Assembly (NCBI GenBank): GCA_017355425.1
Contig: CP070233.1
Location: 4,621,501 to 4,685,500 of the forward strand
Source of the DNA: Dolichospermum sp. DET69
Lineage (GTDB): Bacteria > Cyanobacteriota > Cyanobacteriia > Cyanobacteriales > Nostocaceae
Reading direction: 5' to 3'
DNA length: 64,000 nt
Positions within the stretch are counted from its first letter, which is position 1, and the number at the start of each line of letters is the position of its first letter. Below the pieces are notes generated by a model. It ran no database searches. It worked only from the letters and a program-made list of their open reading frames with translations, and had not been told where the DNA came from. The position numbers were made by a program, and so were the translations under genes. This document shows, one piece after another, positions 1 to 64,000 of the stretch.

Positions 1-614
1 CGCTGATAGACTGTATTATTATCGTCGCGGAATCGGAGGAGTAAAGCAGCTAAATTTCCCGCATCGGGCTTTAACCAGCGAGTGTCACCAATATAACCAG
101 CTAGACGAACTGGGGCAGTGGAAGATGTATCATGAAAGTGATAAACACGGGAATAGTTGAGTAAGAATCTGAGTGCTTTGGCTGTTTGCATACCACCGTC
201 CGCTGCTTCATTGATTTTTGTCTCTTTATGTCCTACACCCAATGAGTCGGTTCTTGGAGATGACCAACCCTTTTGCAAAAAACTCAATGTCTCTTCGCCA
301 AAAATCAGTGTATCACCTGCGGCATGGAACAAACGCAGGTTGTAGGTATCCATTCCATTCTCGACTTCAAACTCTAGTTGTGCCTCGATTTGCGGTGTTA
401 CCTTCGGTCCAAAGTATAATAGGGACTGAGCGTAACCCGATATACCGATATATTCTTGAAGTTTATCGCGCATCATCTCATTCAACATCTTAAAAAACGA
501 GATGAGATTACTTTTACCTGCTCCATTAGCTCCAATCAATATGTTTAAGGGACGCAACTCAAGATCCATTGTCTTCATGGACTTGAAGCCATTGATAATT
601 ACTCGTTGTAGCAT
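1..614 (-). CDS. AAA family ATPase (AAA_21/RecF-like), N-terminal part
   Basis: Reading the minus strand from ATG at 614 gives an open frame that leaves the window at base 1, about 204 residues. The N-terminus reads MLQRVIINGFKSMKTMDLEL, then a Walker A motif GANGAGKSN near residues 28-36. This is the layout of SMC/RecF-like AAA_21 ATPases, where a short beta-strand segment precedes the P-loop. Walker B and the signature motif should lie beyond the window edge. The gene begins 33 bp after the stop of a small nuclease-like gene on the same strand, so the two may be co-transcribed. In cyanobacteria such ATPases often precede a DUF4276 gene; that cannot be checked here. Family call is firm, cellular role unknown. 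Confidence 0.85.
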   Translation of the reverse strand, partial: MLQRVIINGFKSMKTMDLELRPLNILIGANGAGKSNLISFFKMLNEMMRDKLQEYIGISGYAQSLLYFGPKVTPQIEAQLEFEVENGMDTYNLRLFHAAGDTLIFGEETLSFLQKGWSSPRTDSLGVGHKETKINEAADGGMQTAKALRFLLNYSRVYHFHDTSSTAPVRLAGYIGDTRWLKPDAGNLAALLLRFRDDNNTVYQ

Positions 615-647
615 GATCAACAATTAATTTAATATTTATACAAATTT

Positions 648-1256
648 TTACACATCCTCAACAAACTCAGTCAAGAACCTAAACGCCTTCAAAATATAAT
701 TAGCACAGTCTTGAAGAGAACACAAATTAGAAGATTTGTAGGAAAACCAGCGTAAAAAACCTGCCAGAATTAGGTTATATTCAGATTGAGCCTCGCTGAC
801 TTCCTCTTGAATTAAAATACAAACCAAAACAGCATTTTTTTCAATTTCTTCTTGGCTAATTGACCATTTAATTGTGTCAAAATTCCCATAACGGGCTTTA
901 ACCTGAATACCAATTGATGAATCAGAAGTTAAAGTAAAATCAACCTTTCCATCTCCACCAATGCGTTTTTCATAATCAACCTCAGTTACAAAATTACCTA
1001 AACGACTTTTAACAACTTCCTCACCCAGTTTTCCCTTCAAATTATTGATAAAAACATCACGAATAGAAGTTGAAGAACTTCGTCTATATTTTTCAGCCAT
1101 ATTCCCGCAAAAATCCCGTAATTGCTTTAACCTCTCTCCAGATATAACCGTCAACTCACTATGCTGGCCTTCTTTCTCGCAATGCAGGAAATCACCAGAT
1201 TTAATTCTGGCAATAAAATCAGTTTGTTGTGCTTTGAGTATAGTTGTCCAGTCCAT
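648..1256 (-). CDS. Hypothetical protein with PD-(D/E)XK-like nuclease core
   Basis: About 202 residues from the ATG at 1256; an in-frame TTG at 1283 is the alternative. The middle holds GKLGEEVVKSRLG, then GGDGKVDFTL and GIQVKAR about 10 residues later, the E...D...(Q/E)xK spacing of PD-(D/E)XK nuclease folds such as Mrr-like or Holliday-junction-resolvase-like proteins. The family is not recognised beyond that. The last 23 residues (from DCANYILKAFRFLTEFVEDV backwards) are almost identical to the C-terminus of the unrelated GH15-like protein encoded just upstream, because a 70-bp DNA segment is duplicated. It lies directly before the AAA ATPase gene at the window edge, so a nuclease/ATPase pair is possible but unproven. 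Confidence 0.6.
   Translation of the reverse strand: MDWTTILKAQQTDFIARIKSGDFLHCEKEGQHSELTVISGERLKQLRDFCGNMAEKYRRSSSTSIRDVFINNLKGKLGEEVVKSRLGNFVTEVDYEKRIGGDGKVDFTLTSDSSIGIQVKARYGNFDTIKWSISQEEIEKNAVLVCILIQEEVSEAQSEYNLILAGFLRWFSYKSSNLCSLQDCANYILKAFRFLTEFVEDV
652..721. repeat. 70-bp direct repeat, copy A (3' end of nuclease-like gene)
   Basis: This segment matches 1509-1578 with about 5 differences in 70 bases and in the same orientation. It encodes the last 23 or so residues of the nuclease-like protein. Confidence 0.9.
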
Positions 1257-1444
1257 TGGTAAAAATTCGCCTTTATCTGACAAAGAGTATTTATTCTAGT
1301 ATTTCCTATCAAGCAACAAAAAACACTAATCTAGATCACAAATTATCCCCTTAACCTATATCTTCGAGACTCTCCCACGAACCTGAACACACCCTAAAAC
1401 CTGTCCACAGATAAAACCGAAAACTTACCCAATTTTACAATATT

Positions 1445-1499
1445 TAAATAATCATCCTGTAAATCCTTAAATCGGTGGACATCCTGATTCAGACAAACT
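1445..1499. repeat. Interspersed TGTCTGAATCAGG-type repeat, degenerate copy
   Basis: The plus strand reads CATCCTGTAAATCCTTAAAT, then a slightly degraded GGTGGACATCCTGATTCAGACA. It is the same dispersed family found near 5958, 10952, 12046 and 23336. Confidence 0.8.
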
Positions 1500-1504
1500 A
1501 CAAA

Positions 1505-4500
1505 CTAAATATCCTCCACAAACTCAGTCAAGAACCTAAACGCCTTCAAAATATAATTAGCGCAATCTTGAGGAGAACTATTATAAAATGATGGCCAGGC
1601 ATGAGATTTATCTTCATCATAGCGATCGCTCCTATGGGGATGATTTTCTAGCCATGCTAACCGCACTGCGTGACCAATTAAGACATCTAAAACTATATAT
1701 TCTTCAACTTGCAAGCTAGGATTATTAGCCACGATTGTAGCCAATTCCATCAAGGCTTCCACATTGACTTGACGATATTCTGGGGCTTCAATTTTATTTA
1801 GTAAATGTTCCACTAATAAAGCAAAATTTCTTTCTCCTGCTGTCATTTCTGAAAGCATAACTTCACTTTCTAAGCGATTTCTTCTTTCCAATTTATCGCC
1901 AATTACTAAACCTTTACAATGCTGCATTAATAGCCAAACTTGTTTAAAAAAGTCCTTGGGTACTCGATTCAGTGCGCCCTCAGCTTGACGAAATCTGCGC
2001 CAACCATCAGCAGGAACTTCTATTTCTTCACGAATTACAGGTAAGAAAACCCAAGCAATATCACTTTCTTTTTGTTTGACGTGCAATAATTCCTGTTGAC
2101 GTAATAAACTACTTACGCCACTATATCCAGTTAATACTTGACGTAAACGCATTTTCACTTCAAAAGGTGATAATTGCATTAATTGTTCATAAGCCTCATC
2201 TTGGGTCAGGTTAAATTCTCTAGCAATTTCGCTGGTAATTAACAGAATCAAATAACCGACTCTTAATGTTAAAAATCCGCGAAATAATTCTGGTTCGGAT
2301 TTGATTAAGACACCGAGATAAATTAATACTTCTTGCGTTAAAACGCGATCGCGGATATCCTCACGACAGAAGTTATTAATTTTCTCCACAATCTCATTTC
2401 CAGGCATGGGGACAACCATCAAGGAAGCCTGACTGTAAGCCCTACCCACTGCAATTTGCTTACCTTGGACTAAAATACTCGTTACCGCTTCTGATAAGCC
2501 AATATCCAGCATTTGGCGTAAACCCGCAGCCCGTCGCACTACCGCCCAAATTCCCATATCTCCGGCTTTGGTATAGACTTCATCGAGTAAATCAGCGACA
2601 GTGACAGTATGACTAGGACCTGCATATCCTGTATCAAATTCTAAACCCTGTAACCGAGTTAAAGTTTGCAGTAATTCAATTTGCTCATAAATATTTTCTG
2701 ATGAGCGTAAATAGTCTAATAATAAATCTAAGTTAGTCTCACATTCCATTTGGAATTCTTGGGTATGTCCCAAACACCAACTTTTTTCTAAATGCGAAGT
2801 CAGGTAATAACAACGGATTCCCCGATTTGTAACTGGAGACTGAGATAATATTGTATCTGATAAAAAATCAACTCTTTGAATTGCTGCTGTCAGCATTAAT
2901 TGATTGAGTTTTCCTAATTTTACCTTGACTCCATTGCAAATACCATCTTTGAGTTCTTGCATTAATTCTAATAATGCTTGAGAACCAGTTTCTAGCATTG
3001 TCCGCGTAATCATTAAAGTTAAAGTCGGACGACCTAACTCACTCCAGTATTTTTGAATATAAGCTAATTCTCCTCTAATTTCATCTAATAAAAAATGAGA
3101 ATCTAGAGTTAAATAAAATTGCTGTGAATCTAGAAATGATGGTAAAAAGACAACCGTTTGATCTTGAATCCGAAAGAATCTTGATGTTGTCAAACTTCTG
3201 AGTCTGCGTAAAGGACGACCTGTTAAACCTAGTTGATCATTTCTGCCAATTTGTGTATAAATCTGGGAAAGTTCTTCAGATTTTCTCACTTGAATTGGTA
3301 CTAATTGGGTAGGTGTTTGGGTTTCAATTCCATATACTTCTAATTGTTCTTGCAGCGTTTCATCTTCTGCAATTAAGGCAATTTGTACTAAAGAACTTCT
3401 ATTTTTACCGACGTTCAAATGTCTTCCTAAAGGATCAATATCTCCTAGTGAGATTAAGCCTTCGCTTAACATTTCACCCAAATAATATAAACTTTGCGCC
3501 CAAACTAAAGGAATATTTTCATTAGGTAAACGTAACTGAGATTGAGGATCTAATTTTTCAGCTTCTATATTTTCTTCGGGGACATAATAAATTTCTGGTA
3601 ATAGCTGTAATCCATTCTCTTCTACCAACAATGATTTTAAAAGTGTTTGATATTTCTCAACTTGTGCTTGTTCACCGCGAAATAAACCATCAAGAACTAA
3701 ATAAGTGAAAAATAATGGCCATTCACATTCAATATTTTCAAATTGTTTAAGTTCACTAGGTTCATAGTGTAAGCGATCGCTATTTTCTAAAACGGTTTGA
3801 TGTCCATCCTTTAAAAACCGTTTACAACCATATTTTCCTGCTAGTTTATGAATAATTTCATTAAATGTGCGTTCTCGCAATTGCTCATCTTTGACAGCAA
3901 AAGCAGGATAACTAATAATACTTAATAACGCCGCATCAATTTCCTTAGAACCTGATTCTCTGGGTAATAATGATTCTAAAGTAATTCTGGCTCTAGCGAT
4001 TTCATCTGGTAAAACATGAATTACTGATGCTTGACTACCATGAACACCAAATAAATTCAGTCCATTTATAGATTCTAAAGCTGCTTTAGCCATTCCCAAA
4101 GAACTGGCGTTTAATTCTGCACTACCATGATTAATTTTATTTCCCCGTTCCCAAATGCCAAAATCTGGTGTGCGGTAAGCTCGACCAATATAATAAACTA
4201 AGTTTTGGACAAAGTTAACTTCATCCAATGTAAAAATAATTGATAATCCGCTGGCGGTCATTTGTGCCAACATCAATAAAAAGATAGATGTCGCGTCAAG
4301 TTGCAAATGTCCCCATTCATCATCACCGACAACAATATCACCTGTAGATGTATTGTATTTGGCGTGCAGTCCATCCAATAATGATTGTGTATGTTTGAAT
4401 GTTTCAACTTTATGAGATTGTCGCATCATGGCAAACAATAGACCACGCATTAGTTTAACAACACTATGTTCTAATTCATAGGTGCGACCATGATCATGAT

Positions 4501-4711
4501 CTAACTTGCGATAAGCTAGGGCTAAACCCCAAACTGCTAAAATACTATAAACATTATCTCGCACCCAGGCATCTGTATAATCGCCATGAGCAGTAATAGC
4601 GGTACTCGCTGGTAATAAACCAGTAATGGGGTTTTGACGGGCTAAAATTATTGTCTTGATTTGCTGATAGTAAAAATCTAAGCGAATTGGTGGTGTGGTG
4701 GATGTGTTCAT
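1505..4711 (-). CDS. Glycoside hydrolase family 15 / phosphorylase kinase-like protein
   Basis: About 1,068 residues from the ATG at 4711; the open frame extends 30 codons further, but those residues (hydrophobic, unlike the family) look like leader. The N-terminal region has LDFYYQQIKTIILARQNPITGLLPAS followed by HGDYTDAWVRDNVYSILAVW, the first conserved (alpha/alpha)6-barrel block of GH15 glucoamylases and eukaryotic phosphorylase kinase alpha/beta subunits. The size fits the long cyanobacterial members, which may bind or trim glucans; the reaction is not established. The final 20-odd residues are shared with the neighbouring nuclease-like protein through a DNA duplication. The gene is divergent from the Rpn nuclease gene at 4849. 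Family is fairly sure, function is inference. Confidence 0.85.
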   Translation of the reverse strand: MNTSTTPPIRLDFYYQQIKTIILARQNPITGLLPASTAITAHGDYTDAWVRDNVYSILAVWGLALAYRKLDHDHGRTYELEHSVVKLMRGLLFAMMRQSHKVETFKHTQSLLDGLHAKYNTSTGDIVVGDDEWGHLQLDATSIFLLMLAQMTASGLSIIFTLDEVNFVQNLVYYIGRAYRTPDFGIWERGNKINHGSAELNASSLGMAKAALESINGLNLFGVHGSQASVIHVLPDEIARARITLESLLPRESGSKEIDAALLSIISYPAFAVKDEQLRERTFNEIIHKLAGKYGCKRFLKDGHQTVLENSDRLHYEPSELKQFENIECEWPLFFTYLVLDGLFRGEQAQVEKYQTLLKSLLVEENGLQLLPEIYYVPEENIEAEKLDPQSQLRLPNENIPLVWAQSLYYLGEMLSEGLISLGDIDPLGRHLNVGKNRSSLVQIALIAEDETLQEQLEVYGIETQTPTQLVPIQVRKSEELSQIYTQIGRNDQLGLTGRPLRRLRSLTTSRFFRIQDQTVVFLPSFLDSQQFYLTLDSHFLLDEIRGELAYIQKYWSELGRPTLTLMITRTMLETGSQALLELMQELKDGICNGVKVKLGKLNQLMLTAAIQRVDFLSDTILSQSPVTNRGIRCYYLTSHLEKSWCLGHTQEFQMECETNLDLLLDYLRSSENIYEQIELLQTLTRLQGLEFDTGYAGPSHTVTVADLLDEVYTKAGDMGIWAVVRRAAGLRQMLDIGLSEAVTSILVQGKQIAVGRAYSQASLMVVPMPGNEIVEKINNFCREDIRDRVLTQEVLIYLGVLIKSEPELFRGFLTLRVGYLILLITSEIAREFNLTQDEAYEQLMQLSPFEVKMRLRQVLTGYSGVSSLLRQQELLHVKQKESDIAWVFLPVIREEIEVPADGWRRFRQAEGALNRVPKDFFKQVWLLMQHCKGLVIGDKLERRNRLESEVMLSEMTAGERNFALLVEHLLNKIEAPEYRQVNVEALMELATIVANNPSLQVEEYIVLDVLIGHAVRLAWLENHPHRSDRYDEDKSHAWPSFYNSSPQDCANYILKAFRFLTEFVEDI
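1509..1578. repeat. 70-bp direct repeat, copy B (3' end of GH15-like gene)
   Basis: Partner of 652-721, in the same orientation and in the same reading frame of each gene. Both copies cover the end of the coding region and its stop codon. Confidence 0.9.
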
Positions 4712-4848
4712 TATGGTGATGAGAAAATTTAAGTTTGTTGCTGTGAGGCTAATAAATAAAAAAGTTGTATAATTCCCTCTTTTGCTGTATATAACAATCA
4801 TCCAGAGGAGAATTTTTTTGAGTAGGTAGGATAGATTACAATTATAAT

Positions 4849-5751
4849 ATGCGACGTGACTCTATTTTCTATTATTTATTTCAAACATATCCAACGTTAC
4901 TGTTTGAATTATTGCCAAATCCTCCCGCAAATGCGGCTAATTATCGCTTCGATTCGGTAGCAGTAAAAGAACCAAAGTTTGAAATTGACGGGGTGTTTCT
5001 ACCACCAGAAACCGAAACTCCTGGTGTTGTTTATTTTTGTGAAGTGCAATTTCAAAAAGATGAACGACTGTATGAGCGGTTATTTGGGGAATTATTTCTC
5101 TATTTTTACAGAAATAGGGAACGTTTTCAAGATTGGCAAGCGGTGTTAATTTATCCAACTCGGAGTAAGGAACAGGGGGATATTCACCCCTATCGCGCAC
5201 TTTTGAGTTCGGAACAAGTTCATCGAGTATATTTGGATGAGTTGGGAGAATTTGAGGAATTACCCCTTGATGTCAGTTTGTTGGTATTGACAACTCTAAA
5301 ACAAAACAAAGCCCCAGTAGCAGCACGATATTTAATCAATCGTTGTCAGCAGGAGTTACAAGAACCAGCAGCTAGACGTGGCATAATGGAAATAATTACC
5401 ACGATTATTTCTTATCGGTTTATTCGTTTAAGTCGTGTGGAGATAGAAGCAATGTTAGGCATAAGTTTTCAGCAAACTCGCTTGTATGAAGAACTCAGAG
5501 AAGAAGCTACCGAATTAGGTATGCAGCAAGGTATACAGCAAGGTAAACAACAAGGTAAACAGGAGGGGGAAGTAAATCTGATCCTGCGGTTGTTATCTAA
5601 AAGATTTGGGAAAATTCCTAGTCAGCTAAAAATGCAGATTGAGAAGTTATCTCTGGAGCAATTGGAAGCTTTAACTGAGGTGTTTTTAGATTTTGCGAGT
5701 TTAGATGATTTGGTTGTTTGGTTGCAAACTTTAGAAGTTTCTGAGAATTAG
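4849..5751 (+). CDS. Rpn family recombination-promoting nuclease / DUF4351 protein
   Basis: A 300-residue protein of the type common in cyanobacteria. The N-terminal half carries a PD-(D/E)XK-like core (FEIDGVFLPP with D47, then FCEVQFQ with E65 and Q67), followed by YPTRSKEQGDIHPYRALL. A Q/G/K-rich low-complexity linker (about residues 222-240) leads to the DUF4351 C-terminal helical domain (LILRLLSKRFGKIPSQ...LEQLEALTEVFLDF). Rpn proteins are transposase-like nucleases that promote RecA-independent recombination in Escherichia coli; the role of the cyanobacterial members is unknown. It stands alone, divergent from the GH15-like gene, and is followed by a hairpin at 5791-5812. Confidence 0.85.
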   Translation: MRRDSIFYYLFQTYPTLLFELLPNPPANAANYRFDSVAVKEPKFEIDGVFLPPETETPGVVYFCEVQFQKDERLYERLFGELFLYFYRNRERFQDWQAVLIYPTRSKEQGDIHPYRALLSSEQVHRVYLDELGEFEELPLDVSLLVLTTLKQNKAPVAARYLINRCQQELQEPAARRGIMEIITTIISYRFIRLSRVEIEAMLGISFQQTRLYEELREEATELGMQQGIQQGKQQGKQEGEVNLILRLLSKRFGKIPSQLKMQIEKLSLEQLEALTEVFLDFASLDDLVVWLQTLEVSEN

Positions 5752-5790
5752 AGAATTTTTGAGTCATCTTAAAAATGACTTTTGCTATGA

Positions 5791-5812
5791 GACTGGGAAT
5801 TTATTCCCAGTC
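5791..5812. terminator. Hairpin downstream of Rpn gene
   Basis: GACTGGGAA and TTCCCAGTC form a perfect 9-bp stem with a 4-base loop, 40 bp after the Rpn stop codon. No strong T-run follows, so termination is only a suggestion. Confidence 0.45.
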
Positions 5813-5957
5813 TGGTTATAGATTGCATTAACAAATTCACTAAACTTAATCTGACGAAATTTATCTATATTTGTATATTTTGATTTAATTCAATAAAAAA
5901 TAATATAACATAATCTAATAAACTCTTTACAACTATACTTGAGTGTGGTTATTATAT

Positions 5958-6052
5958 TGTCTGAATCAGGATATCCAGGATTTGAGGATTTACAGGATTA
6001 ATGATTAAAATCTTAGCCAAAAAAATCCTCTAAATCCTGATTCTGACAAAAA
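5958..6052. repeat. Interspersed repeat pair in inverted orientation upstream of RM gene
   Basis: TTGTCTGAATCAGGATATCC on the left is answered by AAATCCTGATTCTGACAAA on the right, so the two halves can fold into a hairpin. The right half ends 16 bp before the RM start codon. Confidence 0.8.
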
Positions 6053-6067
6053 AGGAAAAAACTAAAA

Positions 6068-9000
6068 ATGACTATCAACACAATCTTAGATGAATTTAGA
6101 CAAAATGCTAATTCTCCCCGTGATTTAGGAGATAAATTTGAACGATTAATGGTGCAATATCTCAAAACCGATCCCTTTTACAAACAGCATTTTAGCGAAG
6201 TTTGGATGTGGATGGATTTTCCTAAACGGGGAAATATGCCAGATACAGGTATTGATTTAGTAGCAATTGAACGAGATACTGGCGATTATTGTGCGATTCA
6301 ATGTAAATGTTATGCAGAAGATCAAACTTTAGAAAAATCAGATATAGATTCATTTTTTACTGCTTCAGGAACGAATTTATTTAAAAAACGCATGATTATT
6401 TCTACTACTGATAGGTGGAGTAAAAATGCTGAATCTGCTTTGTCAAATCAACAAATTCCCGTTGTTCGTGCTAGTATTTATGATTTAGCTAATAGTCCGG
6501 TTGACTGGGATAAATACAGTTTAAAAAATCCTGATAATTTAGAACTTAAACCTAAAAAACAAATTCGTCCTCATCAACAAACTGCTTTAGAAAAAGTCCT
6601 CGCAGGGTTTAAAAATGGTGATAGAGGTAAGTTAATTATGGCTTGCGGTACTGGTAAAACCTTTACTGCTTTGAAAATTGCGGAAAATTTCCCTAGAGAA
6701 AATAATTTAATTCTCTTTTTAGTTCCTTCTATTTCTTTACTTTCCCAAACTTTGCGAGAATGGACTGCTGAAAGTGATATTAATTTTCACAGTATCGCAG
6801 TTTGTTCTGATGTGAATGTGGGTAAAAATAAGAAAAAAAGTCAAAATGATGATCTTGCAGATTTGACTATTAATGATTTAGCTTTTCCTCCTACTACTAA
6901 TGCTAACGATATTATTAAATCCTATCAAAAAATTCGTGAAAATAATACCGAAAATGTCAATAACATCCCCAATATAGAGACGTTCCATGGAACGTCTCTA
7001 CAAAATCAACATAATCAAACAGAATTAACCGTTATTTTCTCCACTTATCAATCAATTCAAGCTATATCAGATGCACAATTAAAAGGTTTACCAGAGTTTG
7101 ATTTAATTATCTGTGATGAAGCACATAGAACCACAGGAGTAACTATTTCTGGAGAAGATGAATCTTATTTTGTGAAAGTCCATAATCAAGATTTTCTCAA
7201 AAGTAAAAAGCGTCTTTATATGACAGCGACTCCAAAAATATATAGTCAAGATACAAAAGTTCAAGCCCAAGAAAATGATGCAGTTTTATGTTCAATGGAT
7301 GATGGAGATATTTATGGTAAAGAATTTCATCGGTTAAGTTTTGGTGAAGCTGTCAGCACTGGTTTATTAAGTGATTATAAAGTCATGGTGTTAGCTGTTG
7401 ATGAAAAATTTGTGAGTGCAACTTTTCAACAACAATTAGCAGATGCAAATAATGAATTAAATTTAGATGACGCGGTTAAAATTATCGGTTGTTGGAATGG
7501 TTTAGCAAAACGTTTAATTAAAGATACAGAAGGAGAAGATATAGAAGATATCAACCCCATGAAACGTGCGGTTGCTTTTTCTCGCACCATTAAAGATTCT
7601 CAAAAGATTGTTAAATTATTCGCTGATATTATTAATCAATATCAACAATTAAATCCTGATGATGAAGAATTATTAAATTGTCATTTAGATCATGTAGATG
7701 GTACTCAAAACTCCTTACAAAGAAATGGTAAATTAGAATGGTTAAAAGCTGAACCCCCTACAAGGGAGGGAAATAGCGGGAATATTTGTCGAATTTTATC
7801 AAATGCGCGGTGTTTATCGGAAGGTGTGGATGTTCCTGCTTTAGATGCTGTCATCTTTCTCACACCCCGTAATTCTATGGTGGATGTGGTCCAGTCCGTT
7901 GGTAGAGTGATGAGAAAAGCGGAGGGGAAAAAGTACGGTTATATTATTTTACCCATTGGTATTCCTGCGGATATGTCTCCCGATGTCGCTTTAAAAGATA
8001 ATGAAAAATATAAAGTAATTTGGTCAGTATTACAGGCTTTGCGCTCCCATGATGAGCGCTTTAATGAAACTGTTAATAAGATAGAATTAAATAAACGTCG
8101 TCCTCCTCAAATTGCTGTTGTTGGAGTGGGAGGTAAAACTGAAAATAATGGAAGTTCTCAAAGTGCAAAAAAAGGAAGTTCTTACAAACAATTAGAATTG
8201 AATTTTCCCATTGAAGAATGGCGAGATGCGATTTATGCCAAAATTGTTGTTAAATGTGGTAATCGTCGTTATTGGGAAGATTGGGCTAAGGATGTAGCGA
8301 GAATTGCTGATACTCACACCTCCCGAATTAAGGGTTTATTAGCAAATTCAGAATCGGAAGCTAAACAGGTTTTTGATGAGTTTATCACGGGATTACATCA
8401 AAATATTAATCCCAATGTCAGTGAAGATGAAGCCATTGAAATGTTATCCCAACATTTAATTACTAAACCTGTTTTTGATGCTTTGTTTGAAGGTTACGAA
8501 TTTACTAAGTTTAATCCTGTTTCTCAGACAATGCAAAGAATGTTAGATCTGTTGGAAAGTCAATCTTTGCAGAAGGAAGTAAAGACTTTAGAAAAGTTTT
8601 ATCAAAGTGTGCGAGAACGCGCTAGTGGTATTGATAATGCAGAAGGAAAACAGCGGATAATTATTGAATTATATGATAAATTTTTCCGTGCGGCTTTTCC
8701 CAGGTTGGTTGAAAGATTGGGAATTGTTTATACTCCTGTGGAAGTGGTAGATTTTATTATTAAAAGTGCTGATTTTGCTTTAAAACAAGAGTTTGGAGTC
8801 GGTTTAAGTGATGAAGGTGTTAATGTTTTAGATCCGTTTACAGGGACGGGTACTTTTATCGTGCGGTTGTTACAAAGTGGGTTAATTAAACCGGAAGATT
8901 TACAACGCAAGTTTACTTCTGAACTGCATGGAAATGAGATTGTTTTATTAGCTTATTATATTGCTGCAATTAATATTGAGGAAAGTTATCATTTTTTAAG

Positions 9001-10948
9001 TGGTGGTAAGTATGAACCTTTTAATGGTATTGTTTTAACTGATACTTTTCAAATGTCTGAAAATGAAGGTTATTTGTTAGAAAGTATCTTTCCTGAAAAT
9101 AATCAACGGGTTATTAATCAAAAGCAAAGGGATATTACTGTGATTATTGGTAATCCTCCTTATTCTGCTGGACAAAAAAACGAAAATGATGGGAATAAAA
9201 ATCTCAAATACGATAATTTAGATGAAAAAATAGGAAATAGTTATGTAAAATATTCTACTGCTACTTTAAGAAATAGTCTTTATGGTTCAGAAATTAGGGC
9301 GTTAAGATGGGCTAGTGATAGAATTAAAGATAGAGGAATTATTTGTTTTGTTACTAATGGAGCATTTATTTATAAAGCTTTTGCTGATGGACTAAGAAAA
9401 TGTCTAGCAAATGAATTTACTAGCATATATTGTTTCAATTTACGTGGTGATATGAGAGTTAGTAACTGGAAAGAAGAAGGAGGTAAAATTTTTGGTTCAG
9501 GTAGTCAAGCTGGTATTGCCATTATTCTACTTGTTAAAAACCCAAATCAAAAAACAGAAACTAAAATCTTTTACCATGATATTGGTGACTATTTAAGTCG
9601 TGAACAAAAACTCAGTATTATTAACAATTTTGCTGATATCTCTAGTATCACATGGCAAGAAATAACACCTAATCAAAATTATGATTGGATTAACCAACGC
9701 AATGATATTTTTGAAAGTTTTATTTCTTTGGGTGATAAGAAAGATGCAAACTCTAAAACTATTTTTGATTTATATTCAAGAGGTGTCATAAGTTGTCGTG
9801 ATGCTTGGGTCTATAATTTTTCTTTTCAATCAGTTATTAATAATATGGACAGAATGATTGATTTTTATAATCAACAAGTCGAAAGTTTTAAACAATATAT
9901 AAAAGGTCAAAATTTAACTAATGCTGAACAAAGAAAAAAACAAGTAGAAAAGTTTATTGATACTGATACAACAAAAATTAGCTGGACAAGAGAACTAAAA
10001 GAAGATTGCGGAAAATTGAAAATACACATCTTCAATGCACATGAAGTAACAAAAGGAATGTATCGTCCTTTTTGTAAACAATTCTACTATTTTAATAGAT
10101 ATCTAAATAACTGTGTTTACCAAATACCTAAGTTTTTTCCTAATCAAGATTTAAAAAACTTAGTAATTTGTGTAGTTGGAGTTGGCGCACAAAAAGACTT
10201 TTCAGCTTTGATAACAGATGTAATTCCTAATTTACATTTTCAACATACAAGTCAATGTTTCCCCTTATATAACTACGAAAAACAAAGCGAACTAGGTTCA
10301 CTATTTGCAACAGCAAGCACAGAACAATACACCAAAAAAGAAAACATCCCCGATAGTATCTTAAAAGAATATCAGCAAAAATATCAAGACAAAACCATCA
10401 GCAAAGAAGACATCTTCTATTACATTTATGGAGTATTACATTCCCCCGAATATAAACAACGCTTTGCATCAGACCTCAAGAAAATGTTACCACGAATCCC
10501 CTTTACAGCCGATTTTTGGACATTCAGTAAAGCGGGAAGAGAATTAGCATATTGGCATATAAACTATGAAACCATAGAACCTTACACATTAGAAGAATTT
10601 AAAAAAGAATTATTCTTAAATGATGAAGATTATCGAGTCGAAAAAATGGTATTTGGTAAGAATAAAAACGGCATAGATAAAACCATCATCATCTATAATA
10701 GTAAACTTACCCTATCGCAAATTCCCCTAGAAGCCTACGAATATATAGTAAATGGCAAATCAGCCTTAGAATGGATTATGGAAAGGTATAAAGTCACCAA
10801 AGATAAAGATAGTGGCATAATTAATGATCCTAACCATTGGTCAGAAAATCCGCGTTATATAGTAGAATTAGTTAAAAGGATTGTGAGAGTAAGTTTAGAA
10901 ACTGTCAAGATTGTTAATAGTTTACCAGCATTGAATGAAATTGTCTGA
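6068..10948 (+). CDS. Type ISP restriction-modification enzyme (nuclease-helicase-methylase-TRD fusion)
   Basis: A 1,626-residue single-chain enzyme with the LlaGI/LlaBIII domain order. Residues 1-150: Mrr-like nuclease (GIDLVAI with D63, then AIQCKCY with Q78-C79-K80). Residues 165-680: SF2 ATPase, with Walker A ACGTGKT at 192-198, DEAH, TATPK, then GRVMRKAEGKKYG as motif VI. About residue 921: DPFTGTGTF, methylase motif I. About 1026: GNPPY, motif IV of gamma-class N6-adenine methyltransferases. The rest is the target-recognition part. Such enzymes methylate one strand of an asymmetric site and translocate along DNA before cutting. Length matches the family (about 1,570-1,600). Residues 303-311 (IETFHGTSL) come from a palindromic repeat lying in frame between helicase motifs. 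The gene is flanked on both sides by copies of another repeat. Confidence 0.92.
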   Translation: MTINTILDEFRQNANSPRDLGDKFERLMVQYLKTDPFYKQHFSEVWMWMDFPKRGNMPDTGIDLVAIERDTGDYCAIQCKCYAEDQTLEKSDIDSFFTASGTNLFKKRMIISTTDRWSKNAESALSNQQIPVVRASIYDLANSPVDWDKYSLKNPDNLELKPKKQIRPHQQTALEKVLAGFKNGDRGKLIMACGTGKTFTALKIAENFPRENNLILFLVPSISLLSQTLREWTAESDINFHSIAVCSDVNVGKNKKKSQNDDLADLTINDLAFPPTTNANDIIKSYQKIRENNTENVNNIPNIETFHGTSLQNQHNQTELTVIFSTYQSIQAISDAQLKGLPEFDLIICDEAHRTTGVTISGEDESYFVKVHNQDFLKSKKRLYMTATPKIYSQDTKVQAQENDAVLCSMDDGDIYGKEFHRLSFGEAVSTGLLSDYKVMVLAVDEKFVSATFQQQLADANNELNLDDAVKIIGCWNGLAKRLIKDTEGEDIEDINPMKRAVAFSRTIKDSQKIVKLFADIINQYQQLNPDDEELLNCHLDHVDGTQNSLQRNGKLEWLKAEPPTREGNSGNICRILSNARCLSEGVDVPALDAVIFLTPRNSMVDVVQSVGRVMRKAEGKKYGYIILPIGIPADMSPDVALKDNEKYKVIWSVLQALRSHDERFNETVNKIELNKRRPPQIAVVGVGGKTENNGSSQSAKKGSSYKQLELNFPIEEWRDAIYAKIVVKCGNRRYWEDWAKDVARIADTHTSRIKGLLANSESEAKQVFDEFITGLHQNINPNVSEDEAIEMLSQHLITKPVFDALFEGYEFTKFNPVSQTMQRMLDLLESQSLQKEVKTLEKFYQSVRERASGIDNAEGKQRIIIELYDKFFRAAFPRLVERLGIVYTPVEVVDFIIKSADFALKQEFGVGLSDEGVNVLDPFTGTGTFIVRLLQSGLIKPEDLQRKFTSELHGNEIVLLAYYIAAINIEESYHFLSGGKYEPFNGIVLTDTFQMSENEGYLLESIFPENNQRVINQKQRDITVIIGNPPYSAGQKNENDGNKNLKYDNLDEKIGNSYVKYSTATLRNSLYGSEIRALRWASDRIKDRGIICFVTNGAFIYKAFADGLRKCLANEFTSIYCFNLRGDMRVSNWKEEGGKIFGSGSQAGIAIILLVKNPNQKTETKIFYHDIGDYLSREQKLSIINNFADISSITWQEITPNQNYDWINQRNDIFESFISLGDKKDANSKTIFDLYSRGVISCRDAWVYNFSFQSVINNMDRMIDFYNQQVESFKQYIKGQNLTNAEQRKKQVEKFIDTDTTKISWTRELKEDCGKLKIHIFNAHEVTKGMYRPFCKQFYYFNRYLNNCVYQIPKFFPNQDLKNLVICVVGVGAQKDFSALITDVIPNLHFQHTSQCFPLYNYEKQSELGSLFATASTEQYTKKENIPDSILKEYQQKYQDKTISKEDIFYYIYGVLHSPEYKQRFASDLKKMLPRIPFTADFWTFSKAGRELAYWHINYETIEPYTLEEFKKELFLNDEDYRVEKMVFGKNKNGIDKTIIIYNSKLTLSQIPLEAYEYIVNGKSALEWIMERYKVTKDKDSGIINDPNHWSENPRYIVELVKRIVRVSLETVKIVNSLPALNEIV
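6975..7000. repeat. GAGACGTTCCATGGAACGTCTC palindrome inside RM coding sequence
   Basis: A 26-bp perfect palindrome (half-site TAGAGACGTTCCA). It is the same sequence as the intergenic copies at 15651, 31010, 48808 and 52427. Here it is translated in frame as residues 303-311 of the RM enzyme. Confidence 0.95.
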
Positions 10949-10951
10949 TAA

Positions 10952-11235
10952 TATTGTCTGAATCAGGATAACCAGGATTATAGGATTTACAGGATGTAAT
11001 TTTTAAACTTCTGGTTTTCCTTTGCGTCTTATTGTCTGATAGCGAAGCGTGGCGTTAGCCATATCAGGATAACCAGGATTATAGGATGTACAGGATGATA
11101 TTTTTTGTTGGCTAAAAAAAATGAAAAATAGAGATTAAATTATTATATAATATCTTTAAATTCTGATACAAACAGAAAATTAATCAATAACATCCTGCAA
11201 ATCCTCAAATCCTGGATATCCTGATTCTGACAAAA
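10952..11235. repeat. Cluster of interspersed repeats downstream of RM gene
   Basis: Two direct copies beginning TTGTCTGA..TCAGGATAACC (about 10952 and 11032) face one inverted copy ending ATATCCTGATTCTGACA near 11235. The second direct copy is interrupted by a 23-bp unit at 11040-11062. This fills the 339-bp gap to the next gene; no gene is seen in it. Confidence 0.8.
11040..11062. repeat. Small dispersed repeat nested within another repeat
   Basis: TAGCGAAGCGTGGCGTTAGC plus CAT splits the sequence TTGTCTGA/ATCAGG of the host repeat. Related units (GATAGCTTGCGTGGCG..GCCAT) occur at about 26087, 34201 and 48857. Confidence 0.8.
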
Positions 11236-11287
11236 AATGCTGATTTTTGTGATATTATATTAGTAATTAAATATAGGAGAAAATAAA

Positions 11288-11512
11288 ATGACATTTAAAG
11301 AACAACTGGTTACAGAAATTGAATCAATGACAGAAGAAGAAATAGCAGAAGTGCTGATGATGGTTAAAAATATGAAAATTAAAAAAGCAAAACCTCCTCA
11401 ACGTCTAGGTTCAGGTAAATCAATTTTACGCCATGCTGGTAAATGGCAAGGTGATGATCTTAAAGATTGTTTACAAGCAGTGTATGATTCTCGTGGTATA
11501 GCTGAATTTTAA
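11288..11512 (+). CDS. Antitoxin-like small protein paired with broken PIN toxin
   Basis: A 74-residue acidic-then-basic protein with a good ribosome-binding site (AGGAG eight bases before ATG). The N-terminal helix FKEQLVTEIESMTEEEIAEVLMMVKNMK resembles DUF2281/VapB-type antitoxin helices. It is followed 19 bp later by a PIN-domain reading frame, the standard order for vapBC. The toxin partner carries a frameshift, so this antitoxin appears to be an orphan. The family assignment rests mainly on size, position and partner. Confidence 0.7.
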   Translation: MTFKEQLVTEIESMTEEEIAEVLMMVKNMKIKKAKPPQRLGSGKSILRHAGKWQGDDLKDCLQAVYDSRGIAEF

Positions 11513-11531
11513 TCATATTAATAATATACTT

Positions 11532-11988
11532 ATGTATTTACTTGATACTAACCATTGTAGTGCTTTTAATTTTTGGTGATTCTATCCTTATTGATCATGC
11601 TAAAAGTGTTGGAGAATCTAATTTAGCCATTTCTGCTATAACCGAGGGAGAATTACTGTATATGGCAGAAAATTCTCAGAAAATAGCCGAGAATTTGATG
11701 ATTATTGAAGATTTTATAGCAGATATTTCTATTTATGATATAGATGATAAAGTTAGTCATATTTATGCAAAATTGAAAGCAAAAATTATGAATAAATTTG
11801 CACCAAAGGAAAGAAATAAACGCAGAAAAACCAAAATTACTGATCTTGGTATTGGTGAAAATGATTTATGGATTGCTGCTACTGCTATAGAAAATAATCT
11901 AATTGTAGTTTCTTGTGATAGAGATTTTCAAAAAATTCAACAAGCATGGGATTTTCCTTTAGAAAATTGGCATAATTTATTAGAATAA
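11532..11988 (+). pseudogene. PIN-domain toxin (VapC-like), frameshifted
   Basis: ATG at 11532 starts MYLLDTNHCSAFNF, the typical VapC N-terminus with its first catalytic Asp, but the frame hits TGA at 11577. The rest of the protein continues in the +1 frame from about 11572 (FGDSILIDHAKSVGESNLAI through AITEGELLY, GENDLWIAATA and SCDRDF to 11988), including the other three acidic PIN positions. Dropping one T from the T5 run at 11570-11574 would restore a single frame. It is therefore a one-base lesion in an otherwise intact toxin gene, or a sequencing or programmed slip at a homopolymer. PIN toxins are Mg-dependent ribonucleases. Confidence 0.85.
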
Positions 11989-12045
11989 CAATTATTTAAT
12001 TATTTAATTATTTAACGATTTGGAAATAGGGATTTATAAGTTCAT

Positions 12046-12316
12046 AAATCACAATCCTGTACATCCTCAAATCCTGGATATCCTGATTCAGACAAAATAG
12101 AAATTTTTCAATAATAGAAAAAAATATCCTATCAACAGTCACAAACAATTCACAAATCACAATCCTGTACATCCTCAAATCCTGGCTATCCTGATTCAGA
12201 CAAAATAGAAATTTCCCAATGATATAAAAAAATATCCTATCAACATTCACAAAAAATCTATAAATCACAATCCTGTACATCCTCAAATCCTGGATATCCT
12301 GATTCAGACAAAAAAT
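12046..12316. repeat. Tandem 108-bp repeat, about 2.5 copies
   Basis: Units start at 12046, 12154 and 12262 (AAATCACAATCCTGTACATC). Each carries one inverted-orientation copy of the dispersed TGTCTGAATCAGG repeat plus a spacer with AAAATATCCTATCAAC. The unit is not CRISPR-like, because the spacers are also repeated. The rest of 11989-12589 holds the ppc leader and no gene I can see. Confidence 0.9.
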
Positions 12317-12589
12317 TTACCAGAAAACCTATACCCCAAGAGACTTTCAACCCCGTTCCTGTTCCCTGCGATAGCTTTTCTCCTGTTTGCTCTTGAGTGA
12401 AGGCGAACTTTATCCTAAAATGGCCAGTAGGCATTTGGTGAAGTGGTTAATTTTAATTGCCTCTTCCTACTGAAAATGAATCAAAAACAGTTAAAAGTAA
12501 GATAAGTCACCTGTGAGTAGCCCCTGAAAAAAGCTAACAGCTTGATATTGGATGCTCAAACAAGGTAGATTAGGCGTTTTGAGTATCTT

Positions 12590-15500
12590 ATGAGTATTAT
12601 GAAAACTATGAAAGCTGAAAAAATTGATTTTCCAGTGCTACACTCGGAATTATTCTTGCGTCATCGTCTACAGGTAGTAGAGGAACTGTGGGAGTCGGTT
12701 CTCCGTCAAGAATGTGGTCAAGAAATGGTAGACTTGTTACGTCAACTGCGAGATTTATGTTCTCCAGAAGGACAGGCTACAAATGACCAAGCTGCCTCTG
12801 CTGTGGAATTGATTGAACAATTGAATATCAATGAAGCAATTCGTGCGGCTCGCGCTTTTGCGCTTTATTTTCAGTTGATTAATATTATTGAGCAAGAATA
12901 TGAGCAGAAGCAGCAATTAAACCGCTATGGGGATGAACAAGATGAGAGTGTTTTCCCCAGTATCATTTATTCCACTAACCAACGCGAAGAAGATTTACCT
13001 ATTACTAAAGAAATAGGTAGCGACTTAATGACCTCGGAAACTCCCCAGAAAGGGACTTTTGCGGCTTTATTTCCCCTATTATTTAAGTTGAATGTCCCAC
13101 CCCAACAAATTCAACGCCTGATTTCTCAACTGGATATCCGCTTAGTTTTCACTGCACACCCGACGGAGATTGTCCGTCATACTATCCGCGATAAACAGCG
13201 TCAGGTGGTCCATCTTTTACAAAAAATGGATCAGGCTCAATCTCATGCTGGGAGCTATCCTTGGGAAGCCTTGGAGGTGAAGGAAAGATTACTGGAAGAA
13301 ATTCGCTTGTGGTGGCGTACTGATGAGTTGCATCAGTTTAAACCAACGGTTTTGGATGAAGTAGATTATGCCCTTCACTACTTCCAAGAAGTGTTGTTTG
13401 ATGGAATTACGCAACTATATAAACGTTTCAAATATTCTCTAGCGGAAACTTTTCCCTGGTTAGAACCACCGACAACAAATTTTTGTTCCTTTGGTTCTTG
13501 GGTAGGTTCAGATCGAGATGGTAATCCCTCAGTCACACCGGAAGTAACTTGGAAAACCGCTTGTTATCAACGAAAAATGGTTGTCGAGAGATATATTAAG
13601 TCTGTGAAAGAGCTAGTGACATTATTAAGTGTGTCTATGCACTGGAGTGATGTACTGCCAGATTTATTAGAATCTTTGGAGTTAGATCAATCGCAGTTAA
13701 GCGGTGTTTATGATGCTTTGGCGTTGCGTTTTCGTCAAGAACCTTATCGCCTAAAATTATCTTACATTCTTAAACGGCTGGAAAATACCCGCGATCGCAA
13801 TTTGGCTTTATATAATCGGGAAACGCCAAATAATGAAGATGCACCTATGTACCGTTCGGGTACAGAATTTTTAGCAGAGTTGTTATTAATTCAACGCAAT
13901 TTAACGCAAACAGGTTTAAGTTGTCGAGAGTTGGAAAATCTGATTTGTCAAGTAGAAATATTTGATTTTAATTTGACTCAATTAGATATTCGTCAAGAAT
14001 CATCCCGTCATGCTGACGCGTTAAATGAGATTCTCGAATATTTGCAGCTTTTACCCCAACCCTACAATGAATTATCGGAAGAACAAAGAATAGCTTGGTT
14101 AACTTCCGAATTGCAAACTCGCAGACCATTGATTCCTGCTGAATTACCGTTTTCGGAAAAAACCAACGATGTAATTGAAACTTTCCGAATTTTGCGATCG
14201 CTACAACAAGAATTTGGCATTAAAATCTGTCAAACTTATATTATTAGTATGTGCCGCGAAGTTAGCGACGTACTAGAAGTTTTACTCTTAGCCAAAGAAT
14301 CGAGTTTATTTGATCCTGTGGTTGCGGTAGGCACAATTCGCGTCGTTCCTTTATTTGAAACGGTGGAAGATTTACAACGTTCTCGAAACGTGATGCGAGA
14401 ACTGTTTGAATTGCCTTTATATCGGGCAATGCTGGCTGGTGGTTACGCCGCAATTAACAACAGCGCAGAACAAGCAGCCCCGTCTATCGCTACCCTTAAT
14501 CCTAACTTACAAGAAGTAATGCTGGGGTATTCTGATAGTAATAAAGATTCTGGTTTTTTAAGTAGTAACTGGGAAATTCATAAAGCTCAAAAATCACTTC
14601 AGAAAATCGCTGAAAGTTACGGTGTAAATCTGCGGATTTTCCACGGACGAGGCGGTTCTGTGGGACGTGGTGGCGGTCCTGCTCATGAAGCGATTTTAGC
14701 CCAACCAGGTCACAGTATTAGTGGCCGAATTAAAATTACCGAACAAGGGGAAGTATTAGCTTCTAAATACTCCTTGTTAGATTTGGCTTTGTATCACCTA
14801 GAAACTATCACCACAGCCGTAATCCAAGCCAGTTTACTAGGAACAGGGTTTGATGATATTGAACCTTGGAATGAGATCATGGAAGAGTTATCTCATGCGT
14901 CGCGTCAGCACTATCGTAACCTAATTTATGAGCAACCTGATTTTATTGACTTCTTCCATCAAGTCACCCCCATTGAAGAAATCAGCCAATTGCAAATTAG
15001 TTCTCGTCCAGCCCGTCGTCCATCTGGTAAAAAAGATTTAAGCAGTTTGCGAGCGATTCCTTGGGTATTTAGTTGGACACAAACCCGCTTCTTATTACCT
15101 TCTTGGTATGGCGTTGGTACAGCCTTACAAGAATTTTTGGACGCAGAACCAGAACAACATCTCAAATTACTGCGCTATTTCTACCTCAAATGGCCATTCT
15201 TTAAAATGGTGATTTCTAAAGCCGAAATGACTTTAGCAAAAGTAGACATGGAAATGGCGCGTCATTATGTTGATGAATTGTCTAATCCTGAAGACAAACC
15301 TCGATTTGAGATAGTTTTTGAGCAAATTTCTAGAGAATTTTTTCTGACTAGAGATTTAGTTTTAAAAATCACTGGACATGAAAAACTATTAGATGGTGAT
15401 CCAGTATTGCAACGTTCTGTACAATTAAGAAATGGGACAATTGTCCCTTTAGGATTTATCCAAGTTTCCCTCCTCAAACGCCTCCGTCAATCTAAAAATG

Positions 15501-15607
15501 CGCCAACAACCGGAGTAATTCACTCTCGTTACAGTAAAGGAGAATTACTCAGAGGGGCATTATTAACCATTAACGGTATTGCTGCCGGCATGAGAAATAC
15601 AGGTTGA
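12590..15607 (+). CDS. ppc: Phosphoenolpyruvate carboxylase
   Basis: A 1,005-residue enzyme that carboxylates PEP to oxaloacetate, feeding C4 acids for nitrogen assimilation and the incomplete TCA cycle. [20 protein letters not shown] near the start and [13 protein letters not shown] match cyanobacterial PEPC closely. Catalytic blocks are visible: [18 protein letters not shown] (His of the first active-site motif), GSDRDGNP, then [14 protein letters not shown] near residue 690 (bicarbonate site glycine loop), and the C-terminal RNTG ending. The first ATG is used, although further in-frame ATGs lie 3 and 6 codons in. It is a single-gene unit with a palindromic repeat 44 bp after the stop. Confidence 0.98.
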
Positions 15608-15650
15608 TTTGATAATTGACAATTACCATTAAACAGGTAACAAAACCATC

Positions 15651-15678
15651 GTAGAGACGTTCCATGGAACGTCTCTAC
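15651..15678. repeat. GTAGAGACGTTCCA palindrome (28 bp)
   Basis: A perfect 28-bp palindrome in the short gap after ppc. It could act as a bidirectional hairpin terminator, but the same unit also occurs inside coding DNA. Confidence 0.9.
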
Positions 15679-15700
15679 ATTATTATATTCGCTAATTAAT

Positions 15701-15955
15701 ATGATTCAAAAACGCATTCTTATTTGTACATTTTTAGCACTTTCTTCTGGTTTTTTTAGTGGTTTAATAGGTGGACAAATTACCGTTATGCTGCATAGCC
15801 AAAGGTGTCAAAATCAGTCTTGGGGATTTAAACAGATGTGTAATGCCTTAGTAACTCCGGGAGCAAGTTTGCAAGGTAGTGCTGCGGGAATGTGGACAGG
15901 GACAATTTTAGGGGCGTTTGTGGGTGGGTTAATTACTCGTAAATCGAGTTATTAG
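15701..15955 (+). CDS. Small membrane protein, unknown
   Basis: An 84-residue protein with two hydrophobic segments: residues 5-30 (LICTFLALSSGFFSGLIGG) and about 60-80 (GMWTGTILGAFVGGLITRK), separated by a short hydrophilic loop with two Cys. It is probably a two-pass inner or thylakoid membrane protein. I do not recognise the family. The TAG stop is the last part of the first heptamer of an STRR array, so the 3' end of the gene is formed by repeat DNA. Confidence 0.65.
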   Translation: MIQKRILICTFLALSSGFFSGLIGGQITVMLHSQRCQNQSWGFKQMCNALVTPGASLQGSAAGMWTGTILGAFVGGLITRKSSY

Positions 15956-15990
15956 TCATTAGTTATTGGTCATTAGTCATTAGTTATTAG
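15949..15990. repeat. STRR: six seven-base repeats (T(T/C)ATTAG/TTATTGG)
   Basis: Six consecutive heptamers run from 15949 to 15990: TTATTAG, TCATTAG, TTATTGG, TCATTAG, TCATTAG, TTATTAG. Short tandemly repeated heptamers of this kind are a hallmark of Nostocales genomes. The array abuts the MITE at 15989. Confidence 0.9.
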
Positions 15991-16112
15991 AGAATTCCAC
16001 AAAAAATGATGCAATCTTGTGGGATGGGCATCTGGTCCCTCCTTGTATTATTAGCAGGCAAGATGCCTGCACCACAAGAGAATTTGGGATATTTTTTTAT
16101 TTGGAAGTCTCT
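15989..16112. mobile_element. MITE-like element, about 124 bp
   Basis: The ends AGAGAATTCCA and TGGAAGTCTCT are inverted with one mismatch. A related element with AGGGACTTCCAA ends is at 34763-34873. The interior contains a GATGGGCATC..GATGCC palindromic section. No reading frame lies within it. Confidence 0.65.
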
Positions 16113-16180
16113 TAATGAAAATTATTGCCTGTTACTTGTTACCTGGTAAAATATTTCCATATCTTTGAAAATGACGTGCT

Positions 16181-16465
16181 ATGACTACTGAAACCACTGG
16201 TGCTGATGCTATTGATAGAGCAATTGATAGAGGAATTGATTTTGATGGTTCTCCTATTCCCATAGTCAAATTAGACTTGTATGAACAAGTTATGGGTTTA
16301 GAAGCCAATAGACAACGCAGTGGTGTCTCCAATACCATGCGTTCTCGCATTGTCCGGATTGGTGCTAAACACATTCCCCAACCTGAACTTGATAGAAAGC
16401 TAGTTGAAGCTGGTTTTGCACCCTTAAAAGAAAAGGAAGTTGCTTTTTTCTATGGTGGTAAATAA
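16181..16465 (+). CDS. Conserved-looking hypothetical protein (94 aa)
   Basis: A 94-residue soluble protein, not recognised. The N-terminus is Asp/Ala-rich (TGADAIDRAIDRGIDFDGSP), followed by IVKLDLYEQVMGLEANRQRSG, a basic segment NTMRSRIVRIGAKHI, and ends EVAFFYGGK. No catalytic motif is obvious. Codon use is like the neighbours, and the frame is clean. The stop codon TAA at 16463 lies in the first bases of a four-copy 112-bp tandem repeat, so the C-terminus may have been set by that repeat. It is separate from ppc and the holin-like gene. Confidence 0.65.
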   Translation: MTTETTGADAIDRAIDRGIDFDGSPIPIVKLDLYEQVMGLEANRQRSGVSNTMRSRIVRIGAKHIPQPELDRKLVEAGFAPLKEKEVAFFYGGK

Positions 16466-16908
16466 AAAATTTATTAACTAGAAATAATTCTGCTTTTTGC
16501 TAAGAATCCAGATGTAGGGGCGCAGGGCCTGCGCCCATTCAAGAATCTGTTTCCTGCCATAACATACAAAGCAATAAAAAATTTATTAACTAGAAATAAT
16601 TCTGCTTTTTGCTAAGAATCCAGATGTAGGGGCGCAGGGCCTGCGCCCATTCAAGAATCTGTTTCCTGCCATAACATACAAAGCAATAAAAAATTTATTA
16701 ACTAGAAATAATTCTACTTTTTGCTAAAAATCCAGAAGTAGGGGCGCAGGGCCTGCGCCCATTCAAGAATCTGTTTCCTGCCATAACATACAAAGCAATA
16801 AAAAATTTATTAACTAGAAATAATTCTACTTTTTGCTAAAAATCCAGAAGTAGGGGCGCAGGGCCTGCGCCCATTCAAAAATCTGTTTCCTGCCATAACA
16901 TACAAAGC
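16461..16908. repeat. Tandem repeat, 4 x 112 bp, each with a GC-rich hairpin
   Basis: Unit starts are at 16461, 16573, 16685 and 16797. Copies 1-2 and 3-4 form two near-identical pairs (GCTAAGAATCCAGATG versus GCTAAAAATCCAGAAG). Each unit contains GGGCGCAGG-G-CCTGCGCCC, a 9-bp stem with a 1-base loop. It occupies most of the gap to 17160. Confidence 0.95.
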
Positions 16909-17159
16909 ATTTATTTATTGTTTTTTGTATTACCATATTTGATAAAAAAGCAAACTAAAAACTTCTTTTTCTTTCGCTGCATCTTTTCCCCTTTTTGAAT
17001 AAAGTAAACCTAAAGATATCTAGAATAAATTTCAGTTCTAGCCAGAAATTCTGCTAATTTGTAAATAATTGGTTAAGCTACAAAGATTTTTAGATCAAGA
17101 AACCAAGTCAACCAGGTATTTATCGTCATATCAACATTCACGTTTCAGGGGTTGTGGCA

Positions 17160-17522
17160 ATGGATATTACGACGCTGTTAATTGTTTGGTTAGTCACGGC
17201 TGTGAGCTTGTGGATTATTAGTAAATTACCTTTGGGAGTTGAAATTGATACTCCAGAAAAGGCAATTTTTTCCGCCGCAGTTTTAGGTATTATTACAGCA
17301 CTAGTTAAGCCAGTTCTCAAGATTTTGTTTGTGATCCCAAATTTAGCCACCTTTGACTTATTATCTGGTATCTTCACATTCATGATTGCTGTTGCCTGTT
17401 TTAGTATTGCTGCTTGGTTAGTAGATGGTTTCCGGTTACGTTTTGGGATTTGGAGTGCTATTTTAGGTGCGTTTGCTCTAACTATTGTTAATAACGTTAT
17501 CTACAAATTATTGGGTGTTTAA
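17160..17522 (+). CDS. Phage holin family 4-like membrane protein (DUF360 type)
   Basis: A 120-residue integral membrane protein with four predicted helices at about residues 4-20, 33-52, 60-85 and 94-118. The pattern LGVEIDTPEKAIFSAAVLGIITALVKPVLK fits the Phage_holin_4_2/YvlD family found widely in bacterial chromosomes. Despite the name, most chromosomal members are not lytic; function is unknown. ATG at 17160 is chosen because AGGGG lies eight bases upstream; a GTG two codons earlier is possible. Monocistronic. Confidence 0.8.
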   Translation: MDITTLLIVWLVTAVSLWIISKLPLGVEIDTPEKAIFSAAVLGIITALVKPVLKILFVIPNLATFDLLSGIFTFMIAVACFSIAAWLVDGFRLRFGIWSAILGAFALTIVNNVIYKLLGV

Positions 17523-17593
17523 AGATAGTTATTGGTTGGGTTGTAGCAATATCCCCAATGGTACAAAGTGAAACCCAACACAAAAATCACTAT

Positions 17594-17680
17594 TAGACAT
17601 CTCCAGTAAAATAAGGTAATTCCATGTAATGTCTCTGCATGGTTTGTAGAAACCGCATATTTCATTTCTGGAGATGTCTA
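17594..17680. mobile_element. MITE-like element, 87 bp, 13-bp inverted ends
   Basis: TAGACATCTCCAG at 17594-17606 is the exact reverse complement of CTGGAGATGTCTA at 17668-17680. The interior holds no frame. The parent IS is not in the window. Confidence 0.75.
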
Positions 17681-17911
17681 TTTATTATGATCTTGTTGAT
17701 TTAACTATGTAAATTTGTAAATAATCTGGCATTATTACCACTCGCACCACTTACCCACACAGATGCTTATGTGAATTAAATCCTGAAACTCTTGTAATAC
17801 CATTGATGATTCTGCCATTATCGTTTTAAAGAAATATGGAAACTCTGATAAAACGACAAAAATTTCAACTTATATAAAGATGGGTTAATGAAATATAATT
17901 CTACAGAAGGA

Positions 17912-17943
17912 GCGATAGCGAAGCGCTGCTGCAAGCAAATCGC
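17912..17943. repeat. Small dispersed repeat, also found in frame in the NRPS
   Basis: GCGATAGCGAAGCGCTGCTG plus CAAGCAAATCGC. It matches the reverse complement of 41423-41454 with one difference in 32. The remainder of 17681-18058 shows no gene. Confidence 0.9.
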
Positions 17944-17947
17944 ACTC

Positions 17948-17967
17948 TTCTAGTTTATCTCATGCGA
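17948..17967 (+). repeat. Left direct repeat flanking the toxin-antitoxin island
   Basis: TCTAGTTTATCTCATGCGA recurs at 20511-20530. Both copies are followed, after about 45-75 bp, by AAAGGTGGGTTA. The pair brackets 18059-20469. Confidence 0.75.
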
Positions 17968-18058
17968 ATCGCTTCCCTCACCAAAGAGATCGCTCTGATG
18001 CAAACAATAAAGGTGGGTTATTTTTAGAAAAAATCAGCGAAAATTTTCCTATATCCCC

Positions 18059-18139
18059 TTATTTTTGAAGATTCCTCATTCTCACTTTGTCATTTTCAAC
18101 AGCATCAAGGGGGAAGTTTTCGTTAGCAAGGAAACGCAT
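18059..18139 (-). pseudogene. Truncated DUF5615 PIN-like toxin remnant
   Basis: Directly after the DUF433 antitoxin gene, ATG at 18139 reads MRFLANENFPLDAVE, the exact style of DUF5615 PIN-like N-termini with their first acidic residues. It then diverges (NDKVRMRNLQK) and stops at 18059. Only the first 15 or so residues are family-like, so the toxin is lost while its antitoxin stays intact. Confidence 0.75.
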
Positions 18140-18142
18140 GAA

Positions 18143-18373
18143 TTAGGCAGGAATAGCGTAGATTTTTTCGGATTTTAGAGAAGCACTAGCATAGGCAAGA
18201 CAGGCTTGAATGTCTGCAAGGGTAATACCTGGATAATTACGCAAAATTTCGTCATTACTCCAGCCTTGGGACAGAAGATCGATGATAAATTCAACAGCTA
18301 GTCGTGTTCCTTTGATAATAGGTTTACCGACTAAGATGTTTGGGTCAATAGTAATTCGAGATTGCCAATCCAT
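18143..18373 (-). CDS. DUF433 antitoxin
   Basis: A 76-residue DUF433 protein: ITIDPNILVGKPIIKGTRLAVEFIIDLLSQGW followed by EILRNYPGITLADIQACLAYA. DUF433 forms a winged-helix-like DNA-binding domain and is usually the antitoxin gene placed before a DUF5615 PIN-like toxin. Here the toxin is reduced to a stub right after the stop codon. The gene belongs to a run of minus-strand TA genes but is 34 bp downstream of the HEPN gene. Confidence 0.9.
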   Translation of the reverse strand: MDWQSRITIDPNILVGKPIIKGTRLAVEFIIDLLSQGWSNDEILRNYPGITLADIQACLAYASASLKSEKIYAIPA

Positions 18374-18407
18374 AGTTATTCAGATTACAAATATATGAAG
18401 GTGTTTA

Positions 18408-18803
18408 TTAGTCTATTTCATCAATTATTGCACCGATCTCCTGAATTGCTAGGGACAAAAATTCCTCCGCGCGGTCAATTTGTTCTGCGGCTTGGTCTGT
18501 TGTGACGGCGTTCAATTGTCCGTAGTCGCCAGTTGTTCGCAGTTCCTGTGCTTCAATTAGGAACCGATGAAAATTAGTTGGGACTAATTGGGGTTTGGCA
18601 AATTCTCGCCCAAAAGCAGCAATAACGGCTGAATGTTTAGAAAATGAAAGTCCCTTACCTTCTAAAAATGCTTCTGCAATGTAGAACATGGCGTAGTAGG
18701 CGCGGGAAGTGGCGTAGTCTGGGAAGTGGTTGGTGAGTAGGAGTTTTGCAGCTTCTAAACTCTGTTGGGCTTTGAGGAGGAGTTCCCGTTGTTCGTCGGT
18801 CAT
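18408..18803 (-). CDS. HEPN domain protein of a HEPN/MNT toxin-antitoxin pair
   Basis: A 131-residue all-helical protein. SRAYYAMFYIAEAFLEGKGLSFSKHSAVIAAFGREFAK and LIEAQELRTTGDYG match the UPF0332-type HEPN family. In such pairs the HEPN protein is the RNase toxin, neutralised by its MNT partner through AMPylation. The start ATG overlaps the stop of the nucleotidyltransferase gene by four bases (ATGA), so the two are translationally coupled. The usual RX4-6H motif is not obvious in this copy. Confidence 0.9.
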   Translation of the reverse strand: MTDEQRELLLKAQQSLEAAKLLLTNHFPDYATSRAYYAMFYIAEAFLEGKGLSFSKHSAVIAAFGREFAKPQLVPTNFHRFLIEAQELRTTGDYGQLNAVTTDQAAEQIDRAEEFLSLAIQEIGAIIDEID

Positions 18804-19120
18804 AGAAGAACGCCTTCTTTACGGATATTACGAAGTAAAGAGCCATTGCGGGTTTGGTAGTGGGTTTCGTCCATGAAAAGACAGCTAATGACAACATCAT
18901 AATCTAGGGAAAGATCGGCGATCGCTTTACCCGTGCGTTTGATTTCTTCTCCGGGGTTAACTGGAGGCTTCAGCACTACCAACACATCTATATCTGATCC
19001 GGGTTCTGCATCACCACGGGCTTGAGAACCAAAAAGGGTAAGGTGTTGTAAGCGATCGCCATACAGGTCAGTGAGTTCTTGTTTAAGGTGAGTGAGAATA
19101 GGCTGAAGGTTAATGTTCAT
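18800..19120 (-). CDS. MNT nucleotidyltransferase antitoxin
   Basis: A 106-residue minimal nucleotidyltransferase. The signature GSQARGDAEPGSDIDVLVVL at residues 31-50 contains GSX10DxD with D43 and D45 as metal ligands, and a third acidic residue lies in LSLDYDVVI. MNT proteins of this group AMPylate their HEPN toxin partner. It is the upstream gene of the HEPN/MNT pair and overlaps it by four bases. It looks intact. Confidence 0.92.
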   Translation of the reverse strand: MNINLQPILTHLKQELTDLYGDRLQHLTLFGSQARGDAEPGSDIDVLVVLKPPVNPGEEIKRTGKAIADLSLDYDVVISCLFMDETHYQTRNGSLLRNIRKEGVLL

Positions 19121-19153
19121 GGTGATGAAGGTGATCTGAACTTTTCACGAGAA

Positions 19154-19499
19154 TTAGGCATACAATAGCTGATTGTGAATTTCATCAGCCATTAATGTAT
19201 TTACCAAAATACCAACCCGTTGTGCGATTTCATAGGCATTTTTCTGGGGGACAACGATAATGCCAGAATGCTGTTTGTCTTCCCCGATGTATTGAAAATG
19301 CAGTCGTTCAAAATCAACTCGGTTATAGGTGAGGATACATCTATTTAGAGAAGTTGCAAGTTCAAGCTGTTGACGATCCGTTTTTCCGAGGGTTGCTTGT
19401 TCGGGAACGGTTGTCACATCCAAACCACGAGAACGCATTCATGGTAGCGACTAATGCGGACATATCCTCATCTATATAAAGTGCTGCAAAGATGGTCAT
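19154..19499 (-). pseudogene. DUF5615 PIN-like toxin, frameshifted near N-terminus
   Basis: ATG at 19499 overlaps the stop of the DUF433 gene (ATGA) and reads MTIFAALYIDEDMSALVATM, a good DUF5615 start with its acidic residues. The remainder (RSRGLDVTTVPEQATLG.., LTYNRVDFERLH.., to 19154) continues in another frame. One extra base at about 19439 explains the break. A fragment starting at 19438 could still be translated but would lack the first catalytic acids. Confidence 0.85.
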
Positions 19500-19789
19500 A
19501 ATGTGCCTAATGCAGTCTTTACAGCAGGATGTACCAATTCATTAGGCACTTGATTTCGTTCAATATAATCGTTAATTTCTGCTTGATGATCAAGATAAAA
19601 ACTCAAGGCATCAAATACTTGTGCCAGTGTTAAATGTGGTAAATGATTAGGTATTTCTTCTGGCATAATTCCTAATCGCCATAGACCAACAATAGCACGG
19701 ATTGATGTACGAGTTCCTGTAATAATTGGCTCTCCACCTAAAATTTCAGGATTGCGGGTAACATAGCGTGAGGAGGTTTCAGCAAACAT
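19496..19789 (-). CDS. DUF433 antitoxin
   Basis: A 97-residue protein with the DUF433 core: NPEILGGEPIITGTRTSIRAIVGLWRLG, then IPNHLPHLTLAQVFDALSFYLDH. The C-terminal tail (NELVHPAVKTALGTL) probably wraps the toxin. The stop overlaps the start of the frameshifted DUF5615 toxin gene by four bases, the usual coupling for this TA type. The antitoxin frame is intact although the toxin is not. Confidence 0.9.
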   Translation of the reverse strand: MFAETSSRYVTRNPEILGGEPIITGTRTSIRAIVGLWRLGIMPEEIPNHLPHLTLAQVFDALSFYLDHQAEINDYIERNQVPNELVHPAVKTALGTL

Positions 19790-19883
19790 AAGATAAGTTG
19801 CTCAGATAGTCTGATGTTTTCTCTAGTTTATCAACTTAGCTGGCTGACTAAACTTTAATGATTATTTTAGTTCGTCTAACCAC

Positions 19884-20273
19884 TTACCAATGCTCCAATA
19901 CCAACCCATCTACATAATCAAAATCCGTATCATCTGTAACTAATATCCACCCTTTTTCCAAGCACTGAGCAGCAATCCAAATATCATTCATTGGAATTGG
20001 TCTGCCTTTGCGCTTCAGCATTAAACGAGTTCGAGCATAGATAGAAGTTGTTTCTCTTCCCAAGTGTACAACTGTACAAGTTGAAATAAACTCTAGATAA
20101 CGCGGTAAATTTTGTAATGGACGCGATGAATTTTCAGCCCCAAATAACAATTCTCCTGCTACCACTAAAGGTAAAATAACTTCTGGTAACGTCAATACTC
20201 TTTCAATAATTGCAGTATCACCATTTAAAAAACGAACTGCAACAGAAGTATCTAAAGCAATTTCACCACTCAT
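19884..20273 (-). CDS. vapC: VapC-type PIN domain ribonuclease toxin
   Basis: 129 residues from the ATG at 20273, chosen because MSGEIALDTSVAVRFLNGD is the normal VapC N-terminus; a longer frame would overlap the antitoxin more deeply. Four acidic PIN positions are present: D8 in LDTS, E in VVAGELLFG, D in MNDIWIAA, and D in TDDTDF. This is the only complete PIN toxin in the window. It overlaps the antitoxin gene by 11 bases. PIN toxins cleave specific RNAs such as initiator tRNA. Confidence 0.92.
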   Translation of the reverse strand: MSGEIALDTSVAVRFLNGDTAIIERVLTLPEVILPLVVAGELLFGAENSSRPLQNLPRYLEFISTCTVVHLGRETTSIYARTRLMLKRKGRPIPMNDIWIAAQCLEKGWILVTDDTDFDYVDGLVLEHW

Positions 20274-20469
20274 TTTTATCCACCTGCCGACATTCAGCAA
20301 TTGATTGTTTTATCTCTGTTGCTTCTGCGTTGCTTAAAATTCCTGCAAATTTTGCCAGGGGATGATCTTTGCGTGTTGCCTGAACACGGTGTAAATAATC
20401 TAGTAACATTTGCACAAGGTCATCAGGTGCTTGTTCTAGTTCTTGGATTAATTGCTCACGGTTTGTCAT
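20263..20469 (-). CDS. Antitoxin of VapBC pair
   Basis: 68 residues starting MTNREQLIQELEQAPDDLVQML; ATG at 20469 has AGAGG nine bases upstream, better than the TTG at 20478. The N-terminal helix followed by KDHPLAKFAGILSNAEATEIKQSIAECRQVD is typical of cyanobacterial antitoxins whose C-terminus fills the PIN active-site groove. It is translationally coupled to vapC by an 11-base overlap. Confidence 0.8.
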   Translation of the reverse strand: MTNREQLIQELEQAPDDLVQMLLDYLHRVQATRKDHPLAKFAGILSNAEATEIKQSIAECRQVDKNEW

Positions 20470-20510
20470 ATATTGCAACCTCTAAAGCATAATAAGTGGG
20501 AATCGCTCTC

Positions 20511-20530
20511 CTCTAGTTTATCTCATGCGA
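20511..20530 (+). repeat. Right direct repeat flanking the toxin-antitoxin island
   Basis: CTCTAGTTTATCTCATGCGA, matching 17948-17967 at 19 of 20 positions. A shorter CTCTAGTTTATC also occurs near 19814 inside the island. Confidence 0.75.
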
Positions 20531-20668
20531 TCGCCTGATCATCCTACATGAACCATAAAGATCGCTTCCCTTGTCGCAAACATCGCACTCATACAAAGAA
20601 AAAAGGTGGGTTAATAAAAAAAATGTAACTCTACAAGAGGGTCGATCACACTATTGGGTGTAAAATTT

Positions 20669-20872
20669 TTATGGTTGTTTTATGTTTACAACCTTGGTGC
20701 GGAAAACAATAAGTATTTCACTTTTAACTTTGTCTTGATTTGTTACAGAAGCATGACAAAGATGCTCATGACCATCTGGTCCACTTATGTAAATAGAACG
20801 TCCTTTCTTCCTTACCCAATAATTACTGCCATCTTCTCCTTCAGCAATAAACCACAGTTCTTTTTTTACCAT
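20669..20872 (-). CDS. Small hypothetical protein (67 aa)
   Basis: Not recognised. The residues read like a small beta-rich domain: KELWFIAEGEDGSNYWVRKKG, then GRSIYISGPDGHEHLCHASV. The ATG at 20872 is preceded by AGAAGGTG at a good distance, which supports translation. It sits 80 bp downstream of the 389-residue unknown gene on the same strand and could be the last gene of that unit. Confidence 0.6.
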   Translation of the reverse strand: MVKKELWFIAEGEDGSNYWVRKKGRSIYISGPDGHEHLCHASVTNQDKVKSEILIVFRTKVVNIKQP

Positions 20873-20952
20873 TTAGCACCTTCTTATTTTCTTTGCATAT
20901 CTATATTATTAGATAGAAACGTTCTGTTTCTTACAGCGAAGCTTTCCTTTAG

Positions 20953-22122
20953 TTATGTATAACCAATATCATCAAAATTCAGCTTTGTTTTTATTTCAAA
21001 CGCCCCGACTTTTAGAGAAATAATGTCATCTAATAGCATAATAGTTCGCAATAAACATCTACGCGTTTCTGCTCTATAAACTTCCGAATGAACCCCTTTG
21101 TTAGCTAACTTAGATAATTTTTCTATCTGCTCACACAGAGTCTTTGTACTAACACAGATAAGGTCAATATTGGTATCACTCTTTCTGGTGTCATCCGCAA
21201 ATGCTAAAAGCCGATTTCTATAGTGCGGTTTTCCAAGTTTGTGTTCTTCAGCTTTTTCTTCTACGGGAGGGAATAATTCATCTGAAACATATTCTACTAT
21301 TCGTCTACAGGAAGCAGTAACTTGAGCAAATTCTTCATTAGTTTCAGCTTCATTAAAAGTTTTTAAAGTAGCCCATAATTTGTTCCCAAGATCAGGAGCA
21401 GTATCACCTAATCTGTGAGCTACACTGTCAGTAACAAAAGCTAATAAATTGCCACAATTTTTCTTCCATTCTGCAATTCTTCTCGCATGGTCAAAATCAT
21501 GGTACTCGTCAAAGATTGAATATCTGCCATTCAAGCTTTCAAAACTGACTTGTTTGAAGCCAATCTGTCTAAGACGTTCAATAGTAGATTCATCCTTTGA
21601 TTCATCATCAGGAAAACCATCCCAAAACACTGAGGCATTTTTATTATTAATTCTGTATCTTACACCTATTGCATTTGAGTATATAAACCAATGTACATAG
21701 GAAGCATCATCTACCTCCATTGCACCCAAATAGGCTTCAGTCTTTTCTCGAAGCTGTTCATCCAAATAATTGACAAGCTGCATTTCAATTGTTTCAAAAC
21801 AAATTGTGAAAATCTCGTCTCTTAACGCTTGTATCAAGCTATCGTTAATCATCCTTGACCATACAGTATTCTCAGGATGAAGCCAAAGGTTTACAACCTG
21901 AAAATACTTATCTTGATTAAACTTTCGCGTTTCTGTTCCTGAGCTTGTTTTTCTAACATCAACAGCTAGATTCGATAGAAGTAAATCTCCAGTTAATATT
22001 TTTGATGATAAATTTAGATTCCGATGGTTCAGAAGAATATTGAATATAAATTTCTCTATATTATTTCCGTAATTTGAGCCTAGACTTGAGTGAAAAGCAT
22101 TGAAATGGAAAGCGACTTTCAT
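20953..22122 (-). CDS. Unknown protein, 389 aa, helical HEPN-like C-terminus
   Basis: I do not recognise this protein. The first 60 residues (MKVAFHFNAFHSSLGSNYG..) look like a sugar- or nucleotide-handling N-terminus; the middle has FWDGFPDDESKDESTIERL and DEYHDFDHARRIAEW. The C-terminal 140 residues are all-helical and end LSKLANKGVHSEVYRAETRRCLLRTIMLLDDIISL, which resembles helical C-terminal modules of abortive-infection and HEPN-like proteins (N-x-G-x-H followed by Arg-rich helix). It is followed by a 67-residue protein and preceded by a membrane-anchored unknown protein 40 bp upstream, next to a TA island. A defence role is a guess. Confidence 0.6.
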   Translation of the reverse strand: MKVAFHFNAFHSSLGSNYGNNIEKFIFNILLNHRNLNLSSKILTGDLLLSNLAVDVRKTSSGTETRKFNQDKYFQVVNLWLHPENTVWSRMINDSLIQALRDEIFTICFETIEMQLVNYLDEQLREKTEAYLGAMEVDDASYVHWFIYSNAIGVRYRINNKNASVFWDGFPDDESKDESTIERLRQIGFKQVSFESLNGRYSIFDEYHDFDHARRIAEWKKNCGNLLAFVTDSVAHRLGDTAPDLGNKLWATLKTFNEAETNEEFAQVTASCRRIVEYVSDELFPPVEEKAEEHKLGKPHYRNRLLAFADDTRKSDTNIDLICVSTKTLCEQIEKLSKLANKGVHSEVYRAETRRCLLRTIMLLDDIISLKVGAFEIKTKLNFDDIGYT

Positions 22123-22162
22123 AAATTACAAAGCAGTAAATGTTTAACTTACTTAATAAAAG

Positions 22163-22798
22163 CTATTTAGATCGTACAAGAATATCATTTTGAATCGCTT
22201 GCTCATCATAAATAGTAGGCTTCTTATTAGGTCTTAAAATACTGTAGTAAAGTCTACCCAAATCTAGAACCAACATCTTAGTTTCTTGATTGTTTGGATT
22301 AGCTTCTAGTATTTTTAGTGATGTATTATACAACTCTTGCGCCTCAGCGTGTGTAATACCGATAGAAAGGTGAATTAAAGAAATAATTCTCTCCTTTATA
22401 GCTTGATTTTGAAACTCTTTCATAAGATTGTCTGCTAGAAGTCTGAATGTATTGGCTCTATTTCGCTTTCCAGCTATATTGATTCCAAAACTCATATTAA
22501 GTCTTTGTAAGACTTGTTCCAGTAGCTGCCAAGCTTTAATATTGGATGAGTTTTGCTCACATATTTTAAGAATTCGATCATAATAACCGCTATTAAATAT
22601 GTCTTCATGCGGAATCCATGTGGAAGACCTCCAAGTTTCAATAAACTTATCGTAAATTTCAGGAAAACTGGGGTTTTTCTCTATTTGGATAATACAAGTT
22701 TCAATACTTTTTAACTCTGCTTTACCTTTGGTAGAAACATTGTACCTAACCCAAACTACAACTGCTATAGCTAACAATATGATAATAAACTCCAACAT
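22163..22798 (-). CDS. Membrane-anchored helical protein, unknown
   Basis: 211 residues. An N-terminal transmembrane segment (LEFIIILLAIAVVVWVRY, residues 2-19) is followed by a soluble helical domain with TPR-like spacing (IKAWQLLEQVLQRLN.., LYNTSLKILEANPNNQETKMLVLDLG). No signal peptidase site is evident, so it is probably anchored with the domain in the cytoplasm. It is upstream of, and 40 bp from, the 389-residue unknown gene on the same strand. No functional assignment is possible. Confidence 0.6.
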   Translation of the reverse strand: MLEFIIILLAIAVVVWVRYNVSTKGKAELKSIETCIIQIEKNPSFPEIYDKFIETWRSSTWIPHEDIFNSGYYDRILKICEQNSSNIKAWQLLEQVLQRLNMSFGINIAGKRNRANTFRLLADNLMKEFQNQAIKERIISLIHLSIGITHAEAQELYNTSLKILEANPNNQETKMLVLDLGRLYYSILRPNKKPTIYDEQAIQNDILVRSK

Positions 22799-22865
22799 AA
22801 ACTACTCTCTGATGCTTCACTTGGATATAGGACTCGTATTTATTATTTAACAGGCTATAAATAGC

Positions 22866-22940
22866 CTAACCCTTCAATTTTAAAGCTGCAACTGTTAGAG
22901 GGGCAATATGCACATCAGCAAGAAAGTGAAGGTTATTCAT
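22866..22940 (-). pseudogene. Truncated DUF5615 PIN-like toxin remnant
   Basis: ATG at 22940 overlaps the DUF433 stop (ATGA) and reads MNNLHFLADVHIAPLTVAAL, the clear N-terminus of a DUF5615 PIN-like toxin, then KLKG and a TAG at 22866. Only 24 residues remain, and no continuation is seen in other frames before the next gene. Confidence 0.8.
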
Positions 22941-23170
22941 GCCGAAGGAATACCTACAATTCTATCTGAAACAGTCCAAGCTGCGTAGTTAAGAGCCTGT
23001 CGAATATCTTCATCCTCTAATTCTGGATAAGCTGCTAAAACTTCCTGAACCGAAAGGTTACTAGCCAGTAATTTCAAGACAAAGCCCACAGTAATCCGCA
23101 TTCCCCGGATTGTTGGCTGTCCAAGGCAAACGTTAGGATTAACAGTAATACGATCTAATTGAGCCAGCAC
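22937..23170 (-). CDS. DUF433 antitoxin
   Basis: 77 residues with the full DUF433 pattern: DRITVNPNVCLGQPTIRGMRITVGFVLKLLASN, then VLAAYPELEDEDIRQALNYAAW. Intact, with its toxin partner truncated immediately downstream. A 40-codon open stretch on the same strand just upstream (about 23211-23349, containing DWDFITNYQAQLDDQQLEL) looks like the tail of another lost gene. Confidence 0.9.
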   Translation of the reverse strand: MLAQLDRITVNPNVCLGQPTIRGMRITVGFVLKLLASNLSVQEVLAAYPELEDEDIRQALNYAAWTVSDRIVGIPSA

Positions 23171-23335
23171 GGTGAGACTCCTGAAATATAAAAATTCTTT
23201 CTCTATTATATTATTTTAAGCGATTACGCCATTTTTTAGGATCTTGAGAACAGGGAAACACCGTATATATAGTTACTAACTCAAGTTGCTGGTCATCTAA
23301 TTGAGCCTGGTAATTAGTTATAAAATCCCAGTCTT

Positions 23336-23378
23336 CATCCTGTAAATCCTTAAATCCTGGTCATCCTGATTCAGACAT
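23336..23378. repeat. Interspersed TGTCTGAATCAGG-type repeat
   Basis: CATCCTGTAAATCCTTAAAT followed by CCTGGTCATCCTGATTCAGAC. It lies in the leader of the radical SAM gene. Confidence 0.85.
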
Positions 23379-23466
23379 TTTCACATACAACAGGCTTGAG
23401 AAAAAAGTCAATTAGTCTTAAATTTAGTTACAGTTAGATCACAAATAAATCGTGAGGGGTGATACT

Positions 23467-25044
23467 ATGCGTGTTTTGCTAGTTTATCCAATATTTCCAA
23501 GCACCTTTTGGTCCTATGAAAAAATCCTAGCATTGGTTGACAGAAAGGTTTTGTTACCACCATTGGGTTTGGTGACAGTAGCGGCAATTTTACCCCAAGA
23601 GTGGGAATTCAAACTTGTAGATCGTAACATCCGCGCCGCCACAGAAGAAGAATGGGCATGGGCAGATATGGTGATTTTCTCCGCCATGATTGTCCAAAAA
23701 CAAGACTTATTAGAACAAATTCGGGAAGCAAAAAGACGCGGTAAGTCCGTAGCTTTGGGTGGACCTTATCCCACATCCACACCCCATGAAGTGGAAGCAG
23801 CAGGGGCAGATTTCCTGATTCTCGATGAAGGGGAACTGACTTTACCCATGTTTGTGGACGCTGTGCAACGGGGAGAAAAATCTGGAGTTTTCCGGGCTAC
23901 AGAAAAACCTGATGTCACTGGTACACCGATTCCCCGGTTTGATTTATTAGAGTTTAATGCCTATGATATGATGTCCGTGCAGTTTTCGCGGGGTTGTCCC
24001 TTCCAGTGCGAATTTTGCGACATCATTGTGTTGTATGGACGCAAACCCAGAACCAAAAATCCCGCACAACTTTTAGCAGAGTTAGATTATCTCTATGATT
24101 TGGGTTGGCGGCGGGGTGTGTTTATGGTGGATGATAACTTTATTGGCAACAAACGTAATGTGAAATTGTTGCTAAAAGAGTTAAAAGTTTGGATGGAAGA
24201 TCATCAATATCCCTTCAATTTTGACACAGAAGCTTCTATTGACTTGGCACAAGACCAAGAAATGATGGAGTTGATGGTTGATTGTGGATTTAAAGCGGTA
24301 TTTTTGGGGATTGAAACCCCAGATGAAGATAGTTTACAACTAACTAAGAAATTCCAAAATACTCGCAGTTCTTTAACTGAAGCTGTAGAAACAATTATCA
24401 GAACTGGTTTAAGACCCATGGCTGGGTTTATTATTGGTTTTGATGGTGAAAAAGCTGGTGCAGGCGATCGCATTGTGCGTTTTGCAGAACTAGCAGCCAT
24501 CCCTTCTACCACCTTTGCTATGTTACAGGCGTTACCTAATACCGCTTTATGGCATCGGCTCACCAAAGAAGGAAGACTGCGGGAAAACCAAGACGGGAAC
24601 ATCAATCAAACTACATTGATGAATTTTATTCCTACCCGTCCTCTGGAAGAATTAGCCAGGGAATATGTGGAAGCCTTCTGTGCTTTATATGACCCTGCTG
24701 CCTATTTAGATCGCACCTATCGCTGTTTTTTGATGTTAGGTTCTCCCAAATGGACAGCACCAGCGAAAACACCAGAATGGGTAGTTATTAGAGCTTTATT
24801 AATTGTCATTTGGAGACAAGGTTTTAAACGGGAAACTCGCTGGAAATTCTGGCATCATTTCTTTAGTATCCTCAAGCATAATCCCAAGGTAATTGAACAA
24901 TACGTTTCTACCTGCGCTCACATTGAGCATTTTATGGAATATCGGCAAATTGTCCGCGATGAAATTGAAAGTCAATTAGCTGAATATTTAGCCCAAGGTG
25001 CAGAAAAACCTTATGTGATTGAGAAAGAAAAAGTAGTAGCTTAA
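23467..25044 (+). CDS. B12-binding domain radical SAM protein (DUF4070 type)
   Basis: 525 residues starting MRVLLVYPIFPSTFWSYEK; ATG at 23467 is preceded by GAGGGGTGAT, so the longer GTG start is unlikely. Domain order: N-terminal Rossmann-like cobalamin-binding domain (residues 1-145, lacking a typical DxHxxG histidine), radical SAM core with the 4Fe-4S cysteines in SRGCPFQCEFCD near residue 180, then MVDDNFIGNKRN, GIETPDEDSL and a DUF4070 C-terminal domain. Members of this group include hopanoid methylases and uncharacterised cyanobacterial enzymes. The substrate is unknown. Not in an operon. Confidence 0.88.
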   Translation: MRVLLVYPIFPSTFWSYEKILALVDRKVLLPPLGLVTVAAILPQEWEFKLVDRNIRAATEEEWAWADMVIFSAMIVQKQDLLEQIREAKRRGKSVALGGPYPTSTPHEVEAAGADFLILDEGELTLPMFVDAVQRGEKSGVFRATEKPDVTGTPIPRFDLLEFNAYDMMSVQFSRGCPFQCEFCDIIVLYGRKPRTKNPAQLLAELDYLYDLGWRRGVFMVDDNFIGNKRNVKLLLKELKVWMEDHQYPFNFDTEASIDLAQDQEMMELMVDCGFKAVFLGIETPDEDSLQLTKKFQNTRSSLTEAVETIIRTGLRPMAGFIIGFDGEKAGAGDRIVRFAELAAIPSTTFAMLQALPNTALWHRLTKEGRLRENQDGNINQTTLMNFIPTRPLEELAREYVEAFCALYDPAAYLDRTYRCFLMLGSPKWTAPAKTPEWVVIRALLIVIWRQGFKRETRWKFWHHFFSILKHNPKVIEQYVSTCAHIEHFMEYRQIVRDEIESQLAEYLAQGAEKPYVIEKEKVVA

Positions 25045-25055
25045 TAAGTAGTACC

Positions 25056-25308
25056 AGATCCCCGACTTCTTTAAGAGGGTGTTTGAAAAGTCTAATTTAT
25101 ACCCACCTGGCGACTAGAAGTCACAGCTACACAGACAAAACCCACCTTCGTGGGTTAAATAACCTTAATTTTTCGTTAGTCCACGCACCATCTGGACTTT
25201 GCTTGTGTAGTAGCGTACCCTTCGGGAAGCAAGCTACGCGAAGCGTGCCGGAGGCATCTTTATATTCGCCCAAAACTTTTCAAACATTCTCTAAGAAGTC
25301 GGGGATCT
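25056..25308. mobile_element. MITE nested in a palindromic repeat
   Basis: The palindrome AGATCCCCGACTTCTT/AAGAAGTCGGGGATCT (whole copies at 32604 and 44240) is split here. Between its arms lies a 217-bp element, 25075-25291, with inverted ends GAGGGTGTTTGAAAAGT/ACTTTTCAAACATTCTC and a TAA duplication on each side. The interior includes a small dispersed repeat (CGAAGCGTGCCGGAG). Three-base duplications suit IS5-type MITEs. Confidence 0.8.
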
Positions 25309-25339
25309 ATGAGGGATTTATACCATTAAAGGAGGGCTT

Positions 25340-25945
25340 ATGACTCAAGTTATGGAAAGTTCTTTGGCTTTACCATCAGTAGAACAACGTTTTTTCTGTG
25401 CAGGAGTAACTTGGGAAAGATTTCAAGTTATTCAAAAAAGTTTTGAAAATGTTCCAGGAGTGCGTTTATTTTATTGTCAGGGAGTGCTAGAAATTGTGAG
25501 TATTGGTAAATTACATGAGTTGATTAGTCATTTAATTGGTTTGTTGTTAGGACAGTATTTTTTAGATCAGGAAATTGAATTTTTTCCTAGTGGTAGTTAT
25601 TCACAAATTATTCCGGGAATAGTTGAATATCAAGCTGATTTATCTTATTGTTTAGGAACTGATAAATCTAGACCAGATTTATGTATTGAAGTTGTTGTTA
25701 CCAGTGGTAGTCCGATTAAATTAGAAAAATATAAATTAATGGCAGTTCCCGAAGTTTGGTTTTGGGAAGATGGTACACTTGCTGTTTACTGCTTACGGTC
25801 AGCAGAATATGAGAAAATTGTTAAAAGTGAGTTATTACCAGATTTAGATTTAAATTTATTTAATCGTTGTTTGTTAATGTCTTCTCCCTTAGAAGCTGTT
25901 AAAGAATTTCGTCGCCATTTGGGAACAGAAGCAATTAAAAATTAA
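25340..25945 (+). CDS. Uma2 family endonuclease (DUF820)
   Basis: 201 residues with a strong AGGAGG before the ATG. The DUF820/Uma2 core is visible: VTWERFQVIQKSF, then VLEIVSIGKLHELISHLIG, then EYQADLSYCLG and PDLCIEVVVTSGSPIKLEKYKLMAVPEVWFWEDG, a PD-(D/E)XK arrangement with D, ExxxTS and K. These proteins are hugely expanded in cyanobacteria; function is unknown. Shortly after the stop, an out-of-frame stretch at 25963-26043 (QAQVAEFQTTEATVKLEEEK) reads like a coiled-coil tail and may be debris of another Uma2-like gene. Confidence 0.9.
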   Translation: MTQVMESSLALPSVEQRFFCAGVTWERFQVIQKSFENVPGVRLFYCQGVLEIVSIGKLHELISHLIGLLLGQYFLDQEIEFFPSGSYSQIIPGIVEYQADLSYCLGTDKSRPDLCIEVVVTSGSPIKLEKYKLMAVPEVWFWEDGTLAVYCLRSAEYEKIVKSELLPDLDLNLFNRCLLMSSPLEAVKEFRRHLGTEAIKN

Positions 25946-26132
25946 AAAATTCCTGCATTTAAATTCAGGCTCAAGTGGCTGAATTTCAAACAACAGAGGC
26001 GACTGTAAAGCTGGAAGAGGAAAAAGCGCAAGTTTTAGTTTAGGGGTTGTTTTAGAAGTTTCTGGATGTGGCTTTAGGCACTTATTGATAGCTTGCGTGG
26101 CGAAGCCATTCCCCCCTAACCCGCCTTAACAA

Positions 26133-26299
26133 GCTACGGTGTACACACAAGTATTCTAGAGTTGCCCCACAACGTTTAGATCCCCCCAACCCCCCTTAAA
26201 AAGGGGGGCTAAATTCTTCAAAGTCCCCCTTTTTAAGGGGGATTTAGGGGGATTGGATAAGGTTTAGCATCCTGTCTAGAGATGTGTGTACACCGTAGC
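26133..26299. mobile_element. 167-bp MITE, copy 1, with 8-bp target duplication
   Basis: Inverted ends GCTACGGTGTACACACA/TGTGTGTACACCGTAGC. CTTAACAA stands directly on both sides (26125-26132 and 26300-26307). The reverse complement of 48967-49133 matches with about 4 differences. The interior carries CCCCCTTTTTAAGGGGG hairpins. The rest of 25946-26452 is repeat DNA without a gene. Confidence 0.95.
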
Positions 26300-26435
26300 C
26301 TTAACAAGGGGGGAACGGTCATCAAAGTCCCCCTTTTTAAGGGGGATTTAGGGGGATCTAAAATTTTTTGATACATCACTAAGGACTTTATTGCTAACGC
26401 CACGTAAGCTATCAAACATCCTCTTAGGGGTTTTT

Positions 26436-26458
26436 GGTGGGCAATGCCCACCCTACGT
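26436..26458. repeat. GGTGGGCAATGCCCACCCTA repeat overlapping HK stop codon
   Basis: GGTGGGCAATGCCCACC is a palindrome followed by CTACGT. Read on the minus strand it supplies the TAG stop of the sensor kinase gene. Another copy is at 27661-27686, near the other end of the same gene. Confidence 0.8.
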
Positions 26459-27616
26459 AATGATCGGTAAAGTCACTGTAAAAGTTGAACCCACTCCAAC
26501 TTGACTATTAACTGCAATGTCACCTCCGTGGTCTTGAATGCACTGTTTGACGATTGTTAATCCTAAACCACTACCAGGAATTATCCCTACATTTTCTCCC
26601 CGATGAAATGGTTCAAATAGTTGTTTTTGGTCTTTCTCAGTAATGCCAATTCCTTGATCTTGAAATTTTAAAATTATGTCTTTTTCTTGTTTAATTAATT
26701 CAAAGAGGACTGTACCACCGGGAATTGCATATTTAATGGCATTATTGAGTAAATTACTGATAATGTGTTTTAATAGAGTTTCATCCCCCAGGAATTCAAA
26801 ACAGTGTTCGGAACTGGTAAAAATTAAATTCAAGTATTTTTCTTGGGCAGATAATTGAGCTTGTTCTACTAATTCATCGCATAATTTTTCTAAGTCGAGG
26901 ATGTGTGGTTTGTAGGATAATTTACCTGAATCAGATTTACCAATTAATGAGGCTTCATCTAATAAATTTGATACATTTTTTATGGCTTTACGGATAAGTT
27001 GTAAATGATTTATTCTTCCATCATTTGTCAGTTCTTCATCATACTTTTGCAGTAATCCCGCTGCTAGGAGAATGGTATTTAAAGGATTACGAATATCATG
27101 GGAAAGCATAGTCACAAATTCAGATTTAAGCTTATTAATTTCTTGGGATTTTAAGAGTTCTGTAGTTTTTTTTTCGATTTGAGTTTCTAAGGTTTGATTG
27201 ACTACACGTAATTTTTCTAAACATTGTTTACGCTCTATAGCATATCTGCACGAACGCACTAATATATCTGGATTTACGTGTCTTTTGACTAGATAATCTT
27301 GCGCTCCTTCTCTAACTGCTTCAATGGCTAATTCTTCATCATTTGTGTTCGTGATAACTATGATAGAAATGCTCGGATCTTTCTCCATTAACTGCGGTAT
27401 AGAAGCTAATCCTTGACTGTCAGGAAGAGTCAAATCTAACAAAATTACGTCATATTTTTCGTTATTTAATTGGTTGATACCGTCTTGGAGTCTTTGGACA
27501 TGAACTAAACTAAATTTTTGAGATTTTGTGAGTTTAATAAACTCTTGTAATAACCTAGCTTCTGCTAAGTTATCTTCAATTAATAGGATTTTTAATGGGG
27601 CAGTTGCAGTAATCAT
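26453..27616 (-). CDS. Response regulator-histidine kinase hybrid (REC-HK)
   Basis: 387 residues from MITATAPLKILLIEDN at 27616; the longer frame runs into repeat DNA and is not used. REC domain residues 8-130, with the acidic pair in IEDN and phospho-acceptor in VILLDLTLPDS. A coiled-coil linker precedes HisKA with the H-box FVTMLSHDIRNPLNTILL, then HATPase_c with NAIKYA, DQGIGI and GSGLGLTIVKQ. No sensor or membrane segment, so input probably comes through the REC domain from another kinase. It lies downstream of the phytochrome and its regulator on the same strand, 114 bp from the latter, and may act with them. Confidence 0.92.
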   Translation of the reverse strand: MITATAPLKILLIEDNLAEARLLQEFIKLTKSQKFSLVHVQRLQDGINQLNNEKYDVILLDLTLPDSQGLASIPQLMEKDPSISIIVITNTNDEELAIEAVREGAQDYLVKRHVNPDILVRSCRYAIERKQCLEKLRVVNQTLETQIEKKTTELLKSQEINKLKSEFVTMLSHDIRNPLNTILLAAGLLQKYDEELTNDGRINHLQLIRKAIKNVSNLLDEASLIGKSDSGKLSYKPHILDLEKLCDELVEQAQLSAQEKYLNLIFTSSEHCFEFLGDETLLKHIISNLLNNAIKYAIPGGTVLFELIKQEKDIILKFQDQGIGITEKDQKQLFEPFHRGENVGIIPGSGLGLTIVKQCIQDHGGDIAVNSQVGVGSTFTVTLPIIT

Positions 27617-27660
27617 TCCTTGATTTAACCTGTTATGAATTCTGAGTAAGGTAGGTTGGT

Positions 27661-27686
27661 TTTGGTGGTCAATGCCCACCCTACGT
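27661..27686. repeat. GGTGGTCAATGCCCACCCTA repeat upstream of REC-HK
   Basis: Second copy of the 26436 repeat. It lies in the gap between the Rcp1-like regulator and the REC-HK. Confidence 0.75.
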
Positions 27687-27730
27687 GTATTTAAAAAATC
27701 ACATATTCTTCTTATATATCCTAATTATTC

Positions 27731-28171
27731 TCATGGTAAGATCGCGGTAGAAAACCAAAATTCCTCTATATTTTTGATGATTTGGAATAGCTGATTGAGG
27801 TTACGAGGTTTGGCAATGTAGCAGTTAGCGTGTAAGTTGTAACAACGCAAAATATCATCTTGGTTTTTTGAAGTTGTTAATATGATGACGGGAATGGATT
27901 TTAATCGAGGATCAGATTTAATTTCTTCTAATACCTCTATGCCATTTTTTTGAGGTAAATTCAAATCCAATAAGATTAAGTCAGGGCGTAGTGCGTTAGT
28001 ATATTCTCCCTCTTGATGGAGGTAAGTTATAGCTTCTATACCATCCCTAACTGTGACTACTTGATGGGGTAAGGAGATGATTTTCAATGCTTCTTGGATG
28101 AGACGAACATCAGCTTTATTGTCCTCCACCAGAAAGATTGTTTTGTGTGTTTCTGCCATTTTGACGTTCAT
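27731..28171 (-). CDS. rcpA: Rcp1-like response regulator for phytochrome
   Basis: A 146-residue stand-alone receiver. TIFLVEDNKADVRLIQEAL, LILLDLNLPQKNG (phospho-acceptor Asp), VIILTTSKNQDDI and YIAKPRN define the fold, and the family-typical ending with IKNIEEFWFS is that of Rcp1, the partner of cyanobacterial phytochrome Cph1/CphA. The start is uncertain: ATG 28171 (MNVKMAETHK) or 28159 (MAETHK). With the first, it overlaps the phytochrome gene by 56 bases, so the two form one transcript. It lacks an output domain and probably relays phosphate. Confidence 0.92.
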   Translation of the reverse strand: MNVKMAETHKTIFLVEDNKADVRLIQEALKIISLPHQVVTVRDGIEAITYLHQEGEYTNALRPDLILLDLNLPQKNGIEVLEEIKSDPRLKSIPVIILTTSKNQDDILRCYNLHANCYIAKPRNLNQLFQIIKNIEEFWFSTAILP

Positions 28172-30425
28172 GATCACGGCCTCTGATGGGAATCGTAAAG
28201 TAAAAAGTTGCCCCTTGGCCATCTTGAGACTCTACCCAAATTCGCCCCCCATGACATTCGATAATTTTTTTACAAATTGCTAAACCCATTCCCGTACCAG
28301 AATATTCATCTCTAGTGTGTAGACGTTGAAAGATGATAAAAATGCGATCGCCAAATTGCGGATCTATACCAATTCCGTTATCTTTAATTGAGAATAACCA
28401 TTCATCTTCTAGTCTTTTTGCACTAATATGAATTTTTGGTGGTTGACTACTGTGGAATTTAATCGCGTTACCAATAAGATTCAAAAATAGCTGAATTAAT
28501 TGTGTTTCATTAGCCATGACTGCGGGTAAGGGATCATAGGTAATGATTGTGCCAGTTTCAGTAATGCGTTGATGTAAATTCTTCAAAACTCGATTTAAAG
28601 CTGTTCCTACCGACGTGACTTGAAAAGCAGTTCCTAATGTATCTACTTTAGAGTATGCGAGTACGTCATCAATTAACGTCTGCATTAAACTTACACCTTC
28701 AACGATATAACCAATAAACTCTTTTCCATCTACGTCTAGTTCTGGGACATAACGCATTTCCAAGAGTTGCACATAATTGGCTACTTGATTGAGTGGTTCT
28801 TGCAAATCATGGGAAGCGACATAGGCAAATTTTTTCAATTCTGCATTAGAACGTTGTAAATTTTGGGCTAATTGGGCTAATTCATCAGCTTGACGTAAGA
28901 CAATATTGATGATTGATTTTCGTAATTCCAATGCAGCTTTAATTTCTACATTTTGCCAAGGTAAAGATGTTAATTGAACTATTTCTTTCCATAAGTCAAA
29001 TGATTTGCGGGGAGATAATCGGACATTTCCTTCAGATTGATCAACTGAAAAAGCTTGATGAGGATTTCCACCCCAATTTACAGTTTGAATTATTTCTGGT
29101 CGAAACCACAATACATAATTTTGCTTAGAAATGGGAATAGCTAATAAACCACTAGCGACATTTTTAAAACTAATCGCATCTGGATACATACTCGGTAAAG
29201 AATCTGTGGAAAATACCTCATCTTTTACATTATTTTTCAGCCATTCCACTAAAAAATTCAGTTCTTCTTCTGTGGGAGTATTTCCAATTAGGGTATACTT
29301 GCCACCAAAATACACCGCTGCACCTTCAGCATTAGTTAAATCCAGCAGATTTAGTTGATTTCTGACTAAACCATCAATAAAGTTATCTTCTTGAGACATA
29401 TATTCAACCAACGATGATTGAACTTGTTTTAAATTTATCTGATAGTCGTAGTCTTCTGTTTCTTCTTTTCCAGAAATTTCTGAAAATATGATTCTTCCTA
29501 AAAATTCACAAGCTTTCCGTAATTCATAAGAAACAAATTTGGGTGCTTGGTGATGACAAGCAATTAAACCCCAAAGTTTGTTATCCTTAATTAAGGAGAT
29601 TGTCAAAGATGCACCCACACCCATATTATGTAAATAATCTATATGACATGGTGCAGCACTTCTGAGAATGGAATTCGTTAAATCAATAGGTTTTCCACTA
29701 ACTGGGTTAATTTTGGGAAAAAGTTCGGCTGATGATTGAAAGTTTGTATCGGGAATAACTCTAATCGAGTTTTCTAAAAATAATTGTCGCGCTGGCCGAG
29801 GAATATCTGATTCTGGATAATGTAAACCTAAATAAGGTTCTAAAGTATCTATTTTTTCTTCAGCAATTACAGAACCATGTCCATCATCAGCAAATTTATA
29901 TAACATTACTCTGTCAAATTCGGTCATTTTGCGGATTTCTTGCACAATGATTTGACTAAAATCGTGGAAGCTTTTACTTTTTTCTAACCGATTAACTGAG
30001 GCTTGAGCTAAATGATAAAAACTTAAAAAGGGAATATTCTCTTGAGATGCAGTAGGTTCTAATTCTAAGATAAGAAACCCTTGAGAATGACGATAAAAAG
30101 TGGCATCAAATACTGTATATTCATCTCCTTGCTTCTTAATCCAAATTTTAGTAGGATTAATAAAATCAAGGTTCTCTTCCGATAACCAAAACTTAATTTT
30201 TTGGATTTGGTAAGGATCTAGTATATCTTCTAATTCCTGTTGCACCATATCTTCTGGAGATATGCCAAAAGTGCTGAAAGTATTTTGACTAATTTGTAAT
30301 ATTTGTAAATCTGGCTCTTTTAAGACCAACAAAACCCCATGTGGTTGAATTTCACTAACCAAATGTATTGGTGCTTCTTTTAAGCTGTTGATATTAACAT
30401 ACTGCTGCTTGACATTGATATCCAT
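28116..30425 (-). CDS. cphA: Bilin-binding phytochrome histidine kinase (CphA/Cph1 type)
   Basis: 769 residues, the length of Nostocales CphA. PAS (EAPIHLVSEIQPHGVLLVL), GAF with PESDIPRPAR (205-213) and the chromophore Cys260 in RSAAPCHIDYLHNMGVGAS, PHY with a tongue (WFRPE and LSPRKSFDLW), then HisKA with FAYVASHDLQEPLNQ and an HATPase with NAIKFH, DNGIGIDP and GTGMGLAICKK. The Cys in GAF, and no Cys in the N-terminal tail, indicates phycocyanobilin rather than biliverdin, unlike CphB. It senses red and far-red light and phosphorylates the Rcp1-like regulator that overlaps its 3' end. The 650-bp upstream gap contains a long leader with hairpins. Confidence 0.95.
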   Translation of the reverse strand: MDINVKQQYVNINSLKEAPIHLVSEIQPHGVLLVLKEPDLQILQISQNTFSTFGISPEDMVQQELEDILDPYQIQKIKFWLSEENLDFINPTKIWIKKQGDEYTVFDATFYRHSQGFLILELEPTASQENIPFLSFYHLAQASVNRLEKSKSFHDFSQIIVQEIRKMTEFDRVMLYKFADDGHGSVIAEEKIDTLEPYLGLHYPESDIPRPARQLFLENSIRVIPDTNFQSSAELFPKINPVSGKPIDLTNSILRSAAPCHIDYLHNMGVGASLTISLIKDNKLWGLIACHHQAPKFVSYELRKACEFLGRIIFSEISGKEETEDYDYQINLKQVQSSLVEYMSQEDNFIDGLVRNQLNLLDLTNAEGAAVYFGGKYTLIGNTPTEEELNFLVEWLKNNVKDEVFSTDSLPSMYPDAISFKNVASGLLAIPISKQNYVLWFRPEIIQTVNWGGNPHQAFSVDQSEGNVRLSPRKSFDLWKEIVQLTSLPWQNVEIKAALELRKSIINIVLRQADELAQLAQNLQRSNAELKKFAYVASHDLQEPLNQVANYVQLLEMRYVPELDVDGKEFIGYIVEGVSLMQTLIDDVLAYSKVDTLGTAFQVTSVGTALNRVLKNLHQRITETGTIITYDPLPAVMANETQLIQLFLNLIGNAIKFHSSQPPKIHISAKRLEDEWLFSIKDNGIGIDPQFGDRIFIIFQRLHTRDEYSGTGMGLAICKKIIECHGGRIWVESQDGQGATFYFTIPIRGRDHERQNGRNTQNNLSGGGQ

Positions 30426-30574
30426 AAAGTCTTTCCTCCATGATTCTGGAGTCCAAAATATGTATGTAGCTTTACATCTAAATTCCTCACACCTGTAAAA
30501 ATTCTTTTTGATTTAGTAGCTTTGATAGTGACAAAGCCATAGGTCCTAATCTCAGAATAATGTAGTGTTTCGTA

Positions 30575-30607
30575 GTCAATAGCAGAAAAATATTTCCTAC
30601 TATTGAC
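30575..30607. other. Hairpin in the long phytochrome upstream region
   Basis: GTCAATAG-C-AG and CT-A-CTATTGAC form a 10-bp stem with one mismatch and an 11-base loop; a shorter GGTC/GACC hairpin follows at about 30613. The 30426-31009 gap has no frame of note. It may hold the phytochrome promoter or a small RNA, which is unproven. Confidence 0.4.
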
Positions 30608-31009
30608 GTTTACGGTCGGTTTGACCAGTCATTATTTCTAAGTAAAGTTTGCTTCAACCTAGTTATCTAAGCTTGTTAAGGTAAAGACACTTTCCTTTCA
30701 GAATGTTTAATCAGTACCGACAGATCATGGAACTAGCGAATCCCAAGGTGTCATGACTTAAATAACGTTTACCCTTTGACTACACTCAGGGTGGTCTGGT
30801 TCACATCTAATCCGTATTACTACTTTTTAGAATGATCCCTAAAGTTGTATTTACTTTCATACTTTATTCTTACATAGTTTCACTATTCATTCCCTTATAT
30901 ATAGATAAGAAATGTAAAAATTTTCATGATTAAAGCTACAGTATTTGTGTACATATATTAAGAAAAAAGCAGAATTTAGGTGTAGATGAAACCAAGTATA
31001 AATTTAGGT

Positions 31010-31037
31010 GTAGAGACGTTCCATGGAACGTCTCTAC
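31010..31037. repeat. GTAGAGACGTTCCA palindrome (28 bp)
   Basis: Perfect palindrome between the GT39 gene end and the phytochrome region. Identical to the unit at 15651. Confidence 0.9.
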
Positions 31038-31076
31038 TCTTAATCACCAACATCCAGAAAAAGATCAGAATTTAAA

Positions 31077-32564
31077 TCAAATCCAAGAATTAAACCACAT
31101 CCGCATTCTATAACCATCAGGAGATATGGGTAAACCTAAATAAATAGGCATCCAGAAAATAAAGGCAGCGATAATAATAAAAGTTATAGTTACCCCTACA
31201 ATCCGTAATGTGCGATAATAACTCAGCAGACATTGATCAACAAACCAAGCGATCGCTATAAATGTAAAGATAACAGCAGACATATAATGATAGATAAAAA
31301 CACACCTTGTTACCTCTACCCACGGAAGGAGATTAGCTGCATAATTTATGACTAAAAATAAACCAATCCAAGTATCAAGGCTGAGATTTTTAGGGATAAA
31401 TAACCGCTTTTTTTCTATTGCCGGCATAGCAATTTTCATTATTACCATCCCAATTAGAAAGATCATAGCAGCTAAACCAAACCACCATAAAAATGGATTA
31501 CCTATCGCATGAACATCATAAATTATCTTACCTGCACCACTAGGTAAAGGTGGTCCGAATACAGGTAAGCTATCATGAATACTTTGAGTAGTTTCATAGA
31601 AATAAGCCATTGGCCGAGTTAATAATGGCCATTTGTACCATGCTGCACAATAAGGATGAACACTAGGACTATTACCACCTAACTGGAGATGAAAGTGTAA
31701 GATTTGTTTATGAACTTCAATAAATCCATATCTTTGATCAAGTTGGAGATGAGGAATCCAAATCAGACTATAAATAACTGCGGGAATAATTCCTAAATAG
31801 GAAAACATTTGCCAAATATTTAATTTAGCCAGATTTTGTAAAGGTGTTTTTATGGTAACAACTGAGGAATTATTCTGGTGATTAAAAAAATGTAAATAAG
31901 AAAATAATGGCACGCGGGAGCTATTATCCAGAGATTGTAACCAGCGAATTATCCAAGCTGCTATCCATAAACCATAAGCACCACAGAGAAACCATAAACC
32001 GTTCCATTTTGTCCCAATAGAAGCTCCAAAACTTACACCAGAAAAAATTAACCAAAACCAACGTTTTTGCTTCTCTAATGCTAATAATAAAAACCATTGT
32101 CCGAGTAAACCAAAGATAACTATATATACGTTACTTAAAGCATAACGAGATTCTACTAAAAATAAGCCATCACAAGCTGTAAAAAATCCGGCTAATAAAG
32201 CAAAACGATGACGATAACTAAATTGATAAGTTAATAAACTCACTACTACGGGAATCAATGAACCAATGAGAGCATTTACCCACCGATAATTCCAAGGGGA
32301 TAATAAAGAACCTGTAAGACTATTTACAGTATCTCGGCCAATGGGAATATGACTACTAATCCAAATACCCAACCCAATCATATATTGACTTAGTGGGGGA
32401 TGAGCATTAAAAAATGGTGTATGGGTAAGATAATTATTGCCAAATTTAGCAAAATAGACTTCATCGAATACTAAAGTATTAAATCGGCTGAGTCCCCAAA
32501 AACGCAAGCTACATGAAAGCAGAAATATGCCTATTATTCCTAATCGAAACCAAGTTTTTTTCAT
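31077..32564 (-). CDS. Phospholipid carrier-dependent glycosyltransferase (GT39/PMT family)
   Basis: 495 residues with about 10 hydrophobic segments. N-terminal loop RFWGLSRFNTLVFDEVYFAKFGNNYLTHTPFFNAHPPLSQY holds the DE pair near residue 34 and the HPPL motif typical of protein O-mannosyltransferases and related PMT_2 enzymes that take sugar from a polyprenyl-phosphate. The acceptor in cyanobacteria is unknown; it may be an envelope protein or lipid. Divergent from the following plus-strand genes; the intergenic region contains an AGATCCCCGACTTC palindrome. Confidence 0.9.
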   Translation of the reverse strand: MKKTWFRLGIIGIFLLSCSLRFWGLSRFNTLVFDEVYFAKFGNNYLTHTPFFNAHPPLSQYMIGLGIWISSHIPIGRDTVNSLTGSLLSPWNYRWVNALIGSLIPVVVSLLTYQFSYRHRFALLAGFFTACDGLFLVESRYALSNVYIVIFGLLGQWFLLLALEKQKRWFWLIFSGVSFGASIGTKWNGLWFLCGAYGLWIAAWIIRWLQSLDNSSRVPLFSYLHFFNHQNNSSVVTIKTPLQNLAKLNIWQMFSYLGIIPAVIYSLIWIPHLQLDQRYGFIEVHKQILHFHLQLGGNSPSVHPYCAAWYKWPLLTRPMAYFYETTQSIHDSLPVFGPPLPSGAGKIIYDVHAIGNPFLWWFGLAAMIFLIGMVIMKIAMPAIEKKRLFIPKNLSLDTWIGLFLVINYAANLLPWVEVTRCVFIYHYMSAVIFTFIAIAWFVDQCLLSYYRTLRIVGVTITFIIIAAFIFWMPIYLGLPISPDGYRMRMWFNSWI

Positions 32565-32603
32565 GATGTTCTTCAGATATTTTGGAAAAAACTAACTAGA
32601 GTT

Positions 32604-32636
32604 AGATCCCCGACTTCTTAAAGAAGTCGGGGATCT
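32604..32636. repeat. AGATCCCCGACTTCTT palindrome
   Basis: The arms AGATCCCCGACTTCTT and AAGAAGTCGGGGATCT form a 16-bp stem with a 1-base loop. It could terminate transcription in either direction. Also at 44240-44272 and, split by a MITE, at 25056-25308. Confidence 0.9.
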
Positions 32637-32698
32637 TGTTGTTGTTGTCCACAAATATAGAATAATAGCTCTAATACAGTCAGAAAACTTAATTTACT

Positions 32699-33103
32699 AT
32701 GGCACAATTAGAGCGATTGGTAAAAATGGCAGAAGATGAACTTACGGAGTATAGCACTGATGCCCGCAAAATGGAAAAACTTCGCCGCAAGATTGGTTTA
32801 TCAGTATCATTAGCGGAACAGAGGCAAGTAAAAGCAACATTATTAGCTACAATACCATCTAGTAAAATTGCAGAAGTTGTGGAGGAGCAGAGACAAGTCG
32901 TGGCCTTGCCATTTTGGGGAATTGCTGGTTTGGGTTTGCTACTTGGGATTTCTCTAAATCAACCCATTGGCTTATTAGCAGCTATAGGGGGGACTGTAGT
33001 TGCTTTTAGAATTCAAAAATGGGGTTGGCAATTACAGGCAAATCGTCTATTATTACGGACATTAGAAGATATTGAAACCCGGATTTCTCAACCTAGTAAT
33101 TAA
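32699..33103 (+). CDS. Small membrane-associated hypothetical protein (134 aa)
   Basis: Not recognised. A charged helical N-terminal half (LERLVKMAEDELTEYSTDARKMEKLRRKIG) is followed by a hydrophobic hairpin at residues 70-100 (PFWGIAGLGLLLGISLN, IGLLAAIGGTVVAF) and a charged tail. Probably a two-pass membrane protein with both ends in the cytoplasm. It precedes the TerB-like gene by 35 bp and may be co-transcribed with it. Confidence 0.6.
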   Translation: MAQLERLVKMAEDELTEYSTDARKMEKLRRKIGLSVSLAEQRQVKATLLATIPSSKIAEVVEEQRQVVALPFWGIAGLGLLLGISLNQPIGLLAAIGGTVVAFRIQKWGWQLQANRLLLRTLEDIETRISQPSN

Positions 33104-33138
33104 GTACAAACAACCGATTAATTAAGGAGATAGCAGTT

Positions 33139-34191
33139 ATGACCAAGTATGATTATATTTTTCAATCGAAAGAGACAATAAAAGAATCATTGAATAAACA
33201 AGAAGCAGTAGCAGCAATTGCTGTGATTACAACAATAGTTGATTCGGGTACTGAAGATATAGATGCGGAAAGTTTAGCTGATATTCTCTGGGAATTTGAG
33301 ATATTTGATGAATACTCAGAAGAAGAAATGCTAGAAACAGTGGATAGACTTGTAGAAATTGCCGAGGAAGCTGGATTAGGTTCTTTGTTTAATGCTGCTA
33401 GTGCGGGGATTTCTGATGAAGTAGTTTTAGATGGTTTTGCGGCTGGAGTGATTATGCTTTTAGATGCAGAAAATATGATTATTCCTGCTAATAAAAAGGT
33501 TTTTCTGAAACAATTACAAAAAGCTTTAGAACTGGATGATGAAGAAGCAGAAGAAATTATTAAAGAGGTAATTGACTCCATAGAAGCAGGAGATGAGGAA
33601 GAATATCTAGATGAAGAATATGAAGCTGTAATCTTGAATGAATCGGGTGAACAATTTTATCAATCACCCTTGGGTAACTTTATAGTTCCTGTTCCTCTGG
33701 ATTCTGAACAGGGTGGAAAAATTCAAGCTGAAGAAGGAATGGTGAGCTTTTCTAATGATATTGGCACTTTACTCAGAATTGATTATTATCCTCTCACTCT
33801 AGAACAGATTGATGATCTAGAATCTCAAGAAGATGAAACATATCTTAAATCTGTTCTTGTCAATAAATATGTCCCCCAGACAATTATTTCTCAAGTTCCT
33901 AGTGCTGAAGTCAAGTATACAGAATATTTGGAAGATACTTTGGAAACATCTTACTATGTATTAGTAAATATGCCCAAAGGTTCAACTATATCTAAGCATG
34001 AAAATAACGGCAATGGGATCAGATTAGATGCCTATAGAGGATTATTGTCCTTTGTCAATAATGAATGTTTGTATATAGTTAGTAGTCAACGCAGCTTTGT
34101 AAATGGTGAACTACCTGGTTCAGTCAAAGAAGAGGCTGCGAAAATGAAACAAACTATTTTAGATTTTGTTAGCACGATTGAATTTGCCTAA
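33139..34191 (+). CDS. TerB/DjlA-like helical protein, 350 aa
   Basis: AAGGAG lies before the ATG. The N-terminal 150 residues are acidic and helical (AVAAIAVITTIVDSG.., LVEIAEEAGLGSLFNAA.., ISDEVVLDGFAAGVIMLLDAENMI), the pattern of TerB/DjlA-like metal-binding helical domains, with acidic loops before each helix. The C-terminal 170 residues look like an alpha/beta domain of unknown type (LGNFIVPVPLDSEQGGKIQAEEG.., SSQRSFVNGELPG). Function is unknown; TerB-like domains occur in stress and phage-response clusters. Confidence 0.65.
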   Translation: MTKYDYIFQSKETIKESLNKQEAVAAIAVITTIVDSGTEDIDAESLADILWEFEIFDEYSEEEMLETVDRLVEIAEEAGLGSLFNAASAGISDEVVLDGFAAGVIMLLDAENMIIPANKKVFLKQLQKALELDDEEAEEIIKEVIDSIEAGDEEEYLDEEYEAVILNESGEQFYQSPLGNFIVPVPLDSEQGGKIQAEEGMVSFSNDIGTLLRIDYYPLTLEQIDDLESQEDETYLKSVLVNKYVPQTIISQVPSAEVKYTEYLEDTLETSYYVLVNMPKGSTISKHENNGNGIRLDAYRGLLSFVNNECLYIVSSQRSFVNGELPGSVKEEAAKMKQTILDFVSTIEFA

Positions 34192-34422
34192 GAGCGTCTT
34201 TGATAGCTTGCGTGGCGTAGCCATAAAATCATGATTGATGTATCAAATATCTTTTACCCCACCCTAACCCTCCCCTTATTCCTAAAGTCAGCAACGCCAA
34301 AAATCGTTCAAAAGCTGGTTCCATATTACTTTTGATTTTTGACTTCCGCGAAGCGGTACTAGTACAGCACGGCGTAAATAAAACAACCATTCTCAATCGC
34401 CAAAAAGCTTACGCCATATTAT

Positions 34423-34450
34423 TTTTGACTTTTGACTTTTGACTTTTGAC
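34423..34450. repeat. STRR: TTTTGAC x 4
   Basis: Four consecutive TTTTGAC heptamers; related fragments occur about 95 bp upstream. The whole gap 34192-34762 contains small dispersed repeats (GCGAAGCGGTACTAG, GATAGCTTGCGTGGCG) and no gene. Confidence 0.85.
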
Positions 34451-34762
34451 TTTCGCCTTGCGGTACTAGGGTATTTCTCTTGAATGTAAAATATTATAGT
34501 TGTGGTAATTTTGGAAACATCACCACAACTATAATACAGCTTAAAAATCGTGTAAAACTCAGGATAAAGAAGTAATTGAACGATTTTAACTTTTCAAAGA
34601 TAGTTTTTCATGGTTTTTGAGCATTTTTCTTTGAATTTCTCATAAATTCGCGTTTGTAAATAATTAGGTTCTGTTATACGTTTTACATGATATAGTACAT
34701 AGATTAGAAAATACCCAAAAAATTATACATCTTGTGTATGAAATGTGTCTATTTTCTCCTTT

Positions 34763-34873
34763 AGGGACTTCCAAATAAAAAAATGTCCCAAAACTGACGC
34801 AAAAATTCTCTCTCTGTGTTCTCTGTGCCTCTGTGGTTCGTTTATTGGGATAATTTATTTCTTGGAAGTCCCT
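34763..34873. mobile_element. MITE-like element, 111 bp
   Basis: Inverted ends AGGGACTTCCAA/TTGGAAGTCCCT. The interior contains CTCTCTCTGTGTTCTCTGTG, a repeat known from many cyanobacteria. It has the same kind of ends as 15989-16112. Confidence 0.7.
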
Positions 34874-34939
34874 TAAATATCAAATCCCCAGATAATTTTC
34901 AGAAGTATCTACTAGATTTTTATTTTTCCAATATCTAAC

Positions 34940-35911
34940 ATGATTACACAAATTCAAAATCTGCGGATTTTTTATCCATTCCTAGTGCCATTTATAAGCT
35001 CATCTCAGATTTATTGGTTATACATTTTTTCGGCTTTGTTACTAGCTTTGATTATATATAAATTAGGGTTATCTCAACAAGACGAACAGATAAATTTAAG
35101 ACAGTATCTTTTGCCAAAAGCAGTTTATTTACATCCTTCAGCGATCGCTGAATATAAGTATTATTTTTTATCTTCGCTCTTAGAAATATTTGTAATATTG
35201 CCAGTTATATTCTCTCTACCAAATCTAGCAAATATCATTTGTCATTATTTAACAGAAATTACGCACCTGACAACGCCTTTTTTAATTACCAATCCTCATT
35301 GGTATCATTATGTCATATTGAGTATTTTTGTGGCTTTAGCGGGGGATTTTGCCTATTATTGTTACCATTATTTAGCTCATAGAAGTTCATTCTTTTGGGA
35401 ATTTCATAAAGTCCATCATTCTGCGGATGTACTAACTCCGATGACTGTTTATCGCTCTCATCCCTTTGATTTAATATTAAGTATGATCTTTGCGACGGTA
35501 ATGCTGGGTTCTACCACGGGAATTTGGATTTATTTATTTGGTAATCAAGTCTCCCTTTTATCCATTTATGGAGTTAACTGGGAGATATTCCTATTTTATC
35601 TAACTGGTGCTAACTTACGACATTCTCATATTTGGTTGAACTACCCCTATAAAGTTAGTTATATGTTGATGAGTCCTGCTCAACATCATATTCATCATAG
35701 TGTTGAGCCAAAGCATTATGATAAAAACTTTGGTTATATTCTGTCTTTTTGGGACTGGATATTTGGGACTTTGTATATACCGAAAGGTTATGAAAAGCTG
35801 GATTTTGGTCTGTCAGATGGGGAATCAAGTTTATTTAATAATCCGATTAATTTATTGGTACAGCCATTTAAATCTATTTGGCAAAGTTACAACCAACAAA
35901 TATCTAAGTAG
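34940..35911 (+). CDS. Sterol desaturase / fatty acid hydroxylase family protein
   Basis: 323 residues with four to five membrane segments and the di-iron histidine clusters in order: HYLAHR (HxxxH), FHKVHHS (HxxHH), and HHIHHS (HxxHH) near residue 250. This superfamily hydroxylates or desaturates lipids, sterols or carotenoid-type substrates using a di-iron centre. Its substrate is unknown. It lies 350 bp upstream of the NRPS gene on the same strand, separated by a 3 x 70-bp repeat, so it could supply a hydroxylated fatty acid or modify the peptide, but an independent role is equally possible. Confidence 0.85.
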   Translation: MITQIQNLRIFYPFLVPFISSSQIYWLYIFSALLLALIIYKLGLSQQDEQINLRQYLLPKAVYLHPSAIAEYKYYFLSSLLEIFVILPVIFSLPNLANIICHYLTEITHLTTPFLITNPHWYHYVILSIFVALAGDFAYYCYHYLAHRSSFFWEFHKVHHSADVLTPMTVYRSHPFDLILSMIFATVMLGSTTGIWIYLFGNQVSLLSIYGVNWEIFLFYLTGANLRHSHIWLNYPYKVSYMLMSPAQHHIHHSVEPKHYDKNFGYILSFWDWIFGTLYIPKGYEKLDFGLSDGESSLFNNPINLLVQPFKSIWQSYNQQISK

Positions 35912-35971
35912 GCAGGCAAAATTAATTACATGAAAGATTTAGATTTAATGTAGGGGTAGCGCCCCTGTGCC

Positions 35972-36181
35972 TACCCCCATATTTCGGGCAACCACAGGGG
36001 GTTTGCCCCTACAAAATTAATTGGTTTAGGGATTTTTAAAATACCCCCATATTTCGGGCAACCACAGGGGGTTTGCCCCTACAAAATTAATTGGTTTAGG
36101 GATTTTTAAAATACCCCCATATTTCGGGCAACCACAGGGGGTTTGCCCCTACAAAATTAATTGGTTTAGGGATTTTTAAAA
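35972..36181. repeat. Tandem repeat, 3 x 70 bp, between hydroxylase and NRPS
   Basis: Units at 35972, 36042 and 36112 are identical or nearly so. Each has GGGCAACCAC..GTTTGCCCCTAC, the same hairpin core that is repeated at 50522-50742. Confidence 0.95.
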
Positions 36182-36262
36182 TGTTCAATTAATTTGGCAC
36201 GACTACTTAAAAAGTAATTTCCTATCAACAATCTCAATGCAAATTAAGTCAAAAATATAGTT

Positions 36263-37408
36263 ATGAATAACATGAAATTAGATTTGAGTTCAAATTTGTC
36301 GGATTCGACTACGATCATCAATGATTTGCCAGAAAATGGTTTTTGTATCCATGATTTATTTGCAATTCAGGTAAAAGCAGCGCCAGATTCAGTAGCGACA
36401 ATATTTGAAAATCAGCAACTTACCTACCAAGAATTGAATGATAAAGCCAATCAGTTAGCACATTATTTACAGAGTATTGGTGTAGGTGCTGAAGTCATGG
36501 TCGGCTTGTGCGTAGAGCGATCGCTCGACCTGATTATCGGTATTCTTGGTATTCTTAAAGCTGGAGGTGCTTATGTACCCATAGATCCAGCCTATCCCCA
36601 AGAACGCATAGCATTTATGCTAGAAGATACTAAATTGCAATTTGTGGTGACACAACAACAATGGGTAGTATCTCTACCGGAAAACTCCACAACAATTTGC
36701 TTAGATACAGATTGGCAGAAAATAGAGTGTCAAAGTTCCCATGATCCAGTTAGTGGAGTCACAGCCGAAAATCTCGCTTATTTAATCTATACTTCTGGTT
36801 CTACTGGTAAGCCAAAAGGTGTACAAATGCCTCATGGTAGTATTTGTAATTATCTTGAGGCGATCGCTAAAATATTACCAGTTAATAGTAACGATATTTA
36901 TCTCCACACAGCATCTTTCTCTTTTACTGCTTCAGTCAGACAATTATTTTTACCTTTATCTCAAGGTGCAACCAGTATTCTTGCTACTCGTGAACAAACC
37001 AGAACTCCTTTAAGTCTATTTGAATTAATTCAAAAACGTGGTGTTACTATTTGTGATGGTGTACCCTCTGTATGGCGATATGGACTCATTGCTTTAGAAA
37101 GTTTAGACCAACAATATACAGAATCTCTGAGCGAATCAAAATTAAGATTAATAGTATTTGGTGGCGAATTACTACCCTATCAACTAATTAAAAAGTTACG
37201 CAACCTATTCAAAACACCACCCCAATTTTTTAATATTCTTGGTCAAACTGAAAGTATTGGCCATGGTTTTTATACTGTTCCCGCAGACTACGATCTTGAA
37301 GATGGCTATGTTCCCGTTGGTCATCCTTTAGCAAATATTCAACAAGTTTATGTCCTTAACGCCAATATGGAAGAAGTCCCCATAGGAGGATCGGGAGAAG
37401 TCCATATT
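36263..37408 (+). CDS. NRPS, first part: N-terminal adenylation domain (gene split by IS)
   Basis: 382 residues of an adenylation domain ending at GEVHI, where an IS element interrupts it; the frame then runs into the IS to a stop at 37412. Core motifs: LTYQELNDKANQLAHYL, LGILKAGGAYVPIDP, and A3 YTSGSTGKPKG. The A4 region reads SFTASVRQLF: the Asp that normally binds the alpha-amino group (Asp235 of GrsA) is Thr. The GQTES motif replaces the usual GPTE. So this domain may activate an acid without an alpha-amino group (hydroxy, keto, aryl or fatty acid). No condensation domain precedes it, so it is a loading module. The native continuation starts at 38937. Confidence 0.9.
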
Positions 37409-38931
37409 CAGTAAACCAAAAAGTTTTTTCCTGAAGGGAGATCGCCAAATACTGTGTAGTATAAAATACTTTTTTATTCCCGATACTCTAATCAGCAGAC
37501 ATAGTATAGATAATAATTACTTATGATTAGCTGGTTAATAATTTCTTGACGCTAACCGGATGGAATATAAATGCTTTCAACGACTTGATATTTCTTCTGT
37601 AGGGCTTGAGATAAAAAGGCTAACATCTGTTTGAGTGTAAAAAGTGTGCGATAAATTAATCTACTACCTTTCCTTTTACGACTGATTTTGAGCCATAGTA
37701 GATTCACCCAGATGTTAATTAGAAGAAAGGATATTCCAATGAATAGTAATCTCAAGACTGGATTTTTGTTATTCGTCTTAATTCGACAAATATTTTTCAG
37801 ACGATAACTGGTTTCAATGCCAAATCTTTTTCGATAATCTTGATAGATATAATTTAAATTTGTTTTGACCTTATAAGCAACATAAACAAAGTATTGAACC
37901 CCATGCTTTTTATGCTTTCCCTTTCTATATTTACAGACGATCCATAAATCAAATGTGACAAAATCATCTTTGTCTCTTGTAATAGTATAGGTAGTTTTAT
38001 AACTTTTTTTACCCTTGAGGAATTGTTTGATTCCTCCTTTTTTTCCAGTCTTGATAGCAGGCATAAGAAAGGGAATATCTAATGCCTGTAACCATCTAAT
38101 TACAGGAGTATTAAAAAATCCCCTATCCAAATAGAGTTTTTTTACATTTATTTTTAGGGATTCAAGTTCTGCTAATAAATAAGTAATTAAAGCCACACTA
38201 GTATCTAATTGGCGAACACCTCTTATTGCTAGAGTTACACGCTTATTATTACTAATAACATATAAAGTGGCATAGGCATAAAATGAATTAGTACCAGATT
38301 TAGCTTCACTTCGATATATGTAGGGTAATTCTGACGATGTTGGTTGACCATAATAACAAATTAAATTTAAATCAATCGCTATTTTCAAACACCCTTTTTT
38401 TAATCCTAAAGGAATTCGACTTTTTAATGCTTGATTTATTTGCGCTTCTAATTCCTCAAAATTGTTAATTTTATTGAGATGATATCTAATATCATTAGCT
38501 GTCGGAATATTTTTTAACAATTTAGCTGTGTTTTCAATACTGTCTCCAGTGCTGGCTGCTTTAACCAGAATCTCGAATAAAGTTTGTTGGTCACAGGCTC
38601 CTTGCGTTTCAATCGAAAAATTTTCTACTAAACACTGAATAACCTCATCAAGAGTTTCTGAGTCGGTTAAAACGAGTTCTTCTGTAGACTCGCCCCGCGT
38701 GGCTTTTGTTAGAGATGAAACAGTCAATTTTTTCAGCCAATATGCTACACACTACTTTCATCATTTCATATTTTGATCCAGTGCAAATTATGATAACTAT
38801 TTCTTATATATTTGGTATTCTATAGTACATGAGTATCTGTCGTATTTTGTTAGTGATGCCTGCTGCGTCTGTAGCAATAGCGTCAGCACTCCGTAAAAAT
38901 CACTCTTTGGGAAAAACTTTTTGGTTTACTG
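37409..38931. mobile_element. Insertion sequence (ISH3/IS4-like), 1,523 bp, inside NRPS gene
   Basis: Inverted ends CAGTAAACCAAAAAGTTTTT at 37409-37428 and its reverse complement ending 38931. ATATT is duplicated on both sides (37404-37408 and 38932-38936). Removing the element and one ATATT restores the NRPS frame as GEVHI-AGSTLARGYLNR. It encodes one transposase on the minus strand. The insertion is recent. Confidence 0.97.
37552..38727 (-). CDS. ISH3-like DDE transposase
   Basis: 391 residues. A helical N-terminal part precedes the DDE core: first Asp in KIAIDLNLICYYG, second in VKKLYLDRGFF, and the Glu in YRKRFGIETSYRLKNICR, which is the Y-(2)R-(3)E-(6)K motif of the IS4 superfamily. The C-terminal hydrophobic segment LLFIGISFLLINIWVNLLW is normal for the ISH3 group. 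It is complete and probably active, since ends and target duplication are intact. Confidence 0.9.
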   Translation of the reverse strand: MTVSSLTKATRGESTEELVLTDSETLDEVIQCLVENFSIETQGACDQQTLFEILVKAASTGDSIENTAKLLKNIPTANDIRYHLNKINNFEELEAQINQALKSRIPLGLKKGCLKIAIDLNLICYYGQPTSSELPYIYRSEAKSGTNSFYAYATLYVISNNKRVTLAIRGVRQLDTSVALITYLLAELESLKINVKKLYLDRGFFNTPVIRWLQALDIPFLMPAIKTGKKGGIKQFLKGKKSYKTTYTITRDKDDFVTFDLWIVCKYRKGKHKKHGVQYFVYVAYKVKTNLNYIYQDYRKRFGIETSYRLKNICRIKTNNKNPVLRLLFIGISFLLINIWVNLLWLKISRKRKGSRLIYRTLFTLKQMLAFLSQALQKKYQVVESIYIPSG

Positions 38932-41900
38932 ATATTGCGGGTTCTACCTTAGCACGAGGCTATTTGAACCGCACCGAGGCAAATAGGGAAAAATTCATTA
39001 TTAATCCTTTTAATCCTCAACAACGACTTTTTAAAACTGGGGATGTTGCTCGTTATTCAAGCGATCGCAATTTAGAAATTCTCGGACGTATTGATTTTCA
39101 GGTAAATATCCGCGGAATGAGGGTTGAATTGGAGGAAATTGAAGCAGTAATTAAACTCCATCCCAGCATCCGAGAAGCTGTGGTTTCTGCTAGAGAAGAT
39201 GTATCTGGGGGTCAGCGATTAGTTGCTTATATCGTAGTAAATAACCAAGATTTTAATTCGGGAGAATTACGCAATTTCCTGTCCAGTAAACTGCCAGATT
39301 ATATGATTCCCCATACCTTAATGGTGATGGAGAAATTGCCAGTTTTACCCAATGGAAAATTAGACAGAAAAAGTTTACCCGAACCTGATTTATCAGCAAT
39401 TCAAAGTGAATTTGTCCCTCCGCAAACACCCACACAAGAAATCATCGCTAAAATCTGGGCAGAAGTTTTAGGCATCGCCAGAATTGGTATTCATGATAAT
39501 TTTTTAGAATTGGGTGGACATTCTCTACTAGCAAGTTTAGTGATATCAAGATTGCGTGAGGCACTATCAGTAGAATTATCTATTGCCAGTTTATTTGCCG
39601 CGCCAACAATTGCCACATTTAGCGAACAAATTGGATCTTCTGCCCAGAATTTACTGCCAACCTTAGAACCAGTTTCCCGAAATATTGAATTACCACTTTC
39701 GTTAACTCAGCAGCGGTTTTGGTTTCTTGATCAAATGGAAGGGGCAAATCCTGCTTACAATATTGTCAGAGTCCTGAATTTACAAGGATTGCTTAACTTT
39801 ATAGCACTTGAAGGGGCGATCGCCACAATTATTAATCGTCATGAAACCCTGCGTACCAGTTTTGGGATTGCCGATGGTAAACCCATTCAAGTTATTACTG
39901 ATAAATTAGCATTTACCTTACCTGTAATTGATTTACAAGAATTAGCAGAAGATCAGAAAACGACTGCGGCACAAAGATTAACTACTAATGAATATCTTCG
40001 CCCTTTTGCCCTAACTGAATCATCTCTCTTAAGAGTGACATTGATCCAATTGGGGGCAGAATCCCACCAGCTATTAGTAATAATGCACCACATCATTTCT
40101 GATGCCTGGTCAGCAGGGAATTTTCTTCAAGAATTATCGGTTATTTATTCAGCCTTGACAGCGGGTTTACCTTCTCCCTTACCCCAATTATCAATTCAGT
40201 ATGCCGACTATGCTTATTGGCAACGACAATGGCTGGAAAATCAACCCGCGCAACTTGATTATTGGCAACAACAATTAGCAGATATTCCCGCAGTCATTGA
40301 ATTACCTACAGATCGATCACGAACAGCAATTCAAACCTTTCGCGGTGATCTCCAGAAATTTCAATTTGATTCCCAACTCACTCACAAACTTAAAAGCCTC
40401 AGTCAAAAATCGGGTTCTTCCCTATTTATGACACTTCTCACGGCCTTTGTGATCTTACTTTCCCGCTATAGTGGTCAGGAAGATATTGTTGTTGGTTCTC
40501 CTATTAGTAATCGCAATCGTGTCGCGTTAGAGCCATTAATTGGCTTTTTTGTGAATACTTTAGTTTTACGGACTCGTCTCGAAGGAAATCCCACATTTGA
40601 AGAATTACTTCAACAGGTGCGACAGATGGCACTTGATGCTTATGCTCATCAAGATGTCCCCTTTGATCAACTTGTAGAAACCCTCCAACCTCAGCGCCAC
40701 CTCAGTCATAGTCCCTTATTTCAAGTTATGTTTGTATTGCAAAATTCTCCGGTGTCAAAACTGGAATTAGGAGATTTGCAAGTTACACAAATAGAATTAA
40801 CAAGAGGGACTGCGGGGGCAACTTTTGATTTAACCTTATCAATGCAGGAAAAAGAGTCAGCATCAGGAACTGAATTAATAGGTGCATTTGAATATAATGC
40901 TAATTTGTTTAATGCTGATACTATTGCCAGGATGGTAGAGAGTTTTCACACCTTAGTTGAGGCAATTGTGGTAAATCCTCAAGAGCGGATTAGGACATTA
41001 CCTTTATTAACAGCATCCCAAGAAAATCAGTTATTAGTTGAATGGAATAATCCAGGAACTGATTACCCACAAAAATCCATTCCTCAATTATTTGAGGAAC
41101 AAGTAGAAAAAACACCTGATGCAGTAGCGGTAGTTTTTGAAGATCAGCAATTAACCTACCAACAATTAAATTCAGAAGCTAACAAACTAGCTCATTATTT
41201 GCAGTTTTTGGGTGTAGAACCAGAAATATTAGTGGGTGTTTATTTAGAACGTTCTCTGGAAATGATAGTAGGATATTTGGGAATTTTCAAAGCTGGTGGT
41301 GCTTATGTGCCACTCGATCCTAATTATCCCCCAGAACGTCTCAATTATATGGTGGCAGATTCACAAATGTCCATCATCTTGACTCATTCTTCATTACTCC
41401 CACATTTATCATTAACCCTAGAGCGATCTGCTTGCAGCAGCGCTTCGCTATCGCAAACTAAAATCATTTGTTGGGATCAAGATTTTAAAATTGAAATCGC
41501 CAGTCAAAGTTCCGATAATCCTATTCATAATTTCACACCTGAAAATTTAGCTTATGTAATTTATACTTCTGGTTCTACAGGGCGACCTAAAGGTGTACTA
41601 ATTCAACATTCAGCACTATTAAATTTAGTGTTCTGGCACTTAAATAATTTTGAATTAAAATCATCAGATCGAACTACACAGTTAGCAGGAACAGCCTTTG
41701 ATGCTGCTGTCTGGGAATTATGGCCTTATTTAGTAGTCGGAGCGAGTATATATTTAATTAAATCAGAATTTCTGCTGTCAGCAGAAACACTTCAAGAGAA
41801 GTTGATATCACATAATATTACTATTAGTTTTATTCCTACACCCTTAGCAGAACAATTATGTCTTTTATCCTGGACAGAAAAGACAACTTTGCGAACTATG

Positions 41901-44225
41901 TTAACTGGTGGAGATAGACTTAATTCTTATCCATCAAATAAGTTACCATTTAAGTTTTTTAATAACTATGGACCCACCGAAAATACAGTGGTTACAACGT
42001 CTGGACAAATTTTATCAGAAGAATCAGATGGTAAATTCCCACCCATAGGTCGTCCTATTACCAATACTCAAGTTTACATTCTTGATCACTATCTTCAACT
42101 CCTACCAATTGGCGTTTATGGAGAAATATACATTGGTGGTCTAGGTTTAGCTAGAGGGTATTTAAATCGTCCTGACTTAACATCTGAGCGATTTATTGCT
42201 AATCCTTTTGTGGCAAATGAGCGACTTTATAAAACTGGAGACTTAGGACGCTATTTACCAGACGGAAATATTGAATTTCTAGGACGCATTGATCATCAAG
42301 TTAAAATTCGGGGTTTTCGGATTGAACTAGGAGAAATTGAAACAGTATTAACCCAACATCCTCAAGTTCAGCAGGTAGTAGTCATTGTCCGCGAAGATCA
42401 TCCAGGAAACAAGTATTTAACAGCTTATATTGTCAGCACCACAGAAACATTGACAAGTAGCGAATTACGTCAATTTCTCAAAGAACATCTTCCCGAATAT
42501 ATGATACCTGCGGCTTTTGTCATGCTCAAAACCTTACCTCTGACTCCCAATGGTAAAGTTGACCGGCGGATTTTACCAAAGCCAGAAACAACCAATTTAG
42601 AGCTAGAAACCGCTTTTGTTGCCCCTGTGACCGCGCTAGAAACAAAATTAGCCGAAATCTGGTGTACAGTATTAAATCGAGAGCAGGTGGGCATCTATGA
42701 TAACTTCTTTGAATTAGGGGGACACTCTCTCCTGATCACATCTGTAATATCTCGCATTCGAGAACATTTTTCCATAGTTTTGCCTCTGCGTTCTCTATTT
42801 ACAGCCCCGACTATCGCTGAACTTAGTCAAGTAATAATTACACATCAACTGGATGCCATGACAGTTGATACCTTACCACCTCTTGTCCCTCAAGCACGAG
42901 ACACTTGTATCCCCCTGTCTTTTGCACAAGAGTCTATATGGCAGTTACAGCAATTAGCTCCTGAAAGTTGCGCCTACAACAGCTTTTTTATTTTACGTTT
43001 CACTGGCTCTCTTTCTGCAATTGCGTTGGAGTCCAGTTTCAATGAAATAATTCGTCGTCATGAAATATTACGCACGGCTTTTACTATATTAGAAGGTCAA
43101 CCTGTACAAGTAATTAGCCCATTTCTGACTATCCCATTAGAAATTATAGACTTACAAAACCTACCTTTGATAGAGCGAACATCGGGCGCAGAAAGACTAG
43201 CTGCATTGCAATATCAGCACCATTTTGATCTGGCTTTAGTCCCTCTCATCAAAACAACTTTACTGCGACTAACTCCAGAAGAACATTGGTTAACACTAAA
43301 TATGCACCATATCATCACAGATGGCTGGTCATTTGGTCTGTTGTTGGAGGAGTTAGGAATCCTCTATGCAGCTTTTGTCAATGGTTTACCTTCACCCCTA
43401 CCGGAATTACCTGTTCATTACGCAGATTTTACCCTCTGGCAACGGCAATACTTTAATGAAAAGGTCATAGAAAAGCAATTGGCTTACTGGCTACAAAAAC
43501 TAACTAATATTGCACTAGAATCTGATGAGATATCTAGCAATCAGCTACAGTTGAGTAATAAAAGTAGCAGCGCAGCTATTTATTCTGTGGTTCTGCCAGC
43601 AAGTCTTGTGACATCAATCGAAACCCTCTGCCGTTCTCAAAAGGTCAGCATTTTTACGATCATTCTCACTGCTCTAAATATACTTTTGTTTAAGTGCAAT
43701 AGTAAGAACGACATTTTAGTAATAGCAACTATTGGTAATCGGAGTACGGTGGAAACTGAAAAAATGCTCGGTTGCTTCATCAATGACGTAATTTTGCGAT
43801 CGCATCTTTCCTCTGAACAAACTGGAATTAATCTTTTAGAACAAGCCCAAGAAACTCTCACAGAAGCCATTAATAATAAAGAAATTGCTTGTCAAACAGT
43901 CACTGACACTATCACCAGCAAACAACCATTGAATATCTCGGCAGCCCTGGCTATGTTACCTCCACAAAATTGGCATAATTGGATGTTAGATGTTGACTTT
44001 GTATCAATTAAGCGCGATCTCGACTTGTGGGATGGAGAAATTCCTTTAGAAATTTATGTTTCTTCACCCTCAGTAAATAATCCCACCATGGAAATTAAGG
44101 TTTTCTACAGCACGGAGTTATTTACCAATGAAACTATCAAGTTTTTGTTTAGCTATTACCAGCAAATTCTTCAGCAGCTTGTCCAAGATCCAACTAGTCA
44201 GGTTTGTGAATTTTTTGATTTGTGA
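38829..44225 (+). CDS. NRPS, main part: A(end)-PCP-C-A-PCP-C
   Basis: The frame opens at 38829 inside the IS, but native NRPS sequence begins at 38937 (AGSTLARGYLNR). Order: end of A1 (NGKLDRK), PCP1 with LGGHSLLAS near 39510, C1 with HHIISDAWSAG, A2 (TAFDAAVWE; GGDRL; NNYGPTENTVV; NGKVDR), PCP2 with LGGHSLLIT near 42715, C2 with HHIITDGWS. By alignment with GrsA, the A2 pocket reads D-A-W-F-L-G-N-V-V-K, the published leucine code. There is no thioesterase, so C2 must pass the chain to another protein or release it by condensation. A 32-bp dispersed repeat lies in frame in A2 at 41423. Confidence 0.93.
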   Translation: MSICRILLVMPAASVAIASALRKNHSLGKTFWFTDIAGSTLARGYLNRTEANREKFIINPFNPQQRLFKTGDVARYSSDRNLEILGRIDFQVNIRGMRVELEEIEAVIKLHPSIREAVVSAREDVSGGQRLVAYIVVNNQDFNSGELRNFLSSKLPDYMIPHTLMVMEKLPVLPNGKLDRKSLPEPDLSAIQSEFVPPQTPTQEIIAKIWAEVLGIARIGIHDNFLELGGHSLLASLVISRLREALSVELSIASLFAAPTIATFSEQIGSSAQNLLPTLEPVSRNIELPLSLTQQRFWFLDQMEGANPAYNIVRVLNLQGLLNFIALEGAIATIINRHETLRTSFGIADGKPIQVITDKLAFTLPVIDLQELAEDQKTTAAQRLTTNEYLRPFALTESSLLRVTLIQLGAESHQLLVIMHHIISDAWSAGNFLQELSVIYSALTAGLPSPLPQLSIQYADYAYWQRQWLENQPAQLDYWQQQLADIPAVIELPTDRSRTAIQTFRGDLQKFQFDSQLTHKLKSLSQKSGSSLFMTLLTAFVILLSRYSGQEDIVVGSPISNRNRVALEPLIGFFVNTLVLRTRLEGNPTFEELLQQVRQMALDAYAHQDVPFDQLVETLQPQRHLSHSPLFQVMFVLQNSPVSKLELGDLQVTQIELTRGTAGATFDLTLSMQEKESASGTELIGAFEYNANLFNADTIARMVESFHTLVEAIVVNPQERIRTLPLLTASQENQLLVEWNNPGTDYPQKSIPQLFEEQVEKTPDAVAVVFEDQQLTYQQLNSEANKLAHYLQFLGVEPEILVGVYLERSLEMIVGYLGIFKAGGAYVPLDPNYPPERLNYMVADSQMSIILTHSSLLPHLSLTLERSACSSASLSQTKIICWDQDFKIEIASQSSDNPIHNFTPENLAYVIYTSGSTGRPKGVLIQHSALLNLVFWHLNNFELKSSDRTTQLAGTAFDAAVWELWPYLVVGASIYLIKSEFLLSAETLQEKLISHNITISFIPTPLAEQLCLLSWTEKTTLRTMLTGGDRLNSYPSNKLPFKFFNNYGPTENTVVTTSGQILSEESDGKFPPIGRPITNTQVYILDHYLQLLPIGVYGEIYIGGLGLARGYLNRPDLTSERFIANPFVANERLYKTGDLGRYLPDGNIEFLGRIDHQVKIRGFRIELGEIETVLTQHPQVQQVVVIVREDHPGNKYLTAYIVSTTETLTSSELRQFLKEHLPEYMIPAAFVMLKTLPLTPNGKVDRRILPKPETTNLELETAFVAPVTALETKLAEIWCTVLNREQVGIYDNFFELGGHSLLITSVISRIREHFSIVLPLRSLFTAPTIAELSQVIITHQLDAMTVDTLPPLVPQARDTCIPLSFAQESIWQLQQLAPESCAYNSFFILRFTGSLSAIALESSFNEIIRRHEILRTAFTILEGQPVQVISPFLTIPLEIIDLQNLPLIERTSGAERLAALQYQHHFDLALVPLIKTTLLRLTPEEHWLTLNMHHIITDGWSFGLLLEELGILYAAFVNGLPSPLPELPVHYADFTLWQRQYFNEKVIEKQLAYWLQKLTNIALESDEISSNQLQLSNKSSSAAIYSVVLPASLVTSIETLCRSQKVSIFTIILTALNILLFKCNSKNDILVIATIGNRSTVETEKMLGCFINDVILRSHLSSEQTGINLLEQAQETLTEAINNKEIACQTVTDTITSKQPLNISAALAMLPPQNWHNWMLDVDFVSIKRDLDLWDGEIPLEIYVSSPSVNNPTMEIKVFYSTELFTNETIKFLFSYYQQILQQLVQDPTSQVCEFFDL
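41423..41454. repeat. Small dispersed repeat inside the NRPS A2 domain
   Basis: The reverse complement matches 17912-17943 at 31 of 32 bases. It encodes ERSACSSASLSQ in a loop before the A3 core, in frame. Confidence 0.9.
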
Positions 44226-44239
44226 ACATTGCAAGAGTC

Positions 44240-44272
44240 AGATCCCCAACTTCTTAGAGAAGTCGGGGATCT
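44240..44272. repeat. AGATCCCC(A/G)ACTTCTT palindrome after NRPS stop
   Basis: Fifteen bases after the NRPS stop; a good candidate for a bidirectional terminator. Confidence 0.8.
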
Positions 44273-44303
44273 TATTTGACTACTTATATTGACACTCTCA
44301 GCC

Positions 44304-45605
44304 CTAAAGGGACTGAGATTCTGCGGACAGAGTAAACTTAGGTAACGCCCAAAGTCTAATTCTCGCTACGGTCGTCAAACACCGTCTACCCAGTGAGCTT
44401 AGGTCTATGCCTAAATTGCTGGCTACTTTTCGCAGAATATTAGCTGCGCCGTTCAAATCTGCATTGATCATTGAACCATTACCCGATTTGTACAAACCAC
44501 GCTCAACACGTCTTCCAGATGCTTTCCACCCGTCTGGTTTTTGACCATAAACGGGTAGGGAGTCTCCATCTAGAAAACTAGCTTTTGAAGTGTACGCTTC
44601 CTCAGTTTCTTGAAATCTAATACCGTGCAAATCGCATAGTTGTTTTAACCTATCTTTGAGTTTACCTAACGGCATTTGGACAAACTTTTGATTATTAATT
44701 CTCCCCATGTTGGCGTTAGATTTAAACCCATCATTCCAGCCGATTACTAATGTCCCAATGCCGTATTTTAAGCAATAATCAATAATTAGTTTCGCAGCTT
44801 TATTAACCCCATCTTTCATTTGATGGTTACGTTTACGGGTCACACGGTCTAACCAATTATCCCAATAAGCCTCCGGTTTTCCGTCCTTGCGGGTAGATAC
44901 TTTTTTATTCCAAAGCTGGTTCATTGACTTCATTGCGCGGGCATCAATCAATAGGGAATTACCCAATGTATCAACACAAGCCGCTAAATTATCAGCCGTT
45001 CCCAAGTCAATAGATAATGCCTGATGGATGTCTAAAACGTGGTTTTGCTTCTCAACTTCATAAGACATTTCCAGATAAAAAGCACCGTTTTTAGGTAGGA
45101 TAGTGAACTCTTTAACCTTTGTAATGTCTATATTTGACGGCATTGGTAGGAAAAATTCAGAAATTCCAAACCATCTTCTAACTGTTAGTCCTAACGAAAA
45201 TCTAAGTTGTCCATTAATTAAAGTTGGTTTTTGTCCCCCACTATTAGGATAGGCAACCTTGAAAAGTTTAGATCCTGTTAGATATCCTGGGGCTTTAGGG
45301 TTAAAATGTAATTGACCTTTGAGAAACAAAGAACGCAATTCTTTAAAAGATTTGAAAGCTTCAATTACAGACAATAAAGTTTGTTGTGCCGGGGTAGAAG
45401 GCATTGATTGAGCGACCATAGTTTTAGAAACTGAAGGTTCATAAGCTAAATCAAACTTACCCGTTAACAACTTTCCAGTTTTAAAAAATGTTTGTCTAGC
45501 GAAATAAACACCACTGTTATAGAGTTTCCCCGACTGCTGACAAAGATATTCTAATACTGCCTTAGTTTCATCATCAGGAGACAACAAAACCTGTTGAACT
45601 CCCAT
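44304..45605 (-). CDS. tnpB: TnpB RNA-guided nuclease of IS200/IS605 element
   Basis: 433 residues from MGVQQVLLSPDD at 45605; the frame extends 18 codons further. RuvC-like residues: D in LSIDLGTADN, E in QETEEAYTSKAS, and D in INADLNGAAN. Notably, the region between the second and third motif, where most TnpB have CxxC..CxxC, contains SFLDGDSLPVYGQKPDGWK and no cysteine pairs, so the zinc ribbon is absent. TnpB is an RNA-guided DNA endonuclease whose guide RNA is read from the 3' end of the element, here around 44286-44330. The frame is intact. Confidence 0.93.
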   Translation of the reverse strand: MGVQQVLLSPDDETKAVLEYLCQQSGKLYNSGVYFARQTFFKTGKLLTGKFDLAYEPSVSKTMVAQSMPSTPAQQTLLSVIEAFKSFKELRSLFLKGQLHFNPKAPGYLTGSKLFKVAYPNSGGQKPTLINGQLRFSLGLTVRRWFGISEFFLPMPSNIDITKVKEFTILPKNGAFYLEMSYEVEKQNHVLDIHQALSIDLGTADNLAACVDTLGNSLLIDARAMKSMNQLWNKKVSTRKDGKPEAYWDNWLDRVTRKRNHQMKDGVNKAAKLIIDYCLKYGIGTLVIGWNDGFKSNANMGRINNQKFVQMPLGKLKDRLKQLCDLHGIRFQETEEAYTSKASFLDGDSLPVYGQKPDGWKASGRRVERGLYKSGNGSMINADLNGAANILRKVASNLGIDLSSLGRRCLTTVARIRLWALPKFTLSAESQSL

Positions 45606-45714
45606 GGACTTTTTGTTTTTTACCACCAATTTACGATTTATGAGAAGTTGACTTCTCAATAATAATTGATTAAACTAGGATTGTCAATAAGTATAGAGAA
45701 AACAACAAATAAAT

Positions 45715-46116
45715 ATGTTAACGCAAGAAGACTACAAAACTCATAACCACGTTAAATTCCTAGTTAACTACCACTTTGTCTGGATACCCAAGCGCCGGAA
45801 AAAAGTTTTAATAGGAGAGATAGCAACAAGAGCAAGACAGATTTTTGCTGAACTGGCGATAGAAAAGGGTTGGGATATTTTAGCCTTAGAAGTAGCTCCA
45901 GACCATATCCATTTATTTATTAGCGTTAAGCCTACAGATACCCCACATTTAGTTATCAAGGCATTTAAAGGGCGTTCTAGTTTCTACTTGAGAAAAGAAT
46001 TTCCCCAATTAAAAAAACTACCGTCTCTTTGGACAAGTAGTTATTTTGTAAGCACCGCAGGGAATGTTAGTAGTGAATCGGTGAGGAAATATATTGAAGA
46101 TCCGCATCACGGATAA
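45715..46116 (+). CDS. tnpA: TnpA Y1 transposase of IS200/IS605 element
   Basis: 133 residues, the usual IS200 size. HUH motif in LEVAPDHIHLF, catalytic Tyr in SVRKYIEDPHHG near the C-terminus, and NYHFVWIPKRRKKVL at the start. It acts on single-stranded ends by recognising hairpins. Divergent from tnpB, 109 bp apart, with shared promoters between. Confidence 0.95.
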   Translation: MLTQEDYKTHNHVKFLVNYHFVWIPKRRKKVLIGEIATRARQIFAELAIEKGWDILALEVAPDHIHLFISVKPTDTPHLVIKAFKGRSSFYLRKEFPQLKKLPSLWTSSYFVSTAGNVSSESVRKYIEDPHHG

Positions 46117-46272
46117 TACAGAAAATACCACAGCGGTTAAAACCGCTCGCGCCGCTTCCCTCTCAGGTCTAAAGACGCGCTCGTTTCCCACTTACCGTGA
46201 GATCTTATGATAAATAAATGTTACATTAAACCATGAGGCTTTGCCGCAAATTCACTAATAATCACTATTGCT

Positions 46273-47682
46273 ATGTTAGAAAACAGCCCACCAGAGTTAA
46301 AACAACAACCCAGACTTGGCTCATCTTTATTGAGATGGACTGAGTATTTCTCCAACCCAGAAGGAGAAATAACTCAAAGCATGAGCGTGTTTATCTTGAT
46401 CTGGTTTGGTCAAGTGTTGTCTCTGGTTGGCTCGCGGACAACCAATTTTGCACTCAGTATTTGGGTCTATCAACATACGAATTCCACAACTCAATTTACA
46501 CTGCTGATTCTCTCTACAACCCTACCGACAATTTTGATCTCTCCCATTGCTGGTGTGATTGTCGATCGCTTTCCTCGGCGCTGGATCATGATTATTAGTG
46601 ATTTCTGTGCAGGTTTATGTACCTTACTAATTGCTTGGCTATTTATCAGTAATCACTTAGAAGTTTGGAGTCTGTGCGTAGTCAGTGCGATTAGTTCCAG
46701 TTTCAATGCTTTTCAGGGACTAGCCTATTCCTCAGCGACTACATTACTTGTGCCGAAAGCACAACTTGGTCGTGCCAGTTCGATGACACAGATCAGATTA
46801 GCGATCGCTGAAATTCTCTCCCCGGTATTAGCCGCAGCTTTATTAGTAACTGTAGAATTTTCAGGAATTGTCATCATTGATTTATCCACCTTAGTCTTAG
46901 CCTTGATCTGTTTGCTGGTAGTTAAATTTCCCGAAATTTCGTCCACAGAAAATCCCCATGCAGAAGCTAACTCTTTTTGGCAAGAAATCACCTTTGGCTG
47001 GAACTATTTAGTAGCACGTCCTGGACTCCTCGGATTAGTCATGTTCATTGCCATTATCAACTTTCTCGTTGGGAGCGCAGAAGCTCTAACTACACCCTTA
47101 GTGCTTTCCTTTGCTTCCGCTCAATCCCTAGGGACTATCTATTCTATTGCTGGTTTTGGACTACTACTGGGCAGTGCCGTGATCGGCATTTGGGGCGGGT
47201 TAGAACGCCAGATCAATACTATATTTGTGTCAATGATATTTTTGGGCATCTTCTATGTATTAGCTGGGTTGACGGCTTCAACAATTGTCTTTACGATCGC
47301 CAATTTATTGATATTTTTCATATTTCCCATCATCAATGGATCAATTCAAGTCATCTATCAAAAAAAAGTAGCGCCAGAAGTCCAGGGAAGGGTCTTTGCT
47401 TTTCGCACTGCCGCTGTGCAGGGGTTTTTACCACTGGCCTACCTGACCTGTGGAGCATTAGCTGATCAATTCTTTGAACCAATCATGGCCAAAGATGGGG
47501 CTTTAGCCAATAGTATTGGCCTGATTATTGGGGTGGGTCATGGTCGCGGCATGGGTTTAATGTTTATCATCCTGGGTCTGTTTTCTCTAGTCGCAACTTT
47601 AATTGCTTACTTGTATCCACGTCTGCGCTGCGTAGAAGATGAACTACCTGATGCAATTCCTGACCAACCAGATTTTTCTTAG
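46273..47682 (+). CDS. MFS exporter (MFS_3/EntS-like)
   Basis: 469 residues with 12 membrane segments, beginning at about residue 38 after a soluble N-terminus. IWFGQVLSLVGSRTTNFALSIWVYQHT and GVIVDRFPRRWIMIISD (loop 2-3 motif) fit the MFS_3 group that exports siderophores and peptides. In cyanobacteria this type sits next to NRPS genes, and here it follows the NRPS on the same strand, with only the IS200/IS605 element between. Export of the NRPS product is a reasonable inference. Confidence 0.88.
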   Translation: MLENSPPELKQQPRLGSSLLRWTEYFSNPEGEITQSMSVFILIWFGQVLSLVGSRTTNFALSIWVYQHTNSTTQFTLLILSTTLPTILISPIAGVIVDRFPRRWIMIISDFCAGLCTLLIAWLFISNHLEVWSLCVVSAISSSFNAFQGLAYSSATTLLVPKAQLGRASSMTQIRLAIAEILSPVLAAALLVTVEFSGIVIIDLSTLVLALICLLVVKFPEISSTENPHAEANSFWQEITFGWNYLVARPGLLGLVMFIAIINFLVGSAEALTTPLVLSFASAQSLGTIYSIAGFGLLLGSAVIGIWGGLERQINTIFVSMIFLGIFYVLAGLTASTIVFTIANLLIFFIFPIINGSIQVIYQKKVAPEVQGRVFAFRTAAVQGFLPLAYLTCGALADQFFEPIMAKDGALANSIGLIIGVGHGRGMGLMFIILGLFSLVATLIAYLYPRLRCVEDELPDAIPDQPDFS

Positions 47683-47754
47683 TGTAAATAGGGTTTGCTG
47701 AAAAAGGCAAAAAAAATTGACCAGGTACCTAAATTCGATATAAGAAATTGGCTG

Positions 47755-47793
47755 TAGAATCTCAGTGGCTTTAGCCGCTGAGAGTGTCAATAT
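47755..47793 (+). repeat. Orphan IS200/IS605 right-end hairpin
   Basis: TAGAATCTCAGTGGCTTTAG plus CCGCTGAGAGTGTCAATAT. It matches the tnpB end at 44286-44324 except that the stem bases CCC/GGG are changed to GGC/GCC on both sides. No transposase is attached. Confidence 0.8.
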
Positions 47794-47959
47794 GGGAGAT
47801 TTGTTGAGAACAAAGTTCAAGGCCATTTTTCAGTAAAAAGCCTTATTTATAATGTTTTCGGGTATTTTTTTACGTCGAACTCAGGTAAATCACAACCTAT
47901 TACTTTTTAAACATCCTCTAAATCTCAATTTCTGAGGTATTGGTAAACTTCTCTGATTT

Positions 47960-48031
47960 TATAGACAGGCATTGCCGAATATAGACAAATGTCTGAAAAT
48001 TATTGGTAAAATTCTAGTAATTTTATAGACA
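47960..48031. promoter_or_regulatory. Cluster of TATAGACA boxes
   Basis: TATAGACA occurs at 47960, 47980 and 48024, the first two 20 bp apart, and an inverted TGTCTATA is at 48303. The second forms AGACA-AA-TGTCT. They may be operator sites for the Rieske gene, or AT-rich coincidence. The rest of 47683-48415 shows no gene. Confidence 0.3.
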
Positions 48032-48415
48032 TTGTCATTCATGGTAAATTGCCTATAAAATAAAACTATATTCTCAAGAGTCGAAAACATCTGAATGTTG
48101 GGTGAGAGTCCTTTTGGGGTGCGAAGTCGGTAAACAATCCGAATCTATAGGAACTAAAAAGTAAATCACATCAGATCGAGATAATCAATCAGAGAATAAA
48201 ATGCAAAAAACCATAAAAGTAATCCCTAATGATAAAATCTGATGGGATAAAGGGGATTGTAGTTTCTCCAGTAAAGGTAACACTTTCAAAGTAAAAGATA
48301 TTTGTCTATATTTTTTACAACTATGCAGCCCTCTACCTTTTGGCATATTAGCGATCGCATAGGACACCAATTGCGAGAAACTAAGAACAAGTTTATTGAA
48401 AATAAGGAGAATCTC

Positions 48416-48769
48416 ATGGCTTGGACTCAAGTTTTAGCTGCTAATGCACTGACTACTGGTACGCGGGAAGTAGTCAAAGTAGGCGATCGCAAAATCCTAC
48501 TGTTAAACCACGAAAATCAACTTTATGCTGTAGATGATACCTGCCCTCACTTAAAAATGTCCTTGAAAAACGGTAAAATCGAAAATGGAGCAATAGTTTG
48601 CCCCTTCCACCGCAGTGCATTTGACTTGGGTAATGGTGAAGTAAAAACCTGGTGTCCGTTCCCACCCGTAGTTGGTAAATTACTGTCAATGGTTTCTTCA
48701 GAAAAAACTTTGCCAACCTATCCCCTCAAAGTGGAAGCAGGCAATATTTTGATTGATGTACCAGCATAA
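48416..48769 (+). CDS. Rieske [2Fe-2S] ferredoxin-like protein
   Basis: 117 residues from MAWTQVLAANALTTGTREV; AAGGAGA five bases upstream fixes this start, so the 38-codon upstream extension is rejected. Cluster ligands: CPH in DDTCPHLKMSL and CPFH in AIVCPFHRSAFDL. This is the small soluble bacterial Rieske type (nitrite reductase small subunit / biphenyl dioxygenase ferredoxin-like). It would carry electrons to an unidentified partner. Preceded by a 700-bp gap. Confidence 0.92.
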   Translation: MAWTQVLAANALTTGTREVVKVGDRKILLLNHENQLYAVDDTCPHLKMSLKNGKIENGAIVCPFHRSAFDLGNGEVKTWCPFPPVVGKLLSMVSSEKTLPTYPLKVEAGNILIDVPA

Positions 48770-48807
48770 TAGCAGAATTGATCACAATTCTCTGTGATAT
48801 TGAAATC

Positions 48808-48833
48808 TAGAGACGTTCCATGGAACGTCTCTA
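48808..48833. repeat. TAGAGACGTTCCA palindrome (26 bp)
   Basis: Fourth copy of the unit also seen at 6975, 15651, 31010 and 52427. It follows the Rieske gene by about 40 bp. Confidence 0.9.
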
Positions 48834-48966
48834 CAACTGAATATTTAGAGGATGTTTGATAGCTTGTGTGGCGTTAGCCATAAAGTCATGGTGTATCAAA
48901 TATTTTTAGATCCCCCTAAATCCCCCTTAAAAAGGGGGACTTTGATTCTAGTTCCCCACTTTTTAA

Positions 48967-49133
48967 GCTACGGTGTACACACATCTCTAGACAGGATGCT
49001 AAACGTGATCCGATCCCCCTAAATCCCCCTTAAAAAGGGGGACTTTGAAGAATTTAGCCCCCCTTTTTAAGGGGGGTTGGGGGGATCTAAACGTTGTGGG
49101 GCAACTCTAGAAGACTTGTGTGTACACCGTAGC
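48967..49133. mobile_element. 167-bp MITE, copy 2, with 8-bp target duplication
   Basis: Same ends as copy 1 (GCTACGGTGTACACACA) but the opposite orientation, exactly the same length, about 97-98% identical. CTTTTTAA stands on both sides (48959-48966 and 49134-49141). It sits inside another CCCCCTTAAAAAGGGGG-type repeat. Confidence 0.95.
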
Positions 49134-49167
49134 CTTTTTAAGGGGGGTGAGGGGGGATCAATACAAC

Positions 49168-50484
49168 TTAACTAATTTCTGAATATTTAGTAATCATTGT
49201 TTTCACATTTAGTAAATGTTCTTCAATAATTTCGGGAATTTCGGTATTGGTTTCAATAATTAATTCACCAATGGTATTATTAGCAATTTCATTAATAGTA
49301 TCAATTAAAAGATTTGGCATAGTAATATTGGCTTCAGCAATCTTTTTAATGGTAGCTTTGGGGTTATCTTGCTCAAGAATAGCTTTTAGAACTTGAATTT
49401 CATGACCTGGAAGATGTGCTAAGAAATTATGCCACTCTTTAGGTAAATGTCCCCTATTATGATCTTTTCTATCAACTGTATCCAATGGTTCTAATAATTC
49501 ATCAAAAGGAAATAACTCTAGATAATTTTCGTCATTTTCAGGTAGTGCTGGGGAATCAATTGTTTCTACTTGTTGAAGTAATTCCCAAACTTGATTTTGC
49601 AATAAATCCCGTTCGTCTTGTAAGACAGAAATTTGATTTTGCAGTTGATTGACTTCAGATTTTTGTTCTAGTGTTTTGTTTTGTAAAGAATTGAGAGTAT
49701 TTTCCAGATTAATTCTAGTTGTATTTGTCTGGCTTAGTAAATCATTTTGTTTAGCAATTTCCAGTTCTTGATTTTGAACTTCTATTCGCAGTTCATGAAG
49801 CTTTTTCTCTAGTTGTGGTTTAAGTCTTTCTAACAGAATTACATCATTTTCTAGTTCTTTTTTCTGATATTTGAGTGTATCAAGTTGAGGTTGAATTTGG
49901 TTAATTTCAGCACGAGATGAGTTACAATTTAATTCTAATTTTCGCTTCTGTATAATCAGATTATTGCAACTGTTATTTAGTTCTATATTACTGTTATCTA
50001 AGTTTTTAAATTCGAGTTTTAGATTATTTACTTCCGCTTCAATTTGCTTTTTTTGAGCAGCAAATGTACCTATGTCTCTATGTAAACTATCCCTTTGACT
50101 ACGACAATCTCCAATTTGGTTTTCTAGTTGCTGAGTTTCTGTATCTAATAAATTTCTATATTCTTCTAATTGGTGTATTTCTCTGACAATACGGGATTTC
50201 AATCCTTCTATGTCCCGAATGCGTCTCTGGAGAGAACCAATCATCCTCATTTCATCAATTCTTCGCCGTTTATCAACAAGAAATGCGGCTGAATATGTAG
50301 CCAGAATTGTAATTATCCCGGTGAGAAAAGCTTTAGAAAAATCCCAGTTGGGAACAAGGCTTAAACCAAAACTGACACTAAACGCAGCTATCCCTAAAAC
50401 AACTTGATAATTAACAATTACTGGTTGCATTTTGCGAGGTTTTAGTGTGGTTAAGCTGTTAGCATTATTAGTAATTAACGTCAT
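49168..50484 (-). CDS. Membrane-anchored coiled-coil protein with TerB-C-like domain
   Basis: 438 residues. Two hydrophobic segments at about 25-45 and 52-70, then a continuous coiled coil from about residue 75 to 320 rich in Glu, Gln and Asn heptads, then a C-terminal domain (LPKEWHNFLAHLPGHEIQVLKAIL..IKKIAEANITMPNLLIDTINEIANNTIGELIIE) that follows the TerB-C pattern of tellurite-resistance-type proteins. It is probably a scaffold anchored in the membrane. A second TerB-like protein is at 33139. Function unknown; TerB-C assignment is moderate. Confidence 0.7.
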   Translation of the reverse strand: MTLITNNANSLTTLKPRKMQPVIVNYQVVLGIAAFSVSFGLSLVPNWDFSKAFLTGIITILATYSAAFLVDKRRRIDEMRMIGSLQRRIRDIEGLKSRIVREIHQLEEYRNLLDTETQQLENQIGDCRSQRDSLHRDIGTFAAQKKQIEAEVNNLKLEFKNLDNSNIELNNSCNNLIIQKRKLELNCNSSRAEINQIQPQLDTLKYQKKELENDVILLERLKPQLEKKLHELRIEVQNQELEIAKQNDLLSQTNTTRINLENTLNSLQNKTLEQKSEVNQLQNQISVLQDERDLLQNQVWELLQQVETIDSPALPENDENYLELFPFDELLEPLDTVDRKDHNRGHLPKEWHNFLAHLPGHEIQVLKAILEQDNPKATIKKIAEANITMPNLLIDTINEIANNTIGELIIETNTEIPEIIEEHLLNVKTMITKYSEIS

Positions 50485-50521
50485 TATGCCTCACATTTTT
50501 ATTTGTAAATATACATAATTA

Positions 50522-50742
50522 GTAGGGGCAAACCCCCCGTGGTTGCCCCTGTTGTGGGGTAGGGGCAAACCCCCCGTGGTTGCCCCTGTTGTGGGGTAGG
50601 GGCAAACCCCCCGTGGTTGCCCCTGTTGTGGGGTAGGGGCAAACCCCCCGTGGTTGCCCCTGTTGTGGGGTAGGGGCAAACCCCCCGTGGTTGCCCCTGT
50701 TGTGGGGTAGGGGCAAACCCCCCGTGGTTGCCCCTGTTGTGG
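50522..50742. repeat. Tandem repeat, 6 x 37 bp, hairpin units
   Basis: Units at 50522, 50559, 50596, 50633, 50670 and 50707. Each has AGGGGCAA..TTGCCCCT with CCCCCCGTGG between. The reverse complement of the core equals the hairpin of the 70-bp repeat at 35972. Spacers are not unique, so this is not CRISPR. Confidence 0.95.
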
Positions 50743-50744
50743 AT

Positions 50745-50794
50745 TTAATGAACCACGAAGGCACGAAGGACACGAAGGAAGAAGGAAGGAAGAA
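50745..50794. repeat. Inverted repeat, left arm, flanking DUF815 gene
   Basis: TTAATGAACCACGAAGG, CACGAAGGACACGAAGG and a purine tail. The reverse complement matches 52626-52676 with 2-3 differences in 50. Confidence 0.9.
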
Positions 50795-50869
50795 TAGTAA
50801 AAAGTTATGACTAACTTTTACCATAAGTTTTGTATCTTATTTAAGTGATACCGCTATAATTGATTTTGA

Positions 50870-52219
50870 TCATGAGTCTGGAGTAAGATTTTTAGTTTCA
50901 CCAAATACAGCTAAATCTGCTTTTAAAAAGTCAATAAACTGCCTTGCAGTTCTGCCAGAACGTCCATTATGACGAGTTGCCCATTGTAAAGCTTTGAATT
51001 CTAAATCTTCAGCAGAAATATTGATATTTGCTGCTAGGTGCTGGACTATTTGTAAATAGGTTTTTTGATCTGCGGCTTCAAACGTTAATGTTAGACCAAA
51101 GCGATCGCTAAAAGACAACTTCTCTTGCATTGTATCCCAACTATGAACTTCATTGTTATCCTTGGGATCTGGTCTATCAGTAAAATATTCCCGAATTAAG
51201 TGCCGACGGTTAGAAGTAGCATATACAACCACGTTTTTCGGTCTAGCAGTTATATTTCCTTCCAAAACTACTTTCATTGCTTTAAAAGTATCATCATCTT
51301 CTTCAAAGGAAAGATCATCTACAAAAATAATAAATTTCTGGGGAACGCCTCGCAATAGTTCGACAATTTTGGGTAAATCTGGCAATTCTGACTTAGACAC
51401 TTCTATTAAACGCAGGTTTCTATGACTATACTCATTTAATAGAGCTTTAATTAAAGAAGATTTACCTGAACCACGACTACCATAAAGCAATACGTGCAGT
51501 GCTGTTTCTCCTGACAATAAAAACTCTGTATTTTTCACTAAAGCATCTTTTTGCCACTTGTAACCTACCAATGTAGACAGTTTGACCAAATCGGGGTGAG
51601 GAATACCAACTAACTCCCCATTTTGCCAACGAAAAGCCCAATATTGGGCAAATAAACCAATTCCATATTGCTGATAATAAGCGGCTAAATCTTCTACAGC
51701 ATCACCCCAATTTTCTAACTGAGGAATAGATGCCATTAAACCCGTTTCTATGCCTACAGATTCCGGTTCTCGATACCAGACGACAGGGGAAATAGGTAAA
51801 TGAGTTGCCATTTGCACCCACTCGCTTAAAACTGCACTATTACATTCATATAAACTTTGCAATACTTGTAAATCATGTTGCACAGCCACTACTAACGATG
51901 AGGCTAATTTGCTAAAATTCTGCTGTTGCGCCAATTTACTAAAAGGATTATCCGCAGTGAGAATTTGCTTAATCAGATATTCTTCCCAGGTTTGATGACT
52001 GCTGGCTAAAGCTTGGAAATAACTACCATAAGCTTGGAGGCAATCTCGCCCATCTGCATCAGTATAACGGATGGTTTGTAATAAATTAAGAAAGGTTCTG
52101 CCTACGTCGCTTTCCAGGACAGATTGGTACAGTAAAAGGGAGGCAGCCTGGCGTTGTAGAAGTTGAACTGCTGTATAAGATGTGGTATTTGCCGTAAGCA
52201 TTGCTAGATGATCCATCAA
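50870..52219 (-). CDS. DUF815 family AAA+ ATPase
   Basis: 449 residues. The C-terminal 240 residues are the DUF815 AAA+ domain: Walker A in LLYGSRGSGKSSLIKALL, Walker B in FIIFVDDLSFEEDD, sensor region in VVVYATSNRRHLI, and arginine-rich GRSGRTARQFIDFL. The N-terminal 200 residues are helical and family-typical. DUF815 proteins are conserved ATPases of unknown role, often near proteins with coiled coils. The gene is bracketed by a 50-bp inverted repeat (50745 and 52626). The start may be either of the first two Met codons. Confidence 0.9.
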   Translation of the reverse strand: MMDHLAMLTANTTSYTAVQLLQRQAASLLLYQSVLESDVGRTFLNLLQTIRYTDADGRDCLQAYGSYFQALASSHQTWEEYLIKQILTADNPFSKLAQQQNFSKLASSLVVAVQHDLQVLQSLYECNSAVLSEWVQMATHLPISPVVWYREPESVGIETGLMASIPQLENWGDAVEDLAAYYQQYGIGLFAQYWAFRWQNGELVGIPHPDLVKLSTLVGYKWQKDALVKNTEFLLSGETALHVLLYGSRGSGKSSLIKALLNEYSHRNLRLIEVSKSELPDLPKIVELLRGVPQKFIIFVDDLSFEEDDDTFKAMKVVLEGNITARPKNVVVYATSNRRHLIREYFTDRPDPKDNNEVHSWDTMQEKLSFSDRFGLTLTFEAADQKTYLQIVQHLAANINISAEDLEFKALQWATRHNGRSGRTARQFIDFLKADLAVFGETKNLTPDS

Positions 52220-52289
52220 TCAACTGGGTAAATTATCTCTCATCATGAATTTAAGTATAATAGACATCTGGTGTAAAAGAATATAGAAA

Positions 52290-52433
52290 CGTTCCCAAAC
52301 AAAATTGTAGAGACATTCCCAAACAAAATTGTAGAGACGTTCCCAAACAAAATTGTAGAGACGTTCCCAAACAAAATTGTAGAGACGTTCCCAAACAAAA
52401 TTGTAGAGACGTTCCCAAACAAAATTGTAGAGA
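52290..52433. repeat. Tandem 24-bp repeat, 6 copies, derived from a palindrome arm
   Basis: Unit CGTTCCCAAACAAAATTG plus TAGAGA, phase at 52290, 52314, 52338, 52362, 52386 and 52410. It ends in the complete GTAGAGACGTTCCA palindrome at 52427-52454. The unit contains the left arm of that palindrome. Confidence 0.95.
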
Positions 52434-52454
52434 CGTTCCATGGAACGTCTCTAC
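52427..52454. repeat. GTAGAGACGTTCCA palindrome (28 bp)
   Basis: Fifth copy, at the end of the 24-bp array. Confidence 0.95.
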
Positions 52455-52504
52455 AAAGGTTCTAAGAAACTAAGAAACGCGTATTTAATGTTCAATGTCC
52501 CAAA

Positions 52505-52647
52505 CTTCTTCTTTCTTCTTCTTCTTCTTCTTTCTTCCTTCTTCTTTCTTCCTTCTTCTTTCTTCCTTCTTCTTTCTTCCTTCTTCTTTCTTCCTTCTTC
52601 TTTCTTCCTTCCTTCTTCCTTCTTTCTTCTTCCTTCTTTCTTCCTTC
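52505..52647. repeat. 143-base pure pyrimidine tract
   Basis: No purine occurs on the plus strand from 52505 to 52647. The tract is built of TTCTTCTTTCTTCC-type 14-base units. It could form triplex DNA. Long frames in it are artefacts. Confidence 0.95.
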
Positions 52648-52676
52648 GTGTCCTTCGTACCTTCGTGGTTCATTAA
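52626..52676. repeat. Inverted repeat, right arm, flanking DUF815 gene
   Basis: Reverse-complement partner of 50745-50794; ends CGTGGTTCATTAA. The following 52677-53225 contains a 9-bp x 3 repeat (GACTCGGTG) at 52682-52708 and otherwise no clear gene. Confidence 0.9.
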
Positions 52677-53225
52677 CTCCTGACTCGGTGACTCGGTGAC
52701 TCGGTGACTCCTTCTTCCTGACTCCTAATCTTTTCCAGCAATCTCTAAGTAAGAGTGAGTTATAACACCCGTGAGAAGTGATATAAAACTTATACCTACA
52801 GGAATACAAGTGTAGCCATTTATATATTAAAGTAGAGAGTGTTAGGGACAAAAGTAAACCGATACTGATAATAGTCAGGATAAATTGCCAACATATATAC
52901 AGAGAATATGGAACACTGAAGATTGTAAGTAACCATTGTTTTCGCTAGATATCTACTAGCAATTATTTATGAAGCAGTAATGTTTTATTCAACGTGCAAG
53001 GCTATACTACAGATATTGTAAAGATTTTATAGTTTCTTCCGTAGACTTGAAAGTAGAAAAATAGCTAATATTGCCATTTTGGCAGGTCTTTCTGGCACAA
53101 ATCGGATATTAGTAGATAGTAGCAATGTTTCGGAAATTTTTTACCATTAACTCAAGAACTGCTACAGCCACCTCAATCTTGACTGCGGTAATTCTTTAGC
53201 CATTAAAATCACTAGGAAATAATTC

Positions 53226-54464
53226 ATGTTATCATCACTGTCTTCTCAAAATGTTATCCGGTATCTGCTCAATGCAGGTCTGTGTAGCGCGGAAGATGGC
53301 GCTGCATATAAATTTGTATTGCCAGAAAATAGTCAGAAGAATCGGAATTTATTGGTAATACTGGCAGATAATCGCCAACTGCTGATTAAACAAGAGCATA
53401 AAATTAATAATGATCTAAGTTCTCATGAACTCTTTAATGAGTGGCTATTTCACCAGTTATTACAGAAATTTCCGGTAATTGGTAATATTGGGGCGATCGC
53501 ATCATCATTGCTACACTTTGATGAGGAAAACTCTATCCTTGTGCAGAGCTATTTAAGCGAATATGTGGAACTAGGAAAATTTTATCAACACAGCAGTATT
53601 TTCCCCACAGAGATTGCCAGCGCGATTGGTGCTACGTTAGCAGGATTACACCGAGCTACGTTTAATAAACGTGAGTATCGTGATTTTATGTCCACTGCAC
53701 CCGCAGGACAGTTTCGCTATAATTTTTACAATCCCGCCCAAGGCATACCATCAATCAATCCAGACACGTTTGGTATAATTCCCACTGAGGCTCTAGAATT
53801 TCATCGTCTTTATCAACGTTACGAAAGTTTAGAATCGGCCATTGCTGATTTAGCTTATGAGTGGAAACCATCTTGTTTAACTCACAACGATTTACACCTA
53901 AGTAATATTTTAGTTCATTCTCGGTGGGAAAAGCTAGATAATTGCTTGATTAGATTAATTGACTGGGAAGCTTGCGGTTGGGGAGATCCAGCTTTTGATT
54001 TAGGAACTCTATTAGCAAGTTATTTAAGAATTTGGCTTTCTAGTTTAATAGTAGATCCGACATTGGAATTAGAAGAATCTTTAAATTTAGCCATGATTCC
54101 TCTAGAGGAACTACAACCTTCAATTCTGGCTTTAATCCGGGCTTATCTTGATGCTTTCCCCATGATTTTAGAATATCATCAGGATTTCATTGTGCGCGTA
54201 GTTAAGTTTGCCGGGTTAGCATTAATTCAACAAATTCAACACAGAATTGAATGCCAAAAATCCTTTGATAATAGTAATTTATGTATGCTCGAAGTTGCTA
54301 AAAGTCTTTTGACTATGCCTGAACAGTCAGTATTAACTATTTTTGGCATCTCCGCATCAGAAATTTTGCAATCTGTCTCCACACTTCAGAAACTTCCGCA
54401 GCCCCATAAAGAACAACAATTAATCCCTCTTTATTACCAAAGGACTCGCTTACGCGGTTGTTAG
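53226..54464 (+). CDS. Phosphotransferase (APH/choline kinase-like), likely RiPP kinase
   Basis: 412 residues. Kinase-like fold: LLIKQEHKIN (ATP-binding Lys region), catalytic loop LTHNDLHLSNILVH (HxDxxxxN), and metal loop LIRLIDWEACGWGDPAFDLG (D-F/W type). In class V lanthipeptide (LxmK) and thioamitide (TvaC) pathways, an APH-like kinase phosphorylates Ser or Thr of a precursor peptide and a HopA1-type partner eliminates the phosphate. A HopA1-family gene follows 45 bp later, so this pair is a plausible dehydratase. No precursor gene is obvious. A 24-codon S/T-rich frame lies upstream at 53125-53199, with no good RBS. Confidence 0.85.
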   Translation: MLSSLSSQNVIRYLLNAGLCSAEDGAAYKFVLPENSQKNRNLLVILADNRQLLIKQEHKINNDLSSHELFNEWLFHQLLQKFPVIGNIGAIASSLLHFDEENSILVQSYLSEYVELGKFYQHSSIFPTEIASAIGATLAGLHRATFNKREYRDFMSTAPAGQFRYNFYNPAQGIPSINPDTFGIIPTEALEFHRLYQRYESLESAIADLAYEWKPSCLTHNDLHLSNILVHSRWEKLDNCLIRLIDWEACGWGDPAFDLGTLLASYLRIWLSSLIVDPTLELEESLNLAMIPLEELQPSILALIRAYLDAFPMILEYHQDFIVRVVKFAGLALIQQIQHRIECQKSFDNSNLCMLEVAKSLLTMPEQSVLTIFGISASEILQSVSTLQKLPQPHKEQQLIPLYYQRTRLRGC

Positions 54465-54509
54465 ACTGATACATATAGTTCTCTAAAATTTGAGGTGCAA
54501 AACAAGTTA

Positions 54510-55592
54510 ATGTTTGATGATTCTACCAATCAAATTTTCCAGTCATTATTCGATATTGCCAGTAATATCCAAATTGAATCTAATTTTTGTATTTACCATC
54601 CCAATTATCAACCTTTTGCTTTGCCCGCTAACATAGCAAGTAGGTTTCAACAAAACTCACCATCTTTGAAGCAGAAATATTTGAACATACTTTTGAGAAA
54701 TTTTCTGTATGGGATTTATTACAATGGTTCACTGCAAACAGTTTTAGCCGCAAATAATCATAGTTGTCAATCTGGGGTAAATTTCCTAGAAAACAATAGT
54801 TTGGGTGTAGATGAAGATTTCTATGAACAGCTACATCATAGCAATCATGGTACAGGACATTATGAACCCAATTGGCAGATTTTGAGAATTGAACCTGATG
54901 GTAGTATGGCTGTTACTAAGAATGGTTTAACCTTATATATTGAGCCGGAATGTCATCTAAAACCCCGAAAAAAGTCGCCTAAAGCGGGGGAATTGATAGC
55001 AATATGGATGCCTAAAAATCGCCTGGAAAATGGCTGTTATGTGGCAGTAAGTAATGTAGCAATAGAAAAGCAAGATTCAAAAAATACTGATTTAGGTGTA
55101 GGGAGAATTTACTTTAATTTTACATCAGCCGGGGCAATTGTCCTGATGGAGAGTTTAACCCAAGCATTAAATAATGCGACTATTGCCTTTAGTTTTCAGG
55201 TTTTTTATAATCCCGCAGCTTATGGGCGTTATGATGCTGGTGTGCTGCATTTTGAACGCCAAAATTACCCAACAATTCGGACTATTCTTCAAGATATTTA
55301 TCAAGAACATCAAGGTTATTTCCAGCCAGAAATTCCATTGTTTACTAAGTTTTTAGCGCCGGGATTAGGGTTAGCAGAAGAACCAAATCAAAAGTTTGCT
55401 CCTCAAGAAAGTTTTGGGATGAACCGTTGTCAAATTGTGGCCAATGCTTTATTGGAGTCTTGGGAAAAGGGTAAAAATGCCCTGGAGGAAAGAATAGAAA
55501 TTATTAATCAACACTTTGCCCAACATTTAATTGATATGCAGCATCCTTATCTGAATCCGGCTTCTGAGGATATTTATCAACCTTTAAGTTGA
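54510..55592 (+). CDS. HopA1 effector family protein, likely RiPP lyase
   Basis: 360 residues from MFDDSTNQIFQSLF at 54510, the start that fits cyanobacterial homologues; a GTG at 54495 is possible. IQIESNFCIYHPNY near the N-terminus, FLYGIYYNGS, GHYEPNWQILRIEPDGSMAV and GRYDAGVLHFERQNY are family-typical. HopA1 was first known as a Pseudomonas effector with a phosphothreonine-lyase-like fold; LxmY and TvaD are relatives that act in RiPP dehydration. It is downstream of the kinase and ends five bases before the convergent dpdI gene. Confidence 0.88.
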   Translation: MFDDSTNQIFQSLFDIASNIQIESNFCIYHPNYQPFALPANIASRFQQNSPSLKQKYLNILLRNFLYGIYYNGSLQTVLAANNHSCQSGVNFLENNSLGVDEDFYEQLHHSNHGTGHYEPNWQILRIEPDGSMAVTKNGLTLYIEPECHLKPRKKSPKAGELIAIWMPKNRLENGCYVAVSNVAIEKQDSKNTDLGVGRIYFNFTSAGAIVLMESLTQALNNATIAFSFQVFYNPAAYGRYDAGVLHFERQNYPTIRTILQDIYQEHQGYFQPEIPLFTKFLAPGLGLAEEPNQKFAPQESFGMNRCQIVANALLESWEKGKNALEERIEIINQHFAQHLIDMQHPYLNPASEDIYQPLS

Positions 55593-55596
55593 GTTT

Positions 55597-56301
55597 TTAG
55601 ATTAATCGAATTTTTAAGGAATCAGCCATACCATAAGTATTAACCCAATCTAAAACTTCTGGAGTGAGGAGATTTAAAGATGCACCTTGATTAGCTGCTG
55701 CTCTGAGTAAGTTTAAAACCGCTTCTGGTACATCATCAGAACTCAGGCTTTCCCAGCACTGTTTTAACTCTGTGATTTGCATTTGAGTTAATTCAAGTTG
55801 ATGGATATTTTTAGGATAATTTACTCGCTTGATTTCTTGATCTAAGTTTCGTATCCGTTGCACATGATGACTAAATGCCTGGACTTTAGACAAAAGATTG
55901 AGCATTTCCTGATTAGTGCTGGGCATATTTTGGGATAAGTAGATTTGCCAATCTGTAGATAATTGCTGTTTTAAGGTTTGGGTAATATTATCTATTCCCT
56001 TCTTGAAAATTTTGGCATCAAAATGTTTATTGTCAATAATCCAATCTGGATTTTCACGAAAATCATTCTCAGCATGGATAATAAAATTTAGAAGATCATC
56101 TAATTTTTTATCCACAGTAATGTTACTAATACCTTTCTCTCGAAAAGCCTTTACAGCTTGCATAATTGTCTGTATTTCAGTGATGAAATTATTAATTTGT
56201 TCTTCTCTGGATTGAAAACCTTGAAGATTATCAGCATAATTTTTCAGTGAAACTTTACGCTGGGATAATTCAATTAATTCTTGTGATTTTTCTATCAACA
56301 T
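55597..56301 (-). CDS. dpdI: Dpd system protein DpdI
   Basis: 234 residues, helical and charged (SQRKVSLKNYADNLQGFQSREEQINNFITEIQ..), without a catalytic motif. It is the last gene of the minus-strand operon, 5 bp after the DpdH gene. The name rests on gene order: in dpd islands a small helical protein follows the large DpdH ATPase. It ends near the HopA1 gene in convergent orientation. Function within the system is unknown. Confidence 0.65.
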   Translation of the reverse strand: MLIEKSQELIELSQRKVSLKNYADNLQGFQSREEQINNFITEIQTIMQAVKAFREKGISNITVDKKLDDLLNFIIHAENDFRENPDWIIDNKHFDAKIFKKGIDNITQTLKQQLSTDWQIYLSQNMPSTNQEMLNLLSKVQAFSHHVQRIRNLDQEIKRVNYPKNIHQLELTQMQITELKQCWESLSSDDVPEAVLNLLRAAANQGASLNLLTPEVLDWVNTYGMADSLKIRLI

Positions 56302-56306
56302 ATCAT

Positions 56307-59300
56307 TTATCCTTTAATTTCTACAAGCAAATTACGTAAATTAGCTAAACCTTGTTGAATAGCTTGATGACTAGTTTCTACGGTTGCACCATCAGAATTT
56401 TCTAAGTCACTAATACTTTGTTTTACTTCTAGTAGAGAAGCATCTAAAAAATTATTAGTATGTTTGATAAAGTCTTCAGTATCTATCATAGTTTTTTGAT
56501 AGTCTTCACTTAGATATGGCAGCAGTTTTCCTATTTGATCATGAGAATTTTCTTGCTCAGATTGTAGCTTCTTCATTGCTTCCATATAGCCAGAAGTAGC
56601 TGTACGTCGAAACTGATCTAGTACAGGTATCATATCCTCAAAGTTTTTTCTACCCCGAAAAACTCCAGCTTCTCTAGCTTTTTCCATTGCCGCTTTTAAT
56701 TTATCAATAATCTCTTTTTTCTTGAAATCATTTCCTAATTCCACTACTAAAGATTGGTAAATAGCTAGTTGTCTTTCTGTTTCTTCTCTGATAGCTTTTT
56801 CTAGTAGTTCATCTACCTGTTGACGGGATTTATGGATTGGTTGAAAAATATCACAATCAACATCAGCAGGAATTTCAGATTGAGGTTGCCAAGATTTTTT
56901 AATCTTTTCTAATGGTTGAATAATTTGAGTTGAATCAATAATTTGAAACTGATTAGAGGCACCTTTAGTACAAGCAATGCGACTTTGGACAATCTCTAAT
57001 AAATCTGGACGGTGTTTTTCGAGAGTAGTAAATAACTTTTTCCAACTAGAAGCGCGATTTACATTTTCTTTGTTATCTACTTCCAGAAATAACGCATTAA
57101 TCAACTTATCTAAGGAATTAGTATCATGTCCGGCCATTGTAGAACCTATGGCCAACAATTCTAATGCTGCTGGTAGAGGATTCCAAGGTTCTCCAGACTC
57201 ACGAGGATAACGACGAATCTCTGCTAAGACGTACTGACTCCATTTTTCTAATTGTTTGCTGTAGGTACGAAAATAGCGATCGCCATCTTTAAACTTCCAA
57301 TGTTTATAATGACTATAGAATAGAATACCCTGGAAAGCTATAGTAGTTTCTCGGAAATCATCAGCATCATCTGGGTTGAGAGGTAGTGATAATTTCACAC
57401 CAGCAATTGTTTCTCTTGTCACCCTGGGACTATAAAAAACAATATTTCTTTGTTTGAAATATTTACTAGAGTTACTAGCAAATGTTTTTTCTAGTAACAT
57501 CTCATTGTCCCATTGAATGTGTTGAACAATAGCGGGAAAAATAAATTCACGTACCTCTGTAGCTACTTGTACCTGTAAAATATTTTGATTATTCCAATCA
57601 TTCAAAATCTCTATTTTTTTAGCTAAGTTTTCGGGGATTCCTTCTATTTTTGTACTTATCTTAACAACAGGCTCAGATTCTGTTGTGTATGTCTTTTGTG
57701 GTTTTTCTTCCCCGACTGTAGTTATAGGTTTGGGAGATTGCTTAATCCTTACTCCTACTCCTATTAGAGGTACATTAAAAGCTGTATGCAACTCCGTTGG
57801 TAAATCACAAAGTTGATCTCCATCATCCCATAAATCTAAAAGTATCTGATGCCGATCAAAATTTTGTGGATCTTTATTTTTAATATCTTGTTGCAACATG
57901 GCACTTAAACGCATTCTGCCAAAGTGTTTTTGCAAACTAACAGATGGAAAATTTCCCTTTTTAATATCATTCCAACCATTGTCTAAAGTGTATTTGAGGA
58001 CATCTTTAATCAGAATGCGGGGATTAAATTCTTTCTCATTTACTTTAGCAAACATCTGTTTTAAAGCTACAGCATTAAAAGGATATAATCCAACCCCATT
58101 AACATCACCAAAACCACTATGACAAGCTTGACGATGTTCGCAGTCATTACAAGCATTTGTTAAAGATTCTTGAACTACATTTTCTTGTTGATAATAACTA
58201 GCCCAATTGGAAATTACCTCATCTTCTAAACGAACAGCATTCAGGTATTTAGATACAAATTCTTGAATATCAACTTGAGTAACTAAAGATTGTTCTCCGA
58301 TTTTTTCAATATCAAGATTGACGCTGAAAGTAACACGCTGTTGCACCGTATCAATTAAATTTTTAAAATAACCTGTAGTACAAGCTAAAGCCGTTCTGAT
58401 AGCACATAGAGGTTTACTTCCTGGTTGTTGCGGTCTAGCTAAAACTGCCTCTAATAATTCTCTATCAATACCTTGTAATTTAGCAAAATCTTCAATTAAT
58501 AAAACTAATTCAACCCCCTGTTCTGCTAAAGTTTCGCGCACTTCACGCATTAGTCTTTGTAAGTCTTCACGACCCAAATTCAAAACTTGAGTAATCGCTT
58601 CATCTAAGTGAAGATTCAACCAATCTACTGTGATTTTTTTAATTTCGTCATTACTCCAAAGTTCAGTATAAAAACTGCGCGACTTTTCTCCAGCTTTTTG
58701 GATATCGAAAATATCATTTGGTAAATCACTAAGAGAAAATTCTCGACGTTCTTCCACAATTTCTAATGTATCTCGATATCCCAGAATATGAATAACTAAA
58801 CGGTGAATAATACCATTGTCTTTCAACCAATAATTTTCTCGAAAAAATGGATCATATAGCAGGGAATTTAGTTCTTCAACCAGATAAATTTCTTCATAAG
58901 TTAGTTTGCTTTTTTCCCGTTTCCCATTGTCCCCAACTGCTGCTGCTAATTGATTAAGTAACTGAACTCGTGCTTGGGTTTCTGTTAATATATTAGTTGC
59001 TCTATTTACCCGCTGCCGATAGTCATCAAATTTTTCTCCCTGCATACCTTGGAGAATTAAATTAATAATGTCTTTTAAATTAGTGCCAATTTTGGGAATT
59101 AATAAAACCTTTCTTTGCTTGGTTGATTGAATATTAGCTGCTAACCAACGAATTAAATGGGATTTACCTGTACCAGAAGTTCCTAATACTGGGACAAAAG
59201 CAAAATCTGGTTCAGCGAGAAAGTCTTTAAGAAATTGCTGTTCATTATAGGGTACTCCTGATGAAGTATCTCTGATCAGTTCATGACGATACATTTTAAT

Positions 59301-59408
59301 AGGATGATGGGTAGCCAAGAAAATGTGATCTTGTGCTTGAGTCGCTTCCACATCCATGACACGATGGACATTTTCTAAATTCCAACAAACAAATTTTTCA
59401 AAAGTCAT
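56307..59408 (-). CDS. dpdH: Dpd system ATPase DpdH
   Basis: 1,033 residues. The N-terminus FEKFVCWNLENVHRV..LATHHPIKMYRH, and FVPVLGTSGTGKSHLIRWLA with Walker A GTSGTGKS at residues 76-83, are typical of DpdH. LVLLIEDFAKLQGIDRELLEA is Walker B. A Cys cluster CNDCEHRQACHSGF may bind zinc. The C-terminal 200 residues are coiled coil (LLEKAIREETERQLAIYQ..KKLQSEQENSHDQ). In dpd islands DpdH acts with the restriction set D-K. It starts 5 bp after dpdG and is followed by dpdI after 5 bp. Confidence 0.85.
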   Translation of the reverse strand: MTFEKFVCWNLENVHRVMDVEATQAQDHIFLATHHPIKMYRHELIRDTSSGVPYNEQQFLKDFLAEPDFAFVPVLGTSGTGKSHLIRWLAANIQSTKQRKVLLIPKIGTNLKDIINLILQGMQGEKFDDYRQRVNRATNILTETQARVQLLNQLAAAVGDNGKREKSKLTYEEIYLVEELNSLLYDPFFRENYWLKDNGIIHRLVIHILGYRDTLEIVEERREFSLSDLPNDIFDIQKAGEKSRSFYTELWSNDEIKKITVDWLNLHLDEAITQVLNLGREDLQRLMREVRETLAEQGVELVLLIEDFAKLQGIDRELLEAVLARPQQPGSKPLCAIRTALACTTGYFKNLIDTVQQRVTFSVNLDIEKIGEQSLVTQVDIQEFVSKYLNAVRLEDEVISNWASYYQQENVVQESLTNACNDCEHRQACHSGFGDVNGVGLYPFNAVALKQMFAKVNEKEFNPRILIKDVLKYTLDNGWNDIKKGNFPSVSLQKHFGRMRLSAMLQQDIKNKDPQNFDRHQILLDLWDDGDQLCDLPTELHTAFNVPLIGVGVRIKQSPKPITTVGEEKPQKTYTTESEPVVKISTKIEGIPENLAKKIEILNDWNNQNILQVQVATEVREFIFPAIVQHIQWDNEMLLEKTFASNSSKYFKQRNIVFYSPRVTRETIAGVKLSLPLNPDDADDFRETTIAFQGILFYSHYKHWKFKDGDRYFRTYSKQLEKWSQYVLAEIRRYPRESGEPWNPLPAALELLAIGSTMAGHDTNSLDKLINALFLEVDNKENVNRASSWKKLFTTLEKHRPDLLEIVQSRIACTKGASNQFQIIDSTQIIQPLEKIKKSWQPQSEIPADVDCDIFQPIHKSRQQVDELLEKAIREETERQLAIYQSLVVELGNDFKKKEIIDKLKAAMEKAREAGVFRGRKNFEDMIPVLDQFRRTATSGYMEAMKKLQSEQENSHDQIGKLLPYLSEDYQKTMIDTEDFIKHTNNFLDASLLEVKQSISDLENSDGATVETSHQAIQQGLANLRNLLVEIKG

Positions 59409-59413
59409 GATTT

Positions 59414-60319
59414 TTACCCTCTCAAAATAATATGTGAAATTTTGCTATTATCATCAACTTCATTATTCGCTTTCGGAAGCAGCATTAAATCTGCATCTGA
59501 ATCTCGAATAAACTGAATATAACCTTCATCTTGAAGACGAAATAAAGCGAAAGCTGTACTAGTAGATAAATAGTTAGGTTGACGATAACCAATATTTGCT
59601 TCTACTTCATCTCTGAATTTACCTGTTTCAAATAAAGGACACTTTTTGGCTAATCTATCAATAAATTCTTTAATGGGAAGTTTTTTATCTTCTTGGTTAG
59701 AAAAGAAATGTTGAAGATTACGTTTAATGTAAGCTGTCGGATCAGGTACTATAACTTTTTTTCCTTCTAAAGCATGAGACCAAGCTAACCCCATGTAGCA
59801 CATCCAGTCATTCATTTGACTATAAAGTGTACCACTGCTTATTTTTAACAATTCACCTACTTTTTGTTCACTGACTAGCTTTTCTACTGTTTCCCAACTT
59901 CCAGAAAAATCATAGATATCTTGTGCTAAAAACCAAGCACAAAGAAGACCAAAATCTTCTTCGTCTTGATTACCAGATGCAAAAAATAATGTAGCTAGAG
60001 TATCAGGTAATAAATATTCACCTAATTGGGGATTACGTGCTGCTTCTGATAACATGAGATTAATCCCAATATCATCCTCAATTTCTACTAAAAGACTAGA
60101 TTTAATACATTCTCTAATATTGTTATGAAACATAGGATGTTTTGCTTTTTTATCACTGGCTTTTTCTTCGGTAGACAGAAGCCGCTCCACCAATTTATTA
60201 GGAGAAAGTATTTGTTCTAATACATTTCTCTTCTCTTTTTGATGTTCTTTAGCTAGTAAATATCGAAAAATTCCTTTAAATCTACTGGGTGTTGCTAAGG
60301 GTTCTTTAAGTACACTCAT
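59414..60319 (-). CDS. dpdG: Dpd system protein DpdG
   Basis: 301 residues from MSVLKEPLATPSRFKGIF at 60319, chosen because it makes a four-base ATGA overlap with the dpdF stop; the longer frame from 60337 is less likely. Helical with a winged-helix-like tail (YLSTSTAFALFRLQDEGYIQFIRDSDADLMLL). Not a recognised enzyme. Name by position between the RecQ-like DpdF and the DpdH ATPase. Confidence 0.7.
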   Translation of the reverse strand: MSVLKEPLATPSRFKGIFRYLLAKEHQKEKRNVLEQILSPNKLVERLLSTEEKASDKKAKHPMFHNNIRECIKSSLLVEIEDDIGINLMLSEAARNPQLGEYLLPDTLATLFFASGNQDEEDFGLLCAWFLAQDIYDFSGSWETVEKLVSEQKVGELLKISSGTLYSQMNDWMCYMGLAWSHALEGKKVIVPDPTAYIKRNLQHFFSNQEDKKLPIKEFIDRLAKKCPLFETGKFRDEVEANIGYRQPNYLSTSTAFALFRLQDEGYIQFIRDSDADLMLLPKANNEVDDNSKISHIILRG

Positions 60320-62799
60320 AAACCAATCTCCATGCAAAAAAGTGCAAATTTTAATTGTTTTCCGGGAAAAATATCTATTAATCGTCGGTCAGGACGACTA
60401 GGATCAGGTGTATCTATAGGCAAGAAAATAATTCGAGGTGCTTGAGAACTATTATTTCTTGTTAAATAGTTATCAAGTAATTTCTCTCCTTGAGGATGAA
60501 AAATCAATGTAGGAATATATGGCATTTTCAAAGGTTGATATTTCTCCCATAAAAAGATGAAAGCATGAGGAATGATATTTGCTTCATTGATTAAAGATTT
60601 TCTTAACTCTGGTGGCACAATCATATTAATAATTCCCTGTTTTATAAACCAGTTGAATAGTTGATTAATGCGTTCTTTGATATTTCTACTGTCTGAGGAT
60701 TCATAAAAAATCAGTAATAATTTATTACCTACAAGTAAGCGTTCTAATTCCTTACCTACAAAAAATTTAGGTTCTTGCCAAACGCGACTAGGAGAGGGCA
60801 TAATTCCGGCAAAGGTCTGTATACCCTTTTGCCGACAGACAAAACAACCTCCACAAGCACGAGAAACTCTCACACCATTTCTGGGTTGTGGTGCATTACG
60901 GGAAGGAATAGTATAGGCTTCTGCAAATATTTCTGAAAGACAACGTTTTGCTTTTAAAGCTTCTCTCATGAGTGCTAAATTTTTATCACTCCAGGCTTTA
61001 CGTTGCCGTCGGATTGGTTCAACTTCATATTCCCAAGTAGATGGATCTAAATGTTTTTCATTGCGGATATTAATAATTCGAGTATTTTGGCTAAATTTAT
61101 GGGTTTCTTCGGAATCAATATCAATTAATTTAGCCCGCTGTAATAATGTTAATGTGCGTAAATTCCAAGTTGTATTTTGTTCACTATTCATATCAATATC
61201 TTTAGTTTCCATAGAAGGAGGATTATTGATAGGAAATCGAAATCTACCATTATTTAATGTTTCTTTAGCATAAAACATACTTTGCCATCGTTGTAACCCT
61301 CTATCAACAGTTATGGCTGAATTGTCATTGATATCTCTAGCTACATCGTAATCTTTATTTGTGTATAATGTCAGTGATAAACAAGCTTTGCCATCTCTGC
61401 CTCCTCTGCCGACTTCTTGATAAAAGCGGTTGATATTTTCGGGAATACAAACATGAATAACTGCCCGCACATCAGCTAGATCTACACCTAATCCAAAGGC
61501 AGATGTAGCAATAACTATATCAATATTTTTTTCTCGCCAATCTTTGATTAATTGTGACCGTTCTTGCTCACTAGATTGACCCGTCATGATCGAACAGCGT
61601 TTAAATTCAGCCTGATCTAATTCCTTTTTTAAGTTCTTGACATCATCAATTATTGTTGCGTAAATAATTAGTGGCCGTGGTAGGTGATACAAGGCTTCAA
61701 TCAACCTTTGTTTTTTCATTTCTTCACTATCACACCATTTAAACCAGTAAGCAGGTTCTGGACGTAGTTGGACAGCAGAAATAACTTGTAAATCTTGACC
61801 AAATAATGATTCTAAAGTATCTAAACAAGATTCAGTTAATGTTGCAGTCAGTAATAATGTAGTAAATGAACTATAGTTATGTAAATTTCTAATAAAACCA
61901 GGGAGTTCTTGAAAAGCTGGACGAAAATCATCACCCCATTGCTCAATCATATGGGCTTCATCAATAACGAAATATTGCAACATTCCCGATTTTGCAGCTT
62001 CATAAATAGAGCTTGCAAGACTACTCATCAGGCTTTCAGGTGAAGTAAAAATTATTTTTTGAGTTCCTGCCCAAATGCGATTTCGTATCCCTTGTCTCCT
62101 GGCTTTTCCTGCTGGAGAATCATCTTTATAATATGCTGTTGGATGATTAACAAATTGTTTTAATGCCCGTTCTTGATCTATTGCTAGTGCTGTTGTTGGC
62201 ACAACTACCACACTAACACCACCATCTTGAGAACTTAATAAAGCTGGTAACTGAGCGCAAAGACTTTTCCCTGATCCTGTGGGTAAATTAATGATTAAAG
62301 TTGAGTTTTTTGGCGCAGTTAAAACTGCACGAATAGCTTCTCTTTGTCCAATGCTGAGATATTTATCTAACCGCATTGTTTGCAAAAATGGATCACCGTT
62401 AGCTGATTCATGATGACGGCGAATTTCTTCTTTAAATAACGGTGTATCTGGAGGATATTGATTTGTACAATCAAGCCATTTGGGTTGCCAAGGACGAGGA
62501 CTAATCAGAAAGTAGTCTTGATCTTCACTCAGTATTTTTATACCACATCGTTCCCAAATATCTCGATTAGGAAAAGTATTGTTTCGAGGGATTTGCAGGA
62601 AAATTTGCGAATTTCCATCCTGCTTTTCATCTTCAAACCGCAAGATATGACGAATTAAACTGGCAATATCTCCTAAGCCAGATTTATTCCGCAAGGCATT
62701 AAATAAACGTTGGTAACACCCTTCTTTAAAATCGCTGATATCTTCAGGAATGTTGCCAGTTTTAAGAATTTCCCTCAGTTTAATAAATGAGTCTGTCAT
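60316..62799 (-). CDS. dpdF: Dpd system RecQ-like helicase DpdF
   Basis: 827 residues. Walker A PTGSGKS at 173-179, VIDEAHMIEQWGDDFRPAFQ (DEAH), TATLTE, then IATSAFGLGVDLADVRAVIH and YQEVGRGGRDGKACLSL (motif VI), the RecQ order. The C-terminal part has a Cys cluster ACGGCFVCRQKG that may bind metal. DpdF is the RecQ-type helicase of the 7-deazaguanine DNA modification islands and is needed for restriction, not for base insertion. Its start overlaps the dpdE stop by four bases (ATGA), and its stop overlaps dpdG, so the genes are translationally coupled. Confidence 0.85.
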   Translation of the reverse strand: MTDSFIKLREILKTGNIPEDISDFKEGCYQRLFNALRNKSGLGDIASLIRHILRFEDEKQDGNSQIFLQIPRNNTFPNRDIWERCGIKILSEDQDYFLISPRPWQPKWLDCTNQYPPDTPLFKEEIRRHHESANGDPFLQTMRLDKYLSIGQREAIRAVLTAPKNSTLIINLPTGSGKSLCAQLPALLSSQDGGVSVVVVPTTALAIDQERALKQFVNHPTAYYKDDSPAGKARRQGIRNRIWAGTQKIIFTSPESLMSSLASSIYEAAKSGMLQYFVIDEAHMIEQWGDDFRPAFQELPGFIRNLHNYSSFTTLLLTATLTESCLDTLESLFGQDLQVISAVQLRPEPAYWFKWCDSEEMKKQRLIEALYHLPRPLIIYATIIDDVKNLKKELDQAEFKRCSIMTGQSSEQERSQLIKDWREKNIDIVIATSAFGLGVDLADVRAVIHVCIPENINRFYQEVGRGGRDGKACLSLTLYTNKDYDVARDINDNSAITVDRGLQRWQSMFYAKETLNNGRFRFPINNPPSMETKDIDMNSEQNTTWNLRTLTLLQRAKLIDIDSEETHKFSQNTRIINIRNEKHLDPSTWEYEVEPIRRQRKAWSDKNLALMREALKAKRCLSEIFAEAYTIPSRNAPQPRNGVRVSRACGGCFVCRQKGIQTFAGIMPSPSRVWQEPKFFVGKELERLLVGNKLLLIFYESSDSRNIKERINQLFNWFIKQGIINMIVPPELRKSLINEANIIPHAFIFLWEKYQPLKMPYIPTLIFHPQGEKLLDNYLTRNNSSQAPRIIFLPIDTPDPSRPDRRLIDIFPGKQLKFALFCMEIGL

Positions 62800-64000
62800 T
62801 CGTCACCCTCCTGAGTTAGTTGTAAGTTTCGTCCAGAAATGATCATAAAACCCACAGAATCTAAGCGAATATGTGGATGTTGAATCCCCGCAATTATTTC
62901 TTGATTTAATTCTGTTTCTGCTAAGAGTTCTTGCTGCAATACTGAATCATTAATCTGCTCTTCTTGATTAATTCTATTTATTCTTAAATGGAGTTGTTCT
63001 AACCTTTTACTAAGCTTTTGTTCAGCCCGTTTAGCAAATTTTTCACACAATTTCTGAAAATCTGGACGTTGATATATGATGTTTAAAGCCGAGTTACTAG
63101 CATTATGACAAAAACCTGCCCACTTGCTAGATTCAACAAAATTATCAAGAATAGATAGCCTATTTTTAGCTAAGTTGTAATCTCGGTATGGACTACCTTT
63201 AGCTTTATATGGAGTTTGTAATATTTTCAGTAGTTCTAAGTCATCAACAATGCTCATAGGTTCAGATCGAGCATCAATAAATATGGTTTGTAATCTGGGT
63301 GGAAATAGCCCATCTGCTAGTCTTTTCAGGGTTCTTAATTTAGCCGGGTTTGTAGTACATTTGGCTAAGTTTGTTTCGATAATATAGTTAAATCGAAAAC
63401 CAAACCATTCCATCCTTTCACTAGTGTTCCAAGATGGGGCAACTCTCCACATAGCAAAACATTGTCCTCGATCATCCCAATGAATATAAGATGATAGGGA
63501 GTCTATAAATCTTTCACCGATTCGATAAAGATTAACTCCAGTATTTTTATTAGCAATTCTCCGGTTAAAAGTGCCAATGTTATTTGTACAAGTTGCAAAG
63601 TGAGTTTTGATTTCGTCTACTGAAATTAAGGTATGTTGACTAGGGTAATAGCTAATTACTCCTTCTTTATTTGTATCTAGACTCCGCCGAAAGTTTATGG
63701 TTTGACAAATCCAAGTTTCAGTTGCTTGCTGCATTTGCTGATGACAAGCATCATCATTATCTAATGCTTGAAAATATTCTGTTGCCTGATCATCAAGAGC
63801 ATCAATTTCATCAAGGGCATATTGTTCATTGATCTTCAATATTTCGGCTTTGATTTGTTCCTTAAGTGGTTCAATTATTTCTAATATTCCCACAGCACTT
63901 AATTGAAACAAAACTGTTTCTAATTCTGGCAGTTTTTCATCTATGTAAAATTGTAGACTAGCAATTGATTGTTGAAAGATAGTAAAACCATTTTTCAACA
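62796..64000 (-). CDS. dpdE: Probable DpdE (SNF2-type helicase), C-terminal part
   Basis: About 401 residues; the frame is open to the window edge, so the N-terminus and any helicase motifs are outside. The visible part is helical with IYRIGERFIDSLSSYIHWDDRGQCFAMWR, the style of RapA/SNF2 C-terminal accessory domains, and ends GRNLQLTQEGDE. The ATGA overlap with dpdF and gene order E-F-G-H-I support DpdE. Identity cannot be proved without the motor domain. Confidence 0.6.
   Translation of the reverse strand, partial: LKNGFTIFQQSIASLQFYIDEKLPELETVLFQLSAVGILEIIEPLKEQIKAEILKINEQYALDEIDALDDQATEYFQALDNDDACHQQMQQATETWICQTINFRRSLDTNKEGVISYYPSQHTLISVDEIKTHFATCTNNIGTFNRRIANKNTGVNLYRIGERFIDSLSSYIHWDDRGQCFAMWRVAPSWNTSERMEWFGFRFNYIIETNLAKCTTNPAKLRTLKRLADGLFPPRLQTIFIDARSEPMSIVDDLELLKILQTPYKAKGSPYRDYNLAKNRLSILDNFVESSKWAGFCHNASNSALNIIYQRPDFQKLCEKFAKRAEQKLSKRLEQLHLRINRINQEEQINDSVLQQELLAETELNQEIIAGIQHPHIRLDSVGFMIISGRNLQLTQEGDE

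Follow-up and report, generated by a model that had tools for sequence, protein, structure and literature searches.

The closest described relatives of the locus analysed here are the Dpd systems, encoded by dpdA to dpdK and known from Salmonella Montevideo, Enterobacter and others. In the usual picture of these systems, the restriction genes attack DNA that lacks the mark placed by the products of dpdA to dpdC. Yuan and colleagues are reported to have found in 2018 that DpdD, DpdK and possibly DpdJ, besides DpdE, DpdG and DpdI, are needed for the restriction phenotype of Salmonella; if this holds, DpdE to DpdI alone should not restrict in that manner. On the Enterobacter cloacae plasmid pPOL9A, the genes follow each other as E-F-G-H-I-J-K-D, with B and A in addition (I being assigned by position). 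According to passages of a review, moving the eight restriction genes to a naive host lowered transformation (PMC12707154), a result that supports the full eight-gene set and not E to I. A preprint on YprA identifies DpdJ as Dpd's helicase of this type and ties it to a PLD nuclease (PMC12458937). Of the activity linked to the mark, the same review (EcoSal Plus, 2025) states that it "has not been further explored" (PMC12707154).

The window, the whole stretch of 64,000 nucleotides that was analysed, corresponds to C1:4621501-4685500 of the 6.04-Mb genome of Dolichospermum sp. DET69, which consists of 2 contigs and is 99.99% complete. Its right end is occupied by five open reading frames on the minus strand, which form the operon dpdE-F-G-H-I in the same order and orientation as in Dpd, and with homologous proteins. 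The gene dpdE encodes an SNF2/RapA-like helicase of 1104 aa (genome C1:4684296-4687610, reaching window-equivalent position 66110), and the window holds its C-terminal 400 aa (62796..64000). It is followed by dpdF (60316..62799), for a RecQ-like SF2 helicase of 827 aa with a C-terminal Cys cluster; dpdG (59414..60319 from its ATG, or starting at 60337 if an upstream TTG is used), for a protein of 301 aa; dpdH (56307..59408), for an AAA+/ORC-like P-loop ATPase of 1033 aa; and dpdI (55597..56301), for a small protein of 234 aa which scores below the NCBIfam cut-off and lies in a conserved position.

The original prediction, made from the letters alone, had read five minus-strand genes joined by ATGA overlaps or 5-bp gaps, and ORF calling confirms this arrangement, with overlaps at E/F and F/G and gaps at G/H and H/I. 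Its proposal for order, sizes and family was borne out by NCBIfam and PADLOC profile runs: the SNF2-like tail is the C-terminal part of DpdE, the RecQ-like helicase with a Cys cluster is DpdF, the winged-helix-like protein is DpdG, and the 1,033-residue P-loop protein is DpdH. DpdH (939 bits), DpdF (912 bits) and DpdG (124 bits) exceed their curated NCBIfam cut-offs of 450, 550 and 80. The C-terminal part of DpdE reaches 325 bits in NCBIfam against a cut-off of 500, and PADLOC assigns both ends of this fifth gene to DpdE (476 bits for the N-terminal 437 aa, 208 bits for the C-terminal 400 aa). The DpdI match is low, with 49.2 bits against a cut-off of 150 in NCBIfam and 14 bits in a second profile search; it spans profile positions 2-239 of 239, and the dpdI of the Nostoc C057 plasmid scores similarly low (37 bits). 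A DpdI-family gene occupies the same place in all six lineages, as grouped by us, that carry E to I only. On these profile matches and positions, the five genes are assigned to DpdI, H, G, F and E.

By sequence, RapA and RecQ are near relatives of the two helicases DpdE and DpdF, whose DEAH and SAT/TAT motifs are intact; their GKT/GKS motifs were read by eye, and the Cys cluster of DpdF takes the form CGGCFVC from residue 649. DpdH holds an intact Walker A (GTSGTGKS), an IED motif, a Cys cluster (C420, C423, C429) and a long helical C-terminal half. Its predicted structure is of middling quality (pLDDT 70, pTM 0.43), and ORC subunits are found among its fold matches. The AlphaFold2 model of DpdG is confident and includes a winged-helix-like N-terminal unit (residues 4-110); by our reading of the secondary structure there may be further units of this kind, and DpdG is probably a DNA-binding protein. 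No nuclease was recognised among the five genes. Compared with BREX and DISARM, which are likewise multi-gene, motor-rich and similar to restriction-modification systems, no methyltransferase, PglZ or PLD nuclease was recognised among the five genes.

DpdA, DpdD, DpdJ and DpdK were not found over cut-off in the window's own genome. The DpdA profile (NF041059) has no match there at E <= 0.001, nor at E <= 1. The original prediction had named the absence of dpdA from the genome, here a near-complete one, as a result that would refute it, and on this point the outcome goes against it. The Pfam TGT profile PF01702, run at E <= 10, recovers one real gene and one 13-bit fragment. The real gene is named by NCBIfam, with 529 bits, as the tRNA guanosine(34) transglycosylase Tgt, and as an ordinary tRNA enzyme it was rejected as a candidate DpdA. 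Genome-wide profile searches in 10 DpdH-bearing cyanobacteria, the window's own included, detected DpdD over its cut-off in three of them and DpdJ in three, with neither over its cut-off in the own genome; the PLD nuclease DpdK is not over its cut-off there either. The DpdJ profile does give four partial matches of 20-32 bits in the own genome, which we read as helicase motifs of other genes; 11 of 14 control genomes give matches as well. Among the named neighbours of the locus, neither DpdB, DpdC nor genes for preQ0 synthesis are present. Because the searches for DpdA came back empty, the locus falls outside Dpd systems as they are defined, even though its genes are Dpd genes. The proposal that it represents the restriction half of Dpd thus holds for the kinship of the five genes and fails for completeness, with only five of the eight restriction genes present and D, J and K not over cut-off genome-wide. 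The modification genes predicted to the right of the window are not there, and thioesterase, menaquinone, proA and gas-vesicle genes are found instead. The guess as to direction was sensible, since modification genes lie upstream of dpdE in complete cyanobacterial relatives.

Such complete clusters were found in Amazonocrinis (L069), Chamaesiphon (L074), L078, Aliterella (L080), G027 and G103. Their E, F and H proteins are about 47-64% identical to those of the window, the closest homologues accompanied by DpdA, and the DpdA of two of the clusters, when scanned, showed an N-terminal DUF6884/DpdC-like domain. DpdK is over its cut-off in 4 of the 6 (not in L080 and G103), and G027 also carries QueC/D/E. 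In five of the six (it was not seen in G027), a conserved gene for a protein of 289 aa, here called gene X, lies beside dpdA and upstream of dpdE. Among 31 genomes, near full-length matches to gene X occur in 4, each of which has DpdA, and fragments of 25-28 codons in 4 more. Gene X matches nothing in Pfam, NCBIfam, PADLOC, PHROG or the phage records, and only one hint links it to TGT enzymes, namely that the DpdA profile matches within it at 13.5 bits.

Another way to read these absences would be that the system is a complete restriction-modification system after all, in which the mark on the host DNA, be it 7-deazaguanine or another, comes from an unlinked and unrecognised enzyme. Enzyme families can indeed be missed, as the phage enzyme DpdA2 escapes DpdA searches according to part of the paper describing it (PMC6884629), and the search for DpdB, DpdC and preQ0 genes covered the neighbours of the locus rather than the genome. 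A DpdA2 query was taken from two stretches of Vibrio phage nt-1, where a gene annotated as hypothetical lies between GTP cyclohydrolase and ExsB and, judging from this position, is a putative DpdA2 (family phrog_10773). This profile, whose reach on cyanobacterial proteins is uncertain, has no match in the own genome and one 13-bit match among 28 genomes, so that a hidden DpdA2-like modifier is not supported; gene X, which has no match in the own genome by profile search, was rejected as its hidden modifier. In addition, the only real TGT-fold gene is the ordinary Tgt, full clusters of cyanobacteria have their mark genes in linkage with dpdE, and no sixth gene is common to all six E-I-only lineages in flanks of up to about 10 kb per side (more in some, less at contig ends). 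One flank family, ABC-transporter ATPases in those members that were read by eye, is common to three of these lineages, and two further families are each common to two. A marking enzyme encoded elsewhere is accordingly judged improbable.

The locus is not an isolated case. DpdH is over its cut-off in 10 of 386 sampled cyanobacterial genomes (3 more weak matches were not counted), including 3 of 9 own-genus genomes among those listed, and 3 of the 10 also have DpdA over its cut-off. A second scan, with one genome per species and a DpdH alignment as query, gave 30 loci, with 26 in records named as cyanobacteria, 3 in Bacillota and 1 labelled Tatlockia; DpdA is over its cut-off in 7 of these 30 genomes. 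The Tatlockia-labelled locus, L067, has a flank in common with that of Chlorogloea (L068), judging by eye from ORF sizes, and is probably misbinned. Leaving out L077, a 4-kb contig excluded from classification and trees, 29 loci could be classified. Fourteen carry E to I alone (L053, L056-L060, L063-L065, L067, L068, L070, L073 and L082, among which L059 has lost E), eight combine E to I with J, K and D and have no DpdA over cut-off (L054, L055, L061, L062, L066, L071, L072 and L075), and seven have DpdA in the genome (L069, L074, L076 and L078-L081). Most of these relatives are draft genomes. Contig ends truncate L056, L057, L065, L067 and L082, whose class rests partly on genome-wide searches for K and A, and the D genes of L054 and L055 lie outside the stretch examined, that of L055 having been found in the genome-wide DpdD search, where its genome is G076. 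DpdK is over its cut-off in 16 of 34 genomes (all 8 of the J/K/D group, 6 of the 7 with DpdA, the exception being L080, plus G197 and G027) and in none of 15 E-I-only genomes, the own included. Below the cut-off, DpdA matches occur in G395 (L062, 67 bits), G387 (L054, 44 bits), G393 (L060, 22 bits) and G404 (L071, 20 bits), and secondary matches of 53-78 bits occur beside the true DpdA in four DpdA-bearing genomes; the 67- and 44-bit matches make the absence of a DpdA-like enzyme less firm for L062 and L054.

The E-I-only loci are not confined to a single clade. In an F+G+H tree of 35 rows, the E-I-only label requires a minimum of 4 changes with starred support, and an AU test on 32 rows (Deino, L076 and L082 left out; quick tree, LG+G4) rejects a single E-I-only clade with p = 0.00197. 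The own-genus trio is placed among Nostocales with J/K/D, some of which have DpdA, while the E-I-only locus of Cyanothece (L070) is sister to G103, which has DpdA. These placements indicate that the state is not a local accident and that it recurs outside any single clade. Counts of changes alone cannot separate gain from loss; scars can.

Such scars are found in L058, L059 and L064, where the last 25 or so codons of gene X and its stop persist 126-141 bp upstream of dpdE or, in L059, ahead of a shortened dpdF, dpdE being lost. The genome of L057 also holds a fragment of gene X, on contig C81. The scar-bearing loci fall in one clade and count as one event. These remnants of gene X upstream of dpdE indicate that the E-I-only loci of at least that clade derive from full clusters through loss of the marking genes. 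A weaker gene X match of 16 codons (E 0.03) is found on the Nostoc C057 plasmid, the genome of L066 has a fragment of 25 codons, and L054 retains a broken piece of dpdA. No scar was found in the own genus.

Remnants of this kind raise the question of whether the five genes are themselves a decaying Dpd cluster on its way out. Signs of erosion exist, as L059 lacks dpdE and the start of dpdF, the dpdJ of L054 is split in two ORFs besides its broken dpdA, J is short in L061 and L071 and D is short too in L061, F is in two ORFs in L071 and H in L055, and in G197 dpdA is in two ORFs and dpdE shortened. From these gene structures, decay is plain in the group with J/K/D and no DpdA, in which L062, L066, L072 and L075 have a full-length J. 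Against decay of the cassette itself, all five genes are open in nine whole E-I-only loci (the own, L053, L058, L060, L063, L064, L068, L070 and L073), those outside the own genus diverge from it by 36-52% in E, F and H, and the same five genes persist in loci scattered over more than one clade. The own-genus dN/dS values of about 0.2-0.35 point in the same direction. Measured against G070 they are 0.21 for E, 0.25 for F, 0.35 for G, 0.22 for H and 0.24 for I, with 0.18 for menE, 0.25 for menC and 0.12 for menA as comparison genes; against the very close G048 they range from 0.14 to 0.63 with few changes (H left out). These ratios indicate that purifying selection maintains the five genes, which points to a function and does not tell which one. 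A remnant on its way out is thus very improbable.

The genomic site shows what was inserted. On the right, the flank consists of a YbgC-type thioesterase (below its cut-off), menE, menC, menA, isochorismate synthase, proA, an ISH3 transposase and gas-vesicle genes; some 190 bp separate the start of dpdE from the thioesterase. On the left, the edge of the insert lies at 55593..55596, between the stop of a HopA1-like gene (55592) and that of dpdI (55597), the two genes being convergent. By sequence search, the thioesterase/menE stretch is present in 16 of 16 genus genomes, and dpdE is confined to the loci of three carriers among these 16 (flanks examined, 1.5 kb). In 8 of the 13 non-carriers the site is empty, the HopA1-like gene adjoining the thioesterase with 0.1-0.9 kb between them; the other 5 have other genes or a contig end there. 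In some of the 8, the gap holds a small ORF. From the empty site and the positions of the flanking genes, the insert consists of E-F-G-H-I alone; it measures about 10.5 kb and carries neither an integrase nor any other cargo. The original prediction placed the genes at one edge of a defence island, of which there is no sign in this insert between the HopA1-like gene and the thioesterase/men cluster. Among the carriers, G048 has both flanks in common with the window's genome, and G070 has the thioesterase side in common and different genes after dpdI. Dolichospermum sp. ST_sed8, with 93% identity across the F-G-H columns, and Anabaena sp. UHCC 0187 supply the rows closest to the window's. The GC content of the cassette is 0.34-0.38, against 0.36-0.38 in the flanks.

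This distribution also bears on whether the genes serve defence at all, as they could instead have acquired a role in DNA repair, at replication forks or in upkeep of the chromosome. Two helicases and an AAA+ ATPase lacking a nuclease would fit repair, as would their kinship to RapA and RecQ and the ORC subunits among the fold matches. A housekeeping function would, however, be expected to spread more evenly than a cassette whose DpdH is over its cut-off in 10 of 386 cyanobacterial genomes and 3 of 9 listed genomes of the genus, and whose insert is absent from the site in 8 or more of the 13 remaining genomes of the genus. A role of this kind is therefore rather unlikely, if somewhat harder to dismiss.

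With about an even chance of being right, the favoured reading is that the locus represents a free-standing, modification-free, five-gene derivative of the Dpd restriction operon, and that its genes probably work in a manner not yet described. The five proteins could form one ATP-driven complex for DNA surveillance, with DpdE (SNF2/RapA-like) and DpdF (RecQ-like) as motors, DpdH as AAA+ scaffold or switch, DpdG as winged-helix reader of DNA and DpdI as adaptor. Such a complex would hinder incoming DNA with neither a 7-deazaguanine self mark nor a PLD nuclease. It would probably respond to some property of invader DNA, such as ends, single strands, replication forks or supercoiling, and the outcome would probably be a block of the invader's replication or its hand-over to host nucleases. 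The defence role of E to I alone is a prediction, and the lack of a recognised nuclease for the final step counts against it. So do residue changes in the own-genus trio, which departs from the other rows at five conserved columns of F (R303, L307, G398, D457 and M553) and two of H (Q257 and R455), with none in E, G or I, and the middling quality of the DpdH model. As a working analogy for defence lacking a self mark, Hachiman and other helicase defences that sense the state of DNA come closest, with no sequence membership claimed; Gabija, described in a review, is taken as another defence of this kind, and Hachiman has an identified nuclease, HamA, unlike the cassette here.

The logic could also be inverted, as in type IV restriction, with E to I, after losing its own mark, attacking DNA that carries 7-deazaguanine, for instance that of phages with their own DpdA. 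In a host whose DNA is unmarked by any DpdA found, a complex that detects the mark would not endanger self DNA. Phages with 7-deazaguanine exist, as stated in part of the paper on them (PMC6884629), and another paper reports that GrwAB acts against phages with 7-deazaguanine modification and that escaper phages carry DpdA mutations (PMC12137116). A cyanobacterial DpdA query nevertheless matched only 1 of 50,697 phage records, from human faeces (DpdH also matches 1 of the 50,697), no nuclease was recognised, and no residue of E to I changes consistently across the E-I-only lineages. The one column changed in at least 3 lineages, the own excluded, is E 559, with none in F, G, H or I. An attack on marked DNA is judged improbable.

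Returning to the modification-free derivative, a selected restriction half with no known self-protecting mark misfits the usual picture of Dpd, and implies that the E-I core is either blind to the mark or rewired. Related cyanobacteria carry full, A-less and E-I-only versions, natural gene deletions that make both options directly testable. Examples are Amazonocrinis nigriterrae CENA67 for the full version, Dulcicalothrix desertica PCC 7102 and Calothrix sp. PCC 7103 for E to I with J/K/D and no DpdA over cut-off, and Anabaena sp. UHCC 0187 for E to I only. More broadly, and more tentatively, DpdE to DpdI may constitute a self-sufficient class of defence that evolved repeatedly through loss of the DNA mark and of the D/J/K effectors. 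This would be a motor-driven machine of five proteins that distinguishes foreign DNA from its own with no base modification and halts it with no dedicated nuclease; if true, the part of Dpd that senses would be set apart from those that mark and cut. No description of DpdA-less E-I operons was found in the literature searched, a weak negative, as coverage of the key Dpd work was incomplete. Surveys that demand dpdA and dpdB are blind to such loci; in the portion of the GATOR-GC preprint consulted, both genes are required and one cyanobacterium is reported, without restriction genes (PMC11888242). Beyond cyanobacteria, plasmids of Methylobacterium and Skermanella carry a DpdH relative preceded by a helicase gene, with small genes where G and I would be expected (roles assigned by position) and, next to them, a very large AAA protein instead of J/K/D, which suggests that F-G-H-I may be a portable core.

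Several loci from other genomes carry dpdE to dpdI together with dpdJ, dpdK (encoding a PLD nuclease) and dpdD, namely L054, L055, L061, L062, L066, L071, L072, L075 and L007, the last located on a Nostoc plasmid. No DpdA, the enzyme inserting the 7-deazaguanine mark, scored over the cut-off in the genomes of the first eight, nor in the plasmid stretch on which L007 was judged. Some of these loci are damaged; L062, L072 and L075 appear whole, which makes the puzzle of self-protection even sharper. Apparent loss of the marking enzyme at present is found in genome G197, where dpdJ, dpdK and dpdD are present, dpdA is split over two open reading frames (L033:1965-2861 and L033:2900-3721), and dpdE is shortened (L032:17349-20000 plus L033:1-45).

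Domain scans of two cyanobacterial DpdA proteins, encoded on the minus strand at L044:3008-5143 and L042:5485-7686, revealed a DUF6884/DpdC-like domain at the N-terminus, with protein lengths of 711-733 aa, so that one cyanobacterial protein may both insert the mark and convert it. The DpdA frames of three Bacillota measure 678-692 aa, a length suggesting that they hold this domain as well.

In full cyanobacterial clusters, i.e., those with DpdA, a conserved 289-aa gene sits between dpdA and dpdE (gene X; L042:4347-5216), with copies in Amazonocrinis (L069:1926-2753), Chamaesiphon (L074:604-1467) and Aliterella (L080:2339-3178). One copy scanned against Pfam, NCBIfam, PADLOC and PHROG matched no family. 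The DpdA profile gives a faint match within gene X, which hints at a TGT-like fold.

Related loci are found on plasmids of Methylobacterium (L116:12763-26756) and Skermanella (L117:12551-26365), where genes occupy the places of dpdF, dpdG, dpdH and dpdI, their roles being assigned by position, and where dpdJ, dpdK and dpdD are replaced by a 6.3-6.5-kb gene for an AAA protein and another large gene. DpdA/B and QueC/D/E are encoded near the Methylobacterium locus, and DpdB, QueE and a QueD-like gene near that of Skermanella. Matches to DpdA (36%; 34139-35446) and DpdH (25%; 49231-50865) also occur in MT835580.1, a 55-kb record from human faeces named Bacteriophage sp. The Dpd cluster that it would carry belongs either to a phage or to a mobile element filed under the wrong label.

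To the left of dpdE-dpdI in the window, the stretch 53226-55592 holds a kinase gene (LxmK match of 71 bits, below the cut-off of 315) and, after it, a HopA1-family gene (203 bits). This pair, which we take to be a putative class V lanthipeptide synthetase, is present at the same site in several relatives of the genus. Further left, at 49168-52219, a gene whose coiled-coil TerB-C product scores 50 bits against Shango SngA in PADLOC adjoins one for a DUF815 ATPase, the two possibly forming a separate small ATPase system.
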